Shown one piece after another: positions 1-64,000 of a stretch of DNA of 64,000 nt. The stretch spans positions 1,880,035 through 1,944,034 of the forward strand of contig AGIF02000001.1 of assembly GCA_000227505.4 (NCBI GenBank), given 5' to 3'. How positions within the stretch are numbered: position 1 is the stretch's first letter; the number at the start of each line of letters is the position of its first letter. The notes under the pieces were generated by a model. It worked only from the letters and a program-made list of their open reading frames with translations. It did no database searches and was not told where the DNA came from. The translations under genes were made by a program, and so were the position numbers. Origin of the DNA: a gamma proteobacterium HIMB55. GTDB taxonomy: Bacteria > Pseudomonadota > Gammaproteobacteria > Pseudomonadales > Halieaceae.

Positions 1-1
1 C

Positions 2-649
2 CCGCTGTTGGTACACGGAGAAGTCACGGACCACGACATCGACATTTTCGATCGCGAGGCTGTTTTTATCGAGCGAACACTGGCACCGCTGGTCGAGGAA
101 TTCCCCAATCTGCGCGTCATTCTTGAGCATATTACAACCAAGGACTCCGTCGATTTCGTCGCTTCGGCTCGAAACGGAGTAGCCGCCACCATTACGCCCC
201 AGCATCTGCTTTTTGATCGTAACGATATGCTGGTAGGCGGCATCCGACCGCATCTTTTCTGCCTGCCTATCCTCAAGCGCCGATTGCACAAAGAAGCACT
301 CCGGGCCGCTGCAGTATCGGGTAATGCGAAATTCTTCTTAGGAACCGACTCTGCACCGCACACAGTTGAAACAAAAGAGTCTTCATGTGGCTGTGCTGGC
401 TGTTATACAGCCCATGCTGCGATGCCGTTTTATGCAGAGGTGTTCGAGGAGGAAGGTGCGCTCGATAAGCTAGAGGGTTTCGCCAGTCACTTTGGTCCCG
501 ACTTTTATGGGAAGGCTAGAAATACAGAGCAAATCACCTTAGTCAAAGCGGGGCAGCTCTCCCCAGCAAGCTTAAGCTTCGGCGAGAGCTCCGTAACGCC
601 TCTGCGAGCGGGCGAAACGCTTTCCTGGCGCTTGGAAACCGCCGGATGA
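2..649 (+). CDS. pyrC: dihydroorotase, C-terminal part (truncated by window edge)
   Basis: Class II dihydroorotase, which cyclises N-carbamoyl-aspartate to dihydroorotate in pyrimidine synthesis. The frame is open from base 2 (P-L-L-V-H-G-E), so the true start and the N-terminal HxH metal motif lie before the window. Visible family signatures are VHGEVT, EHITTKD (metal-ligand histidine), [19 protein letters not shown] and FLGTDSAPH (catalytic Asp), followed by the cysteine-containing SSCGCAGC segment also found in enterobacterial PyrC. About two thirds of the usual 345 residues are present. The stop overlaps the rnt start (ATGA), so the two genes are probably co-translated. The internal TTG at base 8 is not a credible start. 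Confidence 0.95.
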
Positions 650-1299
650 CTGCTTCCACCGAAATCAGAATGAAGCATCGGTTTAGAGGCTTTTTGCCTG
701 TCGTCATTGATATCGAGACCGGTGGCTTCAACGCGACGACTGACGCGATGCTCGAAATAGCCGCCACCTTCTTCACGCTTACCGACGCAGGCCACCTTGA
801 AGTTGCTCACTCAATCGCTCGGAATGTTGATCCGTTTGAAGGCGCGAATCTTGAGCCTTCTGCTCTCGAATTTACCGGCATAGATCCAGAGAACCCGCTG
901 CGAGAAGCCGTACCGGAGGCCATTGCTCTGGGGGATATCTTTTCGGAAGTTCGGCGCGAAGTGAAAGAGCACGGATGTAATCGCGCGATCTTGGTCGGCC
1001 ACAACGCGCACTTTGATGCAGGCTTTTTAAACGCGGCCGCGGAACGCTGCGACATAAAACGCAACCCTTTCCACCCGTTCTCACATTTCGATACGTCAAC
1101 GCTTGCAGGTCTTGCCTACGGACATACGGTACTGGCACAAGCCTGTAAACGCGCTGGCATTGAATTCAGTAATAGCGAAGCTCATTCTGCAGATTATGAC
1201 GCTAAGAAAACCGCCGAACTCTTCGCAGGGATTGTGAACCGCTGGCAGGACTTAGGGGGATGGACTTGGCCCGAGGAAGCCTCATCAGAGGCCGAGTAG
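646..1299 (+). CDS. rnt: ribonuclease T
   Basis: DEDDh 3'-5' exoribonuclease that trims the 3' ends of tRNA and other stable RNAs. All five catalytic residues are visible: D22 and E24 in DIETGG, D124 in [10 protein letters not shown], and H180 and D185 in HSADYDAKK. This is the spacing of E. coli RNase T shifted by one residue. At 217 aa the protein is full length for the family. It overlaps pyrC by 4 nt; the pyrC-rnt pairing is common in Pseudomonas-like genomes. The gene ends 1 bp before the convergent LON-domain gene, leaving no room for a separate terminator. Confidence 0.96.
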
Positions 1300-1300
1300 C

Positions 1301-1891
1301 TCAGCCAGACAATTCAGTAAGTATTTCGTCGAGCGCCTCAACGAGCTCGTGAATATCATTGAGTCCAAGTAGCTCGTATTTTATTGCACTGCCAACGGGT
1401 AAAAGCTGTAACAGCGCAAAACACACTTCCCAAGCGTTTCCTGTGTTGACTGTCATACCCAACTTCCTGACTTCGGGATGGCGCTGCAAACCTGCAAGTA
1501 CATCAATCATTGAACGTCCCGTCTCGGGCAGTGCAACCTCAGGAAGCGCAGGGTCGATCTCAACCGAGGCCATGTTTAGGCCCGAGACCTCGCGCCAAGT
1601 TTCTTGAATGTGAAAGCGCGACCCACCCTCGATGGTGATGCCCAACAGTCCGTTGGGTAATTGATCCCAGTCAACGATGCTCGCCACCGTGCCGTAAGCG
1701 CCTAATTCAAGATTAGTCTTGGACGCCTGTGCGACTTCCGAGCCTGTTCGAATCCAGACAACACCGAATCCTGTTCCCTCCCTCATGCAGGCGGAGATCA
1801 TATCGATGTAACGGCGTTCGAATATCTGTAAGGGCAGACGACCGTGGGGCAGCAAGAGTGTACCCAAAGGGAAAAGAGGTAATTCAGTCAC
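1301..1891 (-). CDS. LON N-terminal (substrate-binding) domain protein, COG2802 type
   Basis: A 196-aa protein consisting only of the LON N-terminal domain, without the AAA+ or protease parts of Lon. It opens with ELPLFPLGTLLLPHGRLPLQIFE, the classic beginning of this family, and carries the FGVVWI and YGTVASI strands. The biochemical role of stand-alone LON-domain proteins is unsettled; cereblon-like ligand binding has been suggested for relatives. It is the last gene of a minus-strand operon and overlaps the upstream YkgJ-like gene by 8 nt, indicating translational coupling. Confidence 0.85.
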   Translation of the reverse strand: MTELPLFPLGTLLLPHGRLPLQIFERRYIDMISACMREGTGFGVVWIRTGSEVAQASKTNLELGAYGTVASIVDWDQLPNGLLGITIEGGSRFHIQETWREVSGLNMASVEIDPALPEVALPETGRSMIDVLAGLQRHPEVRKLGMTVNTGNAWEVCFALLQLLPVGSAIKYELLGLNDIHELVEALDEILTELSG

Positions 1892-2156
1892 GCTTGTCTC
1901 CTAGCGGGTCGCTCAACGCTTCAAGGTCAGTGAGTAACAGTAGCGCTTCCTCTCGCGAATTCCCGCAAAACTCGGGCTCAGCTTGAAATTGACTGCAGCA
2001 CTCAGGACGTCTTGGATCACCAAAAAGCGCGCATAAGCCATCCCTATTGTGGTGAACACAGCGCTCGCCTTTGGGTTTACCCTGAGGCATTCCAAAAAAC
2101 GGAGTATGAATGGCGGGGACTATGCAACAAGCACCGCACCCTGCTCTACACTCCAT
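1884..2156 (-). CDS. YkgJ-type cysteine-cluster protein (zinc/iron chelating)
   Basis: Small 90-aa protein rich in cysteine. The N-terminal C-x3-C-x2-CC cluster (ECRAGCGACC), followed by C33, C42, the CC pair near residue 53 and C64, matches the YkgJ / CxxCxxCC family, predicted to bind zinc or an Fe-S cluster. The GMPQGKPKGERC segment is also typical. Function is not established for the family. It starts 27 nt after the RND exporter stop and its end overlaps the LON-domain gene, so it lies inside the mpl-exporter operon. Confidence 0.85.
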   Translation of the reverse strand: MECRAGCGACCIVPAIHTPFFGMPQGKPKGERCVHHNRDGLCALFGDPRRPECCSQFQAEPEFCGNSREEALLLLTDLEALSDPLGDKRD

Positions 2157-2182
2157 TAATCGATCATCCGATTAGTGCGCCA

Positions 2183-4804
2183 TCAGGCCCGCTCGGGACC
2201 CAACGGCTGAAACGCGATGATCAGTTTAGGCAGCAGCAACAGCGCACCCATGACAGCAGCAAGCATCGCCATAACAGTCAGCACACCAAAATAAATGCTC
2301 GGCGTGAAGTTTGAGAGTGTCAGCATAGAAAAGCCGACAACGACCGTCAGGGTGGTGTAGTACATCGCACGACCAATACTCGAGTGGCTGCGGTACATCG
2401 ACTCGCGGTAGTTCCCATCAACTTCAAACTCGCGCCTGAATCGATGGATGTAATGGATGCAGTTATCGACACCCATGCCAACGACAATGGCGGCAATCGT
2501 GATCGTCATAATATCGAGCGGAATGCCAGCCAAACCCATCACACCGAGCACTAAACCTGCCGCAAGAATATTAGGTGCCAGTCCTAATAACGCGAGCGAA
2601 ACGGACCTAAACAGCATGAGGAACATAATACCTATCGCCACGAATACCGCACCAAGCGTTAATATCTGCGACGCGTAGAGGCTTTGAAGCACGTTGTTGT
2701 AGAGCACCAACAAGCCGGTGAATTTGACACGGGTTTCGTCAAGGCCAGTATCAGCCAGAATCTGTGCGTAAAGTGACTCCAGATACTCTGCTCGCCTAAG
2801 CGTTTTGCTCGTCTCCATCGCCCGGACGGTGATCCTAGCCTGCTGTTCCACAGGATCGTAGTAGGGCTCGATTAACACCTCAGCGACATCAGAGGGCAGG
2901 CTCCGCTCAATAAGCGCGAGTTCAACACCCCCCAATTTATCGTCATAAAGACGATCCATGACGGAGAACCCCGTCGACAGCGACAACACTTTCCCAGACT
3001 CGGGTCTTGCATCAACAATATCGTGAATTTGGTCAACGAGGTTTCGACCCTCTAGAGTGAACCAGTAACCAATCTCCGCGGAGTTCTCGTCGGCAAACGA
3101 GACATCCTCACCAAAGGGATCATCACCCCAGAGATCTTCCTCGTCACTGGCCAAGCTCTCGTCAAAATCACTCTCACCAAAAGCGTCTTCGCCAAAATCG
3201 TCGCCGAATCCCTCATCATCGCCCGCGAAACCATCGTCTGCAGACATCGCATCGAAACTAGCGGCTTCAACTTCGGCACTGTTTTCAACCTCTGACACGC
3301 TCTCTACTGGCGGGTATAAAATAATATCGAGTGGGATAGTGCCGCCCAGTCGAGAATCGAGAAGTTCCATACCTTGGTAAATCTCAGTGGTATCTTTGAA
3401 ATAGTCGATAAAGCGATTTTCTACTTGAAGACGTGATAGCCCGAGCAAAACAAGCAACACCAGTAAACCGGTCACTGCCAGCACAACACCGCCAAAGCGC
3501 TCTACGATGGAAGCGAACCGCCGCGTCATGCTCAGAGTATCGCTCACACCTTTTGCTCCCGAGTCAGGCAACACTGTGATCAAAGCCGGTACCAAGGTAA
3601 AACTGACCAAAAACGCCACTACAATCCCAGCAGTCATCATCCAGCCAAAATCGATAACCGGTTTTATCCCAGCCACAACCAGAGAAGTGAAGGCAACCAT
3701 GGTGGTTACTGCCGTGTAAAAACACGGAACGAACATAAGCTTCGCGGCCATCACCGCGCGATCCGCCCGAGCCATATTGGGTTCTTTAACCTCTAGCTCC
3801 CGATAGCGGACAACCAAGTGTATTGCCAGCGCCAAAGCAACCACGAGAAGCACCGCGACAAAATTTGATGAGATCACTGTCATGCGCCAATCGGTGTAAC
3901 CCAAAATACCCAGCATCAGCAGCGCTGACAGCGTGCACACGGATATAGGGATCACTACCCACCGATAATCGCGGAATATAAGCGCCAACATAGCGATCAT
4001 GACAAGGATGATCGACGAACCAAAGGTCACCAAATCATCCTGAACGAAGTCCAGCATATCAGCCGCGATCATCGGGACACCGCCGACGAATATGCGGCTT
4101 TGGTCGCGATATTTCTCAGCGACTGCCCGAACATCCGCCACGAGCGCTGCCCGATCTGCGTTCACGGTCCGCGTCGCCTGATCGTAGGCAAACTCAATAT
4201 CAGCGAGTTCACGCTCGAGGCTCGCATCAGCCCCCTCAGCAACCGCTTTACGCAACGATTTTCGCAAATCCCCAAGCCGATCGATCTCTTTGTTCGGCTC
4301 TATCGTTACCTGCACAGCAGTGAGATCACCACCCTCACTCACGACGAGATTTTTATAGAGCTGGCTCGAGGTAAATTCGCGAAGCGCAAGTGAGCGGTCG
4401 ACATTCGGATCCCGAAGGCTGGGTATCGAATCCAAGTCCGAAAGATCGGTCAAGGAAATGGGCGGACTTTCCAATAAAGGCACATCGAGTGCTGAGGTCA
4501 CCGACCGCACACCAGAGACCTGCTCGAGATCGGCAACCATTGCTGCTAATCCGGCTAAAGAAGCCTCGCTTAACAAGGGGCTATCCGGCTCCCAAGTCAT
4601 GATCAAAAACTCGTAACTCTCGTAGCGCTCAGTTGCCTCCTCGAAGAAGGCAAGGTCGGGGTCGCCCTGGAGCAATAAGCTATCGGACGAGGCGTCTAAA
4701 CGAACCTTGTCCAGCTGAGAGAATGCGACTGCGGCGAGCGCCAGCGCAGTAACAACAACAGCACTTGCAAAGCGCGTTATAACGAGTTGATAAGCAGAGG
4801 ACAT
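2183..4804 (-). CDS. RND/MMPL-family exporter with acidic periplasmic insert
   Basis: An 873-aa integral membrane protein of the MMPL branch of the RND superfamily (predicted exporters; sterol-sensing-like domain). The architecture is an N-terminal TM, a first periplasmic domain (about residues 35-240), a TM2-6 bundle containing DMLDFVQDDLVTFGSSI, a second periplasmic domain and a final TM bundle with the GMGVDNCIHYIHRF motif. Substrate cannot be assigned; relatives export hopanoids, lipids or pigments. Between about residues 512 and 577 lies an unusual Asp/Glu/Gly/Phe-rich stretch with repeated DDxFGED-like units. The start ATG overlaps the mpl stop, coupling the two. Confidence 0.88.
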   Translation of the reverse strand: MSSAYQLVITRFASAVVVTALALAAVAFSQLDKVRLDASSDSLLLQGDPDLAFFEEATERYESYEFLIMTWEPDSPLLSEASLAGLAAMVADLEQVSGVRSVTSALDVPLLESPPISLTDLSDLDSIPSLRDPNVDRSLALREFTSSQLYKNLVVSEGGDLTAVQVTIEPNKEIDRLGDLRKSLRKAVAEGADASLERELADIEFAYDQATRTVNADRAALVADVRAVAEKYRDQSRIFVGGVPMIAADMLDFVQDDLVTFGSSIILVMIAMLALIFRDYRWVVIPISVCTLSALLMLGILGYTDWRMTVISSNFVAVLLVVALALAIHLVVRYRELEVKEPNMARADRAVMAAKLMFVPCFYTAVTTMVAFTSLVVAGIKPVIDFGWMMTAGIVVAFLVSFTLVPALITVLPDSGAKGVSDTLSMTRRFASIVERFGGVVLAVTGLLVLLVLLGLSRLQVENRFIDYFKDTTEIYQGMELLDSRLGGTIPLDIILYPPVESVSEVENSAEVEAASFDAMSADDGFAGDDEGFGDDFGEDAFGESDFDESLASDEEDLWGDDPFGEDVSFADENSAEIGYWFTLEGRNLVDQIHDIVDARPESGKVLSLSTGFSVMDRLYDDKLGGVELALIERSLPSDVAEVLIEPYYDPVEQQARITVRAMETSKTLRRAEYLESLYAQILADTGLDETRVKFTGLLVLYNNVLQSLYASQILTLGAVFVAIGIMFLMLFRSVSLALLGLAPNILAAGLVLGVMGLAGIPLDIMTITIAAIVVGMGVDNCIHYIHRFRREFEVDGNYRESMYRSHSSIGRAMYYTTLTVVVGFSMLTLSNFTPSIYFGVLTVMAMLAAVMGALLLLPKLIIAFQPLGPERA

Positions 4805-6177
4805 TACAGCTCCGTGTTTGACGCATTATCCGCGAGCGATTGTAGCAACTGTTGATGCAAGCCAGAAAAGCTTCCGTTGCTCATTATGACCAAATGATCC
4901 CCTTCTTGAGCTTCAGTGACTAACGCATCATGAAGTACCTGAACATCGTTAAACACCATGTGGTTTGGACCTCCACCTCCACTCCCCGAGAGCGACCAGT
5001 CTGAACCCTCGGGCTGGAACCAGAAAACAACATCAGCGGCTTGCGTGGCTGGCAATAATGCATCGCGATGCGTGCCGTCCTTCATGGTGTTCGACCGTAG
5101 CTCAACAACCGCAATCACCCTCGCAGCGCCTACAGCACTCCGAATACCTGACAGCGTCGATGCAATGGCAGTTGGGTGGTGTGCAAAGTCATCGTATACG
5201 CTGACGCCTGCCGGCTTTCCGAGAAGCTCGAGCCGACGTTTGACGCCCTCAAATTTTGACAATGCGTCACAGGCCACCTCGAGCGGCACTCCAGCATGAG
5301 CTGCAGCCGAAACGGCCGAGAGTGCATTTTCCGCATTGTGACGCCCGATCAGCGACCACGCGATTTCTCCCTCTTCACCATGGGGTGTCCGAATACGGAC
5401 TTGACTGTAACTCGCTGTAAGACCCTCTACAGCCCAAGCGCACTCAGCACCAACACCCATTCGATCCATTGAGGTCCATAGGCCTCGATCAAGCACGTTG
5501 TCGATTGCTTCGCCTTCTGCGGCAATAATCTTTCCCGAAGAGGGAACACACCGAATGAGATGGTGAAATTGCGTCTGGATTGCGCCTAAATCTTCAAAGA
5601 TATCGGCGTGATCAAATTCCAGATTATTAATGACGAGCGTTTTAGGCTTGTAGTGAACAAACTTTGAGCGCTTATCGAAAAAGGCCGAATCATATTCATC
5701 TGCTTCAACGACAAACGGTCCGGATCCAAGACGAGCCGAGCCTTCGAAACCGAAAGGTACGCCTCCCACTAAAAAGCCGGGCTCTTTTCCCGCGCATTCC
5801 AGAATCCAAGTCAGCATGGATGAAGTTGTGGTCTTCCCGTGGGTACCCGAGATCGCCATCACCCAGCGATTTGTGAGTAGTTCACCCAGCCATTGCGGCC
5901 CAGAGATATAGGGGATTCCCTCGTCGAGTACGTACTCGACAGCAGCGTTGCCACGAGACAGTGCGTTGCCAATAACGACAAGATCTGGGGCAGGATTTAG
6001 ATCCTCTGAGGAGTATCCATCCACGATGTCTATACCTGCGTCGCGGAGCATCGTACTCATAGGTGGGTACACATTCGCATCCGAGCCAGAGACCTGATAG
6101 CCCAGCTCGCGCGCCAGGAGTGCCACACCGCCCATAAAGGTGCCACAAATACCGAGTATGTGAACGCGTGACGACAT
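4804..6177 (-). CDS. mpl: UDP-N-acetylmuramate:L-Ala-gamma-D-Glu-meso-DAP ligase
   Basis: Cytoplasmic Mur-ligase-family enzyme that recycles murein tripeptide by attaching it to UDP-MurNAc. At 457 aa it matches Mpl length. It begins with HILGICGTFMGGVALLAREL, has the ATP-binding AISGTHGKTTT loop near residue 110, then the central-domain EADEYDSAFFDKRSKF and NNLEFDHADIF segments and the C-terminal DDFAHHPTAI motif, which distinguishes Mpl from MurC. It is the first gene of the minus-strand operon and is divergent from pfp, with 73 bp between the start codons for both promoters. Confidence 0.96.
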   Translation of the reverse strand: MSSRVHILGICGTFMGGVALLARELGYQVSGSDANVYPPMSTMLRDAGIDIVDGYSSEDLNPAPDLVVIGNALSRGNAAVEYVLDEGIPYISGPQWLGELLTNRWVMAISGTHGKTTTSSMLTWILECAGKEPGFLVGGVPFGFEGSARLGSGPFVVEADEYDSAFFDKRSKFVHYKPKTLVINNLEFDHADIFEDLGAIQTQFHHLIRCVPSSGKIIAAEGEAIDNVLDRGLWTSMDRMGVGAECAWAVEGLTASYSQVRIRTPHGEEGEIAWSLIGRHNAENALSAVSAAAHAGVPLEVACDALSKFEGVKRRLELLGKPAGVSVYDDFAHHPTAIASTLSGIRSAVGAARVIAVVELRSNTMKDGTHRDALLPATQAADVVFWFQPEGSDWSLSGSGGGGPNHMVFNDVQVLHDALVTEAQEGDHLVIMSNGSFSGLHQQLLQSLADNASNTEL

Positions 6178-6250
6178 CTACCGCTCCAAATTGCTGGAGT
6201 AAGCGTATCATGCCTATCAAGATCTTAAGCCAGCCGCATTAGGAGAAATT

Positions 6251-7522
6251 ATGCCTGCAGATCCGGCGCCAAACGCCTTTTATGCTCAATCAGGAGGCGT
6301 TACTGCTGTCATCAATGCAAGTGCCGCAGGTGTTATTAAGACTGCAGCGTTGTTCCCTGAAAAAGTTGGCAAGGTATACGCAGGTCAGAATGGCATCCTT
6401 GGGGCGCTACGCGAGGAGCTGATCGATATTTCCCTTGAATCACAGGCGTCGATTGATGGCCTGATGACAACACCCTCAGGTGCGTTCGGCTCCTGCCGCT
6501 ACAAGCTCAAAGGCATCGATGAAAATCGTGCGGAATACGAGCGACTGATCGAAGTTTTCAAGGCGCACAATATCCGCTACTTCTTCTACAACGGCGGCGG
6601 GGACTCTGCTGACACCTGCCAAAAGGTATCCGAGATCGGGGCGAAGATGGGGTTTCCGCTCCAGGCGATCCATGTCCCCAAGACCATCGACAACGACCTC
6701 CCCTTCACCGATAACTGCCCTGGCTTCGGATCGGTAGCGAAGTACGTGGCGCTCTCGACGCGAGAGGCGGCCTTCGACATTGCGTCAATGTGCGCCACTT
6801 CCACCAAAGTATTTATTTTAGAGGTCATGGGTCGTCACGCCGGCTGGATTGCCGGGGCAGCAGGACTCGCATCACGATCTGAAGCCGAAGCACCCCATAT
6901 CATTCTGTTTCCCGAAATTGCCTTCGACGAAGCGCGCTTTCTGAAAAAAGTGAAAGAAACGGTCGAGAAATTTGGCTTCTGCGTCATCGTTGCCTCTGAG
7001 GGCACACAAACCGCTGACGGACAGCTGTTGTCAGGATCTACCTCTCGTGATGCGTTTGGTCACGTCCAGCTCGGCGGCCTAGCCCCCAAATTGGCGAATA
7101 TCATCAAACAAGCTCACGGGTATAAATATCATTGGGCGGTCGCCGATTATTTGCAGCGTTCAGCTCGCCACATTGCGAGCCAAACTGACCTCGAACAGGC
7201 TTATGCACTTGGCGAGTCTGCCGTTAATCTCGCAATGGAAGGTAAGAACGCACTCATGCCAACCATCGTTCGAGTTAGCGATGCTCCCTATGAGTGGAAG
7301 ATTGGCACAGCACCACTCGACGAAGTGGCCAATCAAGAGAAGATGATGCCTGAGTCCTTCTTCTCCGAGGATGGCTATGGCATTACGGAGGAAGCGCGTC
7401 GCTATTTCCAACCACTCATTATGGGTGAGGCCTATCCGAACTATAGAGATGGTCTACCCGATTACGTGACACTCGAAAAACATTTGGCAGAGAAAAAGCT
7501 TCCGCCTGACAACCGCTGGTAG
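6251..7522 (+). CDS. pfp: pyrophosphate-dependent 6-phosphofructokinase
   Basis: Interconverts fructose-6-phosphate and fructose-1,6-bisphosphate using PPi rather than ATP. Two sequence markers support the PPi type: the aspartate in GGGDS (residues 115-119) and K144 in PKTIDND (143-149), where ATP-PFKs carry a glycine. MGRHAGW near residue 190 is the fructose-6-phosphate-binding motif. At 423 aa it fits the short, non-plant PFP group. The start follows an AGGAGAAATT ribosome site. The reaction is reversible, so the enzyme can serve both glycolysis and gluconeogenesis. It ends 6 bp before the convergent peptidase gene. Confidence 0.93.
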   Translation: MPADPAPNAFYAQSGGVTAVINASAAGVIKTAALFPEKVGKVYAGQNGILGALREELIDISLESQASIDGLMTTPSGAFGSCRYKLKGIDENRAEYERLIEVFKAHNIRYFFYNGGGDSADTCQKVSEIGAKMGFPLQAIHVPKTIDNDLPFTDNCPGFGSVAKYVALSTREAAFDIASMCATSTKVFILEVMGRHAGWIAGAAGLASRSEAEAPHIILFPEIAFDEARFLKKVKETVEKFGFCVIVASEGTQTADGQLLSGSTSRDAFGHVQLGGLAPKLANIIKQAHGYKYHWAVADYLQRSARHIASQTDLEQAYALGESAVNLAMEGKNALMPTIVRVSDAPYEWKIGTAPLDEVANQEKMMPESFFSEDGYGITEEARRYFQPLIMGEAYPNYRDGLPDYVTLEKHLAEKKLPPDNRW

Positions 7523-7528
7523 TCCGTC

Positions 7529-8272
7529 TCACACCACGTAGCGGTCTATCAAATCGTCGAGCAAAGGCAGGATAGTATTGTACCCATTGGGTCGTAGGCC
7601 GGGCTCTCGAAGCCAAAGATCACGCAACGTATCTGTGGTCAAATGGGGTCGCACCATCGACGCCACGGGTTTGTAACTAAGGTGCCATGGTTCTTCAGAA
7701 ACGCCGCCTCGATCCCGGTCATAAGGGCGGAAGAACCCTTCACAGTCGTTAGCCGCAATCAGTTCATCCAACCACTGGGTTAAATCCTCGAACATACCTC
7801 CGATACGATATTCGCTGGGGACAAGCTGTAGCGACTTATCCGACGGTATACAAGTCGGATCGAAAATATCGATATCAGTACCCCAGTGGTGGCGCGAGGT
7901 ACCGGGAAGGGCCGAAAATCGGAGGATAAGGTGCAACCATTCTTCGGCAGAATAATCCTGTCGGACCAAGACCCTATCGTGATCATCGAGCACAGGGCGT
8001 TCACCGCTCCACTTGCCATTAAAGACAGCGAGTTGCCGTTCGTAGGACCTGTAGCTCGAGGCAACAGACAGCTGGAAGCCCGCATTATTTGCACGAGCCT
8101 GCAAGGCGCTGAATGCCTCCGCGACTTGCTCGTGCATGCGCGTGCCGCGACTCTCTGTGAGGTGCTCGCTGGTTAAACCCAGCGCTATCATCTGCTCGTG
8201 GTTCATATTGGAAGTAGATACTCTCGATGATTGCGAATGCTTTATTTCCAAGTCCTTAACGTTCCTGTTCAC
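7529..8272 (-). CDS. M15-family (VanY-like) D-Ala-D-Ala carboxypeptidase
   Basis: Zinc metallopeptidase of the peptidase M15B/VanY family, expected to trim D-alanine from peptidoglycan stem peptides. The zinc-site motif is visible as GTSRHHWGTDIDIFD (SxHxxGxAxD type), with the third ligand region EPWHLSYKP downstream and the substrate-loop SSYRSYERQ upstream. No clear signal peptide is seen. The longest reading starts at a GTG (8272); an ATG at 8206 (MNHEQ) gives 225 aa and is equally plausible, as neither has a well-spaced ribosome site. No operon partner is evident. Confidence 0.8.
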   Translation of the reverse strand: MNRNVKDLEIKHSQSSRVSTSNMNHEQMIALGLTSEHLTESRGTRMHEQVAEAFSALQARANNAGFQLSVASSYRSYERQLAVFNGKWSGERPVLDDHDRVLVRQDYSAEEWLHLILRFSALPGTSRHHWGTDIDIFDPTCIPSDKSLQLVPSEYRIGGMFEDLTQWLDELIAANDCEGFFRPYDRDRGGVSEEPWHLSYKPVASMVRPHLTTDTLRDLWLREPGLRPNGYNTILPLLDDLIDRYVV

Positions 8273-8442
8273 ACCTCAGCAGCGCTAAACGACTTCACCC
8301 AATTGCCAAAATCCCGCTTTAGCGACAACGTTTAGCCGTTAGCCCAAAAAGCCGCTAGCAAACGATACGCAATTCTGATAGCTTCCCGTGCCCAATTACG
8401 CAGGTCAACTGCGAACTTCCACTCGGCGTAACGGACACCAAC

Positions 8443-9129
8443 ATGGCGACGAAGAAATCCTCCGACACACCGGATAAAGCTGCAGCAAAAGCACCTGCCA
8501 AAGCAAAGGCCGCTCCGAAAAAGAAAGCGGCGGCCAAGGCTGCGCCTAAGGCAAAGGCTGCGCCCAAGGCAAAGGCTGCGCCCAAGGCAACGGCTGCGCC
8601 CAAGGCAACGGCTAAAGCCGCTGCTAAAAAGGCGCCAGCCAAAGCTGCACCGAAGGCCAAAGCAGCGCCAAAGGCAAAAAATAACGCGAAGGTGGCAAGA
8701 GCGGTTGGCGAGGTTCAAAACTTCGATGACTTTAAGCCCTACAAGCCATCACGTGGCGAGAGCTACATGAATGATGAGCAACTAGAGCACTTCCGTCACT
8801 TGCTGCTGAGTTGGCGATCCGACTTGGTGAATGAAGTCACCAAGACGGTCGGCCACATGAAAGATGAAGCTGCCAACTTCCCTGACCCTGCCGATCGTGC
8901 AACTCAGGAAGAAGAGTTTAGCCTCGAGCTGCGCGCCCGTGACCGAGAGCGAAAGCTGATCAAGAAGATCGACGGCACCCTTGAGCGCATTTCTATCGAT
9001 GATTACGGCTACTGTGATGCCTGCGGTATCGAAATTGGCATTCAACGCCTTGAAGCAAGACCGACAGCGACACTTTGCATTGACTGCAAAACGCTCGCTG
9101 AAATTAAGGAGCGTCAGGAGCTAGGCTAA
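8443..9129 (+). CDS. dksA: DksA RNA polymerase-binding regulator with Ala/Lys/Pro-rich N-terminal extension
   Basis: Stringent-response transcription factor that enters the RNA polymerase secondary channel with ppGpp. The C-terminal 140 residues are canonical: [15 protein letters not shown], the coiled-coil tip [20 protein letters not shown], and a four-cysteine zinc finger (C191, C194, C212, C215). The protein is 228 aa, whereas E. coli DksA is 151 aa. The extra N-terminal part (about residues 8-88) is almost entirely Ala, Lys and Pro, resembling histone H1-like tails, and would be strongly basic and disordered. gluQ follows 25 nt downstream, the usual arrangement. The ATG at 8443 is the only start that includes the tail; later in-frame starts would give standard DksA. 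Confidence 0.95.
8539..8610 (+). repeat. 4 x 18-bp tandem repeat inside dksA
   Basis: Four consecutive 18-bp units, starting at 8539, 8557, 8575 and 8593, of the form GCTGCGCCYAAGGCAAMG. Each encodes Ala-Ala-Pro-Lys-Ala-Lys/Thr. They form the core of the basic N-terminal tail of DksA, and unit number is likely to vary between strains by slippage. Confidence 0.85.
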
Positions 9130-9154
9130 ACTCGGCTCCTGCATTTGCCCTCCC

Positions 9155-9988
9155 GTGTATAAAGGCCGGTTCGCACCATCACCAACCGGCCCGCTCCATT
9201 TCGGCTCACTTGTTGCTGCACTCGCGAGCTACCTAGACGCTCGCGCCCATAAGGGTGTTTGGCAACTCCGGCTCGACGACATTGACCCGCCCCGACACGA
9301 CCCCGCGAGCTTTACGAGCATCCCAAATTGCCTCGAGCAACACGGCTTGTATTGGGACAACGATATGATCATGCAGAGTAAGCGGAGGGAGGCTCACGAG
9401 TCATACATCAGTGCGCTAAGCGCTGACGGTCGTGTCTTCAGATGCTTGTGCACACGCGCAACTCTCGGACACCTCGGCCAGTGTGAATCTGACTGTCAGC
9501 TCAGTCAGCACAACGAGGGCAGTCAGCGACTAGCGCTGTCTGAAGAGACCTTGAGCGGTTTTAACGATCTGGTGTTGGGAAGCCAGGCACCCGCTGACAT
9601 GCCTCAAAATTTTGTGGTGAAAAGACGAGATGGCTTACTCGCCTATCAACTCGCAACTGCGGTAGATGACATCGACGAGGGCTACACCCATATCATCAGA
9701 GGTAGCGATCTATTGGGTTCGACCTTTAGGCAGATGGCTATTCACAGCGCCCTAGGTCAAACCTCACCGAAGTACGGGCATCTACCTATTGCTACTGACC
9801 CTATGGGTAATAAGCTGAGCAAACAAACTGGAGCACCCGCGATAGATACGAAAACGCCGGTCGAAAATTTGCGGTCGGCACTTGCCTTCCTTAACCAGAC
9901 ACCTCCCCCACCATCTTGCAAAACTCCCATGGAGGTACTCACCTTTGGCGCTGAACACTGGGATTTAGCGCGCACAGGCAGTTCGTAA
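9155..9988 (+). CDS. gluQ: glutamyl-Q tRNA(Asp) synthetase
   Basis: Truncated class I synthetase paralogue that attaches glutamate to the queuosine base of tRNA-Asp rather than to a tRNA 3' end. At 277 aa it lacks the anticodon-binding domain of GltX. It starts with GRFAPSPTGPLHFGSL (HIGH-like motif), has LRLDDIDPPR, a zinc-knob cysteine set near CLCTRATLGHLGQCESDC, and a KLSKQ (KMSKS-like) loop. The start is a GTG at 9155, giving MYKGRFAPS; the gene begins 25 nt after dksA, with which it is presumably cotranscribed. Confidence 0.95.
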   Translation: MYKGRFAPSPTGPLHFGSLVAALASYLDARAHKGVWQLRLDDIDPPRHDPASFTSIPNCLEQHGLYWDNDMIMQSKRREAHESYISALSADGRVFRCLCTRATLGHLGQCESDCQLSQHNEGSQRLALSEETLSGFNDLVLGSQAPADMPQNFVVKRRDGLLAYQLATAVDDIDEGYTHIIRGSDLLGSTFRQMAIHSALGQTSPKYGHLPIATDPMGNKLSKQTGAPAIDTKTPVENLRSALAFLNQTPPPPSCKTPMEVLTFGAEHWDLARTGSS

Positions 9989-9990
9989 AT

Positions 9991-10026
9991 GTAACTTTTC
10001 GTCACGAACAATGTTACCCCAGTGAC
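9991..10026. promoter_or_regulatory. interleaved dyad half-sites upstream of cbrB
   Basis: Four 5-bp words lie in order: GTAAC (9991), GTCAC (10001), GTTAC (10013) and GTGAC (10022). GTAAC pairs with GTTAC and GTCAC with GTGAC, making two interleaved inverted repeats 55-90 bp before the cbrB start. The same words recur before the sigma-54 promoter at 11620. From memory, Pseudomonas CbrB binds TGTTAC/GTAACA-type sites, so these may be CbrB autoregulatory sites. This is inference. Confidence 0.45.
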
Positions 10027-10081
10027 ACAATCGAGTAAGTTCGTGTTAGCCTCGGCATCGTCCAAGTAATCGAGACTCGCG

Positions 10082-11467
10082 ATGCTGACAGTGCTACTTC
10101 TGGATGATGATCCAATCAGTGCGACACATACTGCTGATGACCTAACCGCCGAAGGTCTCAAAGTCATCAAAGCCTCACCTTTTTCCGCGGTGGGTGCCAT
10201 CAAGTCCGCTGAAAAAGTCGACGTCGCCATTCTCGACCCCGGCAGAAATGAAGCCGGAGCTGCTCAACTCATTCAAGATCTAGCGCCCGTGCCCGTGCTT
10301 ATTCACGCACAACATGCGTCACTACGCACTGCAGTCGACTTAATGAAAGCGGGGGCCAAAGACTACTGGGCCAAGCCCGCCTCTATTCGAGAAATGTTAC
10401 CCGCCATATCGCGATGTGCTGACAGCAAAGCTACGGTTAATGCAACACCGCAAGCCGTTGAGGCGTTTGTCGGAAAATCAAAAGGGATGCGCGCGCTAAT
10501 GAGTATGGCCAACAAGGCTGCACTAGCAAGCTCCACCGTCCTGATTATCGGTGAAACAGGAACGGGTAAAGAACTTGTCGCACGTCATATCCACCAGTCG
10601 AGTAAACGAACAAACAAACCACTGATCTCGGTCAACTGTGCGGCCATCCCAGAAACACTGATCGAGTCAGAACTTTTTGGTTACGAGAAAGGTGCTTTTA
10701 CGGGCGCAAATTCGCAACGTGTGGGCCTCATAGAAGCCGCAGATGGTGGCACCCTCTTCCTAGACGAAATAGGCGAGTTGCCAGCTTCCGCTCAAGCGCG
10801 TCTCTTACGATTTATCCAAGAGGGCGAGATTCGTCGCATTGGATCGGTAGAGAGTTCGAGCGTAAACGTCCGTCTCATTTGTGCAACGCACCGAAACTTG
10901 CTCGAGCTGGAGAACACCGACGCGTTTCGCCGAGATCTATTCCATCGAATCAACGTGCTTCGCCTCGAATTGCCACCATTACGTGAGCGAGGCGACGACA
11001 TCCAAGGGTTGACCAATTGGCTGATAAAGCGCGTCTCGTCGCGGCTTGAGTGCGAGGAAAAGCCTTTATCTGAAGAAGCAAGGAATGCATTAGTCGCCCA
11101 TGATTGGCCAGGTAATGTACGAGAGCTGGAGCATACAATCGAGCGAGCACTCGTCATGTCTGAAGGCAGAGAGCTCTCCGTGGATGACCTGAGCTTACCG
11201 ATCAAGAGCATCAAACAGTCAGCACTCAACGCGACACTGCTTCAACCTCTCGCAAACGCAACACCCGATATTGCGAGTCAATCGCCTATCGATGCGGGCA
11301 GCGAGGAACTATCACTCGAAGATTACTTCCAACGCTTCGTGTTAGAGAATCAGGATGCTATGAATGAGACTGAACTGGCTCAGAAGTTAGGGATCAGCCG
11401 AAAGTGCTTATGGGAAAGACGCCAGCGATTCGATCTGCCTCGGAAGCGAAAAAGAGGCGCGGCATAG
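10082..11467 (+). CDS. cbrB: CbrB-type sigma-54-dependent response regulator
   Basis: NtrC-family activator of 461 aa. The N-terminal receiver domain has acidic pocket D8-D9-D10, phosphoacceptor D52 and K98. The AAA+ domain carries Walker A GETGTGKE (157-164) and the sigma-54 contact loop GAFTGA (204-209). A Fis-type HTH lies at the C terminus. The last 55 residues (EDYFQRFVLENQD, then ETELAQKLGISRKCLWERRQR) closely resemble CbrB of Pseudomonas, and the position between gluQ and pcnB is the cbrAB position. CbrB there controls carbon/nitrogen balance via sRNA CrcZ. The cognate sensor kinase CbrA is absent: only 93 bp separate gluQ from this gene. Confidence 0.85.
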   Translation: MLTVLLLDDDPISATHTADDLTAEGLKVIKASPFSAVGAIKSAEKVDVAILDPGRNEAGAAQLIQDLAPVPVLIHAQHASLRTAVDLMKAGAKDYWAKPASIREMLPAISRCADSKATVNATPQAVEAFVGKSKGMRALMSMANKAALASSTVLIIGETGTGKELVARHIHQSSKRTNKPLISVNCAAIPETLIESELFGYEKGAFTGANSQRVGLIEAADGGTLFLDEIGELPASAQARLLRFIQEGEIRRIGSVESSSVNVRLICATHRNLLELENTDAFRRDLFHRINVLRLELPPLRERGDDIQGLTNWLIKRVSSRLECEEKPLSEEARNALVAHDWPGNVRELEHTIERALVMSEGRELSVDDLSLPIKSIKQSALNATLLQPLANATPDIASQSPIDAGSEELSLEDYFQRFVLENQDAMNETELAQKLGISRKCLWERRQRFDLPRKRKRGAA

Positions 11468-11517
11468 CCCAACTAGTCACAATTCTCAAACACACCTCGA
11501 GGAAAGTGTGCTCATAA

Positions 11518-11556
11518 GTAACGTTTTTAAGTTTAGTTACGTAACACTTTTGTCAC
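11518..11556. promoter_or_regulatory. putative CbrB enhancer (UAS) upstream of the sigma-54 promoter
   Basis: Half-sites GTAAC (11518), GTTAC and GTAAC abutting as a perfect 10-bp palindrome (11536-11545), and GTCAC (11552) sit about 65-100 bp before the -24 element at 11620, a normal enhancer distance for an NtrC-family activator. They use the same words as the block before cbrB. Confidence 0.5.
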
Positions 11557-11619
11557 AAATCAGCGTCTCGGACCACCCATAAAATAGCAAGTGATTGTTT
11601 TTATTATATTTTTATTCAC

Positions 11620-11634
11620 TGGCACAGCAAATGC
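11620..11634 (+). promoter_or_regulatory. sigma-54 promoter
   Basis: TGGCAC-AGCAA-ATGC matches the -24/-12 consensus TGGCAC-N5-TTGC at 9 of 10 fixed positions, with the invariant GG and GC dinucleotides 10 nt apart. Transcription would start near 11646, between cbrB and pcnB. The neighbouring gene encodes a sigma-54 activator, which makes the match meaningful. Confidence 0.8.
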
Positions 11635-11645
11635 AACAAATGGGG

Positions 11646-11738
11646 CAGAGCCAAAATAAAAATAAGCGGCCGAATAAAAATAATATGTGTCACTACGGAC
11701 CTGGGCGGGGAAGGCAACTTCCCCCAGTTTCTTTATTT
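11646..11738 (+). ncRNA. putative CrcZ-like small RNA
   Basis: No convincing gene lies between cbrB and pcnB (327 bp). The interval holds enhancer-like half-sites, a strong sigma-54 promoter, then an expected transcript of about 90 nt ending in a GC hairpin with a U-rich tail (11701-11738). The transcript contains two nearly identical A-rich tracts, AAAATAAAAATAA (about 11653) and AATAAAAATAA (about 11673), fitting the AANAANAA motif through which Pseudomonas CrcZ titrates Hfq/Crc. Position, promoter type and motif all agree with CrcZ, but this RNA would be much shorter than the roughly 400-nt Pseudomonas one. The transcription start and RNA ends are inferred. Confidence 0.6.
11701..11738 (+). 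terminator. rho-independent terminator of the CrcZ-like RNA
   Basis: Stem GGGGAAG/CTTCCCC closed by a GCAA tetraloop, extended by CTG/CAG with a 3-nt bulge on the 5' side, followed by TTTCTTTATTT. It ends 57 nt before the pcnB start, separating the RNA from pcnB, although read-through into pcnB is possible. Confidence 0.6.
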
Positions 11739-11794
11739 CCCTCGCAATAACATCACTTGGTAAACTGCGTGCTCCTATTTTCAGGTAAAGCACG

Positions 11795-13054
11795 TTGAAC
11801 GAAATCGATGCTCAAAGTCTGGTAGACGCCTCAGCACTATCAAAGTCTGCCGTTGCCGTTGTCACTCGTCTGCGCGAGAACAATTACAGCGCCTTCATCG
11901 TCGGTGGCGCCGTCAGAGATCTTCTACTGGGCAAGCGACCCAAGGATTTTGATGTTGCTACAGACGCGACACCAGAACAAATCGTAGCCCTCTTTAGAGG
12001 CGCTCGGATCATTGGCCGACGCTTCCAGATTGTTCATGTCCGGATGGGCCGTGAAATTATCGAAGTCACTACGTTCCGAGGCCATCACGAAGGCGATAGT
12101 TCGAAGGTCGCTGCAAAGAGCAATAAAGGGCTACTGATACGTGACAATGTCTACGGCACGCTGGATCAAGACGCTGCTCGGCGTGACCTCACCATTAATG
12201 CGCTTTATTTAGATCCCGTAAACAATCTGATCTATGACGATCTCGATGGACTCGCAGATATCCAGCGGCGCACGATTCGCATCATCGGCGACCCGGCTGC
12301 TCGCTACCGAGAAGATCCCGTACGCATGCTGCGAGTAGCGAGGTTCGCTGCCAAACTCGGGTTCAACATCGATGCATCAACTCAAGGGGCGATCGCTGAA
12401 TGCCGGCATCTGCTGGCAGACATTCCATCAGCGCGACTTTTTGACGAGGCCATCAAACTATTTATGTCGGGCCACGCCACATCGACCCTCGAGCAACTGA
12501 TACGACATGACTTGCTCGAGACACTTTTTCCCGAGGCTGTGAACGCGCTGCATCTTAAAGGTGCACATGAGCTAATTTCTCAAGCCATGAAAAATACGGA
12601 TGGCCGAATCGCCAGAGGGAAACCTGTGACGCCTGCATTCCTCTTTGCCGCCTTACTTTGGCCGGCAGTTGCACTGCGCAGTGACGAAATTGTTCGCGCA
12701 GGTAACACCGAGGGCTCCCCTGTTAACTCAGCAGGACAGCAAATTCTCATGAACTCGTTGCAGCGTGTTGCCATACCGAAGCGTTTCTCAATTCCTATGA
12801 GAGAAATTTGGGATCTTCAACCACGACTGGATAAATGCTCGTCAAAACGGGCCAAATCGATTCTTGCCTTGCGCCGTTTTCGAGCGTCCTTTGATCTGCT
12901 GTTACTTCGTGCCGAGCACGACAATGCACTCAATAGCGTGGTGAAATTTTGGGAGGAACAGCAGCAGCTGTTCCCCGATCTTGTGGGCAGTCAGCCAGCA
13001 CCTGAGATACCCAAAAAGCGCCGGCGGCCCCGTCGACGCAAGCCTGCATCATGA
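11795..13054 (+). CDS. pcnB: poly(A) polymerase I
   Basis: Adds 3' poly(A) tails to RNA, marking it for decay. It belongs to the class II nucleotidyltransferases: the GGAVRDLLLG motif is followed by KRPKDFDVAT with the catalytic DxD, then TRRDLTINALYLD-like and REDPVRMLR signatures. The C terminus is a basic KKRRRPRRRK tail, typical of PcnB and absent from CCA-adding enzymes. It is 419 aa. The start is a TTG at 11795 preceded by AGG. The 3' end overlaps folK by 4 nt (ATGA). Confidence 0.93.
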   Translation: MNEIDAQSLVDASALSKSAVAVVTRLRENNYSAFIVGGAVRDLLLGKRPKDFDVATDATPEQIVALFRGARIIGRRFQIVHVRMGREIIEVTTFRGHHEGDSSKVAAKSNKGLLIRDNVYGTLDQDAARRDLTINALYLDPVNNLIYDDLDGLADIQRRTIRIIGDPAARYREDPVRMLRVARFAAKLGFNIDASTQGAIAECRHLLADIPSARLFDEAIKLFMSGHATSTLEQLIRHDLLETLFPEAVNALHLKGAHELISQAMKNTDGRIARGKPVTPAFLFAALLWPAVALRSDEIVRAGNTEGSPVNSAGQQILMNSLQRVAIPKRFSIPMREIWDLQPRLDKCSSKRAKSILALRRFRASFDLLLLRAEHDNALNSVVKFWEEQQQLFPDLVGSQPAPEIPKKRRRPRRRKPAS

Positions 13055-13548
13055 CATTAGCAGTCATTGCACTCGGTGCGAATATCGACGATCCAGTGGC
13101 CCAACTGAAAGAAGCTTACAAGCGCTTAAAAAAGCTTCCTAATCTAACCGCTGTCGAAGCGTCTCCCATTTATCAATCACCCCCCATGGGCCCACAAGAT
13201 CAACCGCCCTACTACAACGCGGTTATCTCTGGGCAATTTACGGGCGAGCCCCTCGCATTGCTTGTAGCTCTGCAAGACATCGAAAACTCTATGGGGCGCG
13301 TAAAAAGACGGCACTGGGGCGAGCGATGTATCGATCTCGATATTATTCAACTGGGCGAGAACGAAACGAAATTACCCAATCTGACTATTCCTCACCCAGG
13401 AATAAAAGACCGGTTATTCGTTGTTCAACCCATGATCGACATACTCGGCACAGACCACAAGGTGCCGGGACTTCTCGAACTTGGTACCCTTCGCCAAGCG
13501 CTCAGTGCAGAGACGCTAACACTATGCGAGAACGCCGTTCTTGGTTGA
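13051..13548 (+). CDS. folK: HPPK, 2-amino-4-hydroxy-6-hydroxymethyl-dihydropteridine diphosphokinase
   Basis: Transfers pyrophosphate to the pterin precursor in folate synthesis. Family features visible in the 165 aa are the N-terminal IALGANI, the YQSPPMGPQDQPPYYNAV loop, the ATP/Mg site WGERCIDLDII and PHPGIKDRLFVVQPM. It overlaps pcnB and is the second gene of the pcnB-folK-dNK-panB-panC series. The pathway partner folP is in the same window at 57.6 kb. Confidence 0.95.
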   Translation: MTLAVIALGANIDDPVAQLKEAYKRLKKLPNLTAVEASPIYQSPPMGPQDQPPYYNAVISGQFTGEPLALLVALQDIENSMGRVKRRHWGERCIDLDIIQLGENETKLPNLTIPHPGIKDRLFVVQPMIDILGTDHKVPGLLELGTLRQALSAETLTLCENAVLG

Positions 13549-13569
13549 GTAAATACGGGCGGAGGTAAA

Positions 13570-14250
13570 GTGACAGAAACAACAACAGCGCCTGTCGATC
13601 TGCAAGGCCGAACGCCTCAGCCTTACATCGCTGTAGAGGGTCCTATTGGGGTCGGTAAAACCACTCTAGCCAAGCGCCTGGCAGAGCTCTTTGATTATCA
13701 GCTGCTACTCGAGGATGCCCACGAGAACCCCTTCCTAAACAAGTTCTATGAAAATCGCCGCCAGAATGCCCTGGCAACTCAACTCTTCTTTTTGTTTCAG
13801 CGCGTTCAAAAAATGGACGATCTGAAACAACAGGATATGTTTAAGCCACTGCGTATCGCGGATTTCCTGATCGATAAAGATCCTATTTTCGCGCAAGTAA
13901 ACCTAGACCCTGACGAATTCGAGCTTTACCAGAAGGTCTACAGCCAAATGACGGTAGATGCTCCCACCCCCGATTTAGTGATCTATCTGCAAGCCTCCGT
14001 TGATCGACTTTTAGAGAGAATCGATCGACGAGGGATCGCTGCAGAACGAACAATCAGCCGCCAGTACCTCGAAGAGCTAAATGAGGTGTACAGCGAGTTT
14101 TTTCTTTACTACGATGCCGCGCCATTACTCATTGTGAATGCCAATCAGCTGGATTTAGTTAATCGACAAGAGGACTTTGCCCAGCTAGTGGATTATGCTC
14201 TCGACATCAAAGCTGGGCGGCATTATTACAACCCAACATCCATAGACTAA
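13570..14250 (+). CDS. deoxynucleoside kinase family protein
   Basis: A 226-aa P-loop kinase of the dNK/dGK family (deoxyadenosine/deoxyguanosine kinase-like). Visible are Walker A GPIGVGKTTLAKRL, the substrate-binding ENPFLNKFYENRRQNALATQ stretch, the DRS-like region ADFLIDKD, LQASVDRLLERIDRRG (the LID arginines) and a C-terminal HYYNP. The start is GTG at 13570 with a strong GGAGG. It sits between folK and panB, an arrangement found in several gammaproteobacteria. The exact nucleoside preference cannot be told from sequence. Confidence 0.85.
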   Translation: MTETTTAPVDLQGRTPQPYIAVEGPIGVGKTTLAKRLAELFDYQLLLEDAHENPFLNKFYENRRQNALATQLFFLFQRVQKMDDLKQQDMFKPLRIADFLIDKDPIFAQVNLDPDEFELYQKVYSQMTVDAPTPDLVIYLQASVDRLLERIDRRGIAAERTISRQYLEELNEVYSEFFLYYDAAPLLIVNANQLDLVNRQEDFAQLVDYALDIKAGRHYYNPTSID

Positions 14251-14286
14251 CGTAAGTACGAGAAGCACCAGGGAGCTCCTGTATCG

Positions 14287-15081
14287 ATGTCTGACCGAAT
14301 TACCACCAGCAAGCTAGAAGCCATGAAAACGGCGGGTGAAAAGTTTGTGATGGTGACAGCCTACGACGCCACGTTTGCGCGCCTCGTAAGTGATGCAGGC
14401 GCAGAGTGTATTCTTGTCGGCGACTCGCTCGGCATGGTATTGCAGGGTCACGACACAACCGTCCCCGTGTCCCTCGAGGCGATGGTCTATCACACTGAAT
14501 GTGTCGCGCGCGCTCGTCCGCGCTCAATGATCGTCTCAGATCTGCCATTTATGACCTATTCATCGCCCGATGTAGCACTTGCTGCCAGTATGGAGCTGAT
14601 GCAAAAAGGCGCTCAGATGGTAAAGCTTGAAGGTGGCACATGGCTGAGTGAGACCATTCACCAACTGGTACAACGCGGTATCCCTGTTTGTGCACACCTT
14701 GGTTTAACACCTCAGTCGGTCAACGTCTTTGGCGGCTATCGCGTCATGGGGCGAACACCTAAAGAGGCCAAATCGATACTTGCAGATGCAGTAGAAATCC
14801 AGGATGCGGGGGCTAGCATTCTACTGCTCGAATGCGTACCGGAAGAACTCGCTGCAGACATCTCATCAAAGCTCGATATCCCCGTTATCGGTATCGGCGC
14901 AGGCGCAGGAACCGACGCACAAGTCCTCGTTTTGCATGACTTACTTGGACTCACAGAGAAGCCTGCAAAATTCGTCCAGAACTTCATGACAGAAGCCGAC
15001 ACCGTTCAAGACGCCATAGCGGGCTTTGTTAACGCGGTTAAGGTCGGAACCTACCCGCAGTCAGAGCACACTTACCGCTAG
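14287..15081 (+). CDS. panB: ketopantoate hydroxymethyltransferase
   Basis: Transfers a hydroxymethyl group from 5,10-methylene-THF to 2-ketoisovalerate in pantothenate synthesis. Clear signatures are MVTAYDATFARLVSDAG, LVGDSLGMVLQGHDTTVPV (metal and substrate binding), MVKLEGG, HLGLTPQSVN and IGIGAGAGTDAQVLVLHDLLG. It is 264 aa, full length. AGGGAGCTCCTGTATCG precedes the ATG. panC starts on the base after its stop codon. Confidence 0.97.
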   Translation: MSDRITTSKLEAMKTAGEKFVMVTAYDATFARLVSDAGAECILVGDSLGMVLQGHDTTVPVSLEAMVYHTECVARARPRSMIVSDLPFMTYSSPDVALAASMELMQKGAQMVKLEGGTWLSETIHQLVQRGIPVCAHLGLTPQSVNVFGGYRVMGRTPKEAKSILADAVEIQDAGASILLLECVPEELAADISSKLDIPVIGIGAGAGTDAQVLVLHDLLGLTEKPAKFVQNFMTEADTVQDAIAGFVNAVKVGTYPQSEHTYR

Positions 15082-15930
15082 ATGGAAATTCTCGACAGCA
15101 TCGAGGCGATGCGGGCGTGGCGCAAGTCAATTCCGAAAGACGCCCGAGTGGGTTTCGCGCCGACCATGGGCAATCTACACGCTGGGCATATTTCACTGGT
15201 TAAGCAAGCATCAATCGACAGCGATGTTGTTGTTGCCTCCATTTTTGTTAACCCCATGCAGTTCGGTGCAAACGAGGACCTCGACGCCTACCCACGAACT
15301 ATGGCGGCTGACCTGGAGAAGCTTAAAGCGGCAGGCACTACAGCGGTATTTACCCCAACGATAGACGACATCTACCCAGGGGGCGTCGATAACCACACGG
15401 CGGTCGAGGTCCCTGGGCTCACTGATGTTCTGTGCGGCGCATCACGAGAAGGACACTTCAAGGGTGTGACAACGGTGGTCAATAAACTTTTTGGAGCAGT
15501 ACGTCCGGATGTCGCTGTATTTGGCGCAAAGGATCTCCAGCAAGTTCTCGTTATTAAGAAAATGGTTCGCGATCTACTGATACCGACAGACATCGTAACT
15601 GTGCCTACAATGCGAGAAACGGATGGGCTCGCGATGAGCTCTAGAAACGGCTACTTAACGCCGGCTGAACGTCAACTTGCACCGCACTTCTCGCAGGCCT
15701 TGGCTGATTGTGCTGAGGCAATCGCAAACGATAGCAACGCCGTTACGGCATCGCTTAGCACGGCATATGATGCCCTAACTGCTCATGGGTTTAAGATTGA
15801 TTACCTCGAGGCCCGAAAGACGTTTGATCTCTCAGTAGCGACGAGCGTCGACGAAGAGATCGCTTTATTTGGCGCCGTTTATCTGGGTAAGACGCGGCTC
15901 ATTGATAACCGCGTGATATCCCCATCCTAA
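15082..15930 (+). CDS. panC: pantothenate synthetase (pantoate-beta-alanine ligase)
   Basis: ATP-dependent condensation of pantoate with beta-alanine, the last step of pantothenate synthesis. Motifs in order: GFAPTMGNLHAGHISLV (HIGH-like), ASIFVNPMQFG, LCGASREGHFKGVTTVV, KDLQQVLVIKKMV and AMSSRNGYLTPAER (KMSKS-like). It is 282 aa. It begins immediately after panB with no gap, so it is probably translated by coupling. panD is not next to it. Confidence 0.97.
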   Translation: MEILDSIEAMRAWRKSIPKDARVGFAPTMGNLHAGHISLVKQASIDSDVVVASIFVNPMQFGANEDLDAYPRTMAADLEKLKAAGTTAVFTPTIDDIYPGGVDNHTAVEVPGLTDVLCGASREGHFKGVTTVVNKLFGAVRPDVAVFGAKDLQQVLVIKKMVRDLLIPTDIVTVPTMRETDGLAMSSRNGYLTPAERQLAPHFSQALADCAEAIANDSNAVTASLSTAYDALTAHGFKIDYLEARKTFDLSVATSVDEEIALFGAVYLGKTRLIDNRVISPS

Positions 15931-15987
15931 CAGCCCCCCCTGTAGAGCCTTAACCAAGAGCCTATTCAAGCTACAGTCGATATAGCC

Positions 15988-17709
15988 TTATTTGCCATCG
16001 CCCGGCTCATGAAGAAAGTCGAGTAACTCCTGAACTTCACTCGGTGGTGATTTAGTCACACGACTAACGATGAAGGCCACCGTGAAATTAACAGCCGCAC
16101 CAACCACGCCAAAGGCGTTTGGCTCGATTCCGAAGAACCAATTTGGCGACATATCACCCAAGAAGCTGGTGCCGGGGATAAACATAATGCCCTTATGCTG
16201 GAAGACGTAAAGCAGGGTTACAGAAATACCTGCCAACATGCCCGCTACCGCGCCCTCGCGACTTATGCCACGAGCGAAAATACCCATAAGCAACGCAGGG
16301 AACAGTGAGGAAGCGGCAAGCCCGAAGGCCAATGCGACCGTCCCTGCAGCAAAGCCAGGCGGATTGAGCCCAAGGTATCCAGCCCCAAGAACGGCTACCG
16401 CCATCGCGATGCGGGAGGCACGGAGCTCAGCACGCTCAGAAATGGACGGCATATAAGTGCTCTTGAGTAGGTCATGCGAGATGGCACTCGAGATAGCTAA
16501 TAGAAGCCCGGCGGCCGTAGATAGAGCCGCCGCTAAGCCACCAGCAGCGACTAGGGCGATCACCCAATTGGGCAGCTGTGCGATTTCAGGGTTCGCTAGA
16601 ACCAAAATATCGTTATCGAGCTTAGTCAATTCGTTCGTCGCAGGATCAGCTGTGTACTCGATACGACCATCGCCATTGAGATCCTCGACCTCCAATAACC
16701 CCGTTTGCTCCCAGTTTTCAAACCAGGCGGGCTTGTCCTCAATAAAGAGCGCCTGACCATCTGATGCCTGCATGGTGTCAACGATATTTAACCTAGCCAT
16801 TGCCGCGATGGCGGGTGCAGTGGTGTAAAGAATGGCGATAAATACCAGCGCCCAACCAGCAGACCGACGAGCGGCTGCCACACTTGGGACAGTAAAAAAT
16901 CGAATAATGACATGGGGCAGCCCGGCCGTTCCGATCATGAGTGAGGCGGTAAACGCCACCATGTTCAAGGTGCTGCCGCGAAGCGTTGTCGTGTACTCCT
17001 GAAAGCCCAAATCAACCAGAATCAAATCGAGCTTATCCAACAGATACATATCGCTACCGGCGAGCGTCGACCCCAACCCTAACTGCGGCAGTGGGTTTCC
17101 TGTTAGCTGTAGACTGATGAAAATCGCAGGAATGGTATAGGCCGTAATTAGCACCACATATTGTGCAATTTGCGTGTAGGTAATGCCCTTCATTCCACCC
17201 AAGACGGCGTAGAAGAATACGATCAGCATGCCGATACCCAGACCCGTTTCGTAGTCCGTTTCGAGGAACCGTGAGAATGCGACGCCGACGCCTTTCATTT
17301 GACCGATGACATAGGTCACCGAACAAAGAATCAGGCAGATGACAGCAACCACCCGAGCAGTGTCTGAGTAATAGCGCTCCCCGATAAAGTCAGGGACTGT
17401 GTACTTTCCATATTTACGTAGGTAAGGCGCTATCAACAGCGCAAGTAATACATAACCGCCGGTCCAGCCCATGAGGAACACAGAGCCACCGTAGCCGTTG
17501 TACGACAATGCGATCAGACCCGCCATGGAAATGAAGGAGGCCGCGGACATCCAGTCAGCCGCGGTCGCCATACCGTTTGCGATGGGATGCACACCGCCGT
17601 CTGCTACGTAGAAATCTTTGGTTGAAGAGGCGCGGGTTGCTATCGCAATACCGATATACAGTGCGAACGTAAAGCCAACGACGAGGTAGGTTAATACAGT
17701 AAGGCTCAT
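15988..17709 (-). CDS. solute:sodium symporter large subunit (SSS family)
   Basis: A 573-aa membrane protein with about 13 predicted TM segments, SSS family (VC_2705-like group, often annotated as acetate permease ActP). It opens with a TM, then ASSTKDFYVADGGVHP and ANGMATAADWMSAASFISMAG, typical of the group. A hydrophilic loop near residue 320-355 contains a short Asp-rich stretch (DLNGDGRIEYTADP) resembling an EF-hand loop. Its ATG overlaps the stop of the small subunit gene. Divergence from acs suggests acetate or a short carboxylate as substrate; this is inferred from context. Confidence 0.85.
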   Translation of the reverse strand: MSLTVLTYLVVGFTFALYIGIAIATRASSTKDFYVADGGVHPIANGMATAADWMSAASFISMAGLIALSYNGYGGSVFLMGWTGGYVLLALLIAPYLRKYGKYTVPDFIGERYYSDTARVVAVICLILCSVTYVIGQMKGVGVAFSRFLETDYETGLGIGMLIVFFYAVLGGMKGITYTQIAQYVVLITAYTIPAIFISLQLTGNPLPQLGLGSTLAGSDMYLLDKLDLILVDLGFQEYTTTLRGSTLNMVAFTASLMIGTAGLPHVIIRFFTVPSVAAARRSAGWALVFIAILYTTAPAIAAMARLNIVDTMQASDGQALFIEDKPAWFENWEQTGLLEVEDLNGDGRIEYTADPATNELTKLDNDILVLANPEIAQLPNWVIALVAAGGLAAALSTAAGLLLAISSAISHDLLKSTYMPSISERAELRASRIAMAVAVLGAGYLGLNPPGFAAGTVALAFGLAASSLFPALLMGIFARGISREGAVAGMLAGISVTLLYVFQHKGIMFIPGTSFLGDMSPNWFFGIEPNAFGVVGAAVNFTVAFIVSRVTKSPPSEVQELLDFLHEPGDGK

Positions 17710-18020
17710 TGCTCTGACCCCTCCCCGCGTTCACGATATTCACGTTCCAATCGGCTCATTGCGGCCGCGAAATAGAAGATCAGCGCAATAAACACAAAGA
17801 TTGAGCCCTGCTGTGCAAACCAGAATCCCAGCTTGTATCCGCCTAAACGAATCTCATTGAGTGGCTCAACCAACAGGATGCCGAAGCCAAAGCTAACAAC
17901 AAACCAGATCACCAATAGTTTCAGCATCAATCCTCGTACCTGTGCTGAAAAATGCGCTCTACGCGCGTTTTTATTATCGACCTCAGCCATTCGTTGGACA
18001 TCTCCCTTTTCCAAACGCAT
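17706..18020 (-). CDS. DUF4212 small subunit of solute:sodium symporter
   Basis: A 104-aa protein with two TM helices (LLVIWFVVSFGFGILL and FVFIALIFYFAAAMS) separated by EPLNEIRLGGYKLGFWFAQQGS, the DUF4212 signature. The family is always found just before VC_2705-type symporters, as here, with a 4-nt overlap. An alternative start at 17990 (MAEVDNK) with GGGAG upstream is also reasonable. It probably assembles with, or helps insert, the large subunit. Confidence 0.88.
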   Translation of the reverse strand: MRLEKGDVQRMAEVDNKNARRAHFSAQVRGLMLKLLVIWFVVSFGFGILLVEPLNEIRLGGYKLGFWFAQQGSIFVFIALIFYFAAAMSRLEREYRERGEGSEQ

Positions 18021-18113
18021 TTAGTTCCACTGCAGGAATACATACGGCATTATTGAGTGTACAGCTGCTATACGTCGCAGCCGCGCACAGATAAAACCAT
18101 AAGGATCCAGTGC

Positions 18114-20048
18114 ATGTCTAACGAGGCGATTTATCCCGTTCCTGCAAATTTTGCTGACGCCCATATCACACCGGAAAAATATCAAGAGATGTATCGGCAG
18201 TCGCTCGATGACCCAGACACGTTCTGGAGTAGTCAGGCATCGGAGTTTCTCACCTGGGATAAGCCATGGGACACCGTTTGCGAGAGTGATTTATCGAAGG
18301 GGCACGCACGCTGGTTTGATGGCGGTAAATTAAATGCTTCGGTTAACTGTATTGATCGTCATCTACCCGAGAGAGCGAACCAAACCGCAATCCTATGGGA
18401 GGGAGACGACCCTAGCGAACACAAACACATAAGCTACCAAGACCTCAAAGACGAGGTATGTCGTCTCGCTAACGTCATGCATGACCGCGGGGTACGCGCG
18501 GGTGATCGTGTTTGTATCTACATGCCCATGGTGCCTGAAGCTGCTTACGCGATGCTCGCTTGCACTCGCATTGGAGCAGTGCACTCTGTGGTATTTGGTG
18601 GATTCTCTCCCGAAGCACTCAAGGATCGAATCAATGACGCAACCTGCCGGATGGTAATCACCGCGGACGAAGGTCTACGCGGTGGTAAAACCGTTCCGCT
18701 AAAAACCAATGTCGATGCCGCGCTGAATCAATGTCCATCCGTTGACACTGTCATTGTCCTCGAGCGCACGGGCGCTGACGTTCACTGGGAAGAAGGGCGA
18801 GATATCGCTTATGGCGCTAGCACTGCAGAAGCCAGTACAGAATTCACACCTGTCTCGATGGAAAGCGAATCACCGCTCTTCATCCTCTACACCTCGGGTT
18901 CAACCGGAAAACCAAAGGGTGTGCTGCACACGACGGGCGGCTACCTGCTACAAGCGGCAAGCACCTTTAAATACGTTTTTGATTATCGTGAGGGCGAGAT
19001 CTTCTGGTGTACAGCTGACGTGGGCTGGGTGACTGGTCACTCCTATATTGTCTACGGACCGCTCGCCAATGGCGCAACAACGGTCATGTTCGAGGGGGTA
19101 CCGACTTACCCAGACGGTGGCCGATGCTGGGAAGTCATCGATAAACATCAAATCAATACGTTCTTTACCGCACCCACCGCTATCCGGGCGCTTCACGCGC
19201 TGGGCGACGATCTCGTCACCAAGTATTCACGCAAAAGCCTAAGAATCATCGGATCCGTTGGTGAACCAATCAACCCGGAAGCCTGGGAGTGGTATCACCG
19301 TGTGGTGGGTGACAGTCGCTGCCCAATAGTTGACAGCTGGTGGCAGACAGAGACGGGCGCGATGATGATTACCCCAATGCCATCCGCACACGCCATGAAA
19401 CCGGGTTATGCGAGCTTCCCCTATTTTGGGGTCGAGCCCGCCCTGCTGGATGAACAGGGGAAAGAGATAGAGGGCGAGGGATCGGGTTATCTGGTAATTA
19501 AGCGTTCTTGGCCGGGCCAAATACGAACGGTCTACGGCGATCATCAACGCCTCATAGACACCTATTTCTCGACCTACGCCGGCTACTACTTCACTGGAGA
19601 TGGTGCGCTTCGAGATGCTGATGGCTACCTCCGTATCACCGGACGTGTTGATGATGTGCTAAATGTTTCCGGCCACCGAATGGGTACAGCAGAAGTGGAA
19701 AGCGCACTTGTACTGCACAACGACATTTCTGAAGCGGCCGTAGTCGGCTATCCGCACCCAATCAAAGGCCAAGGCATTTACTGCTACGTGACCCCTGTTA
19801 CTGGCGTTGAAGACAGCCCTGAGCTCCGAGCAGAGCTTGTGCAATTGTGCGTTAAAGAAATCGGTCCTATTGCCAAGCCTGACGTTATTCAGTGGGCACC
19901 CGGACTACCCAAGACGCGCTCGGGAAAAATTATGCGGCGCATCCTCCGGAAGATTGCTGAGAATGAACTCGATAGTCTCGGAGACACGTCGACACTAGCC
20001 GATCCATCGGTGGTAGAACAATTGATCGCTGGACGTGCTGAAAACTAA
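18114..20048 (+). CDS. acs: acetyl-CoA synthetase
   Basis: AMP-forming acetate activation, feeding acetate into acetyl-CoA. I start the gene at ATG 18114 (MSNEAIYP), 13 nt after AAGGA, rather than at the longer frame from 18057. The 644-aa protein shows [19 protein letters not shown] (P-loop-like AMP motif), [59 protein letters not shown] and the C-terminal [17 protein letters not shown], which contains the regulatory lysine acetylated by Pat-type enzymes. Divergent from the symporter pair. A strong terminator follows. Confidence 0.97.
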
Positions 20049-20058
20049 GCAAAAAAAA

Positions 20059-20081
20059 GGCCCGCATCAGCGGGCCTTTTT
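20059..20081. terminator. bidirectional terminator between acs and pnp
   Basis: Perfect stem GGCCCGC/GCGGGCC with loop ATCA, flanked by an A-run before and a T-run after, so it can terminate acs on the plus strand and pnp on the minus strand. Confidence 0.9.
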
Positions 20082-20113
20082 AATTCAAAAAGTCTGTATT
20101 CGTTACCAAATAC

Positions 20114-22411
20114 TTACTTCGCTTCTTCCTCATCGTCATCAGAAGCTTCGTCGGCAGACTCATCTGACGCGTCTTCTGCATCAGTAACTTCTTCTGCAGG
20201 CGCCTCTTCTGCCGTCTCTTCCACTGTCTCGTCTGCAGCTTCAACCGCCGCTTCTGCTGTTTCAGCTTCAGCTTCTGGCTCAGCTACTTCTTCTGTAGCT
20301 TCCTCAGCTTCTGCAGAGTCAGCAACTTCGTCTTCGAGCAGTTCTTTAATAGAGAGCTTAATACGACCGCGCTGATCGACATCAAGACACTTAACCGTAA
20401 CCTCTTGTCCTTCGGTCAAGTAGTCGCTGACATTCTCAACACGCTCATTGGCGATTTGAGAAATGTGTAGCAGACCATCTTTGCCGGGAAGAATGGTAAT
20501 GAACGCACCGAAATCGACGATGCGTGCCACCTTACCAGTGTAAACCGCACCTACTTCAGCTTCCGCTGTGATGGCCATGATCATATCAACCGCAGCGTCG
20601 CGCGCTCCCTGGTTCTGACCAAAGACCTTAACGGTACCGTCATCGTTAATATCGACGGTTGCGCCAGACTCTTCTGTGATCTGACGAATCGTCGCACCAC
20701 CTTTACCGATAATGTCGCGGATCTTGTCCGAATCAACCTTCAGGGTAACCATGCTGGGCGCATTTTCTGATGTAATCTCACGAGCAGAGTCGAGAACAGC
20801 ATTCATTTGACCCAGGATGTGTAGTCGCGCGTGCAGAGCCTGCTCAAGCGCTACTTCCATGATCTGCTCGTTAATTCCTTCGATCTTGATATCCATCTGG
20901 AGTGCCGTAACACCCTCAGCGGTACCAGCCACCTTAAAGTCCATATCGCCAAGGTGGTCCTCGTCGCCAAGAATGTCAGTCAGAACTGCAAACTGATTGC
21001 CTTCTTTGACGAGACCCATAGCAATACCTGCAACAGGTGCCTTTAGAGGTACGCCCGCAGCCATCATCGCCAATGAGCCAACGCAAACCGAAGCCATCGA
21101 GCTTGAACCGTTTGATTCAGTAATCTCTGAAACCACGCGGATGGTGTAAGGGAAGTCATCTTCGGTTGGCAGTACAGCCGCCAAACCACGACGTGCAAGA
21201 CGGCCGTGACCAATTTCACGACGCCCGGTCGCACCAATACGACCCGCCTCGCCTACTGAATAGGGAGGGAAGTTGTAGTGCAACATGAAGGGATCGCGAC
21301 GCTCGCCTTCCAGCGCATCGATAATTTGCGCGTCGCGTGTCGAGCCGAGGGTTACCGCACCGATTGCCTGCGTTTCGCCACGGGTAAACAGCGATGAACC
21401 GTGTGCGTTGTCGAGTACATCAACTTCGCAAGCAATCTGACGCACTGTGCGACCATCACGACCATCGATACGCGGCTCTCCAGCGAGAATGCGCTGACGA
21501 ACAATACGCTTTTCAAGCGCCTTAAACTCGTCCTTAACATCGTCTGCTGAGGGGCCTTCTTCTGTTGCGAGCTGCTCAACAACTGCATCGCGAACCTGAC
21601 CAACACGCTCGTAGCGCGCGGCTTTTTCGGTGATGCGATAGGCTTCACCCAGGTCAGCACCTGCCGCTTCCTCAACCTGCGCACGAAGCTCTTCGTTGAC
21701 CTCTGCTGCAGACCAATCCCAACGTGGCTTGCCCGCCTCTTCAACGAGTTCGTCGATGGCCTTGATAACCGTCTGCATTTCTTGGTGCGCAAACAAAACC
21801 GCGCCCAACATCTGGTCTTCAGAAAGCTCCTTCGCCTCTGATTCAACCATCAGAACTGCGTCGCGAGTTCCCGCAACAACCATATCGAGCTTACTCGCTT
21901 TCAACGCCGCGTAACCGGGGTTAAGTAGGTAGCCATCGGCTTCTGTGAAACCAACACGTGCGCCGCCGATAGGACCGTTGAACGGGCAACCAGAAATGGC
22001 CAGCGCGGCTGAGGTACCGATCATTGCAGGGATATCAGGGTCCGTATCCAAATCCGCTGACATAACGGTACAGACGACCTGCACTTCGTTCATGAAGCCA
22101 TCAGCAAATAATGGGCGTATGGGACGGTCGATGAGACGCGATGTCAGCGTCTCTTTCTCACTGGGTCGACCTTCACGCTTGAAAAAGCCACCGGGAATCT
22201 TACCAACTGAGTACGCTTTCTCGATGTAATGAACCGATAGTGGGAAGAACGCCTGTCCTGGCTTCTCTTTTTGTTCTGCTACGACCGTGCAAAGCACAGA
22301 CGTTGTACCCATGGTTACCATTACGGAACCAGAGGCCTGTCGCGCAATGCGACCGGTTTCCAGCGTGACTTCTTGGCCACCATACTGGAAGGTTTTTGTA
22401 ACTACATTCAC
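20114..22411 (-). CDS. pnp: polynucleotide phosphorylase
   Basis: Phosphorolytic 3'-5' exoribonuclease and degradosome component. The 765-aa protein has two RNase PH domains (starting [16 protein letters not shown] and [17 protein letters not shown]; catalytic region [15 protein letters not shown]), a KH domain ([15 protein letters not shown]) and an S1 domain ([18 protein letters not shown]). The last 65 or so residues are a strongly acidic Glu/Ala-rich tail beyond the S1 domain, longer than in E. coli. It lies downstream of rpsO, with an attenuator-like hairpin between them. Confidence 0.97.
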
Positions 22412-22433
22412 TTAACTATCTCCAAAATAAATC

Positions 22434-22452
22434 GGCCGGCATAAAGCCGGCC
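22434..22452 (-). terminator. rpsO-pnp intergenic hairpin (attenuator or processing site)
   Basis: Perfect stem GGCCGGC/GCCGGCC with loop ATAAA, followed on the minus strand by GATTTATTTT. It sits between rpsO and pnp, where E. coli has a partial terminator and an RNase III site controlling pnp. Confidence 0.7.
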
Positions 22453-22462
22453 CTAAGTCGTT

Positions 22463-22732
22463 TTATCGGCGCAAGCCAAGACGCTTAATCAATGATGCGT
22501 ACCGACTGGTGTCCTTGCGCTTCAAGTAATCCAACAGTTTACGGCGCTGGTTAACCATGCGAATGAGACCACGACGTGAATGGTGATCCTGCGCATGCTC
22601 TTTAAAGTGCTGCTGTAATTGCTCAATATTTGCGGTCAACAAAGCGACCTGAACTTCTGGTGAACCTGTGTCACCCTCTGACTGCTTGTAGTCTTCTACG
22701 ATTTGAGCCTTTCGTGCTGCATCTAGTGCCAT
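22463..22732 (-). CDS. rpsO: 30S ribosomal protein S15
   Basis: An 89-aa primary rRNA-binding protein of the 30S platform. It has the typical [37 protein letters not shown] and [24 protein letters not shown] segments. ATG with GGAGAAATATC upstream. Conserved position between truB and pnp. Confidence 0.98.
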
Positions 22733-22776
22733 GATATTTCTCCAACCTGCGTTACTCGACGCCCACCCGTGCAGGT

Positions 22777-23721
22777 TTACAGGGGGGTTGATTGATGACT
22801 GTCAACAAACAGTCGTTTCGGAGCGACACGTCCGTCGTCGAGCATTTCTCCAATGCCCAAAAACGGACCTCCCGCTTCAGCGACGCGCACCATACCATTT
22901 AGCGGCGCATTTCGCACTACTACAGCCTGCCCTTGTTTTAGGTAGAAAGCCGCAGAATCAGTAACCTCAACGCGTGGCAGGTGATCAACTGCCAGCTCGG
23001 GGTCCAATAAAAATTGATCGAGCGCCGCAGGCCCTTCGGCTTCAGCCAGCTGCGTCAACGCATCTAGGCTAATGGCCTGCGCCAAGCTAAAAGGTCCTGT
23101 TGCCGTCCGCCGCAGAGCGCTCATGTGGCCAGGGAAACCCAACGATTCAGCAACATCCTCGGATAGTGTTCGAATGTAGGTACCTTTACTGCAGAGAACA
23201 TCCACCGTTGCCTCTGCGCGCAAACCGGGCTGAAAGTGCTGCAAATCAATCGATCTAATCGATACAGATCGGCTCTTTCGCTCAACCTCTTTACCCTCTC
23301 TCGCAAGCTTATAGAGAGGCTGGCCATCAACTTTTAAGGCTGAGTACATCGGTGGGACCTGCTCAATGTCACCGATAAACTCACTCAGTGCTTCGCAGAT
23401 ACTGCTCTCGGTCAATTCGCTGGCATCAGACTCCGCAACAACCTCTCCCTCACTGTCACCGGTGGTGGTGCGAGCGCCAAAGCAAAACTTGGCTTGATAA
23501 GCCTTGTCCGAATCCAAAAGATACTGGGAAAGCTTCGTTGCTTCACCTAGACAAATCGGAAGCACACCGCTCGCCAGTGGATCTAGGTTTCCTGTATGGC
23601 CGGCTTTTGCAGCACCAAAAAGGTGACGAACACGCTGGAGCGCTTGATTTGAAGAAGGACCAACCGGTTTATCGAGGACGATGATTCCAGTAACAGGCCG
23701 GCCTTTACGACGCCGCCCCAT
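22777..23721 (-). CDS. truB: tRNA pseudouridine-55 synthase
   Basis: Makes pseudouridine 55 in the T-loop of tRNAs. In its 314 aa are [20 protein letters not shown], the catalytic-Asp motif [40 protein letters not shown] and a C-terminal PUA-like region. It starts on the base after the rbfA stop codon, so it is translationally coupled. Confidence 0.97.
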
Positions 23722-24117
23722 TCAGTCCTCGTCAGTCTCGTCTTGATCCGCATGGCGCGCGTCGGAAGCCCTGGCTTTACCCAGCAGATCTTCCATGTGC
23801 CTACCGCGGCCAACACTCTCATCGAATTTAAAGGTTAATTTTGGCACCGTTCGTAGGCTGGAACCCTTCGCCACCTCAGTTCTCAGAAAGCCCGCGGCTC
23901 TGTCGAGAACACGCGTAACGTCCGCCGCTGACTCCGCGTCCTCAACACCAAGTTTCGTGTAATAAACCTTGGCGTACCGGAGGTCGCGACTTACGTCGAC
24001 CGCCGTGATATTGACGAATTCGGCCCGAGGGTCGCGGACACTGTGCAACAAAAGCTTTGCGAGCTCTTGCTGCAGATAATCCGCAACGCGTTCTGTGCGA
24101 CTGTACTCTTGGGGCAA
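23722..24117 (-). CDS. rbfA: 30S ribosome-binding factor A
   Basis: Small KH-fold factor for 16S rRNA maturation and cold adaptation. The 131-aa protein begins with RTERVADYLQQELAKLL and has VRDPRAEFVNITAVDVSRDLRYAKVYYT and TVPKLTFKFDESVGRGRHMEDLL, all diagnostic. The C-terminal RASDARHADQDETDED tail is acidic. It is directly joined to truB, and infB lies 16 bp upstream. Confidence 0.97.
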   Translation of the reverse strand: MPQEYSRTERVADYLQQELAKLLLHSVRDPRAEFVNITAVDVSRDLRYAKVYYTKLGVEDAESAADVTRVLDRAAGFLRTEVAKGSSLRTVPKLTFKFDESVGRGRHMEDLLGKARASDARHADQDETDED

Positions 24118-24133
24118 ATCAGTACCTATTTAC

Positions 24134-26842
24134 CTAGAGTGAACGCGCAACTTCGTTAACGTCGTAAACCTCAATGAGGTCGCCAACCTTAACATCGGTG
24201 TAGTTCTTGACGCCGATACCACACTCCATGCCGTTGCGAACCTCGCTCGCGTCGTCTTTGAAGCGGCGTAGCGACTCGAGCTCACCTTCGTAAATCACGA
24301 TATTGTCACGCAACACGCGGATGGGCTTCGAGCGGAACACGGTACCTTCAGTAACCATGCAACCAGCAATAAGTCCAAACTTCGGCGATCGGAAGACATC
24401 TCGAACTTCTGCGATACCCACGATCTCCTCGCGCAACTCTGGCGACAACATGCCAGAGAGTGCCGCCTTGACGTCGTCGATGAGATCGTAAATGACGTTG
24501 TAATAACGCACTTCAACGCCTTCATTCTCGGCCATGCTACGCGCCTTCGAATCGGCACGTGTATTAAAACCGAAGATCACCGCATTACTTGTCATCGCAA
24601 GCGAAACATCAGTCTCAGTGATACCACCCACGCCACCGGCAACGACGTTCACCTTGACCTCCTCGTTGCCGAGGTCCGAAAGTGATGATTGCAGGGCTTC
24701 GAGCGATCCACGAACGTCAGCCTTAATAACAACGTTCAGTGTTTGAACCTCACCCGCCGTCATCGTCTCGAACATGCTATCGAGCTTGGCCGCCTGCTGA
24801 CGCGCAATCTTACTTGAACGTTGTTTCTCTTGACGGAAGTCGGCGATTTCTCGAGCACGCTTCTCGCTTTCAACGGCCACAAAGGGATCACCCGCATCAG
24901 GCGTGCCGTCTAGGCCCAGGATTTCAACAGGAATGCTTGGACCAGCCACTTTTATCGGCTGACCGTTCTCATCCAGCATTGCTCGGACACGACCGTACTG
25001 GAGTCCCGCTAACACGATGTCGCCCTGATTAAGCGTGCCTTGCTGCACAAGAAGCGAAGCCACCGGACCACGACCGCGATCCAAGCGCGACTCAATGACA
25101 AGGCCACTCGCTGGAACATCTGCAGGCGCTTTGAGCTCCAACAATTCAGACTGGAGAAGCAGCGCTTCAAGAAGCGTGTCGATGCCTTCACCGGTATGCG
25201 CAGATACAGGGATAAATTGCGTGTCACCACCCCAATCCTCGGGAATGACTTCCTTAGCTGCGAGCTCGTTTTTAACTCGGTCGGGATCAGCACCCTCTTT
25301 GTCCATCTTGTTAATGGCCACAACTAAGGGAACGCCGGCGGCCCGGGCATGCTGAACCGCTTCTTCTGTCTGGGGCATGACGCCATCGTCTGCCGCAACA
25401 ACGAGGATGACGATATCTGTCGATTTTGCTCCGCGTGCACGCATGGCGGTGAAGGCCGCGTGTCCCGGCGTATCGAGGAAAGTAATCATCCCCTGATCTG
25501 TTTTCACGTGATAAGCACCAATGTGCTGTGTAATGCCACCCGCTTCTCCGACGGCAACGCGAGAACTTCGGATGTAGTCCAGTAGCGACGTTTTACCGTG
25601 GTCTACGTGACCCATTACCGTCACAACCGGCGCGCGAAGCTCTGGCGTGCCCTCATGGCTCGCCATTGATTCTTCGAGCTGCTCCTCGAGCTCATCATCG
25701 GATTTCAACTTAATTCGGTGGCCGAGCTCTTCAACGACAAGACTCGCCGTATCCTGGTCAATCATTTGATTGATCGTTGCCATCACACCGAGCTTCATAA
25801 GCTCTTTGATAACAACCCCGGCTTTGACCGCCATTTGCTGAGCGAGATCGCCCACGCTGATATTTTCGGGCAGCTCTACGTCGTAAATAATCTTCTCGGT
25901 TGGCTGCTCAAAAGCGTGCTGGTTTTGATCGTCACCCGACCGTCTGCGCTTACCACCGCGTCCACGGCCCACTCCCGACTCAGCCGCTTCGATGTCACTA
26001 AGTGACAGGTTATGGCCACGCTGCTTACCGCGCGCACCTGACATGTTTGATCGATCAAGGCGTCCTCGGCCCGGCTTAGTGCGACGGTTGTCATCGGAGT
26101 CCCGCCCACCCGCTGGTTTGGGTGCCTCGTGCAGTCTTTTCGGACGCTTGTCACCCTGCGTTGCCGCTGCCTTCTCGGCAGCAGCCGCTTTTTGAGCCGC
26201 TTCCTGCTCAGCCTTTTTCCGTTCTTCCTCAGCTTTTCGAGCAGCAACAGCCTCGTCTAGCTTGCGCTGACGATCTTCTTCCTCCGCACGTCGACGCGCC
26301 GCTGCACGTTGACGCAATACCTCCGGATCTAGATTACGCGGATCTTCCTCGACCTCAGGCTCGGGCTGAACCTCTGGCTCGGAAGCTACCGCGACTTCCT
26401 CAACGGCGGGCTCCTCCGCAACGGGTTCTAGCTCAGGGGTCGACTCCTCAACAACGGGAGCAATGGCCTCTGGGGCTGCAATAGCCTCCGCCTCTGCAAC
26501 AACTTCCGGCTCGACTGCTTCGACCTCTGGGGCTTCTTCGATTTCGGGTCGCTTTACATAGGTGCGCTTCTTTCGAACCTCAACATTGACGGTTCGCTTA
26601 CCAGCGCTTCCACCGGTCTTAAGCGTACTTACCGACTTACGCTTGAGCGTGATTTTACGTGGCGCCTCGTCCGCGCTGCCGTGACTGCGCTTAAGGTGCG
26701 AGAGCAGGGTGCGCTTATCATCGTCCGACACAATCTCATCGGCCTTCTTATGGGGCAATCCCGCGTCCTTCATCTGCGACAGCAGTTTTGCCGCATCGGT
26801 ACCTACGGTCTTTGCCAACTGCTCTACGGTTACTTCAGCCAT
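24134..26842 (-). CDS. infB: translation initiation factor IF-2
   Basis: GTPase that delivers fMet-tRNA to the 30S P site. The 902-aa protein has an N-terminal IF2-N subdomain ([26 protein letters not shown]), a long Glu/Ala/Arg-rich linker (about residues 100-320), a second IF2-N region, then the G domain with G1 [10 protein letters not shown]3 DTPGHAAF and G4 NKMD, followed by domains II-IV. The initiator tRNA gene lies upstream of the same cluster at 29.04 kb. Confidence 0.97.
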
Positions 26843-26897
26843 TTTGTTTCTCTCTAATCTCGCTGTTGATCGTCTACCCTGCTGATGCTTATGTCAG

Positions 26898-28397
26898 TCA
26901 GGCAGTCTCTCCCTCATCCGCAAACCACGGTTCGCGAGCAGTCATAATGAGCTCAGCTGCCCATTCTTCGGTCATGCCTTCGATCTCCATGAGCTCATCA
27001 ACACTTTGCTCCGCAAGATCTTCCATCGTTATTACTTCCATACTGGCAAGAACATAAGCGAGCTGCTTATCCATACCGCGCATCTCAAGCAGGTCCTGCG
27101 CTGGCTCGTTGGCACCAAGCTCTTCCTCAGAGGCAATTGCCATCGTGAGCAAGGCGTCCTTGGCTCGGGCGCGAAGCTCCTCGGCAATATCCTCATCAAA
27201 GCCTTCGATATCCGCCATCTCTTCCAATGGCACATAAGCGACTTCTTCAACGGTTGTGAAACCCTCTTCAACCAGCACCGCTGCCACGTCTTCATCGACA
27301 TCGAGCGCCTTCATGAAGGTCTCCATGACCTCACCCGCCTCGGCTTCTTGCTTCTCGATCGCCTCATCGGTACTCATGACATTGATCGTCCAGCCCGTCA
27401 AATCAGACGCCAAGCGAACATTCTGACCACCTCGGCCGATCGCCTGCGCGAGGTTATCCTCCGCGACGGCAACTTCCATGGTGTTGCTTTCCTCATCAAC
27501 AACGATCGATTCAACCTCTGCAGGCGACATGGCGTTGATCACCAGCTGCGCAGGGTTGTCGTCCCAAAGGATGATGTCGACACGCTCAGTATCGAGCTCA
27601 TTTGATACCGCCTGAACGCGCGAACCACGCATTCCGACGCAAGCGCCTACAGGATCGATGCGTTGATCGCCTGTCTTCACGGCAATTTTAGCTCGTGAGC
27701 CTGGATCACGCGCAGCAGAGCGGATTTGAATAACACCCTCTGAAATCTCTGGCACCTCGATTTTGAAAAGCTCGATCAGCATTTCTTTGCACGCGCGCGA
27801 CATAATCAGCTGAGGACCACGCGCTTCCTCATTGATCTCGGTAAGAATCGCGCGAACACGATCGTTCATGCGGAATGTTTCGCGGCCTACAAGCTCTGAG
27901 CGAGGCAGCAGGCCCTCGGCGTTATTGCCAAGGTCTAAGATAATGTTGTCGCGAGTCACTTTCTTAACAGTGCCCGCGAGTAATTCACCCATGCGATCCT
28001 TGTACAGGTCGACCACTTGCGCGCGCTCAGCCTCGCGGACTCGCTGAACGATCACTTGCTTCGCAGTCTGTGCCGCAATGCGCCCAAACCCAACGTTCTC
28101 GATGACCTCCTCGTGAACGTCGCCGGGCTTCAGGTTTTCATCAACCTCAAGCGCTTCTTCAGTGGTGAATTGCGTGCCGAGCAATGCCAATTCAGTATCG
28201 GGAACTACCAACCATTTACGCTTGGTGACGTAGTCTCCAGAGCTTCGATCGATAACAACCTCGATATCTGACTCTTCCTCGTACCGCTTTTTTGTCGCGG
28301 TGGCGAGTGCCAGCTCAATAGCCTCAAAGATAATGTCTTCGGAAACGCCTTTTTCATTTGAAACGGCTTCGGCGACCATCAAAATTTCTTTGTTCAT
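26898..28397 (-). CDS. nusA: transcription termination/antitermination factor NusA
   Basis: RNA polymerase-bound elongation factor. In 499 aa: an N-terminal domain ([20 protein letters not shown]), an S1 domain ([19 protein letters not shown]), two KH domains ([15 protein letters not shown] and [15 protein letters not shown]), and two C-terminal acidic repeats (near residues 365-420 and 440-490), as in E. coli and unlike the shorter Gram-positive form. It starts 3 nt after rimP. Confidence 0.97.
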
Positions 28398-28400
28398 TCC

Positions 28401-28958
28401 CTATGTCTCACTGTGATTGTCGAGGACTGCGTCGCCCTCTTTAACGCTTTCATTTAATTCTGTTACTGCAGTAGGTCTCGCCCGTTCGATCCACTCTGCC
28501 GTTGGCTCCACGCGAGCTCTATCTATGCTGCTCAATGGCAGTAAATACTCGTGCTTATCGACGCGGACAATAATGTCGTCGCCATCAAACCCCAAAAACC
28601 ACCCGCGAAACTTACGCCTTCCGTCAAACGGGAAGCGGAGCTTCACCTCAATAGGCTGCTCTTCGTACGCTGAAAATTGTTCGCGCTTGAACAGCAATCG
28701 ATCAATACCCGGGGAAGACACCTCAAGTGTGTACTCGCCGACAAAGGGATCTTCGACATCTAAGACACCGCCTAAATGGCGGCTGACTGAGGCACAGTCA
28801 TCTACCGTAACGCCTTGCGCCTTGTCGATATAAACCCGTAATGTCGGTCTACGATTCGGACTGAGCAGCTCCAAGCCCCACAGCTCGTAGCCCAACATAT
28901 CGACTGTTGGTTCGAGCATGGTGAGCAACTGGCTCTCTTTACCACCCATCGTATTCAT
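28401..28958 (-). CDS. rimP: ribosome maturation factor RimP
   Basis: 30S assembly factor. The start chosen is ATG 28958, preceded by GAGG at a 6-nt spacing; the longer frame begins at an unlikely TTG. The 185-aa product shows LGYELWGLELL, LRVYIDKAQGVTVDDCASVSRHLG, VLDVEDPFVGEYTLEVSSPGIDRLLF and a C-terminal SH3-like part. It is about 30 residues longer at the C terminus than E. coli RimP. First gene of the rimP-nusA-infB-rbfA-truB-rpsO-pnp series. Confidence 0.94.
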   Translation of the reverse strand: MNTMGGKESQLLTMLEPTVDMLGYELWGLELLSPNRRPTLRVYIDKAQGVTVDDCASVSRHLGGVLDVEDPFVGEYTLEVSSPGIDRLLFKREQFSAYEEQPIEVKLRFPFDGRRKFRGWFLGFDGDDIIVRVDKHEYLLPLSSIDRARVEPTAEWIERARPTAVTELNESVKEGDAVLDNHSET

Positions 28959-28984
28959 CGCCGTCCTCGGCAAATTTCAGACAC

Positions 28985-29008
28985 AAAAAAGGCCCGAACA
29001 AGGGGCCT
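28985..29008 (-). terminator. terminator downstream of tRNA-fMet
   Basis: On the minus strand AGGCCC...GGGCCT is followed by TTTTTT. It separates the tRNA transcript from the rimP operon, so rimP needs its own promoter or read-through. Confidence 0.8.
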
Positions 29009-29038
29009 CAAATGCAGCGCTAAACTATCGCGCTATGT

Positions 29039-29115
<77 letters not shown>

Positions 29116-29298
29116 TCAAGTCTTTGTAATGCCCCTTGTTTCGACGCTGGTATCGTCGAAGGCATTCCCACAGCACCCATGGCACTGCGACTAAGGGGCG
29201 GGAGTCTAGGGATTCCCTATTAACGCGTCAAGGGAGAAACCCAGAAAAACGGCAGTAATTCGGGTCCTAAGGCCACCTTATCCGGCATTCACTCCGGT
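29116..29298. other. short intergenic region with a perfect dyad
   Basis: The 183 bp upstream of tRNA-fMet contain the inverted repeat TTCGACG (29140) ... CGTCGAA (29154) with a 7-nt loop, extended outward by GCC/GGC. The tRNA promoter must lie here, but no clear -35/-10 pair was assigned. Confidence 0.4.
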
Positions 29299-30300
29299 TT
29301 ACCAATCCTCACTCGCAACACACCCCAAAAGCGACTCTGCTTCAGTCACGCCGTCAATAATTGCCATCTCGACCACTTTTGCTGCCGCAACACCGATCGA
29401 ATTTAGGATAGCGCCCGAATGTGAGGCCGTTTTGACATTCTCGTCATGCGTTGCGGTCGATACGGCAAAGAGAGTGTCTCCGTCAAATTGCGTGTGAACG
29501 GGTCGTATTGCTCGGGCAAAGCCATCATGGGCCATTTCAGCAACTTTCTTCAAATCGGCTTTTGAGAGTGGCGCATCGGTCACGACAATACCGATCGTGG
29601 TGTTGGATCCAATCGGCCCCTCCTCATCGGACAAGCCCATGGCGATATCGACAGAGGAGCGGTACGCGCCCTTCTCCGATCCACGAACACCTGCAATAAC
29701 AGCGCCCGTCGCGCTATCAACGATCTCACCGACCGCATTAACAGCAACGAGTGCAGCGACCTTCACGCCATTGGGTAGTGTTAGTGACGCACTACCCAGT
29801 CCGCCCTTGGTCGCGAACGCAGGCCCAGCCAGCTTGCCAACCGTTGCACCCGTACCCGCACCGATATTTCCCGATTGAACGGGATCCGATGACGCCTCGC
29901 TTGCTGCACGCATTCCCCACTCCGCCGAGGGGCGAACGCTTGAAGAACCGAGGGTCAAATCGAAAAGGACTGCCGCAGGTACTATCGGCACAACAACGTC
30001 AGGTAGAACTCCGAGACCTTGGCCCTCCTCTTCCAGAACAGCCATTACACCGGATGCGGCATCGAGCCCGAAAGCGCTACCTCCCGTGAGAACAATCCCA
30101 TGCACCCTGTCGACTAAATTTCCCGGGTCTAACAGATCCGTTTCTCGCGTACCCGGCGCAGCGCCCTGAACCGAGACTGCGGCGCGCGCGCCGTCGCCCG
30201 CAAATCGGACAACTGTCACCCCTGTTGCGTTCTGCTCGTCAGTGACGTGTCCCACGGTCACGCCGCTGATCGCGGTAATCGTTTTATTTTTGTTCGACAT
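29299..30300 (-). CDS. P1-family N-terminal-nucleophile peptidase (DmpA/L-aminopeptidase-like)
   Basis: Self-cleaving hydrolase of peptidase family S58/P1 (DmpA, BapA; L-aminopeptidase or beta-peptidyl aminopeptidase). The start is ATG 30300 (MSNKNKTITAISGVTVGHV) behind AAGGATCTC; 333 aa. Family motifs: TGVTVVRF, GTRETDLLDPGNLVDRVHGIVLTGGSAFGLDAA, NIGAGTGATVGKL and GSNTTIGIVVTDAPL. The last contains the expected autoproteolysis site before the nucleophilic Thr/Ser. Physiological substrate is unknown. It stands alone, 420 bp from the divergent demethylase gene. Confidence 0.88.
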   Translation of the reverse strand: MSNKNKTITAISGVTVGHVTDEQNATGVTVVRFAGDGARAAVSVQGAAPGTRETDLLDPGNLVDRVHGIVLTGGSAFGLDAASGVMAVLEEEGQGLGVLPDVVVPIVPAAVLFDLTLGSSSVRPSAEWGMRAASEASSDPVQSGNIGAGTGATVGKLAGPAFATKGGLGSASLTLPNGVKVAALVAVNAVGEIVDSATGAVIAGVRGSEKGAYRSSVDIAMGLSDEEGPIGSNTTIGIVVTDAPLSKADLKKVAEMAHDGFARAIRPVHTQFDGDTLFAVSTATHDENVKTASHSGAILNSIGVAAAKVVEMAIIDGVTEAESLLGCVASEDW

Positions 30301-30719
30301 GAGATCCTTCACAGCTCACCGCAAATTTTGCCCAATGCATCACTCGTGCGTTCCCAACCGACATCTGGCCCTTACAGGTTTACGCCGATTCGTTGGATCC
30401 AGCAAGCGACAACTTTGCTACACCGCGGAGGCACTCTTCTCACTAGAAAGGAAGCCCCCCCAGCGATGGTGTATCAGGGACCCAAAATTGAGCGTCTCAC
30501 CGTCGCGAGCGACATGTCTCTGAAGCATGAACGTCGGTAAATTTACTGGCAGGACTGACAAAAAAAGCGTCTCACAAATCGGCCGCTACCACGTCGGGGG
30601 TAGTCGCAAGCATCGCCTTAAAAAGTACCGGTAAATCGCGTTGAATTCTATTTCGTTTCGCCTCTCCTCCGAATACACTCGCCACCTTCAGAACAATAAG
30701 CTTGCCAGAGGAGACGTTC
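30301..30719. other. intergenic region between divergent genes
   Basis: The 419 bp contain no credible ORF. They must carry divergent promoters for the peptidase and the DMGDH-like gene. A 12-bp palindrome GTCGC-GA-GCGAC lies at 30502-30513. I did not recognise a riboswitch or a good sigma-70 promoter. Confidence 0.4.
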
Positions 30720-33290
30720 ATGGCAGACCTACCAAAACACGCGCGAGTTGTTGTCATCGGACAGGGCGGTATTGTCGGTGCATCCGTCGTTCATCACCTC
30801 ATCGAAGAAGGCTGGGACGACATCGTAGGGCTCGAGAAATCAGCGATTCCAACGGACATCGGATCGACCTCGCACGCTTCTGATTTCTGCTACATGACCT
30901 CGCACGACAAGCTTACTGTTTGGACGAGTCAGTACAGCCGTGAGTTCTACAAAAAGCGTGGGAACTACATTGAAATTGGCGGCCTGGAAGTCGCTCGGAA
31001 AGACGACGATGACCGCATGCTCGAGCTCATCCGTAAGGTGGGCTCTGGTAAGGCATTTGGCACCAAGGCTTACATGATCTCCGCGGCTGAAGCGAAAGAA
31101 AAATTCCCGCTTCTTGAGGAAGATCAGATCCAGGGTGCTATGTGGGATCCAGAGGCAGGCCTTGTCACACCTCGATCGCAAAAAGTAGCCGGCGATCTCG
31201 TTGACGAAGCCGTCGCAAGTGGCAAGCTCACGACATTCGCCTACACCCCAGCCACCAAAGTTTTGGTTGAAGACGGTGTCGCGGTGGGCGTCGAAACACC
31301 TAAGGGCACGATCATGGCAGACCACATCGTGCTCTGTGCCGGCATTTGGGGTTCCTTGATTTCCGAAACAGCCAACGTGAAGTTACCGCTAATGCCGCTA
31401 GAGCACCCATTGTTGTTCTTTGGACCTTGGGACCACCTCGAGGGCACAGGCAAAGATATTGTCTATCCTCTACTGCGCGATCAGGGCAACTCCGCTTATG
31501 TGCGCGATACGGGGGACCCAACGACACCCGAGGGCGGCCTGCTCGAATGGGGTTACTACGAGCCTTCCGAACCACGACTCGTAGAGGCGCGTGATATTGC
31601 TGAGCCAGGCGAGGCCCGTCTATCACCCTCCATGCGCGATATGACACTTGATCAGGTGATGGACGCGTTTGAGCGTGCTATCGAATTAACCCCAATCTTG
31701 GGCGAGCTTGGCTGGGAGGAGCGTCGATCGTTCAACGGTCTACTGTCAGTGACTGTGGACAGCGGCTCTATTATCGGTGAGTCCGTTGAAGCCAGGAATC
31801 TGTGGCTTTGCGAGGCAGTTTGGGTCAAAGACGGCCCGGGCGCTGGCAAGCTGTTAGCGGAATGGATGACGCACGGACGAACAAGCATGGATCCGCACAG
31901 CATCGATCCTGCGCGTCACTATCCAATCCAAAAGACCGACGAGTACATTAGAGGTCACTGCTACGAATCATCGCAGAAGGTTTACACACCTGCGGTACAC
32001 CCGCGTGAGCCATTCGCGACGTCTCGCGGCATGCGTGTTAGCCCATTCTACGAACGTGAAGTTGCACTGGGCGGTTACTTCATGGAAGTCGCCGGCTGGG
32101 AGCGAGCGCACGGATACGCAGCGAATGAGGCAACGTTGCTCGCGAAGTATCGCGATCAGGTACCAGTGAGAGAAGCTGAGTGGGACAACCGTCACTTCTG
32201 GGAAGTCTCCAACGCGGAACAGCTCGCCATGAGCGACGGCGTTGGCATGATCAACCTCTCACACTTCGCCATCTTCGATGTGGAAGGTTCTGACGCTGAA
32301 GCGCTCATGGAATACCTCTCTGTGGCAAAGGTTGGCGGGGACACTGCAACTGGAAAGGGTGTCTACACGCACTTCCTCGATCAAGCAGGTGGTATTCGAT
32401 CCGATTTGACCATCATCCGGCTCGCGGAGGACTGTTTCCGCGTAGTCTGCGGTGGTGACACGGGCAATCGCGACTATGTCTGGATGCGTGACATGAGTGA
32501 GCGCAAGGGCTTCCCCAATGTCACCTTCCACGATCGTAGTGAAGAGCTGTCTACTTTGGGTCTGTGGGGTCCTGAGGCGCGGGTCACTCTGGCCAAGCTG
32601 ATGGATGACCCTGAAAGCATCTCCAACGAGTCTTTCCCCTTCGCGACAACCAAGGAAATCACAGTCTGCGGCGTCAAGGTGTGGGCCTTCCGAATCAGCT
32701 ATGTGGGTGAGCAGGGCTGGGAGCTTTACTTCCCGTTCTCTGACGGCCTAGCCATTTGGGATGCGTTGTTCGAACTGGGTGTGACACCTGTCGGCATTGA
32801 GACCTATGCTAACAGCCGACGTCTTGAGAAGAGCTTACGTTTGCAAAACGCTGACCTCGAAACCGACTACAACTTGTACGAGGCTGCACTCGCACGACCC
32901 AAGGTCAAGGCCGCAGACTTCCATGGTAAAGAGGCTTACGTGCAACAGCGCGAGCTCGACGAGCAAGCAGCCTATCTCTGCACTTTTGTCCTCAAGGACA
33001 CGACGGATAGCAACGGTGTTGTGCGCTACCCCATCGGTAACTGGCCAATCCTCGACCGAGAGTCGAAAGAAGTCCTCATCGATTCGCACGGCCGGCGTTC
33101 ATACACTACAAGCATGTCCTTTGGACCTAGTCTTGGGTTAAACATCGCCATGGGTTACCTACCTGCCGACAAGGCGAAGGAGGGCAATATTGTACTTATC
33201 GAGTACTTCGGCGAGCACTACGAAGCCGAGGTGATGAAGGTAGGCTACGGTGCACTCCTGGATCCAACCAACGAACGTCCGAAGAGCTGA
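30720..33290 (+). CDS. DMGDH-like FAD-dependent N-demethylase fused to GcvT/aminomethyltransferase domain
   Basis: An 856-aa protein related to dimethylglycine and sarcosine dehydrogenases. The start is ATG 30720, 6 nt after GAGGAG; the upstream TTG is rejected. The N-terminal DAO half has the FAD-binding GQGGIVGAS (G14, G16) and GSTSHASDF, where H52 corresponds to the histidine that binds FAD covalently in DMGDH. The C-terminal half is a GcvT/YgfZ-type folate-binding domain (about residues 420-850) with SYVGEQGWELYFP, YANSRRLEKSLR and GKEAYV. Such fusions oxidise an N-methyl group and pass it to THF as methylene-THF. The exact amine is unknown. A tail-to-tail arrangement with the hpbD-like operon links it to betaine demethylation. 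Confidence 0.85.
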   Translation: MADLPKHARVVVIGQGGIVGASVVHHLIEEGWDDIVGLEKSAIPTDIGSTSHASDFCYMTSHDKLTVWTSQYSREFYKKRGNYIEIGGLEVARKDDDDRMLELIRKVGSGKAFGTKAYMISAAEAKEKFPLLEEDQIQGAMWDPEAGLVTPRSQKVAGDLVDEAVASGKLTTFAYTPATKVLVEDGVAVGVETPKGTIMADHIVLCAGIWGSLISETANVKLPLMPLEHPLLFFGPWDHLEGTGKDIVYPLLRDQGNSAYVRDTGDPTTPEGGLLEWGYYEPSEPRLVEARDIAEPGEARLSPSMRDMTLDQVMDAFERAIELTPILGELGWEERRSFNGLLSVTVDSGSIIGESVEARNLWLCEAVWVKDGPGAGKLLAEWMTHGRTSMDPHSIDPARHYPIQKTDEYIRGHCYESSQKVYTPAVHPREPFATSRGMRVSPFYEREVALGGYFMEVAGWERAHGYAANEATLLAKYRDQVPVREAEWDNRHFWEVSNAEQLAMSDGVGMINLSHFAIFDVEGSDAEALMEYLSVAKVGGDTATGKGVYTHFLDQAGGIRSDLTIIRLAEDCFRVVCGGDTGNRDYVWMRDMSERKGFPNVTFHDRSEELSTLGLWGPEARVTLAKLMDDPESISNESFPFATTKEITVCGVKVWAFRISYVGEQGWELYFPFSDGLAIWDALFELGVTPVGIETYANSRRLEKSLRLQNADLETDYNLYEAALARPKVKAADFHGKEAYVQQRELDEQAAYLCTFVLKDTTDSNGVVRYPIGNWPILDRESKEVLIDSHGRRSYTTSMSFGPSLGLNIAMGYLPADKAKEGNIVLIEYFGEHYEAEVMKVGYGALLDPTNERPKS

Positions 33291-33318
33291 CACTGACTTC
33301 GTAGACACACAACAAAAA

Positions 33319-33340
33319 GGGGCCTGAGGCCCCTTTTTTT
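33319..33340. terminator. bidirectional terminator between DMGDH-like gene and hpbD-like operon
   Basis: Stem GGGGCC/GGCCCC with loop TGA, AAAAA before and TTTTTTT after. It serves the plus-strand demethylase and, less perfectly, the minus-strand operon that ends at 33431. Confidence 0.88.
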
Positions 33341-33430
33341 CCGTTATCGTTTTTTTATCGCTTCTTTATCTCGATTTCCGCTTCTATTCCGCTCTCCAGC
33401 GCGATGACTTTTGTAGCCACGCGAGCCAAA

Positions 33431-34534
33431 TCAGAAGGAAGCAACCTCATTAGAGAACATGCCCTCGTCCGGAACGATACCAAGGCCAGGCCCTGCAGGT
33501 ACATTAATGTGTCCTCCGCGAATCACAATGCCATTTCTAGAATCGTAATGGCCTTCAATATAGGGCTGTGCCAACCAAACACCCTGCAGGCGATTGGGTG
33601 CCACCGTCGCGCCAAGATGAACACAGGCTGCGGCGATAATATCCCCACCCCATGAGTCATCAGAGGTATGAGGCAAATTTCGCGCCTCACAGATATCCCT
33701 GAAAACAGACATTGGCTGTAAGCCGCCAATCCGGGTCACCTTCATGCTGAAGCCGTCAGCGACACCTGAGCCTGCGGCACGCAACACCGTTGCCATATCA
33801 ACAGCCGACTCATCGACGAACACTGGGTGATTGAGCATTGGCTTTACGCTGATTATCTCCTCGAGAGTGTCGCAGGGCTGCTCCAATACAAAGGGAATAT
33901 CGGAACACGCCCGACTCAAGGTAATCGCATCAGCGGTTGTTAGCCCTCGGTTACCATCGACTGCGAGTCGCATGCGGCCACCAACGGTTTCCCAAACTTT
34001 TCGGACAACAGCAATATCCTCAGCAACAGGTCTGCCACCGATCTTTATCTGCATTCGCGGGTAACCCTCTGCGACCTTCTCCGCGGCAATTTTTGCAATA
34101 TCCTCAGGCGTCCCAACCCCACTTGCATAATACGAAGGGACGCGATCGACAGCAGCACCGCCAAGGAGCGAAGCAACAGACCTTCCCGTCTTCTTACCCA
34201 GCGCATCAAACGCAGCGATATCGACCGCCGCTTTCGCATAACGATGACCATTGAGGAGCGAGTTCATGTGACGATGAAGCATCAGAGGCTCATCAAGCCT
34301 CACTCCTATCAGAGCGGGTGCCATCTCAATCAGCGCCGCTCTGGCGCCTGCGGCGTGACTCGGCGCGTAGGTAGGTCCAACCGGACAGGTCTCTCCCCAT
34401 CCGACAGTGCCACACTCGCTCTCCAACCTTACCAGCGTTGTATCGAGTTCATAGACGGAGGCATTTGCCATCCGATAAGGCCCATTCTTTACCGGCAGAT
34501 CATGCTGATAGATGCTGATTTTCTTGAGCTTCAT
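33431..34534 (-). CDS. hpbD: 4-hydroxyproline-betaine 2-epimerase-like enolase-superfamily enzyme
   Basis: Member of the mandelate racemase/MLE group, 367 aa. The N-terminal capping domain reads [10 protein letters not shown] and [16 protein letters not shown], which I recognise as characteristic of HpbD, the hydroxyproline-betaine/proline-betaine epimerase of Pelagibaca bermudensis. Catalytic residues fall at expected places: acid/base lysines K164 (QIKIGGRP) and K265 (MKVTRIGG), and metal ligands D193, E218 and D241. The active-site DDSWGGD loop is near residue 292. It would epimerise the alpha-carbon of a proline-type betaine. Last gene of the 12-gene minus-strand cluster, 7 bp after an SDR gene. 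Related cis-3-hydroxyproline dehydratases are the main alternative. Confidence 0.75.
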
Positions 34535-34541
34535 AAGCGTC

Positions 34542-35294
34542 CTATTGCGCGACGTATCCGCCGTCTACAGAGAGCACGGTGCCTGTGATGTGACGTTGGG
34601 TAGATAAAAAGACGATCGCTGCAGCAACCTCTTCAGGCTCAGCAACACGTCCCATGGGAATGCTGGCCTCATTACGCGATACAACGGATGTTTCCATTGA
34701 GGGATCATCGTGTTCGGAGAAAAGCATCGGAGAATTGATCGCACCGGGTGCTACCGCATTCACGGTGATGTCTCTCGACGCCAATTCGAGTGCCATCGTG
34801 CGAGTCAATTGATCAACAGCACCTTTACTCGCGCAGTAAGCCGCTAAGCCCGCGGCGCCAACCTGACCACAGGTTGAAGAGACGTTCACCATCGAGCTAC
34901 CCGAGGGTGCTACTTTCGCCACAGCGCGGCTCAGATAAAAAACACCATCCACATTCGTTGCCATAACGCGGCGCCACTCTTCATCAGTGGTCGACTCGGC
35001 AGCTCTTCTGGCGATGACACCCGCGGAATTCACTAAGTCGATGGGTCGGCTACCAAACTGTTCTACCACCATGGATAAAACGTTCTCAGAAAACGTCGAG
35101 TCAGTGATGTCACCCGCACAAATCAGCGCTTCGGCACCTTGCTGCAACGGCAGACCTGCAGCCGTGATCGCCAGCTTCTCTCTATTGCGCCCAATCAGCA
35201 CACAATCCGCCCCGCGCGCTGCTAATGCCTTCGCACAGGCGGCGCCAACACCGCTTCCCGCGCCGCTAATAATCGCTATCCGCCGTTGACTCAT
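34542..35294 (-). CDS. short-chain dehydrogenase/reductase
   Basis: Classical SDR of 250 aa with the cofactor loop [12 protein letters not shown] (TGxxxGxG type), NSAG motif (NNAG variant), catalytic Ser in [14 protein letters not shown] (YxxxK) and a C-terminal [11 protein letters not shown]. The lack of an acidic residue directly after beta-2 and the presence of GRNREKL suggest NADP(H) preference. It lies 38 bp after another SDR and 7 bp before the hpbD-like gene. The substrate is unknown; a hydroxy acid formed during betaine breakdown is an inference from context only. Confidence 0.85.
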
Positions 35295-35332
35295 TGTCGC
35301 GCCTCCATGGAATCTCTCCCGTAACGCCCTTT

Positions 35333-36082
35333 CTAGAGGTTAGGGAGCGGCAGCTTAGCCAGTCGCCCACCGTCTACAACGAACTCCTGCCCGCTGACAA
35401 AACCGGATTCACTGCTCGCTAGCCAAAATACGGTATTGGCCACATCTTCAGGAAGACCTAAGCGGCCCACCGGATGAAGGGCTTCGATGGCCTCGTCAAC
35501 CGCCTCACGATCAGGATAGGCTGCCAGCAGCTGCTCGTTAAACGGTGTGTTAATCCAACCGGGTGCAACACTATTGCAACGAATGCCCAAGGGACCATAT
35601 TCGAGCGCGGTATTGTGAGTAAAGGCAGCAACGGCCGCCTTTGATGCCGCATAAACGCTGTGTAGCGGATTTGCACCCAATCCTTCAATCGAACTGATGT
35701 TTACGATTGCCGGCGCAGTTGCGGCTGGGTTGGTCATGAGTTGTAGTGCGTGCTTGGTTGTCAGGAATGTGCTCTTCACGTTGACCGCCATCACACGATC
35801 CCAATCTTGCTCAGCGAGCTCATGGATCGGTGTCTCAACGCAAATTCCTGCGTTGTTCACGAGAACATCCAAGTGTCCGTGCTGTTGTTCAACCTGCGCC
35901 ATTAAAGCTGAGACACTTGCCTCATCAGCAACATTGGTTTTGATAAAGGCAACGTTCGAATTTTTGGGCGCATTCAAATCCGCGCAGATTACGGTATCAC
36001 CTGCGTTTAGGAAACGCTCCGCAATCGCCGCACCGATGTTTTGCGCAGCACCCGTGACGACGACAATCCGTGAGGCACTCAT
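35333..36082 (-). CDS. short-chain dehydrogenase/reductase
   Basis: A 249-aa classical SDR: TGAAQNIGAAIAERF, ADLNAP (Asp after beta-2, favouring NAD), NNAG at about 90, INISS-type serine motif (VNISSIEGLG), YAASKAAV catalytic dyad and FVSGQEFVVDGG at the end. Its start overlaps the FAH-family gene by 4 nt. SDR plus FAH hydrolase is a common pair in acid-sugar and hydroxy-acid breakdown, where the SDR oxidises a hydroxyl beta to a keto group before C-C cleavage; whether that applies here is not known. Confidence 0.85.
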   Translation of the reverse strand: MSASRIVVVTGAAQNIGAAIAERFLNAGDTVICADLNAPKNSNVAFIKTNVADEASVSALMAQVEQQHGHLDVLVNNAGICVETPIHELAEQDWDRVMAVNVKSTFLTTKHALQLMTNPAATAPAIVNISSIEGLGANPLHSVYAASKAAVAAFTHNTALEYGPLGIRCNSVAPGWINTPFNEQLLAAYPDREAVDEAIEALHPVGRLGLPEDVANTVFWLASSESGFVSGQEFVVDGGRLAKLPLPNL

Positions 36083-36954
36083 ACGAAGGGAACAGGCGCT
36101 GAGTAATTGTTTTGTGGACTCGTGACCACACTACGCTGACTGCCGAGTCTATCGATGACAACCTCGACCACATCGCCCGGCTTCAGGTATTGCTGCGGAG
36201 ACATACCGTATCCAACCCCCGGAGGTGTTCCGGTCATTAATACATCACCCGGCTGCCAACTCACGTAGTTGGATAAAATCGATACCAGTTCAGCAATGCT
36301 GTACATCATGTCGGAGGTGTTACTGGACTGCATCGTCTTGCCGTTGACCTGGCAACTTATATCCAGCTGATTCGGATCCCCTACTTCATCCTTGGTGACA
36401 AGCCACGGCCCAAGCGGCTTCAACGTGTCAGCGCTCTTACCTTTGGTCCACTGGGAGCCACGCTCAAGCTGGAATACACGCTCAGACACATCATTACTCG
36501 TGCAAAAACCTGCGACATAATTCATCGCGTCGGCAACGGGAATATTCTTGCCCGCTTGACAAAAGACGACTGCCAATTCGGCTTCCCAATCGAGCTGTGT
36601 ACCGCCTTCAGGTATCACTATAGGGTCGGCAGGTCCCGTAATGGCACTCGCCGCGGTCAACATAAACATCGGCTCGGCGGGCGGCTCCATACCCGCTTCC
36701 GCCGCATGCTTGCCATAGGTCAGGGCGCAGCCGACAATTTTTCCGGGACGGAAGACAGGTGCGCCTAATCGAATATCTGCATCAAGCGCAGGAAGCGTGC
36801 TCAGATCAAGCGATCGGACTTGCTCGATTACCGAGGGCACTAGGCTGCGGTAGTCCCAATCAGGGATTAATACGCTGAGATCACGAATAACACCCGCGTC
36901 ATCGATAACGCCCGGTTTCTCACTCCCCAACTCGCCGGCTCTTACCAATTTCAT
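36079..36954 (-). CDS. fumarylacetoacetate hydrolase-family protein
   Basis: A 291-aa FAH-fold hydrolase/lyase. The metal site is visible as DWEAELAVVF (E...E) with the following Asp in NDVSERVFQLERG; the lid and active-site segment is QWTKGKSADTLKPLGPWLVT, and MTGTPPGVGYG ends the core. Enzymes of this type cleave or hydrate diketo acids such as 2,4-diketo-3-deoxy sugar acids or acylpyruvates. It overlaps the epimerase-like gene by 4 nt upstream and the SDR by 4 nt downstream, so it is firmly within the operon. Confidence 0.87.
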   Translation of the reverse strand: MKLVRAGELGSEKPGVIDDAGVIRDLSVLIPDWDYRSLVPSVIEQVRSLDLSTLPALDADIRLGAPVFRPGKIVGCALTYGKHAAEAGMEPPAEPMFMLTAASAITGPADPIVIPEGGTQLDWEAELAVVFCQAGKNIPVADAMNYVAGFCTSNDVSERVFQLERGSQWTKGKSADTLKPLGPWLVTKDEVGDPNQLDISCQVNGKTMQSSNTSDMMYSIAELVSILSNYVSWQPGDVLMTGTPPGVGYGMSPQQYLKPGDVVEVVIDRLGSQRSVVTSPQNNYSAPVPFV

Positions 36955-37922
36955 GCGTGCTTCTCCATTATTTGACTAAATAGTGCGTCGAGCGAAATAC
37001 CACGAGAACGCGCCGCCTCAAACGTCGCCATCGTATCCTGAACACCGCGATCAATGGAGCGGTAGGTTTCGATCTGTAGTAGGGCATCTAACGCGCCATC
37101 GTCGTCGTCAGCAGGAAACGGCATAGGCTCACCCGAGACGGTTAACGCCACGCTCGAAGCATGGCCTCTGACGAGATCCAAGACCTGATCGACCGAGGCC
37201 GGTGTGCCATTCATGTCGAAGACGTGGGCACCTTCATAGCTCTTTGCTGCTGCGGCAATAAATCGCTGAGCTGCGTCCTCAACGTGAACAAAAGCCACGT
37301 CACCCGTGAAGGGCGTCTCATAGTCCCGACCTGCTGACGCGGCGAGCATGGCTATCGTCGGTGCCGCGCTCATCCCTTGGTCGCGACCAGGCCCGTAGAT
37401 AATGCCCGGGCGAATGCCCACACTGGGAACGCTCCAGTCCTGCCAATAAACCGCTGCCATCTGCTCACCACAGACTTTGTGCGCACCATAAAGGGTGGAT
37501 AGGGCGTCATCAGAGGTCATGGCAGGCGCTGCAATCGAACTCGCATAACTCAACCGAGATATGGATTGCTGCCTTGCCACCTCGAGAATATTGATGCTCC
37601 CCATGACGTTGATCTGGGTGCTACCAACCGGGTCTGCCTTGCAAAAAGGCACCTGCAGGGCAGCAAGATGGATGATCGCCGCCACTGAATACTGTGTGCA
37701 CACAGAATTCAGCCGTTCGAAATCCGTAATATCGCCACACTCCCACGTCACAGCGTCAGCATCTTCCATAATCAGGTCGAGCCGCTGACGGTTTTCAACA
37801 ATGTCAAAAACCACGGGCTTTGCGCCGGCCTCCTGCAAAAGCTTCACTACCCACGCACCGATGCAGCCGGCGGCGCCGGTAACTAAGACTGATTTTCCCG
37901 TCAATAAATGCGCATGACTCAT
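36951..37922 (-). CDS. NAD-dependent epimerase/dehydratase family protein (extended SDR)
   Basis: A 323-aa extended SDR: VTGAAGCIGAWVVKLL (GxxGxxG), an Asp after beta-2 (VVFDIVENRQRLDLI), DITDFERL, HLAALQVPF, catalytic YGAHK (YxxxK) and GIRPGIIYGPGRDQGM. The usual C-terminal substrate part follows. It resembles GDH/GalE-type SDRs without specific assignment. Start and stop both overlap neighbours by 4 nt (PhyH gene before, FAH gene after). Confidence 0.85.
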   Translation of the reverse strand: MSHAHLLTGKSVLVTGAAGCIGAWVVKLLQEAGAKPVVFDIVENRQRLDLIMEDADAVTWECGDITDFERLNSVCTQYSVAAIIHLAALQVPFCKADPVGSTQINVMGSINILEVARQQSISRLSYASSIAAPAMTSDDALSTLYGAHKVCGEQMAAVYWQDWSVPSVGIRPGIIYGPGRDQGMSAAPTIAMLAASAGRDYETPFTGDVAFVHVEDAAQRFIAAAAKSYEGAHVFDMNGTPASVDQVLDLVRGHASSVALTVSGEPMPFPADDDDGALDALLQIETYRSIDRGVQDTMATFEAARSRGISLDALFSQIMEKHA

Positions 37923-38920
37923 TTCGACTGGCTCCGTAACTTTTCGCTGAAGGCGTTCAAACTTGCGACGGCTTCAGCCATTTTCTCGCCCAGCGCCTCA
38001 GGATCATCCGAGAGCCGGACTTCGTTCAATAATGCGTCCAAACGCGCCGATGTTCGCCATAGCTCATGACGCGCTAACTCGGGACGAATTGCAGGGTCTT
38101 CCCAATCAGCCATATTCAGCGTGTTGGTCGAATCGTGTGCGGAGGCGGGTAATACTTCAAAAGAAGGAATCATGGTGATGCGACTTGCACGTTCAAGCAG
38201 ACGGCATGCGCGGTGAAAGATCATCGTCCCCTGCTGCAGAAAGCCATAGCCAGCGTCAGGAAACGGAATCGTCGTTACGCGCTCTGACGGCAGCTGGGCG
38301 TCACGGCCCTCCTCTCCCTCAATACCGAGTAATGCTTGCCCCTCTTGTTTGGTCCCCTGAAAGACTTGGAATTCGCCTCCCTTAAGGACATGCGGGTCGG
38401 TCACCATCATGACGATATCAAAGCCCACCGAATCCACATGCCAGGTATCGACGGCGCGCGTGATGTCCTCGGGTGCGTAGTTAATACCACAGGCAACCGC
38501 AGGCACGGAGTGTCTGCCAAGTCGGGTGCCTGCAATCTCTGAAAGATGGGCGGCGAGTTCAGGGGAGTCACAAAAACCGCGGATGAACGTCGAGCGGTAC
38601 CCGGCACCCCGCGCGTAGCTACCCAAGCGGTTTGCCCCGGTACCCGCACTGGCGTTGCGGTTATCGTAAATTTGCTCGCAGACATGCCGCATTGTCTCAA
38701 CACCCTCATCAGACAAGATACGGAAGGCCGAGCTGTAGGCGAAATCAGAAGCAAAGCCTTCTAAATCACTTTCTTGATAGCCCAATTCACCCAGCTTAAA
38801 TGTCTCTTCAGGTGAACCTAAGGCAAGGTGTTTAGCCGGATCGAAAATAGGTTCATCGACAAGTGGCTTGTAGGGATCGGGACGACCGGCTGGAAAAGGA
38901 AGTGCGTGGTCTTTATTCAT
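37919..38920 (-). CDS. PhyH-like Fe(II)/2-oxoglutarate dioxygenase
   Basis: A 333-aa protein with a double-stranded beta-helix iron site: H161-x-D163 in TWHVDSVGFD, distal H236 in MIFHRACRLL and R247 in ASRITMIPSF as the likely 2-oxoglutarate anchor. This fits phytanoyl-CoA dioxygenase-related hydroxylases, which act on diverse small molecules. In this operon it might hydroxylate or oxidatively demethylate the betaine substrate or a later intermediate; nothing in the sequence decides this. It follows the RACo-like gene by 29 bp. Confidence 0.75.
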   Translation of the reverse strand: MNKDHALPFPAGRPDPYKPLVDEPIFDPAKHLALGSPEETFKLGELGYQESDLEGFASDFAYSSAFRILSDEGVETMRHVCEQIYDNRNASAGTGANRLGSYARGAGYRSTFIRGFCDSPELAAHLSEIAGTRLGRHSVPAVACGINYAPEDITRAVDTWHVDSVGFDIVMMVTDPHVLKGGEFQVFQGTKQEGQALLGIEGEEGRDAQLPSERVTTIPFPDAGYGFLQQGTMIFHRACRLLERASRITMIPSFEVLPASAHDSTNTLNMADWEDPAIRPELARHELWRTSARLDALLNEVRLSDDPEALGEKMAEAVASLNAFSEKLRSQSK

Positions 38921-38949
38921 ACAGCCTAGTCCTCTCTGAGAAGGTTTAG

Positions 38950-40968
38950 CTACCCGCGACGGCGTCGTCTGCGAGGCGCTTCAAGCGAGTCAGACGCCTT
39001 CTGTGCGGGCCGCTCGATAACGGAGAACAGATGCGAAAACGGGTCTGACTTGTGTGGAAACGCCATGGCGGCGACGAAATAATCCTGAAAGTCTGTCTCC
39101 GTTGCCGTTTCGATACGCTCAGCTTTATTGACGGTTCGCTGAATACTGTCGCGAGCATCATGATCCAAAAGCGCGATTCGGGCCCCAACACCCGCGGCAT
39201 TACCTGCGGACGAGACATGATCGAGCGTGCAATCCGGTATCAAACCGAGCACCATGGCGTGCTCAACGCTAATGTGGCTGCCGAAGGCTCCGGCCAGGCG
39301 GATCCGATCCACCGCAGACACCCCCATCTTATCCATCAGCAGTTTAATGCCGGCGTAGAGCGCGGCTTTTGCTAACTGGATCTGACGTACGTCATTTTGT
39401 GTCACGACGATATCGCGCTGAGACTCATCCTCGGCAAAGTGCAATACATAGGACCAGGTGCGGCCATGGGCCCGAACGCGTGACGTGCGCTCCGCAAGCG
39501 CTCCGTCAACGATACCGTCCTCTGAAATAATACCTGCCAGAAACATCTCGGCGATCACTTCGATAATTCCCGAGCCGCAGATACCAGTGATATTCAGATC
39601 GCGGGTCGACTCACTGAAGCCGGCATCGTTAGACCAGAGCTCCGATCCAATCACTCTGAATTTAGGCTCGAGGGTCTCACGATCGATTCGCACACGTTCG
39701 ATTGCACCGGCAGTTGCCCGCTGTCCTGCACTAATTTCGCCACCCTCGAAAGCCGGTCCTGTGGGACTTGAGCAAACGAGGAGCCGGTCTTTATTACCCA
39801 GAACAATTTCTGCGTTCGTGCCCACATCCACAATCAAACTCATCGCGTCATCAGTGTCAGGACTCTCAGCGAGAATCACACCTGCGGTGTCCGCACCCAC
39901 ATGGCCTGCGATACACGGCAAGACAAACAACCGCGCTTGGTTGTGCGTGTCTAGCCCCAAGTCGCGCGCTCTAAGCGTCACCGCCTCATCGACCGTGAGT
40001 GCAAAGGGTGCGCCTCCCAAGTTGATGGGATTAATGCCCAACACCAAATGATGCATGATGGGGTTGGCGACTAGCGAGATCTCCAAAATATTATCGGTGG
40101 TCTCACCCAGCTGATCCGTGAGTTCTACAAACAGTTTGCTAAGCGCAGTCTGAATAGCGGCGCTCATTGCCTCGGCACCCTCGGGGTGCATCATGATGTA
40201 ACTGACCCGACTCATTAGGTCTTCGCCGAACGGAATCTGCGGGTTCATCACACTCGCCGACGAAAGCACATCACCGGTGGAGAGGTCACACAGATGCGCA
40301 GCAACCGTCGTGGACCCCACATCGACCGCAACGCCTCGTGGTGCTTCAAAAAGCCCCGACCAGATACCTATTACTTTTCTGGACTCAAAGACGGCAACGG
40401 TCACACCACGATCGCCCGACGCAAGGGCTGTTTGCAGCCTTATAAGCTCAGACGTTTCTATGGTGAGATCAGTTAGCTCCCAATCTTCCGACAGTGCCTC
40501 GAGTAGGAGCTTTGACTCGCCCCGCGCATCCTCGAGTGTCGACTCGGGCAAGGTAACAAAATACAAGCGAGTTGCCGTATTGAGCTGAATATCGCGATGC
40601 TCGGCGTCTTTGCGGATGATTTGACGATGCACCTGACTTTCAGGGGGCACGTCGATAATAACGTCGTCGAGCAATTCCGCGTGACAACTCAGCCGCCGAC
40701 CCTCAGGTAGTGGGCCTTTCCGCTCATTAAATTTAACTTCGGTGGCAACGAGCGGAGACAGATGCTCCGGACTTGAGGTCATCTCATGCTTTTGGAAAGT
40801 GCCCGACATGCAGGCGATCTGGCAGCGGCCGCAGAGTCCACGGCCACCGCAGACCGAATCGATATCTACGCCGAGCGTTCGGGCGGCTTCGAGCAGGCGG
40901 GTGTATTTTGGAAACTCACCACGCTTTCCCGATGGTAAAAAAAGAACTTTGACCTGCTCGGCAGACAC
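38950..40968 (-). CDS. RACo-like ATP-dependent reductive activator of corrinoid proteins
   Basis: A 672-aa protein of the ASKHA/ferredoxin family (DUF4445; RACo, RamA-like). The N-terminal 2Fe-2S ferredoxin domain has C40, C46, C49 (CGGRGLCGRC) and C95. A linker and middle domain lead to an actin-like ATPase half beginning VAVDVGSTTVAAHL (D216). Proteins of this type use ATP to drive reduction of accidentally oxidised Co(II) corrinoid back to Co(I). The C terminus ends in a run of arginines (APRRRRRRG), echoed in two other members of the system. It starts 9 nt after the methyl-THF methyltransferase gene. Confidence 0.9.
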   Translation of the reverse strand: MSAEQVKVLFLPSGKRGEFPKYTRLLEAARTLGVDIDSVCGGRGLCGRCQIACMSGTFQKHEMTSSPEHLSPLVATEVKFNERKGPLPEGRRLSCHAELLDDVIIDVPPESQVHRQIIRKDAEHRDIQLNTATRLYFVTLPESTLEDARGESKLLLEALSEDWELTDLTIETSELIRLQTALASGDRGVTVAVFESRKVIGIWSGLFEAPRGVAVDVGSTTVAAHLCDLSTGDVLSSASVMNPQIPFGEDLMSRVSYIMMHPEGAEAMSAAIQTALSKLFVELTDQLGETTDNILEISLVANPIMHHLVLGINPINLGGAPFALTVDEAVTLRARDLGLDTHNQARLFVLPCIAGHVGADTAGVILAESPDTDDAMSLIVDVGTNAEIVLGNKDRLLVCSSPTGPAFEGGEISAGQRATAGAIERVRIDRETLEPKFRVIGSELWSNDAGFSESTRDLNITGICGSGIIEVIAEMFLAGIISEDGIVDGALAERTSRVRAHGRTWSYVLHFAEDESQRDIVVTQNDVRQIQLAKAALYAGIKLLMDKMGVSAVDRIRLAGAFGSHISVEHAMVLGLIPDCTLDHVSSAGNAAGVGARIALLDHDARDSIQRTVNKAERIETATETDFQDYFVAAMAFPHKSDPFSHLFSVIERPAQKASDSLEAPRRRRRRG

Positions 40969-40977
40969 CGCTGTGCG

Positions 40978-41874
40978 TTAGCCTCTTCGGCGGCCAGAAC
41001 GACCGCGACGTGCGCCAGCACCTTCTGGAGCAGGCTCGCGATAAGCCTTAATCCAATTAGCGCAATCGGGGTCGTGTCCCATCATAACGTCACCACCTCT
41101 TACTGCCTGCATCACTTCAGCGTGCAGTGGACTCGTAATCGCAGACGTCATACCCGCCCCCATGGCCATGGTGAGGAATGCTGCATTGATACCATTTCGG
41201 TTAGGGAGACCAAAACTCACATTCGACGCACCACAAGTCGTGTTGACCTTCAGCTCAGTGCGAAGACGACGAACCAACTCCATGACCTGCACGCCCGCTT
41301 GGTTGATAGCGCCAATCGGCATAACAAGCGGGTCGACCACGACATCTTCATGCGAAATACCGTAATCGGCTGCGCGCTCAACAATCTTCTTGGCTACCTT
41401 GAATCGCTCGTTCGGATCCTCAGAAATACCAGTCTCATCATTCGAGATTGCCACTACGGCAGCTCCGTACTTAGCAACAAGTGGCAGCACACGCTCAAGA
41501 ACTTCGTCCTCACCGGTAACAGAGTTCACTAGGGCTTTACCCTGATAGACCGAAAGGCCTGACTCCAACGCTTCGACAATAGAAGAATCAATGCTCAAGG
41601 GTACGTCAGTGACTGACTGAACAAGTTGGACGGCCTCCGCGAGAATACGAGGCTCATCGGCCAACGGGATGCCTGCGTTCACGTCCAACATATGCGCACC
41701 CGCAGCAACCTGCGCAAGCGCGTCTGCTTCAACGCGGCTGTAGTCACCGTTCTTCATTTCTTCCGCAAGAATCTTGCGGCCAGTGGGGTTAATACGCTCA
41801 CCAATAACAACGAAAGGTTGATCAAAACCGATGCGAACTTCTCTGGTGGCCGAGCTGATAATAGTGGTTGTCAT
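40978..41874 (-). CDS. methyltetrahydrofolate:corrinoid methyltransferase (MtgA/MtqA/MtvA type)
   Basis: Pterin-binding TIM-barrel enzyme of 298 aa related to dihydropteroate synthase and the MetH folate domain. Motifs: VIGERINPTGRK, MLDVNAG, PLSIDSS, LVNSVTGED, VAISNDETG and DPLVMPIGA. Its role is to move the methyl group between the corrinoid protein and tetrahydrofolate. The C-terminal 15 residues are Arg/Gly-rich (GARRGRSGRRRG). It sits between the PF13769-like gene (141 bp gap) and the RACo-like gene (9 bp). It is distinct from the true folP at 57.6 kb. Confidence 0.9.
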   Translation of the reverse strand: MTTTIISSATREVRIGFDQPFVVIGERINPTGRKILAEEMKNGDYSRVEADALAQVAAGAHMLDVNAGIPLADEPRILAEAVQLVQSVTDVPLSIDSSIVEALESGLSVYQGKALVNSVTGEDEVLERVLPLVAKYGAAVVAISNDETGISEDPNERFKVAKKIVERAADYGISHEDVVVDPLVMPIGAINQAGVQVMELVRRLRTELKVNTTCGASNVSFGLPNRNGINAAFLTMAMGAGMTSAITSPLHAEVMQAVRGGDVMMGHDPDCANWIKAYREPAPEGAGARRGRSGRRRG

Positions 41875-42015
41875 GAGTGTCTCCGGTGCACTAGTTTAAT
41901 CGTTGTGCACGCCTTCTTATTAAAAATATCCCGGTAATCGGTTATCTACCGCTCGACCCAATACCAAGGTGTTTTTGAGGCGCGTTTTGTAACGCCTCAG
42001 CGCTCGGGATGCAAG

Positions 42016-42321
42016 CTAATTTGCCGCATCAAATCCCTTGTTTTTCACCCAGTTCGCGAGCATCTCATCAGTCACTTCTGACTCAATGGCTTTACCGATC
42101 TCAACGGCAAGATCTTGGGCGCTTTGGTCTGACTCTATCGTGGTTGTTACGCGTCGCCATTCTTCGAGGTAGGCGTCGCTTCCACCTTTACCTGCGCGCA
42201 TTGCTGCTCTATCGATCGCAGCCTGGAAGCGATGCTCCAAAAGGTACTTCCCGCGCTCTCGGCCTCGCTTGATCAGAACCTGCGAGGGAATGTCTCGCCA
42301 ATAAACGTCTATTCGTTGCAC
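42016..42321 (-). CDS. small conserved protein (PF13769 'virulence factor' family)
   Basis: A 101-aa protein starting QRIDVYWRDIPSQVLIKRGRERGK, which I recognise as the family labelled 'virulence factor' in Pfam; the name has no established basis here. It recurs beside MttB-type and DUF1638 genes in marine bacteria, so a role in corrinoid methyl transfer is more likely than virulence. No catalytic motif is visible. It is followed by 141 bp without a gene before the methyl-THF methyltransferase, and starts 33 nt after DUF1638. Confidence 0.75.
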   Translation of the reverse strand: MQRIDVYWRDIPSQVLIKRGRERGKYLLEHRFQAAIDRAAMRAGKGGSDAYLEEWRRVTTTIESDQSAQDLAVEIGKAIESEVTDEMLANWVKNKGFDAAN

Positions 42322-42354
42322 CTATTACTCCCTCACCTATACCTTCGCTCGACC

Positions 42355-42951
42355 TCAAGAAACTGTTACGACTTGTTCCTCAAGACTCGAGGCTAGCAAA
42401 CCATAACCGGTGTCGATTATTTCGAGCGGAAGACCCAAACGATCAGCGGCCGACTCCGCAGCGGAGCGCAATGTAGCGTCATCCGTTTGAGCGAGATATA
42501 CCACTTTGCGGTAATGACCAAACAGCATACTTTCCAACTCAGGATGGGCATCGAGCTTCATATCGTCGATGACTAAGCGCTCGAAATGGCGTGCGAGAAA
42601 ATCGGTGAGATAAAACGTTCCGGGCTCGGCGTCGGCGAGTTCTTGAAATACCTCGCTAGTTGCGAAGAACTCATAGCAATGAGCACCTGGCAGTCGCTCA
42701 GCCCCAAACCGTTTCGCGACGCGATCGACACCACCGCCCGTGCCGCAGTCAGCATAGGCAATGACAATTTTTTGGTAATCGGAATGGCGCTTATCGAGCG
42801 CTTCCTCGAGCTGCTCTGCAATCCGCTCAGGGCGATTGTGTAAGGCGGCGTCTAGGCACTGAACATCGACGCCGGACCAATGATTAGCCTTTTTCAGTGC
42901 GGTGATCTCGGCGGCGAGCGCGCCGCAGCCGATGATCAAGACGCGCGACAA
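42355..42951 (-). CDS. DUF1638 protein associated with corrinoid methyltransferases
   Basis: A 198-aa protein with the DUF1638 signatures VLIIGCGALAAEI, YADCGTGGGVDRVAKRFG and FYLTDFLARHFERLVIDD. The two conserved cysteines (C9, C68) and the CGTGG motif suggest a ligand- or metal-binding Rossmann-like domain. The family is repeatedly found next to MttB homologues; its activity is unknown. It begins 5 nt after the corrinoid protein gene. Confidence 0.82.
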   Translation of the reverse strand: MSRVLIIGCGALAAEITALKKANHWSGVDVQCLDAALHNRPERIAEQLEEALDKRHSDYQKIVIAYADCGTGGGVDRVAKRFGAERLPGAHCYEFFATSEVFQELADAEPGTFYLTDFLARHFERLVIDDMKLDAHPELESMLFGHYRKVVYLAQTDDATLRSAAESAADRLGLPLEIIDTGYGLLASSLEEQVVTVS

Positions 42952-42956
42952 GTTCG

Positions 42957-43652
42957 TTAGCCTTGAGCGACGCGACGCTCTTCGACGAGCCGAACTGCGC
43001 TGACTGCCGCCTCTGCCGCATCGCGACAGTACGCATCAGCACCAACCGCTTCGCCAAACTCCTCGTTCAGCGGCGCTCCACCTACCATCACGATGTAATC
43101 ATCGCGTATGCCTTGCTCTTTGAGCGCATCAATAACAACCTTCATATACGGCATAGTTGTCGTCAGGAGTGCCGACATACCGAGAATGTCAGGCTTGTGA
43201 CGTTCCAGCGCAGCGACGTAGTCTTCAACGGCGTTATTGATACCAATGTCGTAGACCTCGAAGCCAGCGCCTTCCATCATCATTGCAACAAGGTTCTTGC
43301 CAATATCGTGGATATCGCCTTTCACTGTTCCGATCACCATCGTGCCGACGGGCTTAGCACCTGTTTCGGCAAGGAGCGGGCGCAGAATAGCCATTCCGCC
43401 TTTCATGGCGTTAGCTGCAAGTAATACCTCAGGTACGAATAAGATACCGTCGCGGAAATCGATACCTACGATGGTCATCCCATCAACCAGTGCCTTGCTC
43501 AACACCTGCTCAGCGGACCAACCTCGCTCGAGCAGAATGTTTGTACCTTCTTCGATCTCTTCTTTGAGGCCGTCGTACAAATCGTCGTGCATCTGTAACA
43601 CGAGGTCGTCATCGGACAGCTCTGAAAGGATGATGTCTTCTTCGTCGGACAT
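42957..43652 (-). CDS. corrinoid (B12-binding) methyl shuttle protein
   Basis: A 231-aa protein of the MttC/MtqC/MtbC type. The N-terminal helical cap (about residues 15-100) is followed by a cobalamin-binding Rossmann domain with the DxHxxG motif D113-x-H115-x-x-G118 (KGDIHDIGKN), where H115 is the lower axial cobalt ligand. SALLTTTM and VGGAPLNEEFGEAVGADAY follow, completing the B12 fold. It carries the methyl group between the MttB-type and folate methyltransferases. It starts 24 nt after the mttB-like gene. Confidence 0.95.
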   Translation of the reverse strand: MSDEEDIILSELSDDDLVLQMHDDLYDGLKEEIEEGTNILLERGWSAEQVLSKALVDGMTIVGIDFRDGILFVPEVLLAANAMKGGMAILRPLLAETGAKPVGTMVIGTVKGDIHDIGKNLVAMMMEGAGFEVYDIGINNAVEDYVAALERHKPDILGMSALLTTTMPYMKVVIDALKEQGIRDDYIVMVGGAPLNEEFGEAVGADAYCRDAAEAAVSAVRLVEERRVAQG

Positions 43653-43676
43653 TAGTGATGTCTCCCCTTAAATCGC

Positions 43677-45218
43677 CTAGTAGTCTCTATCGGCGAAAGA
43701 TGCTTTTTCACGCGCCATGAAGTCCAAAAGCGCCTCGTCGATCGCTGGGTCTAATGCAGGCGGCTCGTAATCCGCTAGCATCTTCTTCCAAACGCCATTT
43801 GCTCGCTGGGCCGCATCGAGGCTGCCTTCAGCTGACCACTGCTCAAAGCTGTTGTTATCGGCAATGGTCGACCGATAAAACGCGGATTCAAAATTACTTA
43901 ATGTGTGTGCTGAGCCCAAGAAGTGCTTACCGGGTCCCACCTCGTGGAAAGCTTCCATCGCTTGCGCATTCTCGGAGAGATCCATGCCCTCGAGTAGCAC
44001 CGCGAGCATGCTCGCCTGATCGCAGTCCATCACGAACTTTTCGTAGCCCATAGCGAGACCGCCCTCGAGCCAACCCGCGGTATGCAGCATAAAGTTAACG
44101 CCTGCAAGCGCTGCCGTCTGCAGCGTATTGGCAGCTTCATACGCTGCTTGCGCGTCAGGGAGCTTCGAGCCACACAAACCACCACCGCTTCGGTAAGGCA
44201 CGCCAAGACGCCTTGCCAGTGCGGCAGTTGCATAAATTACTTGGCTTGGCTCAGGTGTGCCGAAGGTTGGTGCACCCGTTGCCATGGACACAGCAGCCGC
44301 GAATGTACCGAATACAACTGGGCAGCCCGGACGAATCAACTGTGTCAATGCGATCCCTGCCATCGCCTCAGCCAAAATCTGTGTGCAGGTACCCGCAACA
44401 GTCACAGGCGACATGGCGCCAGCAAGGATGAAGGGCGAAACCACGCACGACTGATTGTTGCGAGCGTAAACCTTCAGCGATCCAAGCATGGTGCCATCGA
44501 ATACCATCGGCGAGTTGACGTTAATCAGGCTCGTTAGCACGCAGTTTTGGTCGACAAACTCATCACCAAAGACGAGTTTTGCCATATCCACGGAATCTTG
44601 AGCCCGGCGATAGTGTGTAACCGACCCCATCAACGGCTTGTCACTGTACTTGAAGTGGCTGTAGACCATATCGTAGTGACGCTTGTTCACAGGCAGGTCA
44701 ACAGGCTCACAAACGGTACCACCTGAGTGATGGATGCCTGGCGCCATGTAGGCCAACTTCACAAAATTACGGAAGTCTTCAATCGTTGAGTAGCGACGGC
44801 CGTTATCTAGGTCATGCGCAAAGGGAGGTCCGTACGCAGGTACTAATACCGTGTTCTTGCCACCGATAGTGACGCTACGCTCTGGGTTGCGAGCATGCTG
44901 AACGTACTCCGAGGGTGCAGTAGCCTGAATAATCTGGCGACACATGCCGCGCGGGAAACGGACGCGAGTGCCATCAACATTGGCCCCGGCGGCCTTGAAC
45001 AGCTCGAGTACTTCGGGGTCATCGAGAAAATCAATGCCCACCTCTTCCAAAAGCTTATCCGCGTTGTCCTCAATGAGCTGCAAGCCCTCTTCACTGAGAA
45101 TTTCAACGTAAGGAATCTTTCGCTTGATGTACGGCGCTGCCGCAGGCCCTGAGCTAGCTCGCGCTTCTCTTCGACCGGCGCGACCACCACCTTTTCGTCT
45201 TGCTGCTCTCTCAGTCAT
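43677..45218 (-). CDS. MttB-family corrinoid methyltransferase (non-pyrrolysine)
   Basis: A 513-aa member of the trimethylamine methyltransferase superfamily (COG5598). I start it at ATG 45218 (MTERAARRKGGG) with GAGAAATTCGT upstream; the in-frame extension to 45524 does not resemble the family. The core has PYVEILSEEGLQLIEDNADKLLEEVG, VRFPRGMC, YGPPFAHDLDNGRRYST and SGGGLCGSKLPDAQA. No in-frame TAG occurs, so it belongs with MtgB and MtpB, which demethylate glycine betaine and proline betaine, rather than pyrrolysine MttB. The N terminus carries an Arg/Gly/Ala-rich basic tail. First gene of the 12-gene cluster. Confidence 0.88.
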   Translation of the reverse strand: MTERAARRKGGGRAGRREARASSGPAAAPYIKRKIPYVEILSEEGLQLIEDNADKLLEEVGIDFLDDPEVLELFKAAGANVDGTRVRFPRGMCRQIIQATAPSEYVQHARNPERSVTIGGKNTVLVPAYGPPFAHDLDNGRRYSTIEDFRNFVKLAYMAPGIHHSGGTVCEPVDLPVNKRHYDMVYSHFKYSDKPLMGSVTHYRRAQDSVDMAKLVFGDEFVDQNCVLTSLINVNSPMVFDGTMLGSLKVYARNNQSCVVSPFILAGAMSPVTVAGTCTQILAEAMAGIALTQLIRPGCPVVFGTFAAAVSMATGAPTFGTPEPSQVIYATAALARRLGVPYRSGGGLCGSKLPDAQAAYEAANTLQTAALAGVNFMLHTAGWLEGGLAMGYEKFVMDCDQASMLAVLLEGMDLSENAQAMEAFHEVGPGKHFLGSAHTLSNFESAFYRSTIADNNSFEQWSAEGSLDAAQRANGVWKKMLADYEPPALDPAIDEALLDFMAREKASFADRDY

Positions 45219-45679
45219 ACGAATTTCTCGCTTATTTTTTGACCGTAAATTTGGGAGTCTTTTTAATTCATAAACGAGCCCGAAGCCAGAAAAATCGTGA
45301 GTAAAACTTGGCGTTTTTCTAACACTTTTTGGTAATAAATTTATCAGTGCTTTCGAATGGAAAAACGCAACGCTCCACAGAGCGTCACCGACGTCAGACT
45401 TGCCGCTCGAAACCGCATCATAAAACTGCAAATTATCTCGATGTACACTGTCCGAGCGGTCATCCAAGAAGTAATGACCAACGAGGTAATCAGGAGAGGT
45501 TAGCGGAGGAATGGGGTGATGCACGTGCGGGCAGATGCAATCCGTGGGTTATGGTTTTAAGTGTGTAATCGCTCACGACTTGTAACGTCTCCAGCCCTTA
45601 ATGTGTGGCTCAAAACGAGTCGCGTCATAAGGTCTGTGGTTTTTCGCTCAGTTATGCGAGCAATCAAAAGGAGAGCAGC
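45219..45679. promoter_or_regulatory. divergent promoter region of the corrinoid operon
   Basis: About 460 bp between the mttB-like gene (minus) and the GlpD-like gene (plus). It is AT-rich near the mttB end, as expected for a promoter. I looked for a cobalamin riboswitch (B12 box) and did not see one. No regulator gene is adjacent. Confidence 0.4.
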
Positions 45680-46765
45680 GTGGTTTCGAAACGCATTGCC
45701 GTCGTCGGCGCTGGAGTAAACGGCACGTCAATCGCAACAGCCTGCGCAAAGCGCGGCTTCGACGTGACTCTTTTTGACGCGGGCACGCCTTTCGCAGAAA
45801 CCAGCAGTAAGTCGTCTCGGATGCTACACGGCGGTATTCGCTATTTAGAGCAGGGTCATATCAAACTGGTTCGAGAGGCTTTGATCGAGCGTGATGAATG
45901 GCAGCGCGTCGCACCCAACGCGACCCGCGTCGAAAGATTCTTCTTCCCTATTTATGGCGATTCACCGAGGGGTCGCCCCACACTATTCACCGGTGCGCTG
46001 CTATACCAATGGCTCGCCGGCCGATTTTCGTTGGGAAAGAGCCACCTCCATAGTCGGCAAGATCTTTTAACAAACTTCCCGGACCTGAACTCAGAGAACT
46101 TGCGAGGCGGCGTCAGCTACTGCGATCTTGTTATGGACGACCAGGCCTTAGCCGAGATTTTGCTGAGCGAAGCGCGTTCCTCAGGCGTCAACATTTATAC
46201 AAACTCCCCGGTATCAAACTTAACAACGAGTGGGATGCTTGAGGCAAACGGTGATGAACTCTCGTTCGACCACATCATTAACGCGACAGGACCGTGGGCA
46301 AGTAATGTCTTAACCCAGGCAAACATCGAGTCTAGCTTCGACATTGAACACGTGCGAGGCTCGCACCTACTCTTGGAGCTGTCACTTTCACATGCATTGG
46401 TTTTCCAGGTTCCTACCGATAACCGTATCGTATTTTGCATTCCTCAATCAGCGAATGAGGTTCTCCTTGGCACAACTGAACACAGTCATCGCCTTACTGA
46501 TCCTATCGAATGCAGTGAAGCTGAAGTCGACTATCTGTTAGCTGTATTGAACAGCCACTTAAACCTTGGCGTGGGAAGAGAGCGGGTCAAGACCACCTTA
46601 TCGGGCGTTCGCCCAATCGCCAAAACTCGACAAGCGGAGTTATCTAATATGAGTACCGCGAGCCGAGATTCGGAAATAGAAATCGTCGATTCGCTTATAA
46701 ACGTATTCGGCGGCAAGTGGACTTCAGCGCGTCATCTAGGACATAAAGTCGCAGCGTTGATTTGA
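45680..46765 (+). CDS. FAD-dependent oxidoreductase, short GlpD/DAO-like
   Basis: A 361-aa flavoprotein. The start chosen is GTG 45680 (VSKRIAVVGAG), 6 nt after AGGAG; the upstream frame lacks family similarity. GAGVNGTSIATACAKRG is the FAD dinucleotide motif; SSRMLHGGIRYLEQG and FGGKWTSARHLG are hallmarks of glycerol-3-phosphate dehydrogenase GlpD. It is 140 residues shorter than GlpD and lacks its C-terminal helical domain. It may oxidise glycerol-3-phosphate or another hydroxy or amino acid. It is divergent from the corrinoid operon, a possible functional link only. Confidence 0.8.
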   Translation: MVSKRIAVVGAGVNGTSIATACAKRGFDVTLFDAGTPFAETSSKSSRMLHGGIRYLEQGHIKLVREALIERDEWQRVAPNATRVERFFFPIYGDSPRGRPTLFTGALLYQWLAGRFSLGKSHLHSRQDLLTNFPDLNSENLRGGVSYCDLVMDDQALAEILLSEARSSGVNIYTNSPVSNLTTSGMLEANGDELSFDHIINATGPWASNVLTQANIESSFDIEHVRGSHLLLELSLSHALVFQVPTDNRIVFCIPQSANEVLLGTTEHSHRLTDPIECSEAEVDYLLAVLNSHLNLGVGRERVKTTLSGVRPIAKTRQAELSNMSTASRDSEIEIVDSLINVFGGKWTSARHLGHKVAALI

Positions 46766-46853
46766 GTGCACTTTGTCCGCAACGTCTGTGGTTCAATAGC
46801 CGCAACGCCCAAAGTGGCTTATCCGTACACAAAACTATAAAGAGAGTTGACTC

Positions 46854-47240
46854 ATGATTACCGCCATTTACACAAGCCTTCTCGCCATCTGGCTGGTCTT
46901 TCTGTCGTTTCGAGTGATTGCCCTTCGGGGAAGCCCTGTCTTTGCCTTCTTGAATATCAATACCGACGACGAGGAAATGCTTCAGCGCGCCATTCGGGCG
47001 CACGGCAACCTAACGGAATACGCACCAATGATGGTGATCTTGCTTTACCTGCTGGAGACCAACGGAACCGACCCATCAACGCTCCACGGTCTTGGACTCG
47101 CCTTTCTTGTCGGTCGAGTGATGCACGGCATCTGCTTTGGGTTTATGAAGTCGAGCATGCCATTAAGGATAGGTGGCACAGTCCTCACGCTCACACCATT
47201 GCTAGTGGCGGCGCTCATGTTGGCCTCTATTGCCATCTAG
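46854..47240 (+). CDS. MAPEG-family membrane protein
   Basis: A 128-aa protein with four predicted TM helices and the MAPEG core RAIRAHGNLTEYAPMM (R-x-x-R-A-x-x-N-x-x-E). Eukaryotic relatives are membrane glutathione transferases and leukotriene synthases; bacterial members are mostly uncharacterised YecN-like proteins. GAGAG precedes the ATG. It lies 89 bp after the GlpD-like gene and 52 bp before the SnoaL-like gene, probably one transcript. Confidence 0.85.
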   Translation: MITAIYTSLLAIWLVFLSFRVIALRGSPVFAFLNINTDDEEMLQRAIRAHGNLTEYAPMMVILLYLLETNGTDPSTLHGLGLAFLVGRVMHGICFGFMKSSMPLRIGGTVLTLTPLLVAALMLASIAI

Positions 47241-47292
47241 TGCGCGAAATAGCCGCGCGTACCGTTCTAACCAAACTTTGGAGATAAACCCT

Positions 47293-47739
47293 ATGGCGTT
47301 GTCGCTCCAGGAAATTTCTGATCGGCTTGAACTACAGGACCTCGTAACACAATACGCGGACATCATCGACCGAAAGGCCTTTTCAGAGCTGAGTAACATC
47401 TTTATAGATGACGCCGTAATCGACTACGAAGCGACTGGAGCGCCAAAGTGCAGTGTAGAGGAGATGATTGCGTTCCTTTCCGAGGCCATGTCGCTTTTCC
47501 CCAACCATCAACATCTTGTGAGTAACACCCAGTTCAAAGTTGATGACGACACTGCAACAGGTCGTGTCATGTGCTTCAACCCCATGGAAATGGCTGTAGA
47601 GGGTGGAACTCAAACCTTCATTTTGGGGATTTGGTATGTCGATGAGTTCGCGCGCGTAAACGATCGCTGGTTATTTGCCTCTAGAAAACAAGAAGCCAGC
47701 TGGAATTTGAACTTTCCTGAGCACCTAAAGCCCGTTTAG
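47293..47739 (+). CDS. SnoaL-like (NTF2-fold) protein
   Basis: A 148-aa protein; the ATG at 47293 (MALSLQEISDRLELQDLV) follows TTGGAG, and the longer frame is rejected. It has the pattern of SnoaL_4 polyketide-cyclase/dehydratase-like proteins: an N-terminal helix with QYADIIDRKAFSELSNIFIDDAVIDY, SNTQFKVDDDTATGR in the middle and GIWYVDEFARVNDRWLFASRKQE near the end. Function is unknown. Strong terminator after it. Confidence 0.8.
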   Translation: MALSLQEISDRLELQDLVTQYADIIDRKAFSELSNIFIDDAVIDYEATGAPKCSVEEMIAFLSEAMSLFPNHQHLVSNTQFKVDDDTATGRVMCFNPMEMAVEGGTQTFILGIWYVDEFARVNDRWLFASRKQEASWNLNFPEHLKPV

Positions 47740-47790
47740 TCGGCCGGGAGTTATTTTGCACCCAACTGCGAAACGGCAGGACATAAAAAA

Positions 47791-47813
47791 GCCCCGAAGT
47801 TGGGGCTTTTTTT
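47791..47813. terminator. bidirectional terminator; probably the ancestral tRNA-Leu terminator
   Basis: GCCCC-GAAGTT-GGGGC with AAAAAA before and TTTTTTTT after. On the minus strand it follows the displaced tRNA-Leu 3' end (47824) by about 18 nt, where a tRNA terminator would stand. It also ends the SnoaL-like gene on the plus strand. Confidence 0.88.
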
Positions 47814-47823
47814 TCATCGCAAT

Positions 47824-47843
47824 GATGGTGCGGAAGGGGCGAC
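47824..47843. repeat. att-like direct repeat (displaced 3' end of tRNA-Leu)
   Basis: GATGGTGCGGAAGGGG followed by C-GAC. The first 16 bp are identical, and in the same orientation, to 55648-55663, which is the last 14 nt of tRNA-Leu(GAG) including CCA plus 2 nt beyond. Over 20 bp there is one mismatch. This is the expected footprint of site-specific integration into the 3' end of a tRNA gene. Confidence 0.85.
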
Positions 47844-48353
47844 ACACATAACGAAAAAATCCCAATTAATTCAGTTATTTACAATCTTATCACACTCTGA
47901 TTGAGACCAAAAATATACCGAAGGCAATATCATTCAGGTGCTGCCGCCTACCCTCACATTTCACCCCCCGGGTGCCTTAATTGCTAATGGTTAACGGCTG
48001 TTGATTCTGGGTGGGTACACAACAGAAAGATCTGAGGGGCTGGACCAATAACAAGACCATTAGGTACCTGATGCTTATTTTTTTGAATGGTCTTGAAAAC
48101 GATCGACCCAATCCCTATCTTATTTTATCTCGATGACGACACCTGGTTTGAGACCCAGGGTCTGAGAGGCGTGCGTAGCGTAGAAAGCACGAAAAAAGTA
48201 AAGACTACGCCTTCCCTCTTGGGATGCGTCAATGCTCATCTAATCAAGAAACGATCAACAAGAATCAAGTACTAGCTGCTCTAAAGGAGCAGGTCTTCGT
48301 GTTGCTGTCGAATGACAGTGAGCCTTAAACGCATTACTCAAAGGAGAGACAAC
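47844..48353. other. non-coding end of the element
   Basis: 510 bp of AT-rich DNA. It contains a 9-bp inverted repeat AAGACCATT (48053) / AATGGTCTT (48086), a GC palindrome CCCCCCGGG (47964), and two small hairpins just before the next gene (TGCTC-TAAAG-GAGCA near 48277; CTGTC-GAAT-GACAG near 48306). A 62-aa frame at 48087-48275 has no recognisable feature and is not called. The region may hold the element's regulatory or recombination sites. Confidence 0.4.
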
Positions 48354-49019
48354 ATGGCGTGTAAAGAAAAATTAGAAGTACCCCAGGCACTTGTCCGAGC
48401 TCGGATGACAGAAATGAGTATCACACAAATACAGCTGTGTGGTGGGCTGGGTATTACACAGGGAGCACTATCTCAATGGTTATGTGAGCCATCAGGCCAC
48501 TACAAAAATTCATTGAGTATCGCTACACGTGTGGCGTTAGCAGAGGCCTTACATCTGGATCGATATAGCTGCCTCACGCAGGAAGAAGTGGAAGAGCTCG
48601 AGGGTACTGTAGGGTATCAATTTAAAGGAAGGGCGAGGTTCCTTTACTTGTTAGAGCTTAATCTCGTCGAAAGAAGTGCTACCAAGATCGGCATCACAAC
48701 CTGCCTCGAGTCTCGAATTGACCAACATCAAGCTCGTTACGCAGACTACCAACCCGAGCTCATCTTCTCAGTAGAGTTCCGGGAGCCGTGGCACGCAGCC
48801 TCCGTCGAACGAAAGGTTTTATATCACTTTCGGCGTCGTGGTTCGCAGTACGCTGCCCCACAAGGTTTAGGAACAGAGGTCATCGGAGCCATTCCAGAAA
48901 AGGTGTTAGAAATCATATTGCCGCACCTGGAGGACACGGAATATATGTTTACTCCACATGCCGAAAAACCTGATGAGCTACCCGATAACGTGTTGCCGCT
49001 TCCGCCTACCCTCCAATAA
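48354..49019 (+). CDS. HTH domain fused to GIY-YIG/T5orf172-like nuclease domain
   Basis: A 221-aa protein from ATG 48354 (MACKEKLEVP) with a good AAGGAGAG site; the upstream in-frame ATG at 48312 lacks one. Residues about 10-75 form an XRE-like helix-turn-helix (ITQIQLCGGLGITQGALSQWL). Residues about 95-175 resemble the Mug113/T5orf172 branch of GIY-YIG: FLYLLEL, TKIGIT, LESRIDQHQARY, SVEFREPWHAASVERKVLYHF. Such domains occur in phage and defence proteins. A self-regulating repressor-nuclease is one possibility. Confidence 0.65.
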   Translation: MACKEKLEVPQALVRARMTEMSITQIQLCGGLGITQGALSQWLCEPSGHYKNSLSIATRVALAEALHLDRYSCLTQEEVEELEGTVGYQFKGRARFLYLLELNLVERSATKIGITTCLESRIDQHQARYADYQPELIFSVEFREPWHAASVERKVLYHFRRRGSQYAAPQGLGTEVIGAIPEKVLEIILPHLEDTEYMFTPHAEKPDELPDNVLPLPPTLQ

Positions 49020-49061
49020 CGATGTTCATGTGGCCAGTTCGCTGGCCACTTTCAAACTTAC

Positions 49062-50483
49062 TCATCTGATTTGTAGGATCCGCGGCTTAGGTTTCGTTTG
49101 CTCTTGGTTGGGGTCGGGTACATCAGGATATGTAGGTTTACCGCTGAGAATATTCTGAACTTCCAGCTCGACATCTCGGTTGTCCAGCCAATATGGAATC
49201 CTTGCTAATCGCAAGCCCTGCCTCGTTGCCAGCTGGGTTTTCAGCTCGTCATTATTTTTGACATCATCGTAGGTGCTTTGAGTATTCCAGGGGGGCCTTT
49301 TATAACCCCAGGCCTGGGGATAATGCTGCTCACCGTCTCGCTCTATCAGAAGACCATATCCTGGCAACAAAAAATCATAAATGCGTACAGTGTCATCAAA
49401 TCGGATCGAATGCTGTGATTTGAAGTCAACGCCAGCCTTAGATAGGAGTTCGCCAACTAAGGCTTCTCCTTTATTCAAGCACAAAGGACATCCGGAGCCA
49501 TTTAGATGATCTATGGCCTTGGGCGTGAACGGCCTCTGATGCAGTGGACAAAGGATTGACACTTTTTCCTTGTTGTTTTTCCCGTAAACAGTCTCCCTGT
49601 AGTCGTACTTATGCCCGTGAACTAATTGTGCCTTTGCAACAAAGGACTCTGTATCAAGGGGTTGGTTACCGCCACATATGCGACACCCAGATCCATACAG
49701 ATGGCTGTAAGCCAGAAGCGAAAATTCGTGATCGTGCTCAATGCAACGGACGACTACGTAATAGTCGCAACCAAGATATTCAGTCGCAGAGTAATCGTAT
49801 TTATCCCCATATTTTTTCTTAGCAGCGGCAATATACGATTCGGTGTCATACCCGAAATTTTTTGAGCATCTTGAACATCCACTGCCCCACTGGTGGTTAT
49901 TAGCGTCTTGTTCAAATGGTGGGTGATCATCAACGGGGCATACAATCTTTACCTTGTCACCAGTTACCATCAGATCGTCTGGGACAAGAGAGTAGTCATA
50001 CTTTAGGCCATGCATGGTGATACATCGCTCAACCCATTTGGCTTTTCCAAGACGGCGATTGTATGAAGCTCTTTTTTGGCCACACGTATCACAACCGTGA
50101 CCATTTAAGTGGCTGTTGGGAGACTGAGGAAAGTAGTCGGCGCATTTGTTGCACCAAATATCCACGTACTTTTTATTGCCCTGGTAGTCAACGCGGTCAT
50201 ACCCATAGGTCGCGCCATGTTTTTTTATAGCCTTCTCGATGAATTCCCTCGTATTGCTATGCCTAACCGCACTCCTGCGCTCAAATTCGCAGTGTTTACA
50301 GCTTTTATGCTTAGAGAGATGGGTGTTCGGGGTTGCATCATCGAACCATCGCTGATGACGACGACAAAATATGGTGATTCGGGTTTTGCTGTCTACGTAC
50401 TCAACGCGCGAGTAGTCATAGTCATCGCCATATTTGCTTCTTGCGTCGGCGATGAACTGCGCCCTCGTCTTTTTAGCTGGCAC
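49062..50483 (-). CDS. zinc-ribbon repeat protein with C-terminal PD-(D/E)XK nuclease-like domain
   Basis: A 473-aa protein made of about five repeats of 60-70 residues, each with F-x-A-x3-YG-x2-YDYS, a first Cys/His pair, HLxGxGC and a CxxC knuckle (CKHC, CDTC, CSRC, CRIC, CPLC). The last ~110 residues read GEALVGELLSKAG, YDFLLPGYGLLIERDGEQHY and LARIPYW, a pattern of Vsr/DUF559-like endonucleases (D...ExDGxQH). Similar proteins occur in phages and large DNA viruses. A DNA-reading array plus cutter is a reasonable guess; nothing is proven. It is transcribed towards the HTH/GIY gene. Confidence 0.65.
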   Translation of the reverse strand: MPAKKTRAQFIADARSKYGDDYDYSRVEYVDSKTRITIFCRRHQRWFDDATPNTHLSKHKSCKHCEFERRSAVRHSNTREFIEKAIKKHGATYGYDRVDYQGNKKYVDIWCNKCADYFPQSPNSHLNGHGCDTCGQKRASYNRRLGKAKWVERCITMHGLKYDYSLVPDDLMVTGDKVKIVCPVDDHPPFEQDANNHQWGSGCSRCSKNFGYDTESYIAAAKKKYGDKYDYSATEYLGCDYYVVVRCIEHDHEFSLLAYSHLYGSGCRICGGNQPLDTESFVAKAQLVHGHKYDYRETVYGKNNKEKVSILCPLHQRPFTPKAIDHLNGSGCPLCLNKGEALVGELLSKAGVDFKSQHSIRFDDTVRIYDFLLPGYGLLIERDGEQHYPQAWGYKRPPWNTQSTYDDVKNNDELKTQLATRQGLRLARIPYWLDNRDVELEVQNILSGKPTYPDVPDPNQEQTKPKPRILQIR

Positions 50484-50504
50484 CTTTAAGCACTACCTGT
50501 TTTG

Positions 50505-50873
50505 TCAGGACCCACCGCTTTTACTGCCCTTCGCGCGATCAAATGCAGGGGAATCGTAGACATCCCAATCGGTTAGGGCCTCATCATCACCTGCGCCCAC
50601 TGAACCTAAGCCCTTAGCGCTATTAATCCTATCCCGTCGTTCAGCTCGTGTTTCGGAGAAAATTGCTACGTGACATTCATCGATTACTTTTTGCATGTCA
50701 TCTCGAGACACAACCTCGATCAATAACCCTGCTTCGATGAAGCCGTTTATTTTTGCTTCTAGCATGGCGCGATCAGGGTCTGTGCATGTGAAGTCACCAA
50801 ACTCATACAACTCCCTCACGAATAACCGGAGTTCTCGTAGAAAATCAGCCCGTGCTCGATGTTCACTTTTCAT
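50505..50873 (-). CDS. hypothetical protein
   Basis: A 122-aa hydrophilic protein that I do not recognise. The N-terminal half is predicted helical (ARADFLRELRLFVRELYEFGDF, then a segment rich in Ile/Glu); the C-terminal third is Gly/Asp/Ser-rich and probably disordered. It sits 18 nt downstream of the Nudix gene and 21 nt upstream of the zinc-ribbon gene, in an apparently continuous minus-strand run (52164 to 49062), so it is likely coexpressed with the SRA-HNH enzyme. Confidence 0.6.
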   Translation of the reverse strand: MKSEHRARADFLRELRLFVRELYEFGDFTCTDPDRAMLEAKINGFIEAGLLIEVVSRDDMQKVIDECHVAIFSETRAERRDRINSAKGLGSVGAGDDEALTDWDVYDSPAFDRAKGSKSGGS

Positions 50874-50891
50874 GGTCTATTCTTCCCGTCT

Positions 50892-51284
50892 CTACCCCAA
50901 TAGAAGCCGATCAGATAAAGCTTCTACAATTGGTATATCAGCAGGCGCTAACTTTAGCTTGTGAAGGTCTTCGACAGACCTCCAATCACACAAATCGTGA
51001 TCATTCATTGGCCCATGAAACGTGAGCACGTCACATTCAAAGGCAATCAGCTTTACGCTGATATCACTGTACTCATGTTCAACCGATAAGATGTGTTGCT
51101 TAACTACCACTTCCATTCCAAGCTCTTCTTTGAGCTCTCTGGCAAGGCATTCTCGGTAAGATTCGCCGGCCTCAACTTTGCCACCTGGGAATTCCCAAAA
51201 GCCGCCAAGTGACTTCTCTGGATTACGCCTACAAATAAAGACCTTCGAGTCTTGGACGATCACTGCACAAGTTACATCAATCAA
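50892..51284 (-). CDS. Nudix hydrolase (MutT/CTP-pyrophosphohydrolase-like)
   Basis: A 130-aa protein with a complete Nudix box, GGKVEAGESYRECLARELKEELGM, including the metal-binding REL-EEL glutamates, preceded by GGFWEFPGG as in MutT-type (d)NTP pyrophosphatases. Its start overlaps the SRA-HNH endonuclease stop by 8 nt. The core genome probably has its own MutT; this copy on a mobile element may clean or alter nucleotide pools, perhaps modified phage nucleotides. That role is inferred. Confidence 0.88.
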   Translation of the reverse strand: MIDVTCAVIVQDSKVFICRRNPEKSLGGFWEFPGGKVEAGESYRECLARELKEELGMEVVVKQHILSVEHEYSDISVKLIAFECDVLTFHGPMNDHDLCDWRSVEDLHKLKLAPADIPIVEALSDRLLLG

Positions 51285-52164
51285 ATCCGTGTGAACTCCG
51301 ATGGTATTTCAAATTCCCATGATCGATATCATGGGCGGGGTGAAGGTTTAGCTGACCGTTAATGGTGCCCAATAGCGACAGGTCGTCAGCTATCGAGAAC
51401 GATCCTTTATCTAACATCACGTGGTGGTTTGGACACAAACAAAGTAGGTTTTTAGTACTGTCATCACCATCATGCGGCGAGCCTAACGGTCTTATATGTG
51501 CACCCTCGGCATAGAAACCTTTCTTGGTCTCGATCGCGAGACCACAAATTTGGCACTGATAGTCGTATAACCTTTTTAACTGGATCGAGATCATGCTGTC
51601 TCGAACTACCCTGGTAACGGTGCCTGATTTTCGCTGTTTGGTTCTTACACGAGTATCAAGATGAACCTCTCTCTCATTAGCAGGCTTGTATTCCCCTCCC
51701 TCGTAGATCAAGCGAAATCGACAAATCAAAAATCCGCTCTTTCCGCGCTCCTGCCAAGCTTCCACAACACTGTATAACCCAGAGTAAATATATCCCTCAT
51801 CTGGTGACCATGGCGACTTGTGTTGATGTCCGCGAATCACTCTCACAGGAAGGCCGTCGTCAGCACTTCGCAGAAGTGCTGCATTACCTCTCTCGTCCCA
51901 AGACTGATCACTTATTTGAACTTTTTTACTTGAATCCCAACCGCCTTGCCCTGTGTAAACAATCTCGTCACCAAAGTCTTGGTCATCTTCATAGCCGCCC
52001 GAGAGAACTATGGCTGCAGCGCCCTCTTTTCCGTTTCCATCAATACCAGTGCCATGGTTACGATGAAAACTGCTCGGCATCATTTCTCGTCGGTTTTCAA
52101 ATCTGGTCCCCTCAGGGATACCGGTGATCTCACCGAACTTCATTGGCCTAGTCGACTTAGCCAT
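51277..52164 (-). CDS. SRA(YDG)-HNH endonuclease, modification-dependent restriction
   Basis: A 295-aa fusion. Residues about 5-170 are an SRA/YDG domain (FGEITGIPEGTRFENRREM, GAAAIVLSGGYEDDQDFGDEIVYTGQGG, PVRVIRGHQH, YIYSGLYSVVEAW), which flips out 5-methyl- or hydroxymethyl-cytosine. Residues about 195-265 are an HNH nuclease with zinc CxxC (CQICG), AEGAHIRPLG and LLCLCPNHHVMLD. This is the layout of TagI/ScoMcrA-like type IV restriction enzymes that cut DNA containing modified cytosines. It leads the minus-strand run with the Nudix gene. CTAGGAGTTAGCACC precedes the ATG. Confidence 0.88.
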   Translation of the reverse strand: MAKSTRPMKFGEITGIPEGTRFENRREMMPSSFHRNHGTGIDGNGKEGAAAIVLSGGYEDDQDFGDEIVYTGQGGWDSSKKVQISDQSWDERGNAALLRSADDGLPVRVIRGHQHKSPWSPDEGYIYSGLYSVVEAWQERGKSGFLICRFRLIYEGGEYKPANEREVHLDTRVRTKQRKSGTVTRVVRDSMISIQLKRLYDYQCQICGLAIETKKGFYAEGAHIRPLGSPHDGDDSTKNLLCLCPNHHVMLDKGSFSIADDLSLLGTINGQLNLHPAHDIDHGNLKYHRSSHGFD

Positions 52165-52308
52165 GGTGCTAACTCCTAGCGCACCCCGGGGGGGGAGCGA
52201 AAAATCAAACGTTGTCTAAAGTTGATACTGCCAAGATACAAAGTAAAGCGCTGACGATCATCGCGTTAACAACTTTCGCTAAAAGCCCTTAATTGCGACA
52301 CTGCTCGA

Positions 52309-53466
52309 TCAGCCCTGATGTTGAGGATATATCTTCGGCAAACCGTCCGAGGTATCTGGCTCGTTAGCAAAAAACCAAGACGTAACAATGCCCATCGCCT
52401 CGTCACTTGGCATGCTATTGCCTTTCCCCCGAACTTCTTTGAGATAACATTGACCCCAAGCGGTGATCACTATGCCAATAGTAAGCCGCTGCGGCTCGAG
52501 CATACGGTATACACAGTAATCACCCGCCAAAACGCTGGTCAGATATGATGAGATACAGTGCCCCATCTCCCTTCCCTCGCGCAATAAATCAAGTTGATCC
52601 TCGATAGGCTCTATGTGTTCTGAACCCACTAAAGGGGGGGCCTTAAAAGGCAACAGATTACCCGCTACATCTCTAACAAGATTCCGATCGTGTCGCGCAT
52701 TGAGCTCTGCCACCAATCGATCATGAAGACGCATCAATGCTCTTACGGTTTTGCAGCGCATCAAAGAAGAAATGTCATCTAACATTCTAAGGACGTCATC
52801 AAAAATTCTTCGGGTCTCAGCGTCCTTTAATTCATCGATCAAACTCCGAATCGGATGACTGACCAACCAGGGGTGCTTATTAATAAGAGTAATTTTTGCT
52901 TCAGCTATTTCCGCTTGATGAGAAAAGAAAGTACATACCTGATCTATTTCAAGCAGAGATAGGAAGGCTCGCGTTGCTCCTTTTGAAAGACCACCATTGG
53001 CCGCTTTCCTAATCAACTTCACTTGTTGGGTCGAGCCCTTGAGACCAAGTAGTTTGCAAAGCTCTGTTTGCTTAAGTTCGAGTGTTGCATGGTCAAGTTC
53101 TGCAAGATCCAGGATTTCTTCATCGACCAGACGCCAGAGTAAAACAGGATTAGAAATCAGTAGCTCTGCAACCGTCTTGTTTTCAGAGGCCGCCTGAAGC
53201 AATGCGGCACGGTTACTTGGTAGGCTCATCACACTTTGCCGCAAACCTGGTGGTACGAAACCCAGCCATTCGCTCACCGCTGCCTCTTCCAAATTTAGTA
53301 GCCAATCCCCAACCGCACTAAGCTCCAAACTCATCTGACCATCAGCGGTACAAGCGACAACAGACAAACCGTCATCCCAAGTATCAATCACTAACTCGCA
53401 CGGGTGCCCAATCATGGACGTCCAGTCGATATGCAGTTGCTCTTTAAAGACTGCCAAATCAGACAT
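52309..53466 (-). CDS. PcfJ-domain protein
   Basis: A 385-aa protein. The C-terminal ~110 residues match the PcfJ-like domain: LLREGREMGHCISSYLTSVLAGDYCVYRM (EGxxMxHCVxxY), then a strand pair ending in CYLKEVRGKGNSMPS. PcfJ-like genes occur on plasmids, phages and islands; activity is unknown. The N-terminal 280 residues are mostly helical with no recognised domain. CTAGGAGTTTTA ribosome site. It lies 144 bp upstream of the SRA-HNH gene on the same strand. Confidence 0.65.
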   Translation of the reverse strand: MSDLAVFKEQLHIDWTSMIGHPCELVIDTWDDGLSVVACTADGQMSLELSAVGDWLLNLEEAAVSEWLGFVPPGLRQSVMSLPSNRAALLQAASENKTVAELLISNPVLLWRLVDEEILDLAELDHATLELKQTELCKLLGLKGSTQQVKLIRKAANGGLSKGATRAFLSLLEIDQVCTFFSHQAEIAEAKITLINKHPWLVSHPIRSLIDELKDAETRRIFDDVLRMLDDISSLMRCKTVRALMRLHDRLVAELNARHDRNLVRDVAGNLLPFKAPPLVGSEHIEPIEDQLDLLREGREMGHCISSYLTSVLAGDYCVYRMLEPQRLTIGIVITAWGQCYLKEVRGKGNSMPSDEAMGIVTSWFFANEPDTSDGLPKIYPQHQG

Positions 53467-53922
53467 TAAAACTCCTAGTGATAATGGGGCCGAAGGGGGG
53501 AATAAACCTCATAGAAAATCCTTTAACTACCAATCAGTTACATGCCAGTTTCACGTCAAAGTATACCGAGCGATCTTCTTAAGCCTCTGAAGAATACCCC
53601 CCCGGGGGAGACAGAACTCTTGTCACTGTCGCAGTAGTTCCACGCGAGATACATCAGAAACTAATTTAAAAAAAAAGAATAGCTTCGGTAGTCTCGATGG
53701 CCATGTATGCGGGAATCTCTTGATGGCGAAAAAGTGCAGTCAGTGCGGTGACTCAATGGCTGGGTTGTTACTGCCGGTGCGGCCGCAGAACTATATGACA
53801 TAGCAACAGAACGATGAGCACCACAACAGTCCTCACTAAAGACCTCTGGGACGTCCTTGACGCGTTAGACGCTGCGCCAGAGGCTCAATTCACGTAGACG
53901 CTTTAAGGCTCCTTTATTGGGT
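53467..53922. other. gap with possible gene remnants
   Basis: 456 bp without a confident gene. It contains a GC palindrome CCCCCCCGGGGG at 53597-53608 and an A9 run near 53670. Two tiny consecutive plus-strand frames occur: 53723-53803 (26 codons, with CSQC) and 53814-53897 (27 codons, MSTTTVLTKDLWDVLDALD). They may be leftovers of a broken gene. Confidence 0.4.
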
Positions 53923-54171
53923 CTACCGGTAAGGCTCGACCTCCTGACACCGAACTGTAAATGCAACGGTACCGCTGTCATGTTCTACCGAAACCTCATC
54001 GGCATTAGTCTTCTTAACGCTCATATCGTTCCATTGATCTAGCCAGTAGATAACCCGTGCATTCATTTCTTGGCGGCACGCCTCTTGGCTCGTAAAAGAA
54101 CCCAGGGAACTAACGCCCATCCTATCTTCTACGTTGAAGGTCCCCAAAAGCAGTACGAATAATGTTTCCAC
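53923..54171 (-). CDS. hypothetical small protein
   Basis: An 82-aa protein I do not recognise. The N-terminal dozen residues are hydrophobic (METLFVLLLGTF), but there is no basic n-region or clear cleavage site, so export is uncertain. Two later cysteines (C32, C75) could pair if it is exported. It stands alone on the minus strand within the element. Confidence 0.5.
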   Translation of the reverse strand: METLFVLLLGTFNVEDRMGVSSLGSFTSQEACRQEMNARVIYWLDQWNDMSVKKTNADEVSVEHDSGTVAFTVRCQEVEPYR

Positions 54172-54461
54172 CCTAACTACTCTGTCGTTAATCCATCTGA
54201 CATAACTTAGTAAGCCGCCTCTCAGCTTTAGTCGCCCATCAAGCGATACAGTTCATTAGGAATACAGTTGCTCACTGTGCATTTTCGAGTGGATGCAGAG
54301 CGAATATCTGAGTAAAAAAAGAGGTTAAAAACCATCTTAATTCGCCAAGAAATCTGCTCAAGAAGTTCTTACTGAACACTTACGTTTCGATCTTAAGCCG
54401 GCTTTTGGTTTAAAGGTTGCAATGCAAAATGTGATCTCAAGTTCTGGGCAAGGAATGACTT

Positions 54462-54887
54462 CTACACCGCAGCTACTAGGAAGAGCATTATCACTAAAAA
54501 TGCTACATACAACCTCCAAGCATTCGCATCAGACAACCCCTCGTCATTAAGGCTCGGTCCTGTAGGCTTGAAGTCGCTTTTCTCTTTTCGTGCAGCGGCT
54601 CCTCTCTCGGCCTCAGCTTCCTCACGCTCCCTCTCACGGCGCTCTTTCTCAAGGTTCTCAGCAACGTATTCCTGAAGATCAGCCTCCGCCTTCAAGCTTT
54701 CAACACGCAGCTTTATGTACTTGGCTTGGGCAGCTGTTTCGTTTCCGTTACTTTCAATGAGCGCTTTCGCCCACAAACCCTGACGAATGTTATTGGCGGT
54801 AATTTCCTCCACAGCCATCTCATATAATTGCTCTTCTGCTAACTTTCGCGCTGCAAGGCTTGCTTTTGCTGTAGAAAAAATGCTCAT
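54462..54887 (-). CDS. hypothetical tail-anchored coiled-coil protein
   Basis: A 141-aa protein: an N-terminal helical part with ITANNIRQGLWAKALIESNGNETAAQAKYIKLR, a charged coiled coil of Glu/Arg (about residues 60-105, KERREREREEAEAERG), a short linker and a single C-terminal hydrophobic helix (YVAFLVIMLFLVAAV), so it is probably membrane-anchored with the bulk in the cytoplasm. The segment before the coiled coil resembles small TPR-like motifs found in several bacterial membrane proteins. Function unknown. Confidence 0.6.
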   Translation of the reverse strand: MSIFSTAKASLAARKLAEEQLYEMAVEEITANNIRQGLWAKALIESNGNETAAQAKYIKLRVESLKAEADLQEYVAENLEKERREREREEAEAERGAAARKEKSDFKPTGPSLNDEGLSDANAWRLYVAFLVIMLFLVAAV

Positions 54888-54928
54888 TGCACCTCACCCA
54901 CAAATCGCCCAGATCGATGACCCGCTAC

Positions 54929-55135
54929 TCACTCTCCGATCCCAAGCAGATTTGCCATATCGTTGTTAATTTTTAACCTTTCTCCGTTGAGACATGCGGT
55001 TCGAGTGAGGTTATAAAGTTTACCTCCATCTACTCCGAGCATATCAATCATGTATCCTCGATAGTTGAATAACTTTGGTTTCTTGTCATTAACTGTCTCT
55101 AATCTCCAGCCGGGCCGCAACCAAAATTCCCTCAT
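54929..55135 (-). CDS. hypothetical small protein
   Basis: A 68-aa frame with no family I can name. It is compact, with a mixed beta/alpha appearance (FNYRGYMIDMLGVDGGKLYNL). It could be a real element gene or noise; the isolated position and lack of a strong ribosome site keep confidence low. Confidence 0.4.
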   Translation of the reverse strand: MREFWLRPGWRLETVNDKKPKLFNYRGYMIDMLGVDGGKLYNLTRTACLNGERLKINNDMANLLGIGE

Positions 55136-55235
55136 TCGATTTTGATACCTTTTTTTTGGGGGTTTGCTCTAAACCCGCCTCGCTTAATTTATAACGTTGG
55201 GCCAACCTCGATACATTGTGTGCGTAAAACAGTCC

Positions 55236-55517
55236 TTAAAATGTGTCCGCAGTGAAGCAAACCGTATCTGGCTCAGCGTCGAGAGTAAGTTTGATTTCTT
55301 CCACTATAGTGTCCGTCATGAGTGAAACAACAGCCAGTTTTTCCTCGGTCATCATGGCGCCAGATTCGACCGACACATCACTGATATCTTGCTGCTCTAA
55401 TAACCCCGCAATTGCTTCGTAACCCTCTGTGTTGAGCCACGCAATGTACTCCCGGAAATACGTATCCTTTTTTTCTTGGCTCTCTTGCGTGATGATAATT
55501 ATACCGAAACGCACCAA
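55236..55517 (-). CDS. hypothetical small acidic protein
   Basis: A 93-aa acidic protein of unknown function: VRFGIIIITQESQEKKDTYF, then IAGLLEQQDISDVSV and a C-terminal helix-strand (TIVEEIKLTLDAEPDTVCF). It is the element gene closest to tRNA-Leu, the place where an integrase gene is often found, but it is too short and lacks recombinase motifs. Confidence 0.5.
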   Translation of the reverse strand: MVRFGIIIITQESQEKKDTYFREYIAWLNTEGYEAIAGLLEQQDISDVSVESGAMMTEEKLAVVSLMTDTIVEEIKLTLDAEPDTVCFTADTF

Positions 55518-55610
55518 CTTTAATTATTTCCTTTCGGTGTATTCCGTATGGGTATACCAGACGTATACCGAGGAGACCGGCATAAAGGTTTTTAGAGTCG
55601 GAAAATGAAG

Positions 55611-55643
55611 AGGGGAACAATAACTTAGCGTCATTGCTCCCCT
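55611..55643 (-). terminator. terminator downstream of tRNA-Leu, on the element side
   Basis: A 14-bp stem with three G-T pairs (AGGGGAGCAATGAC / GTTATTGTTCCCCT on the minus strand) with a 5-nt loop, followed by CTTCATTTT. It begins 6 nt after the tRNA CCA and replaces the older terminator now stranded at 47791. Confidence 0.75.
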
Positions 55644-55649
55644 TTAAGA

Positions 55650-55735
55650 TGGTGCGGAAGGGGGGACTTGAACCCCCACAGCCATAGGCCACTACCCCCT
55701 CAAGATAGCGTGTCTACCAATTCCACCACTTCCGC
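55650..55735 (-). tRNA. tRNA-Leu (GAG)
   Basis: An 86-nt class II tRNA with a long variable arm, acceptor GCGGAAG/CTTCCGC, D-arm GGTGGAATTGGTAGACACGC, anticodon loop TTGAGGG (GAG), T-loop GGTTCAAGTCC and encoded CCA. Its 3' end is the attachment site of the adjacent element. Located 14 bp after secG. Confidence 0.96.
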
Positions 55736-55749
55736 AAGTCGTGTAGTAC

Positions 55750-56118
55750 TTAGTCGATCGGGAGATCGCTAATACCTGAATTTTCATTAGCCTCGTCCAC
55801 AAGCGGTAGATCGCCAGTAGGGGCCAGAGGAGCCGCTTCGACAGCCTCAAGAGGAACCTCAAAACCAAGGTCATCGGTCTCCGCATACTGCTGGTCTGCA
55901 ATCATTGCCAAACCAAAGCTAGTCGCAAAGAAAATAGCCGATAGCCAGCCCGTTGCAGACGTCAGCACATTGCCACCGCCAGACGAACCAAACACGGTTT
56001 GCGACGCGCCACCACCAAACGACGCGCCCACATCTGCCCCTTTGCCACGCTGTAGCAAAATGAGTCCGATGATTGCTAGCGCCACCAAGAGGTGTACGAC
56101 CAAAATAACCTGATTCAC
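55750..56118 (-). CDS. secG: preprotein translocase subunit SecG
   Basis: A 122-aa membrane protein with two TM helices, LVVHLLVALAIIGLILLQ and TGWLSAIFFATSFGLAMIA, joined by the signature GKGADVGASFGGGASQTVFGSSGGG. The acidic C-terminal tail is typical. It supports SecYE-dependent protein export. It lies 95 bp after glmM with no tpiA between them, unlike Pseudomonas. Confidence 0.95.
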   Translation of the reverse strand: MNQVILVVHLLVALAIIGLILLQRGKGADVGASFGGGASQTVFGSSGGGNVLTSATGWLSAIFFATSFGLAMIADQQYAETDDLGFEVPLEAVEAAPLAPTGDLPLVDEANENSGISDLPID

Positions 56119-56212
56119 GTATTTCTCCGAACGTGGTGCTACCTGTTACGCAAACACCATCACTAAGGGTGCGCGAGTCTACCCAAGAGGGGCCCGCGGG
56201 GCAAGACTCTTA

Positions 56213-57553
56213 TTAAGCAGCTTGTCGAATCGCCTCTGCTACTTCATTTGCCAAGGTATCAATGGCAACGGTCTCATCGCCCTCTACCATGACACGAATA
56301 ACGGGCTCAGTACCCGATGGGCGCAACAACAAGCGGCCTCGACCAACAAGCTCTCGCTCAACGCGGTCGCAGGCGTCGCTGATGGCTTGATGTGCTGTGA
56401 TATCAAATCCTTTCTTGATGCGAACGTTGACCAGCACTTGAGGCAGTGGCGTAAACCCCGAGGTAAGCTCCTGTAACCCACGGCCCGAGGCAACGACTGC
56501 AGACAACACTTGAAGGGCGGCAATAACACCATCACCCGTGGTACTGAGATTGCCGCAAATAATGTGGCCAGACGACTCGCCGCCGAGACTCCATCCCTCT
56601 GACACCATCAATTCTTTAACGTAGCGGTCACCCACCTTAGCTCTGGCAAGGCGTAATCCACTCTGCTCGAGCGCCAACTCCAATCCCATGTTCGTCATAA
56701 GCGTGCCGACAACACCTGCATCACTACCTCCGGTGGCAAGGCGATGCATGGCAAGGATGTAAAGGACATCGTCTCCCGTGAGCAGCTCGCCGGCGTGGTT
56801 CACCATCTGCAGACGATCGCCATCGCCGTCGAATGCTATGCCGAGATCGGCTTTTTCATCCAGCACCCGCTGCTGCAGCGCCGCCGGCTCAGTGGAACCA
56901 ACACCATCATTAATGTTGTAGCCGTCTGGAGACGCACCCATCACGATGATCTCAGCGCCGAGTTCTTCGAATACCCCAGGCGCAATGTGATAAGTCGCAC
57001 CGTGGGCGCAGTCGATAACAATTTTAAGCCCCTTGAGACTAAGCTCATCAGGGAAAGTGGACTTGCAATATTCGATATAGCGCCCCGCTGCATCCGCAAT
57101 TCGACTCGCCTTGCCTAGCTGCTCCGAGTCCACCGTCACCATGGGCGCATCGATCATCGCCTCGATTTGAAGCTCCAGTTCATCAGAGAGCTTACTGCCC
57201 TGACCGTTGAAAAACTTTATGCCATTGTCGTAGTAGGGATTGTGCGAGGCGCTAATGACAATACCAGCCTCGGCCTTTTGACTTCGAGTTAGCAATGCAA
57301 TGCCGGGGGTAGGGAGTGGCCCGAGGAGCTTCACATTGGCGCCTGCTGCTACCAGACCCGCCTGAAGGGCCGACTCAAGCATATAGCCGGAGACTCTCGT
57401 ATCTTTACCAATGAGAACGGTGGGTTGGGCACCATCGCTGTTTGCGAACACCTTTCCGGTCGCCCAGCCGAGCTTAAGCATAAAATCGGGCGTTACGGGC
57501 GAATCACCGACCCGCCCTCTTATACCGTCAGTGCCAAAATACTTGCGAGACAT
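56213..57553 (-). CDS. glmM: phosphoglucosamine mutase
   Basis: Converts glucosamine-6-phosphate to glucosamine-1-phosphate for peptidoglycan and LPS. It starts with [14 protein letters not shown], has the phosphoserine loop [19 protein letters not shown], the metal loop [22 protein letters not shown] and the phosphate-binding [14 protein letters not shown]. 446 aa, full length. It begins 22 nt after folP. Confidence 0.97.
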
Positions 57554-57575
57554 TTAGCTCCCCCTGCCTGCTACC

Positions 57576-58439
57576 TTATGAGGCGCTCTCCAAAGCACCA
57601 CTCGTTGCCGCCCAAACGGCGAGCGCGTCTGCTGTTTCAGCAACGTCATGCACTCGTAGAATCGACGCACCATTTTGTGCGGCAATGACGGCCAGAACCG
57701 CACTGGGTACAACACGCTCATCAGCGGGCCGCCCTGTTATGGCACCGATCATAGACTTGCGAGAGACACCAACCAAGACTGGCAACTCAAATGAGGCAAA
57801 TTCGGCAAGACGCCGCATCATTTCGTAGTTCTGAGTGACCGTTTTACCAAAACCGAAGCCGGGATCGATCACAATCTGGTTGCGTTGGATGCCCATACCA
57901 ATACAGGCCTCGATGCGATCTTTTAGAAAAACAGAAACATCTTCTACGACGTCCGCATAGTCGGTGTGTGCCTGCATCCGGTCAGGCTCCTCAGACATGT
58001 GCATCACACCCACGGGCAATCCACTCGCAGCAGCGGCAGCGAGCGCTCCCTCGCGGCGAAAGGCTCGCACGTCATTAAGGAGTCCCGCTCCTGCGCTCGC
58101 AGCAGCAGACATCACTTCAGGATTGCTACTGTCAATCGAGAGAACAACGTCGAGCCTAGGAGCGATCAATTCAACCGCTCCCATCACGCGCTCGAGCTCT
58201 TCCTGCGTGGATACAGGTGTTGCACCGGGTCGTGTTGATTCGCCACCAATATCAAGGATCGATGCACCGGCCGCGACCATGCTCTCGGCTCGATCAAGCA
58301 GTCGGTCAGCGTTGATGCTGGCGTCCGCATACAGTTGGCCGCCGTCTGAAAATGAATCGGGCGTCACATTGAGGACGCCCATAATTTGAGGTGTGGCCAG
58401 AGACAGTGTCTTCTGACCACAGACTAATGAAGAAACCAC
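57576..58439 (-). CDS. folP: dihydropteroate synthase
   Basis: Joins p-aminobenzoate to the pterin diphosphate in folate synthesis, the sulfonamide target. The 287-aa TIM barrel has MGVLNVTPDSFSDGG, ASILDIGGESTRPGA, VLSIDSSNPEV, DPGFGFGKT and VGVSRKSMIG. The conserved ftsH-folP-glmM order is intact, with 17 bp to ftsH. Confidence 0.97.
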   Translation of the reverse strand: MVSSLVCGQKTLSLATPQIMGVLNVTPDSFSDGGQLYADASINADRLLDRAESMVAAGASILDIGGESTRPGATPVSTQEELERVMGAVELIAPRLDVVLSIDSSNPEVMSAAASAGAGLLNDVRAFRREGALAAAAASGLPVGVMHMSEEPDRMQAHTDYADVVEDVSVFLKDRIEACIGMGIQRNQIVIDPGFGFGKTVTQNYEMMRRLAEFASFELPVLVGVSRKSMIGAITGRPADERVVPSAVLAVIAAQNGASILRVHDVAETADALAVWAATSGALESAS

Positions 58440-58456
58440 GTTAGACAGTTGAGTGC

Positions 58457-60358
58457 TCAGTGCGTGACTGGGTCACCCACGGTATCATCTCCCGAAGAGG
58501 CTTCTGGGTCAGACGGTGGCTCAGTGGGTCCGCTCGTCCAATCAGACGGCGGATTGGGTTTCTTACCCTCCATAATGGCGTCGATTTGCTCGGAGTCGAT
58601 TGTCTCGTACTGCATCAACGCATCGGCCATCATATCCATCTTGCTTCGATGCTCTTCCAAGATGCTGCGCGCTTTCTCATAGCACTCATCGATGATGGAA
58701 CGCACTTCCTTATCGATAGCCAACGCCGTTTCGTCAGACATCGCTTTGGACGGCTGTGCGGCGGTGCGTCCCAAGAAGACTTCCTCGCCACCCTCGTCGT
58801 ACATCAGCGGGCCCATGGTGTCCGAAAGACCCCACTTGGTAACCATGTTGCGAGCAATTTCAGTCGCGCGCTGAATATCATTCGACGCGCCGGTTGTAAT
58901 ACCTTCTTTACCCAGCGTCATCTCCTCAGCAACTCGGCCACCGAATAGGCTGGTGACCTGGCTGATGATATGACGACGGCTGTGGCTGTACCGATCTTCC
59001 TCTGGCAGGAACATCGTGACGCCCAGGGCTCGCCCGCGAGGGATAATCGAAACCTTGTAGACGGGATCATGCTCTGGCATCAAGCGCCCAACAATTGCAT
59101 GGCCCGCCTCGTGGTACGCCGTGTTTAGCTTTTCCTTCTCAGACATCACCATTGACCGGCGCTCAGCACCCATCATGATCTTGTCTTTGGCGAGTTCGAA
59201 CTGCTGCATACCGACGGTTCGCACGCCTGCACGGGCCGCAAACAAGGCAGCCTCGTTCACCAAGTTGGCAAGGTCGGCACCGGAGAACCCGGGTGTTCCT
59301 CTCGCAATTTTCGCGGCCTCTACGTTCTCTGCGAGCGGTACTTTGCGCATGTGCACCTTCAGAATCTGCTCTCTGCCACGGATATCAGGCAAACCAACGG
59401 TCACCTGGCGGTCGAAACGACCGGGACGCAATAGCGCTGGGTCGAGAACGTCAGGACGGTTGGTCGCAGCGATAACGATCACGCCGTCATTGCCTCCAAA
59501 GCCATCCATCTCAACCAGCAACTGGTTAAGCGTCTGTTCACGCTCGTCGTGACCACCGCCCAATCCAGCGCCACGATGACGACCGACCGCATCGATTTCG
59601 TCGATGAAAATGATGCATGGCGACTGCTTCTTGGCCTGATCAAACATATCGCGAACACGCGAGGCACCGACACCAACAAACATCTCAACAAAGTCAGAGC
59701 CCGAGATAGAGAAGAATGGCACCTTGGCCTCGCCGGCAATGGCTTTAGCCAGCAGCGTCTTACCGGTACCTGGTTGTCCTACCATCAGCACACCGCGAGG
59801 AATGCGGCCGCCAAGCTTTTGGAAGCGACTCGGGTCTCTCAAGAACTCGACAAGCTCTTGAACGTCTTCTTTGGCCTCGTCCACACCTGCGACATCAGCG
59901 AAGGTTGTCGTAATTTGGTCTTCGCCAAGGAGCTTTGCTTTGCTCTTCCCAAAACTCATGGGGCCACCACGGCCACCGCCACCGCCCTGCATCTGGCGCA
60001 TAAAGAACATGAAGACAGCCAGAATCAAAAGAATCGGGAAGCTGGCGACCAATAACTGCGTCCACACCGACTGCTGCTCTGGCTTTTTACCCTCAACAAC
60101 CACGTTGTGCGCGAGCAGGTCATCCATCAACTTGGGGTCTTCGACCATTGGCCGTACCGTCTCAAAGCTGGAGCCGTCTTTGCGCTCTGCTGAAATCGTA
60201 AGGCCGTCGACAACCACTCGAGACAAGCGGTTGTTTTGCACTTCTTGAATGAAAGCCGAGTAACCCAACTGCTCTTTTTGGCCCTGGGTATTAAAGTTGT
60301 TGAAGACCGATAACAGCACAGCTGCAATCGCAAGCCACAACAACATATTCTTCGCCAT
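58457..60358 (-). CDS. ftsH: ATP-dependent zinc metalloprotease FtsH
   Basis: Membrane AAA+ protease that degrades short-lived and misassembled membrane proteins. I use ATG 60358 ([14 protein letters not shown]), giving 633 aa; the longer frame from 60439 adds 27 residues that are unlike FtsH. It has two TM helices, Walker A GQPGTGKT, the pore loop [11 protein letters not shown], the SRH region [19 protein letters not shown] and the zinc site HEAGH. The C terminus is Pro/Asp-rich. Confidence 0.96.
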
Positions 60359-60514
60359 ATTGTTCAAATCACCATCCTCCGGCTCGACGTAGGCGCTTTG
60401 CGGCCCTGCAGTATAGCGGGCTCCTAGCGCAACGCCCATCTATACCAGTTGGAGACGCCTTTACGGGATTTCAAGGGTCTTGAAGGGGTTTACGTCAATT
60501 TCGCAGTACTGGCT

Positions 60515-61138
60515 CTAAGCACGGAAGCCTTTCGCGACGACATAGACTTCCTTTGAGCGAGGTCTTGACGCAGCAGGTTTGCGGCTATTAACGGTTTTAA
60601 AGTGACTACGAACAGACTTGAGCCACTCGTCGAAACCTTCGCCGTGGAAGACTTTGGCCGCAAAAACACCGCCCTCAGGCAGCATTTGTACCGCCATATC
60701 CAACGCGAGTTCGACAAGATACATAGCCTTTGGCTGATCAACCGAAACAATACCACTCATGTTTGGCGCCATATCGGATAGCACAACAGAAGGAACGGAA
60801 TCACCGATAACCGCCTGTATCTCGTCAAAGACCGATTGCTCCGTAAAGTCACCCTGGATGAAATCGACCCCAGCTACTGCGTCCATCGGAAGAATATCGC
60901 TGGCGATGACTCGGCCCTTGTGACCAACCAGTTGCGCAGCCACCTGCGACCAACCACCCGGTGCACTACCCAGATCCACCACGGTCATACCCGGCTTAAT
61001 GAACTTGTCTTTGTCATTGAGCTCAAGCAGCTTGTAGCAGGCACGGGATCGGTAGCCCTCGGCCTGAGCACGCTGAACATACACATCGTCTCGGTGCTCT
61101 TTCAGCCAAGCTTTACTTGAACCGCGCTTCTTCGCCAT
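60515..61138 (-). CDS. rlmE: 23S rRNA U2552 2'-O-methyltransferase
   Basis: FtsJ/RrmJ. The 207-aa SAM methyltransferase has [17 protein letters not shown] (catalytic Lys region), [15 protein letters not shown] (SAM motif I), [11 protein letters not shown] (catalytic Asp) and [12 protein letters not shown] (catalytic Lys, Glu). Located upstream of ftsH with 156 bp between, and divergent from yhbY, the same layout as in E. coli. Confidence 0.96.
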
Positions 61139-61158
61139 TTATAGGGACTCCTGTTGCA

Positions 61159-61518
61159 ATGAGCGATAGAATACCACTTGGCACATCAGACTTTTCATTT
61201 CACGAGAGCTTCACCTTGGACAACCGACTTCTTAAGCAGTACCGCGCGATTGCGCACAAACTCAATCCCATCGTCACTGTAGGCGGCCAAGGGCTCACTG
61301 AGGGCATCCAATCTGAGCTTGAGCGCGCGCTCAATGATCACGAGCTGGTAAAAATCAAAGTCAATGTCGGCGACCGAGAGGCAAGAGACCAAGTGATCGA
61401 AGCGTTGATTGAAGGCTGTGGTGCAGAACTCGTGCAGAAAATAGGACACACGGCGACGCTCCTGCGGCACGCGCCCAACGCTGATCCTCGAAAGTCGAAT
61501 CTGCAACGCCCGCTTTGA
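61159..61518 (+). CDS. yhbY: CRM-domain (CRS1-YhbY) ribosome-associated protein
   Basis: Small RNA-binding protein associated with pre-50S particles. The start is ATG 61159; the 119-aa product has YRAIAHKLNPIVTVGGQGLTEGIQSELERALNDHELVKIKV, including the GxxG RNA-binding loop, and LVQKIGHTATLLRHAP. It is divergent from rlmE by 20 bp and overlaps the next gene by 1 nt. Confidence 0.94.
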   Translation: MSDRIPLGTSDFSFHESFTLDNRLLKQYRAIAHKLNPIVTVGGQGLTEGIQSELERALNDHELVKIKVNVGDREARDQVIEALIEGCGAELVQKIGHTATLLRHAPNADPRKSNLQRPL

Positions 61519-61856
61519 TGTCCAACGTTCTCGAATTCCCAAGTCGCGAGAAGCAAGCCTATCAATTTTTAACGGAGCAGCTGAGCGTACTTCTCGCTGA
61601 AAAAGGCGCCGATCGAGAACTGATCAACCATGCAACGCAATTACTGAGCAAGGTTTATGGGGAAATCGAGGACGCCGACTTCTCGTTTTCGGTGGATCTG
61701 CCAAATGGCATAGAACTCGAGGATGCGCAGCGTCTGCAACAGCAGATTGGTGAGGGCGTAGAGGCCCTGCGCAAGCACCACCACTCGCTGACACTCAAGC
61801 TCGCCGCAAAGCTCTTGCTCACGGAACTCCAGCTCTATCAGCAAGCGAGAGACTAG
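61518..61856 (+). CDS. conserved hypothetical small protein
   Basis: A 112-aa protein whose ATG overlaps the yhbY stop by one base, a sign of real coupling. It is helical and soluble with a C-terminal LTLKLAAKLLLTELQLYQQARD amphipathic helix. I do not recognise a family. The tie to yhbY hints at a ribosome- or RNA-related role, without direct evidence. Confidence 0.7.
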   Translation: MSNVLEFPSREKQAYQFLTEQLSVLLAEKGADRELINHATQLLSKVYGEIEDADFSFSVDLPNGIELEDAQRLQQQIGEGVEALRKHHHSLTLKLAAKLLLTELQLYQQARD

Positions 61857-61871
61857 GTAAGTAGCCAGAGC

Positions 61872-63695
61872 TTAGTTGAGAAGTGCGTTGGCTAAGGAAT
61901 AAACGAGCCAAGCAACGGTCCAGGCCAATACCAAATAGCCCATCAGTAATTTCAGCGCGAACTGTGATGACTTTGCCTCTCGTGCCAGAAGCGCAACCGT
62001 GGATACGCACTGAAGCGCAATGGTGAAAAAGACAACGAGCGCAAGACCTGATGTGGCGGTTAGACCCGATGCGGCTATTTGATCAGCCAGGGAGGCCGGA
62101 TCTTCGTCGGCGCTTTCAATACCAAAAATGGTGCCTAGGGTTCCGACGAATACCTCGCGGGCTAGGAACGAGGCAATAATGGCTACGCCATATCGCCAAT
62201 CGAGACCCAATGGCGAAAAGACAGGCTCAATAAATCGACCCAAGGTCGCAAGCCAGGAGGACGATAAATCCTCACCGCCGTTAGGAAAATATCCAAGAAA
62301 CCAAACGATAACGGTGACCGCAAAAATAACGCTACCGGCCTTCTTGATGAAGTGAACAGCACGGTTGAGCGACTTGCTGATAATGGGCCGCAGCTCAGGT
62401 AGGCGATAGGACGGAAGCTCAAGAATGAAGGCCTGATTCGATGAACTGGTATCGCCCATGCGGCTTACAAAGGCAGCAACAATGAGCGCGGTCATGATGC
62501 CGAAGAAATAAATACCGGACATGGCCAATCCCTGCCAGCCGATGAGACCACCCAAAGCCGTTTCATTAGGTATCAAAATGGCAATTAACAAAGCGTAAAC
62601 GGGCAACCTTGCAGAACAAGGCATAAGCGGGATCGCAACGTAAGTGAGTAACCGCTCCTGCCGAGAAGACATAGTTCGCGCTGCGTAGATCGCGGGAATT
62701 GCGCAAGCAACGCCCGAAAGTAAGGGCACAAAGCTCTTACCCGACAGGCCAAAAAAACTCAGGGGACGGTGGCAAATCAAAGCCGCACGCGCAAGGTATC
62801 CCGAGTCTTCCAAAGCACCCACAATCATCGTCAATATGAAAACCAACGGGGCGAATACCAAGAAAGCACCGAGACCACCAAAAATCGCATCACTCACAAA
62901 ATCGGCAACAACGCCCTCGGGCATCACCGATGCAACTGCACTACCTATTGCAATAACGATCGACTCAACCCCGTCCATAAGAGGCGCGGCCCAAGTAAAT
63001 ATGGCCTGAAAGAACAGCGTCATAATCAGGAAAAACGCGACACCACCCGTGAAGGTCCCGAGGAGCCAATGGTCAAGTTGAGCTTGACGCCGAACCAACA
63101 AGTCACCCTTGGGGGCAAACCGGTCGGTAATCTGGTTGGCGGTGCCGCTGATTAATGCATCCGGCGTATCCGCCCAAGGCGCCAGATCGGGCCCTGGCCC
63201 CACAAACACAGCTTCCGCCTCAGCAAGGCCAGCACCGGTGCGAGCGCTCACCGGTAGTACAGGGACACCCAGTGCTTTGGATAGGCCTGGCACATCCATA
63301 TCAAGCCCGTCGCTCTCAATAACGTCCATCATGTTAAGGAGGACAACGAATGGCTTTCCTACTCGTGCGCATTCTCTCGCGACTTGGAGACAATAGGTGG
63401 CGCCCTTCTCTAGCCGCGTCGCATCCCAAACCATAGCCACCAGCGCTTGATCATCGCTGCGCAGCGCTGTCATGAGGGTATCGATGGCTACCTGTTCCTC
63501 ACCCGAGACTGGGTTGAGTGAGTAAGTTCCGGGAAAATCCCAAACCGTCACACTGGGGTCACTCTTCAACCCACCCGTGCCGACATCCACGGTAATGCCT
63601 GGATAGTTGGCCACTTTGTGGCTCAAGCCCGTGAGTTTATTGAACAGGGCACTCTTGCCCGAGTTAGGGGCACCCACCAAAAGAAGATTGGTCAT
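61872..63695 (-). CDS. feoB: ferrous iron transporter FeoB (short form)
   Basis: GTPase-linked Fe(II) uptake protein of the inner membrane. The N-terminal G domain has GAPNSGKSALFN (G1), GITVDVGTGG (G2), DFPGTYSL (G3) and LNMMD (G4); the rest is a polytopic domain with the Gate-type LLSGVACAIPAIYAARTM and PLMPCSARLPVYALLI, both carrying conserved cysteines. It is 607 aa, about 160 shorter than E. coli FeoB; the region between the G domain and the first TM looks compact. It overlaps feoA by 4 nt. Confidence 0.93.
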   Translation of the reverse strand: MTNLLLVGAPNSGKSALFNKLTGLSHKVANYPGITVDVGTGGLKSDPSVTVWDFPGTYSLNPVSGEEQVAIDTLMTALRSDDQALVAMVWDATRLEKGATYCLQVARECARVGKPFVVLLNMMDVIESDGLDMDVPGLSKALGVPVLPVSARTGAGLAEAEAVFVGPGPDLAPWADTPDALISGTANQITDRFAPKGDLLVRRQAQLDHWLLGTFTGGVAFFLIMTLFFQAIFTWAAPLMDGVESIVIAIGSAVASVMPEGVVADFVSDAIFGGLGAFLVFAPLVFILTMIVGALEDSGYLARAALICHRPLSFFGLSGKSFVPLLSGVACAIPAIYAARTMSSRQERLLTYVAIPLMPCSARLPVYALLIAILIPNETALGGLIGWQGLAMSGIYFFGIMTALIVAAFVSRMGDTSSSNQAFILELPSYRLPELRPIISKSLNRAVHFIKKAGSVIFAVTVIVWFLGYFPNGGEDLSSSWLATLGRFIEPVFSPLGLDWRYGVAIIASFLAREVFVGTLGTIFGIESADEDPASLADQIAASGLTATSGLALVVFFTIALQCVSTVALLAREAKSSQFALKLLMGYLVLAWTVAWLVYSLANALLN

Positions 63696-63946
63696 GGGTT
63701 TGGCTCGATGGTTTTTACCCGCTCAGCGGTCCTGCGATCAAGACTATAGGTGGCTCCACCCACTGCGAACACACGGGGGGCGCCAAATCCGGGCGTTAAT
63801 AAACAGGACACGCGCTGCCCTTCACGAAAGCCAATGTCCATCAAACGTTGAGTCGCCGCGTCAAGCTCTCCGTTGATACCAGCAATAATCGCAGACTCGC
63901 CGGCTGGGAGCTCCCATAACGATGTTTGGTTAGCAGCGATCGACAT
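63692..63946 (-). CDS. feoA: FeoA-domain protein
   Basis: An 84-aa SH3-like protein that assists FeoB: LWELPAGESAIIAGINGELDAATQRLMDIGFREGQRVSCL and the YSLDRRTAERV end are typical. Its stop overlaps the feoB start. No feoC gene is visible, and no Fur box was identified in the 54 bp before the window end. Confidence 0.92.
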   Translation of the reverse strand: MSIAANQTSLWELPAGESAIIAGINGELDAATQRLMDIGFREGQRVSCLLTPGFGAPRVFAVGGATYSLDRRTAERVKTIEPNP

Positions 63947-64000
63947 GATTTCGTGGCGAGCAGATTTTACGGCTCTAAATGACGAGCAGCCGCTAAACGT

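What the first reader, a model, noticed from the sequence alone, without database searches (positions are those of the whole stretch)
33431..45218. Complete corrinoid methyltransferase system fused genetically to a betaine epimerase pathway
Seen: twelve minus-strand genes, mostly overlapping or closely spaced, encode an MttB-family methyltransferase, B12 shuttle, DUF1638, a PF13769 protein, methyl-THF methyltransferase, RACo-like activator, PhyH oxygenase, extended SDR, FAH, two SDRs and an HpbD-like epimerase. Known: non-pyrrolysine MttB enzymes demethylate glycine betaine (MtgB) or proline betaine (MtpB) in anaerobes, while HpbD acts on hydroxyproline/proline betaine in marine aerobes that use Rieske demethylases. 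Inference: this aerobe removes the first N-methyl of a proline-type betaine through cobalamin and folate, then uses the linked SDR/FAH genes on the product. I know of no characterised system with this combination.
Basis: partly seen in the sequence, partly recalled or inferred. Interest (0 to 1): 0.88.

Follow-up and report, generated by a model that had tools for sequence, protein, structure and literature searches.

The report
Two betaine-eating gene cassettes joined
A probably marine bacterium carries a known vitamin-B12 machine that strips methyl groups from the common salt-protectant glycine betaine, joined to a second, apparently undescribed set of genes that looks built to break down a ring-shaped relative, (hydroxy)proline betaine, by a different chemical route.

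Summary
(A) MttB-MtgC-DUF1638-PF13769-MeTr-RACo matches the aerobic corrinoid glycine-betaine demethylase (MtgBCD plus reactivation genes) published for marine bacteria in 2025 (PMC12478193). Close copies occur in relatives without HpbD or PhyH, mostly beside dimethylglycine-dehydrogenase-like and sarcosine oxidase genes, so glycine betaine, not proline betaine, is the likely MttB substrate. (B) PhyH-eSDR-FAH-SDR1-SDR2-HpbD is a conserved unit, found away from A in SAR92, HTCC2148, Hellea and others, and cleanly absent downstream of RACo in a relative of the same genus. Betaine-type transporters (BCCT or ProVWX) lie near it in 7 of 20 loci. Its HpbD groups firmly with the solved HpbD structures, but the canonical demethylases and hydroxyproline-degrading partners are not in the cassette. 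I propose that B opens the ring of (hydroxy)proline betaine oxidatively, makes an acylpyruvate, and lets FAH cleave it to pyruvate plus dimethylglycine, where A and B meet. That route is inferred; no activity was shown. A is known; I found no description of B in the papers I could search.

The parts
43677..45218 (-). Cassette A: MttB-superfamily methyltransferase (MtgB-like), 513 aa, no in-frame stop
   Evidence: PDB best 4yyc (2.4e-227) and glycine betaine methyltransferase 9yce / 2qne (about 1e-128); TIGR02369 below cut-off
42957..43652 (-). Cassette A: corrinoid protein MtgC-like with DIHDIG motif
   Evidence: NF047996 MtgC 1.3e-59, below cut-off; motif
42355..42951 (-). Cassette A: DUF1638 (cobalamin reactivation, inferred in print)
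   Evidence: PF07796 2.3e-32; PMC5764234 passages
42016..42321 (-). Cassette A: PF13769 'virulence factor' small protein, role unknown
   Evidence: PF13769 1.8e-15; same place in the relatives' blocks except L098
40978..41874 (-). Cassette A: methyl-THF:corrinoid methyltransferase (MtgD-like)
   Evidence: NF005719 5.6e-111, above cut-off
38950..40968 (-). Cassette A: RACo/RamA-like corrinoid reductive activase
   Evidence: RACo_C_ter 1.5e-94
37919..38920 (-).
36951..37922 (-). Cassette B: extended SDR
   Evidence: PF01370 1.9e-29; best PDB an L-threonine 3-dehydrogenase 1.7e-14
36079..36954 (-). Cassette B: FAH-family hydrolase (acylpyruvase-like)
   Evidence: best PDB 8gsr L-2,4-diketo-3-deoxyrhamnonate hydrolase 1.9e-78; NF053535 323 bits, cut-off 500
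35333..36082 (-). Cassette B: classical SDR1
   Evidence: PF13561 1.8e-62
34542..35294 (-). Cassette B: classical SDR2
   Evidence: PF13561 1e-52
33431..34534 (-). Cassette B: HpbD-clade betaine 2-epimerase-like enzyme
   Evidence: PDB 4e8g/4izg/4j1o 1e-161, 2pmq/4h2h about 3e-135, next sequence 5e-64; conserved residues
33314..33338 (-). terminator-like hairpin after HpbD, between the convergent HpbD and DMGDH-like genes
   Evidence: 11-pair stem with T-tail; consensus match only
30702..33290 (+). dimethylglycine oxidase/dehydrogenase-like flavoprotein, convergent neighbour
   Evidence: 1pj5 dimethylglycine oxidase 3.1e-107 (from 30723); 88% copy at the same place in L002

Best explanation
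Two catabolic cassettes for methylated osmolytes have been joined into one closely spaced run of genes. Cassette A (MttB down to RACo, 45218-38950) is the aerobic corrinoid glycine-betaine demethylase: MttB/MtgB moves a methyl to MtgC-cobalamin, MeTr/MtgD moves it to tetrahydrofolate, RACo and DUF1638 re-reduce the cobalamin; product dimethylglycine (my probability 0.8). Cassette B (PhyH-eSDR-FAH-SDR1-SDR2-HpbD) is a separate pathway for a cyclic betaine of the proline/4-hydroxyproline-betaine type (0.65). HpbD sets the C2 stereochemistry; the Fe/2OG oxygenase hydroxylates the ring, which opens; the SDRs raise the chain to a 2,4-dioxo acid; FAH hydrolyses this acylpyruvate to pyruvate plus an N-methylated amino acid, dimethylglycine if the substrate is 4-hydroxyproline betaine (0.3 for this product). 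The convergent DMGDH-like gene would act on it. Shown: gene content, cassette boundaries, co-occurrence, family assignments, predicted fold. Inferred: substrates, reaction order and every activity.
For: A: the gene set equals the published one. In 293 genomes of the order 21 have an MttB at E<=1e-60, only 4 of these 21 an HpbD at E<=1e-80. I fetched 12 of the 21 MttB regions: 10 show the block or part of it, and 7 of 10 carry a DMGDH-like or SoxB gene beside it; an eighth has a TmpA/gamma-butyrobetaine-dioxygenase-like gene. B: 20 loci hold PhyH and eSDR; 9 show corrinoid-block genes, 11 do not. G280's block matches L006 on both sides (83% and 80% DNA identity), but the 5.8 kb PhyH-HpbD unit is missing, with about 160 bases in its place. 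Betaine-type transporters near B in 7 of 20: BCCT in L009 and L012-L016, ProVWX in L048. In the order, 3 of 3 genomes with strong PhyH have MttB (18 of the other 290; p 3e-4) and 4 of 5 with HpbD (17 of the other 288; p 9e-5), linked or not. HpbD keeps K164, K265, D193, E218, D241, Y56, W320 in all 13 rows (two rows are the same gene). FAH is nearest a 2,4-dioxo-acid hydrolase. The own genome has SoxA-like and further DMGDH-like frames but no close OYE-type flavoprotein (best 29%).
Against: No activity, expression or metabolite data. HpbD is absent after SDR2 in 5 of the 17 loci where its place is held (L013, L016, L017, L048, and L018, where only about 540 bases are held). FAH is missing in L011 and only a 69-residue match remains at its place in L012. 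One oxygenase and three dehydrogenases are more than my route needs; the order is not fixed. No betaine transporter was seen near B in the window or in 12 other loci, several of them truncated; L052 has sugar-type MFS transporters instead. The window's DMGDH-like protein is only 26-28% like those beside the block elsewhere and its close copy next to B is seen only in L002. G280 has the block without DMGDH, Sox or B nearby. In L016 an MttB of another clade sits beside B and an OYE-type gene, and L014 has a remote MTTB protein (26%) near B, so some MttBs may serve B's substrate. The best NCBIfam model for HpbD is cis-3-hydroxy-L-proline dehydratase (256 bits, cut-off 500). Co-occurrence p values ignore relatedness; I set aside G131's weak PhyH match (1.9e-68).
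Confidence: 0.6

Rival explanations
1. One reading: one pathway in which MttB removes the first N-methyl of proline or hydroxyproline betaine via cobalamin and folate, and the HpbD/SDR/FAH genes degrade the product.
For: The genes are contiguous and co-directional in the window, L002 and L006. Eubacterium MtpB is a proline-betaine MttB (cited). In L016 an MttB of a different clade follows SDR2 and precedes an OYE-type flavoprotein, 66% like one beside an HpbD in L054, so such a combination may exist there. MttB and HpbD co-occur in 4 of 5 HpbD genomes.
Against: The window MttB falls in an 11-row clade (100/99; one row is the window's own repeat) that holds copies from four genomes without cassette B, three of them beside a DMGDH-like gene; L016's MttB is in another clade. 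G280 of the same genus keeps the block without HpbD or PhyH. In G159 and G241 the cassettes are unlinked. No close OYE-type flavoprotein in the genome to take N-methylproline further (that this is its role is recalled).
Confidence: 0.15
2. Cassette B degrades a non-nitrogenous acid sugar: oxidation, dehydration by the enolase-superfamily enzyme, then 2-keto-3-deoxy acid oxidation by SDR and cleavage by FAH, as in the L-rhamnose/L-fucose diketo-hydrolase pathway (pathway recalled).
For: FAH is closest to L-2,4-diketo-3-deoxyrhamnonate hydrolase; SDRs and an extended SDR fit; L052 has sugar-type MFS transporters and a GFO/IDH/MocA gene nearby.
Against: The enolase-superfamily member scores 541 and 454 bits to HpbD-clade structures, and at most 67 bits to the acid-sugar dehydratase models listed. 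B lies near BCCT or ProVWX transporters in 7 of 20 loci. No sugar-acid dehydratase or lactonase family among the cassette's genes.
Confidence: 0.12
3. HpbD here belongs to a canonical hydroxyproline-betaine pathway whose demethylases and hydroxyproline-degrading enzymes are encoded elsewhere in the genome; the SDRs, FAH and PhyH serve something else.
For: HpbD-clade membership is firm. The genome has 12 Rieske-domain matches that could include a betaine demethylase. HpbD is the part of B most often absent.
Against: HpbD closes the unit in 12 of 17 loci. The published downstream enzymes (D-amino-acid oxidase, DHDPS-type, semialdehyde dehydrogenase; passage) are not in the cassette. The OYE flavoprotein beside HpbD in L054 has no close copy here. 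I did not search the genome for the downstream enzymes.
Confidence: 0.15

Closest known systems
Aerobic MtgBCD glycine-betaine demethylase with RamA and DUF1638 (Ruegeria pomeroyi; PMC12478193)
   Same: Same MttB, corrinoid, pterin methyltransferase, RamA-like and DUF1638 parts; neighbours for dimethylglycine and sarcosine demethylation in relatives
   Different: The window genome also holds a 1249-aa frame with a PF02574 match, taken as full MetH; the MetF pair is missing from the block here; joined to cassette B
HpbD / proline-betaine racemase (PDB 2pmq, 4h2h, 4e8g, 4izg, 4j1o; that these are HpbDs is recalled, the entries are titled only as enolase-superfamily proteins)
   Same: Closest by score, with catalytic, metal and aromatic residues conserved
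   Different: Partner genes: Fe/2OG oxygenase, SDRs and FAH in place of Rieske/flavin demethylases and hydroxyproline catabolism
L-rhamnose/L-fucose diketo-hydrolase pathway (FAH 8gsr)
   Same: SDR plus FAH acylpyruvase logic
   Different: No acid-sugar dehydratase; betaine-type transporters near 7 of 20 loci; an oxygenase in the set
BesD/HalB/HalD and hydroxylase homolog 7jsd (Fe/2OG enzymes on free amino acids)
   Different: 13-18% identity; HxD kept, unlike halogenases (motif difference recalled)

Membership tests
Aerobic MtgBCD glycine-betaine demethylase | non-pyrrolysine MttB, corrinoid protein with DxHxxG, pterin-binding methyltransferase | tested here: met
   513-aa MttB without in-frame stop; DIHDIG at 113; NF005719 above cut-off
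Aerobic MtgBCD glycine-betaine demethylase | RamA-like activase and DUF1638 alongside | tested here: met
Aerobic MtgBCD glycine-betaine demethylase | co-location with dimethylglycine/sarcosine demethylation genes | tested here: met
   7 of 10 block-bearing regions fetched have a DMGDH-like or SoxB gene; DMGDH-like convergent gene near the run in the window; not met in G280 and G241 regions
Aerobic MtgBCD glycine-betaine demethylase | methyl transfer from glycine betaine | not testable with these tools
   needs enzyme assay or mutant
HpbD betaine 2-epimerase | closest relatives are HpbD structures, well above other MLE-subgroup enzymes | tested here: met
   541 and 454 bits against 220 for the next
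HpbD betaine 2-epimerase | two catalytic lysines, three metal ligands, aromatic betaine cage (roles recalled) | tested here: met
   K164, K265, D193, E218, D241, Y56, W320 invariant in 13 rows and shared by 4e8g, 2pmq, 4h2h; 4mgg lacks W320
HpbD betaine 2-epimerase | epimerase activity on proline betaines | not testable with these tools
   needs assay
Canonical hydroxyproline-betaine catabolic cluster | demethylases and D-hydroxyproline degradation genes next to HpbD | tested here: not met
   none in the window cassette; of the HpbD-bearing loci only L005 shows a Rieske gene nearby, searched with that one Rieske protein
Rhamnose/fucose diketo-hydrolase pathway | FAH close to 2,4-diketo-3-deoxy-acid hydrolase | tested here: met
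   8gsr 1.9e-78; NF053535 below its cut-off
Rhamnose/fucose diketo-hydrolase pathway | acid-sugar dehydratase of the enolase superfamily | tested here: not met
   enolase-superfamily gene is HpbD-clade; rhamnonate dehydratase model 21 bits, cut-off 393
BesD/HalD amino-acid halogenases | HxG in place of HxD (recalled) | tested here: not met
   H161-V-D163, invariant in 16 rows
Phytanoyl-CoA dioxygenase (Pfam PhyH) | match to the PhyH model | tested here: inconclusive
   no PhyH hit at 1e-3; HalD 23.2 bits, cut-off 26

The most novel reading that the evidence does not exclude
Cassette B is a new ring-cleaving route for (hydroxy)proline betaine that never demethylates the intact ring. A 2-oxoglutarate oxygenase attacks the ring carbon next to the quaternary nitrogen (or a neighbouring carbon), the ring falls open, the chain is oxidised to 5-(dimethylamino)-2,4-dioxopentanoate, and an acylpyruvase splits it into pyruvate and dimethylglycine, feeding the same pool as corrinoid glycine-betaine demethylation.
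Probability: 0.3. Interest if true: 0.75.

Novelty: new variant of a known kind. Interest (0 to 1): 0.55.

Why it matters
Betaines are an important pool of labile nitrogen and carbon in the sea (glycine betaine: PMC12478193). The corrinoid half adds a further marine-type lineage to a recently published aerobic route. The other half marks an apparently undescribed betaine-catabolic cassette in bacteria named as marine clades (OM60/NOR5, Luminiphilus, SAR92, HTCC2148, Hellea), testable with five or six enzymes. If it cleaves the ring to pyruvate and dimethylglycine, it would be a second way for bacteria to use proline betaines, and a marker gene set for it in metagenomes.

Tried and rejected
Acid-sugar pathway for B: considered because of FAH and SDRs; set aside for HpbD-clade identity and betaine-type transporters. 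Split methionine synthase as the main role of A: the genome has a 1249-aa frame with a PF02574 match plus two other matches, so A is probably not needed for that; a side role is not excluded. Pyrrolysine-type MttB: no in-frame stop. SDR1 and eSDR against solved structures gave only generic matches. PhyH in plasmids: one weak match at 25%. PhyH (A1) in 398 phylum genomes: only the own genome at E<=1e-60. In 369 class genomes: 6 with a match, the own one included; of the other five, G515 (the contig of L017) and G399 hold the cassette, G504, G480 and G351 only a lone PhyH relative at 35-39%. MetF in the own genome: no match, but itself warns that this shows nothing. L012's second FAH (30%) lies beside an HpaE-type aldehyde dehydrogenase, so I do not count it for B. 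TmpA labels: scores for TmpA and gamma-butyrobetaine dioxygenase are nearly tied and below both cut-offs in L015 and L097, so I no longer count them as glycine-betaine evidence; the TmpB-like gene shows only an HD domain. Paper searches meant to find B (with 0 papers, 78, 79) gave listings in which I saw nothing of the kind, and I opened only the papers named here. Only open-licence papers are held. Zhao 2013 and Kumar 2014 are not, so their content is recalled or taken from passages of PMC4113996 and PMC5144071.

Full report

Cassette A is known. PMC12478193 (abstract and introduction, Results part 1, section 7, Discussion and passages seen) shows for Ruegeria pomeroyi that MtgC and MtgD are needed for growth on glycine betaine and for methionine synthesis. 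MttB-family MtgB, RamA and DUF1638 proteins rise on N-osmolytes. It reports such genes, often co-located, in marine Alpha-, Gamma- and Deltaproteobacteria. PMC5764234 (passages) ties a DUF4445/RamA-like and a DUF1638 protein to methionine synthesis and probable B12 reactivation. The window block is this set. 4yyc, filed as a putative trimethylamine methyltransferase, is the closest structure to MttB (that it comes from S. meliloti is recalled).

Substrate of MttB. The genome (2.74 Mb, one contig) has one MttB. In 293 genomes of the order, own included, 21 have an MttB at E<=1e-60, 5 an HpbD at E<=1e-80, and 4 a PhyH at E<=1e-60, one of them weak. I fetched 12 of the 21 MttB regions, mostly the best-scoring. 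Ten show the block or part of it; two (L100, L101) show only MttB by these queries. Of the ten, a DMGDH-like gene lies beside it in five and SoxB in six; seven have one or both. L097 has instead a gene that scores about equally as TmpA and as gamma-butyrobetaine dioxygenase; L090 and L095 have none of these. SoxB was confirmed by model for L013 and L094; the other SoxB copies rest on 58-62% identity to L013's. The DMGDH-like protein of L092 has the DAO + FAO_M + GCV_T make-up. Two of the ten genomes also hold cassette B (G159, G241); of the other eight, six have a DMGDH-like or SoxB neighbour. The MttB tree puts the window copy in an 11-row clade (100/99) with copies from four genomes without cassette B. 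Glycine betaine to dimethylglycine is therefore the best reading.

Cassette B is a unit. With the loci and regions, 20 distinct loci hold PhyH and the extended SDR: window, L002-L018, L048, L052. L047 repeats L017 and L022 repeats L014; L019 and L049-L051 have PhyH alone and were dropped; L053 and L054 have HpbD without PhyH and were dropped. Nine of the 20 show corrinoid-block genes (window, L002-L008, L015). Eleven do not within the held flanks, though L016 has an MttB of another clade and L014 a remote MTTB protein, 26%. HpbD closes the unit in 12 of the 17 loci where its place is held (partial in L004, broken in L015). It is missing in L013, L016, L017, L048 and, as far as held, L018; its place is not held in L003, L007, L008. 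FAH is missing in L011 and only a fragment in L012. In G280 (same genus; no HpbD or PhyH at the cut-offs used) the block matches L006 at 83% DNA identity up to the end of RACo. The match resumes (80%) 5.8 kb later in L006 but only about 160 bases later in G280: a clean presence/absence of cassette B.

Cassette B and betaines. BCCT-type transporters lie near B in L009 and L012-L016 (none reaches an NCBIfam cut-off for a named substrate). In L048 a ProX (425 bits, cut-off 215), a ProV-family ATPase (362 bits, cut-off 327) and a ProW-like permease (376 bits, cut-off 439) follow SDR2, and a choline-dehydrogenase-type gene precedes PhyH. The other 13 loci show none, several being truncated. L013 (Hellea balneolensis) also has sarcosine oxidase genes: soxA and soxB above cut-off, soxD by Pfam. 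In the order, genomes with strong PhyH (3) or HpbD (5) carry MttB more often than others (3 of 3 and 4 of 5; Fisher p 3.2e-4 and 9.5e-5; relatedness not corrected), though in G159 and G241 the cassettes are far apart.

HpbD. Scores are 541 and 454 bits to 4e8g and 2pmq/4h2h and 220 to the next sequence. The residues I take, from recall, for catalysis, metal and betaine cage are invariant in 13 rows, two of which are the same gene, and shared with the three structures; 4mgg lacks W320. The best NCBIfam model is cis-3-hydroxy-L-proline dehydratase at half its cut-off, a related MLE-subgroup activity (passage). But the published downstream steps (passage) have no genes in the cassette, and the OYE-type flavoprotein beside HpbD in L054 has no close copy in the genome (best 29%). 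That this OYE demethylates N-methylproline is recalled by analogy with StcD (one search gives StcD's role, not its family).

Mechanism for B (inference). The FAH is closest to a 2,4-dioxo-acid hydrolase, so the acylpyruvate is the firmest inferred intermediate, though two loci lack a whole FAH. From 4-hydroxyproline betaine, oxygenation next to the quaternary nitrogen would open the ring to a 4-hydroxy-2-oxo acid. Oxidation by an SDR and FAH cleavage would then give pyruvate and dimethylglycine. An alternative order, SDR oxidation to the 4-ketone, elimination, hydration and oxidation, ends at the same products. The genome's SoxA-like frames (49% and 35% to L013's) and further DMGDH-like frames (34-36% to L092's) could finish dimethylglycine.

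Verdict. A is known; I found no description of B in the papers I could search.

Noticed in passing
window 41875-42015; L002, L096, L098, L099: The MetF and MetF-C (PF12225) pair that sits between PF13769 and MeTr in L003, L005-L008, L015, L090, L092-L095 and L097 is missing from the block in the window, L002, L096, L098 and L099. One search found no match to that MetF in the own genome, which by its own warning shows little. Where methyl-THF goes here is open.
   Followed up: partly
L016:14330-19749: Hellea MAG: cassette B without HpbD, followed by an MttB of another clade, an OYE-type flavoprotein, a TmpA-like gene (318 bits, cut-off 400) and an HD-domain gene; a candidate aerobic proline-betaine MttB.
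   Followed up: partly
L055, L056 (own genome); L002, L015, L016: A TonB receptor and a TPR-sulfotransferase gene recur as a pair, with BCCT transporters nearby in L055, L056, L015 and L016; possible outer-membrane betaine uptake set.
   Followed up: no
window about 46000-56000: Lower GC (0.47-0.49 against 0.50-0.57 elsewhere) up to tRNA-Leu at 55650-55735; possible genomic island.
   Followed up: no
window 45605-46765 +: Short glycerol-3-phosphate-dehydrogenase-like DAO protein (386 aa; NF008899 215 bits, cut-off 360), divergent from MttB.
   Followed up: no
L088 (G241), L009, L014, L015: The PhyH frame in G241 holds one TAG; PhyH frames in L009, L014 and L015 and SDR1 and HpbD in L015 look shortened or split, and an ORF in L014 has a run of unknown residues. 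Left as found.
   Followed up: no
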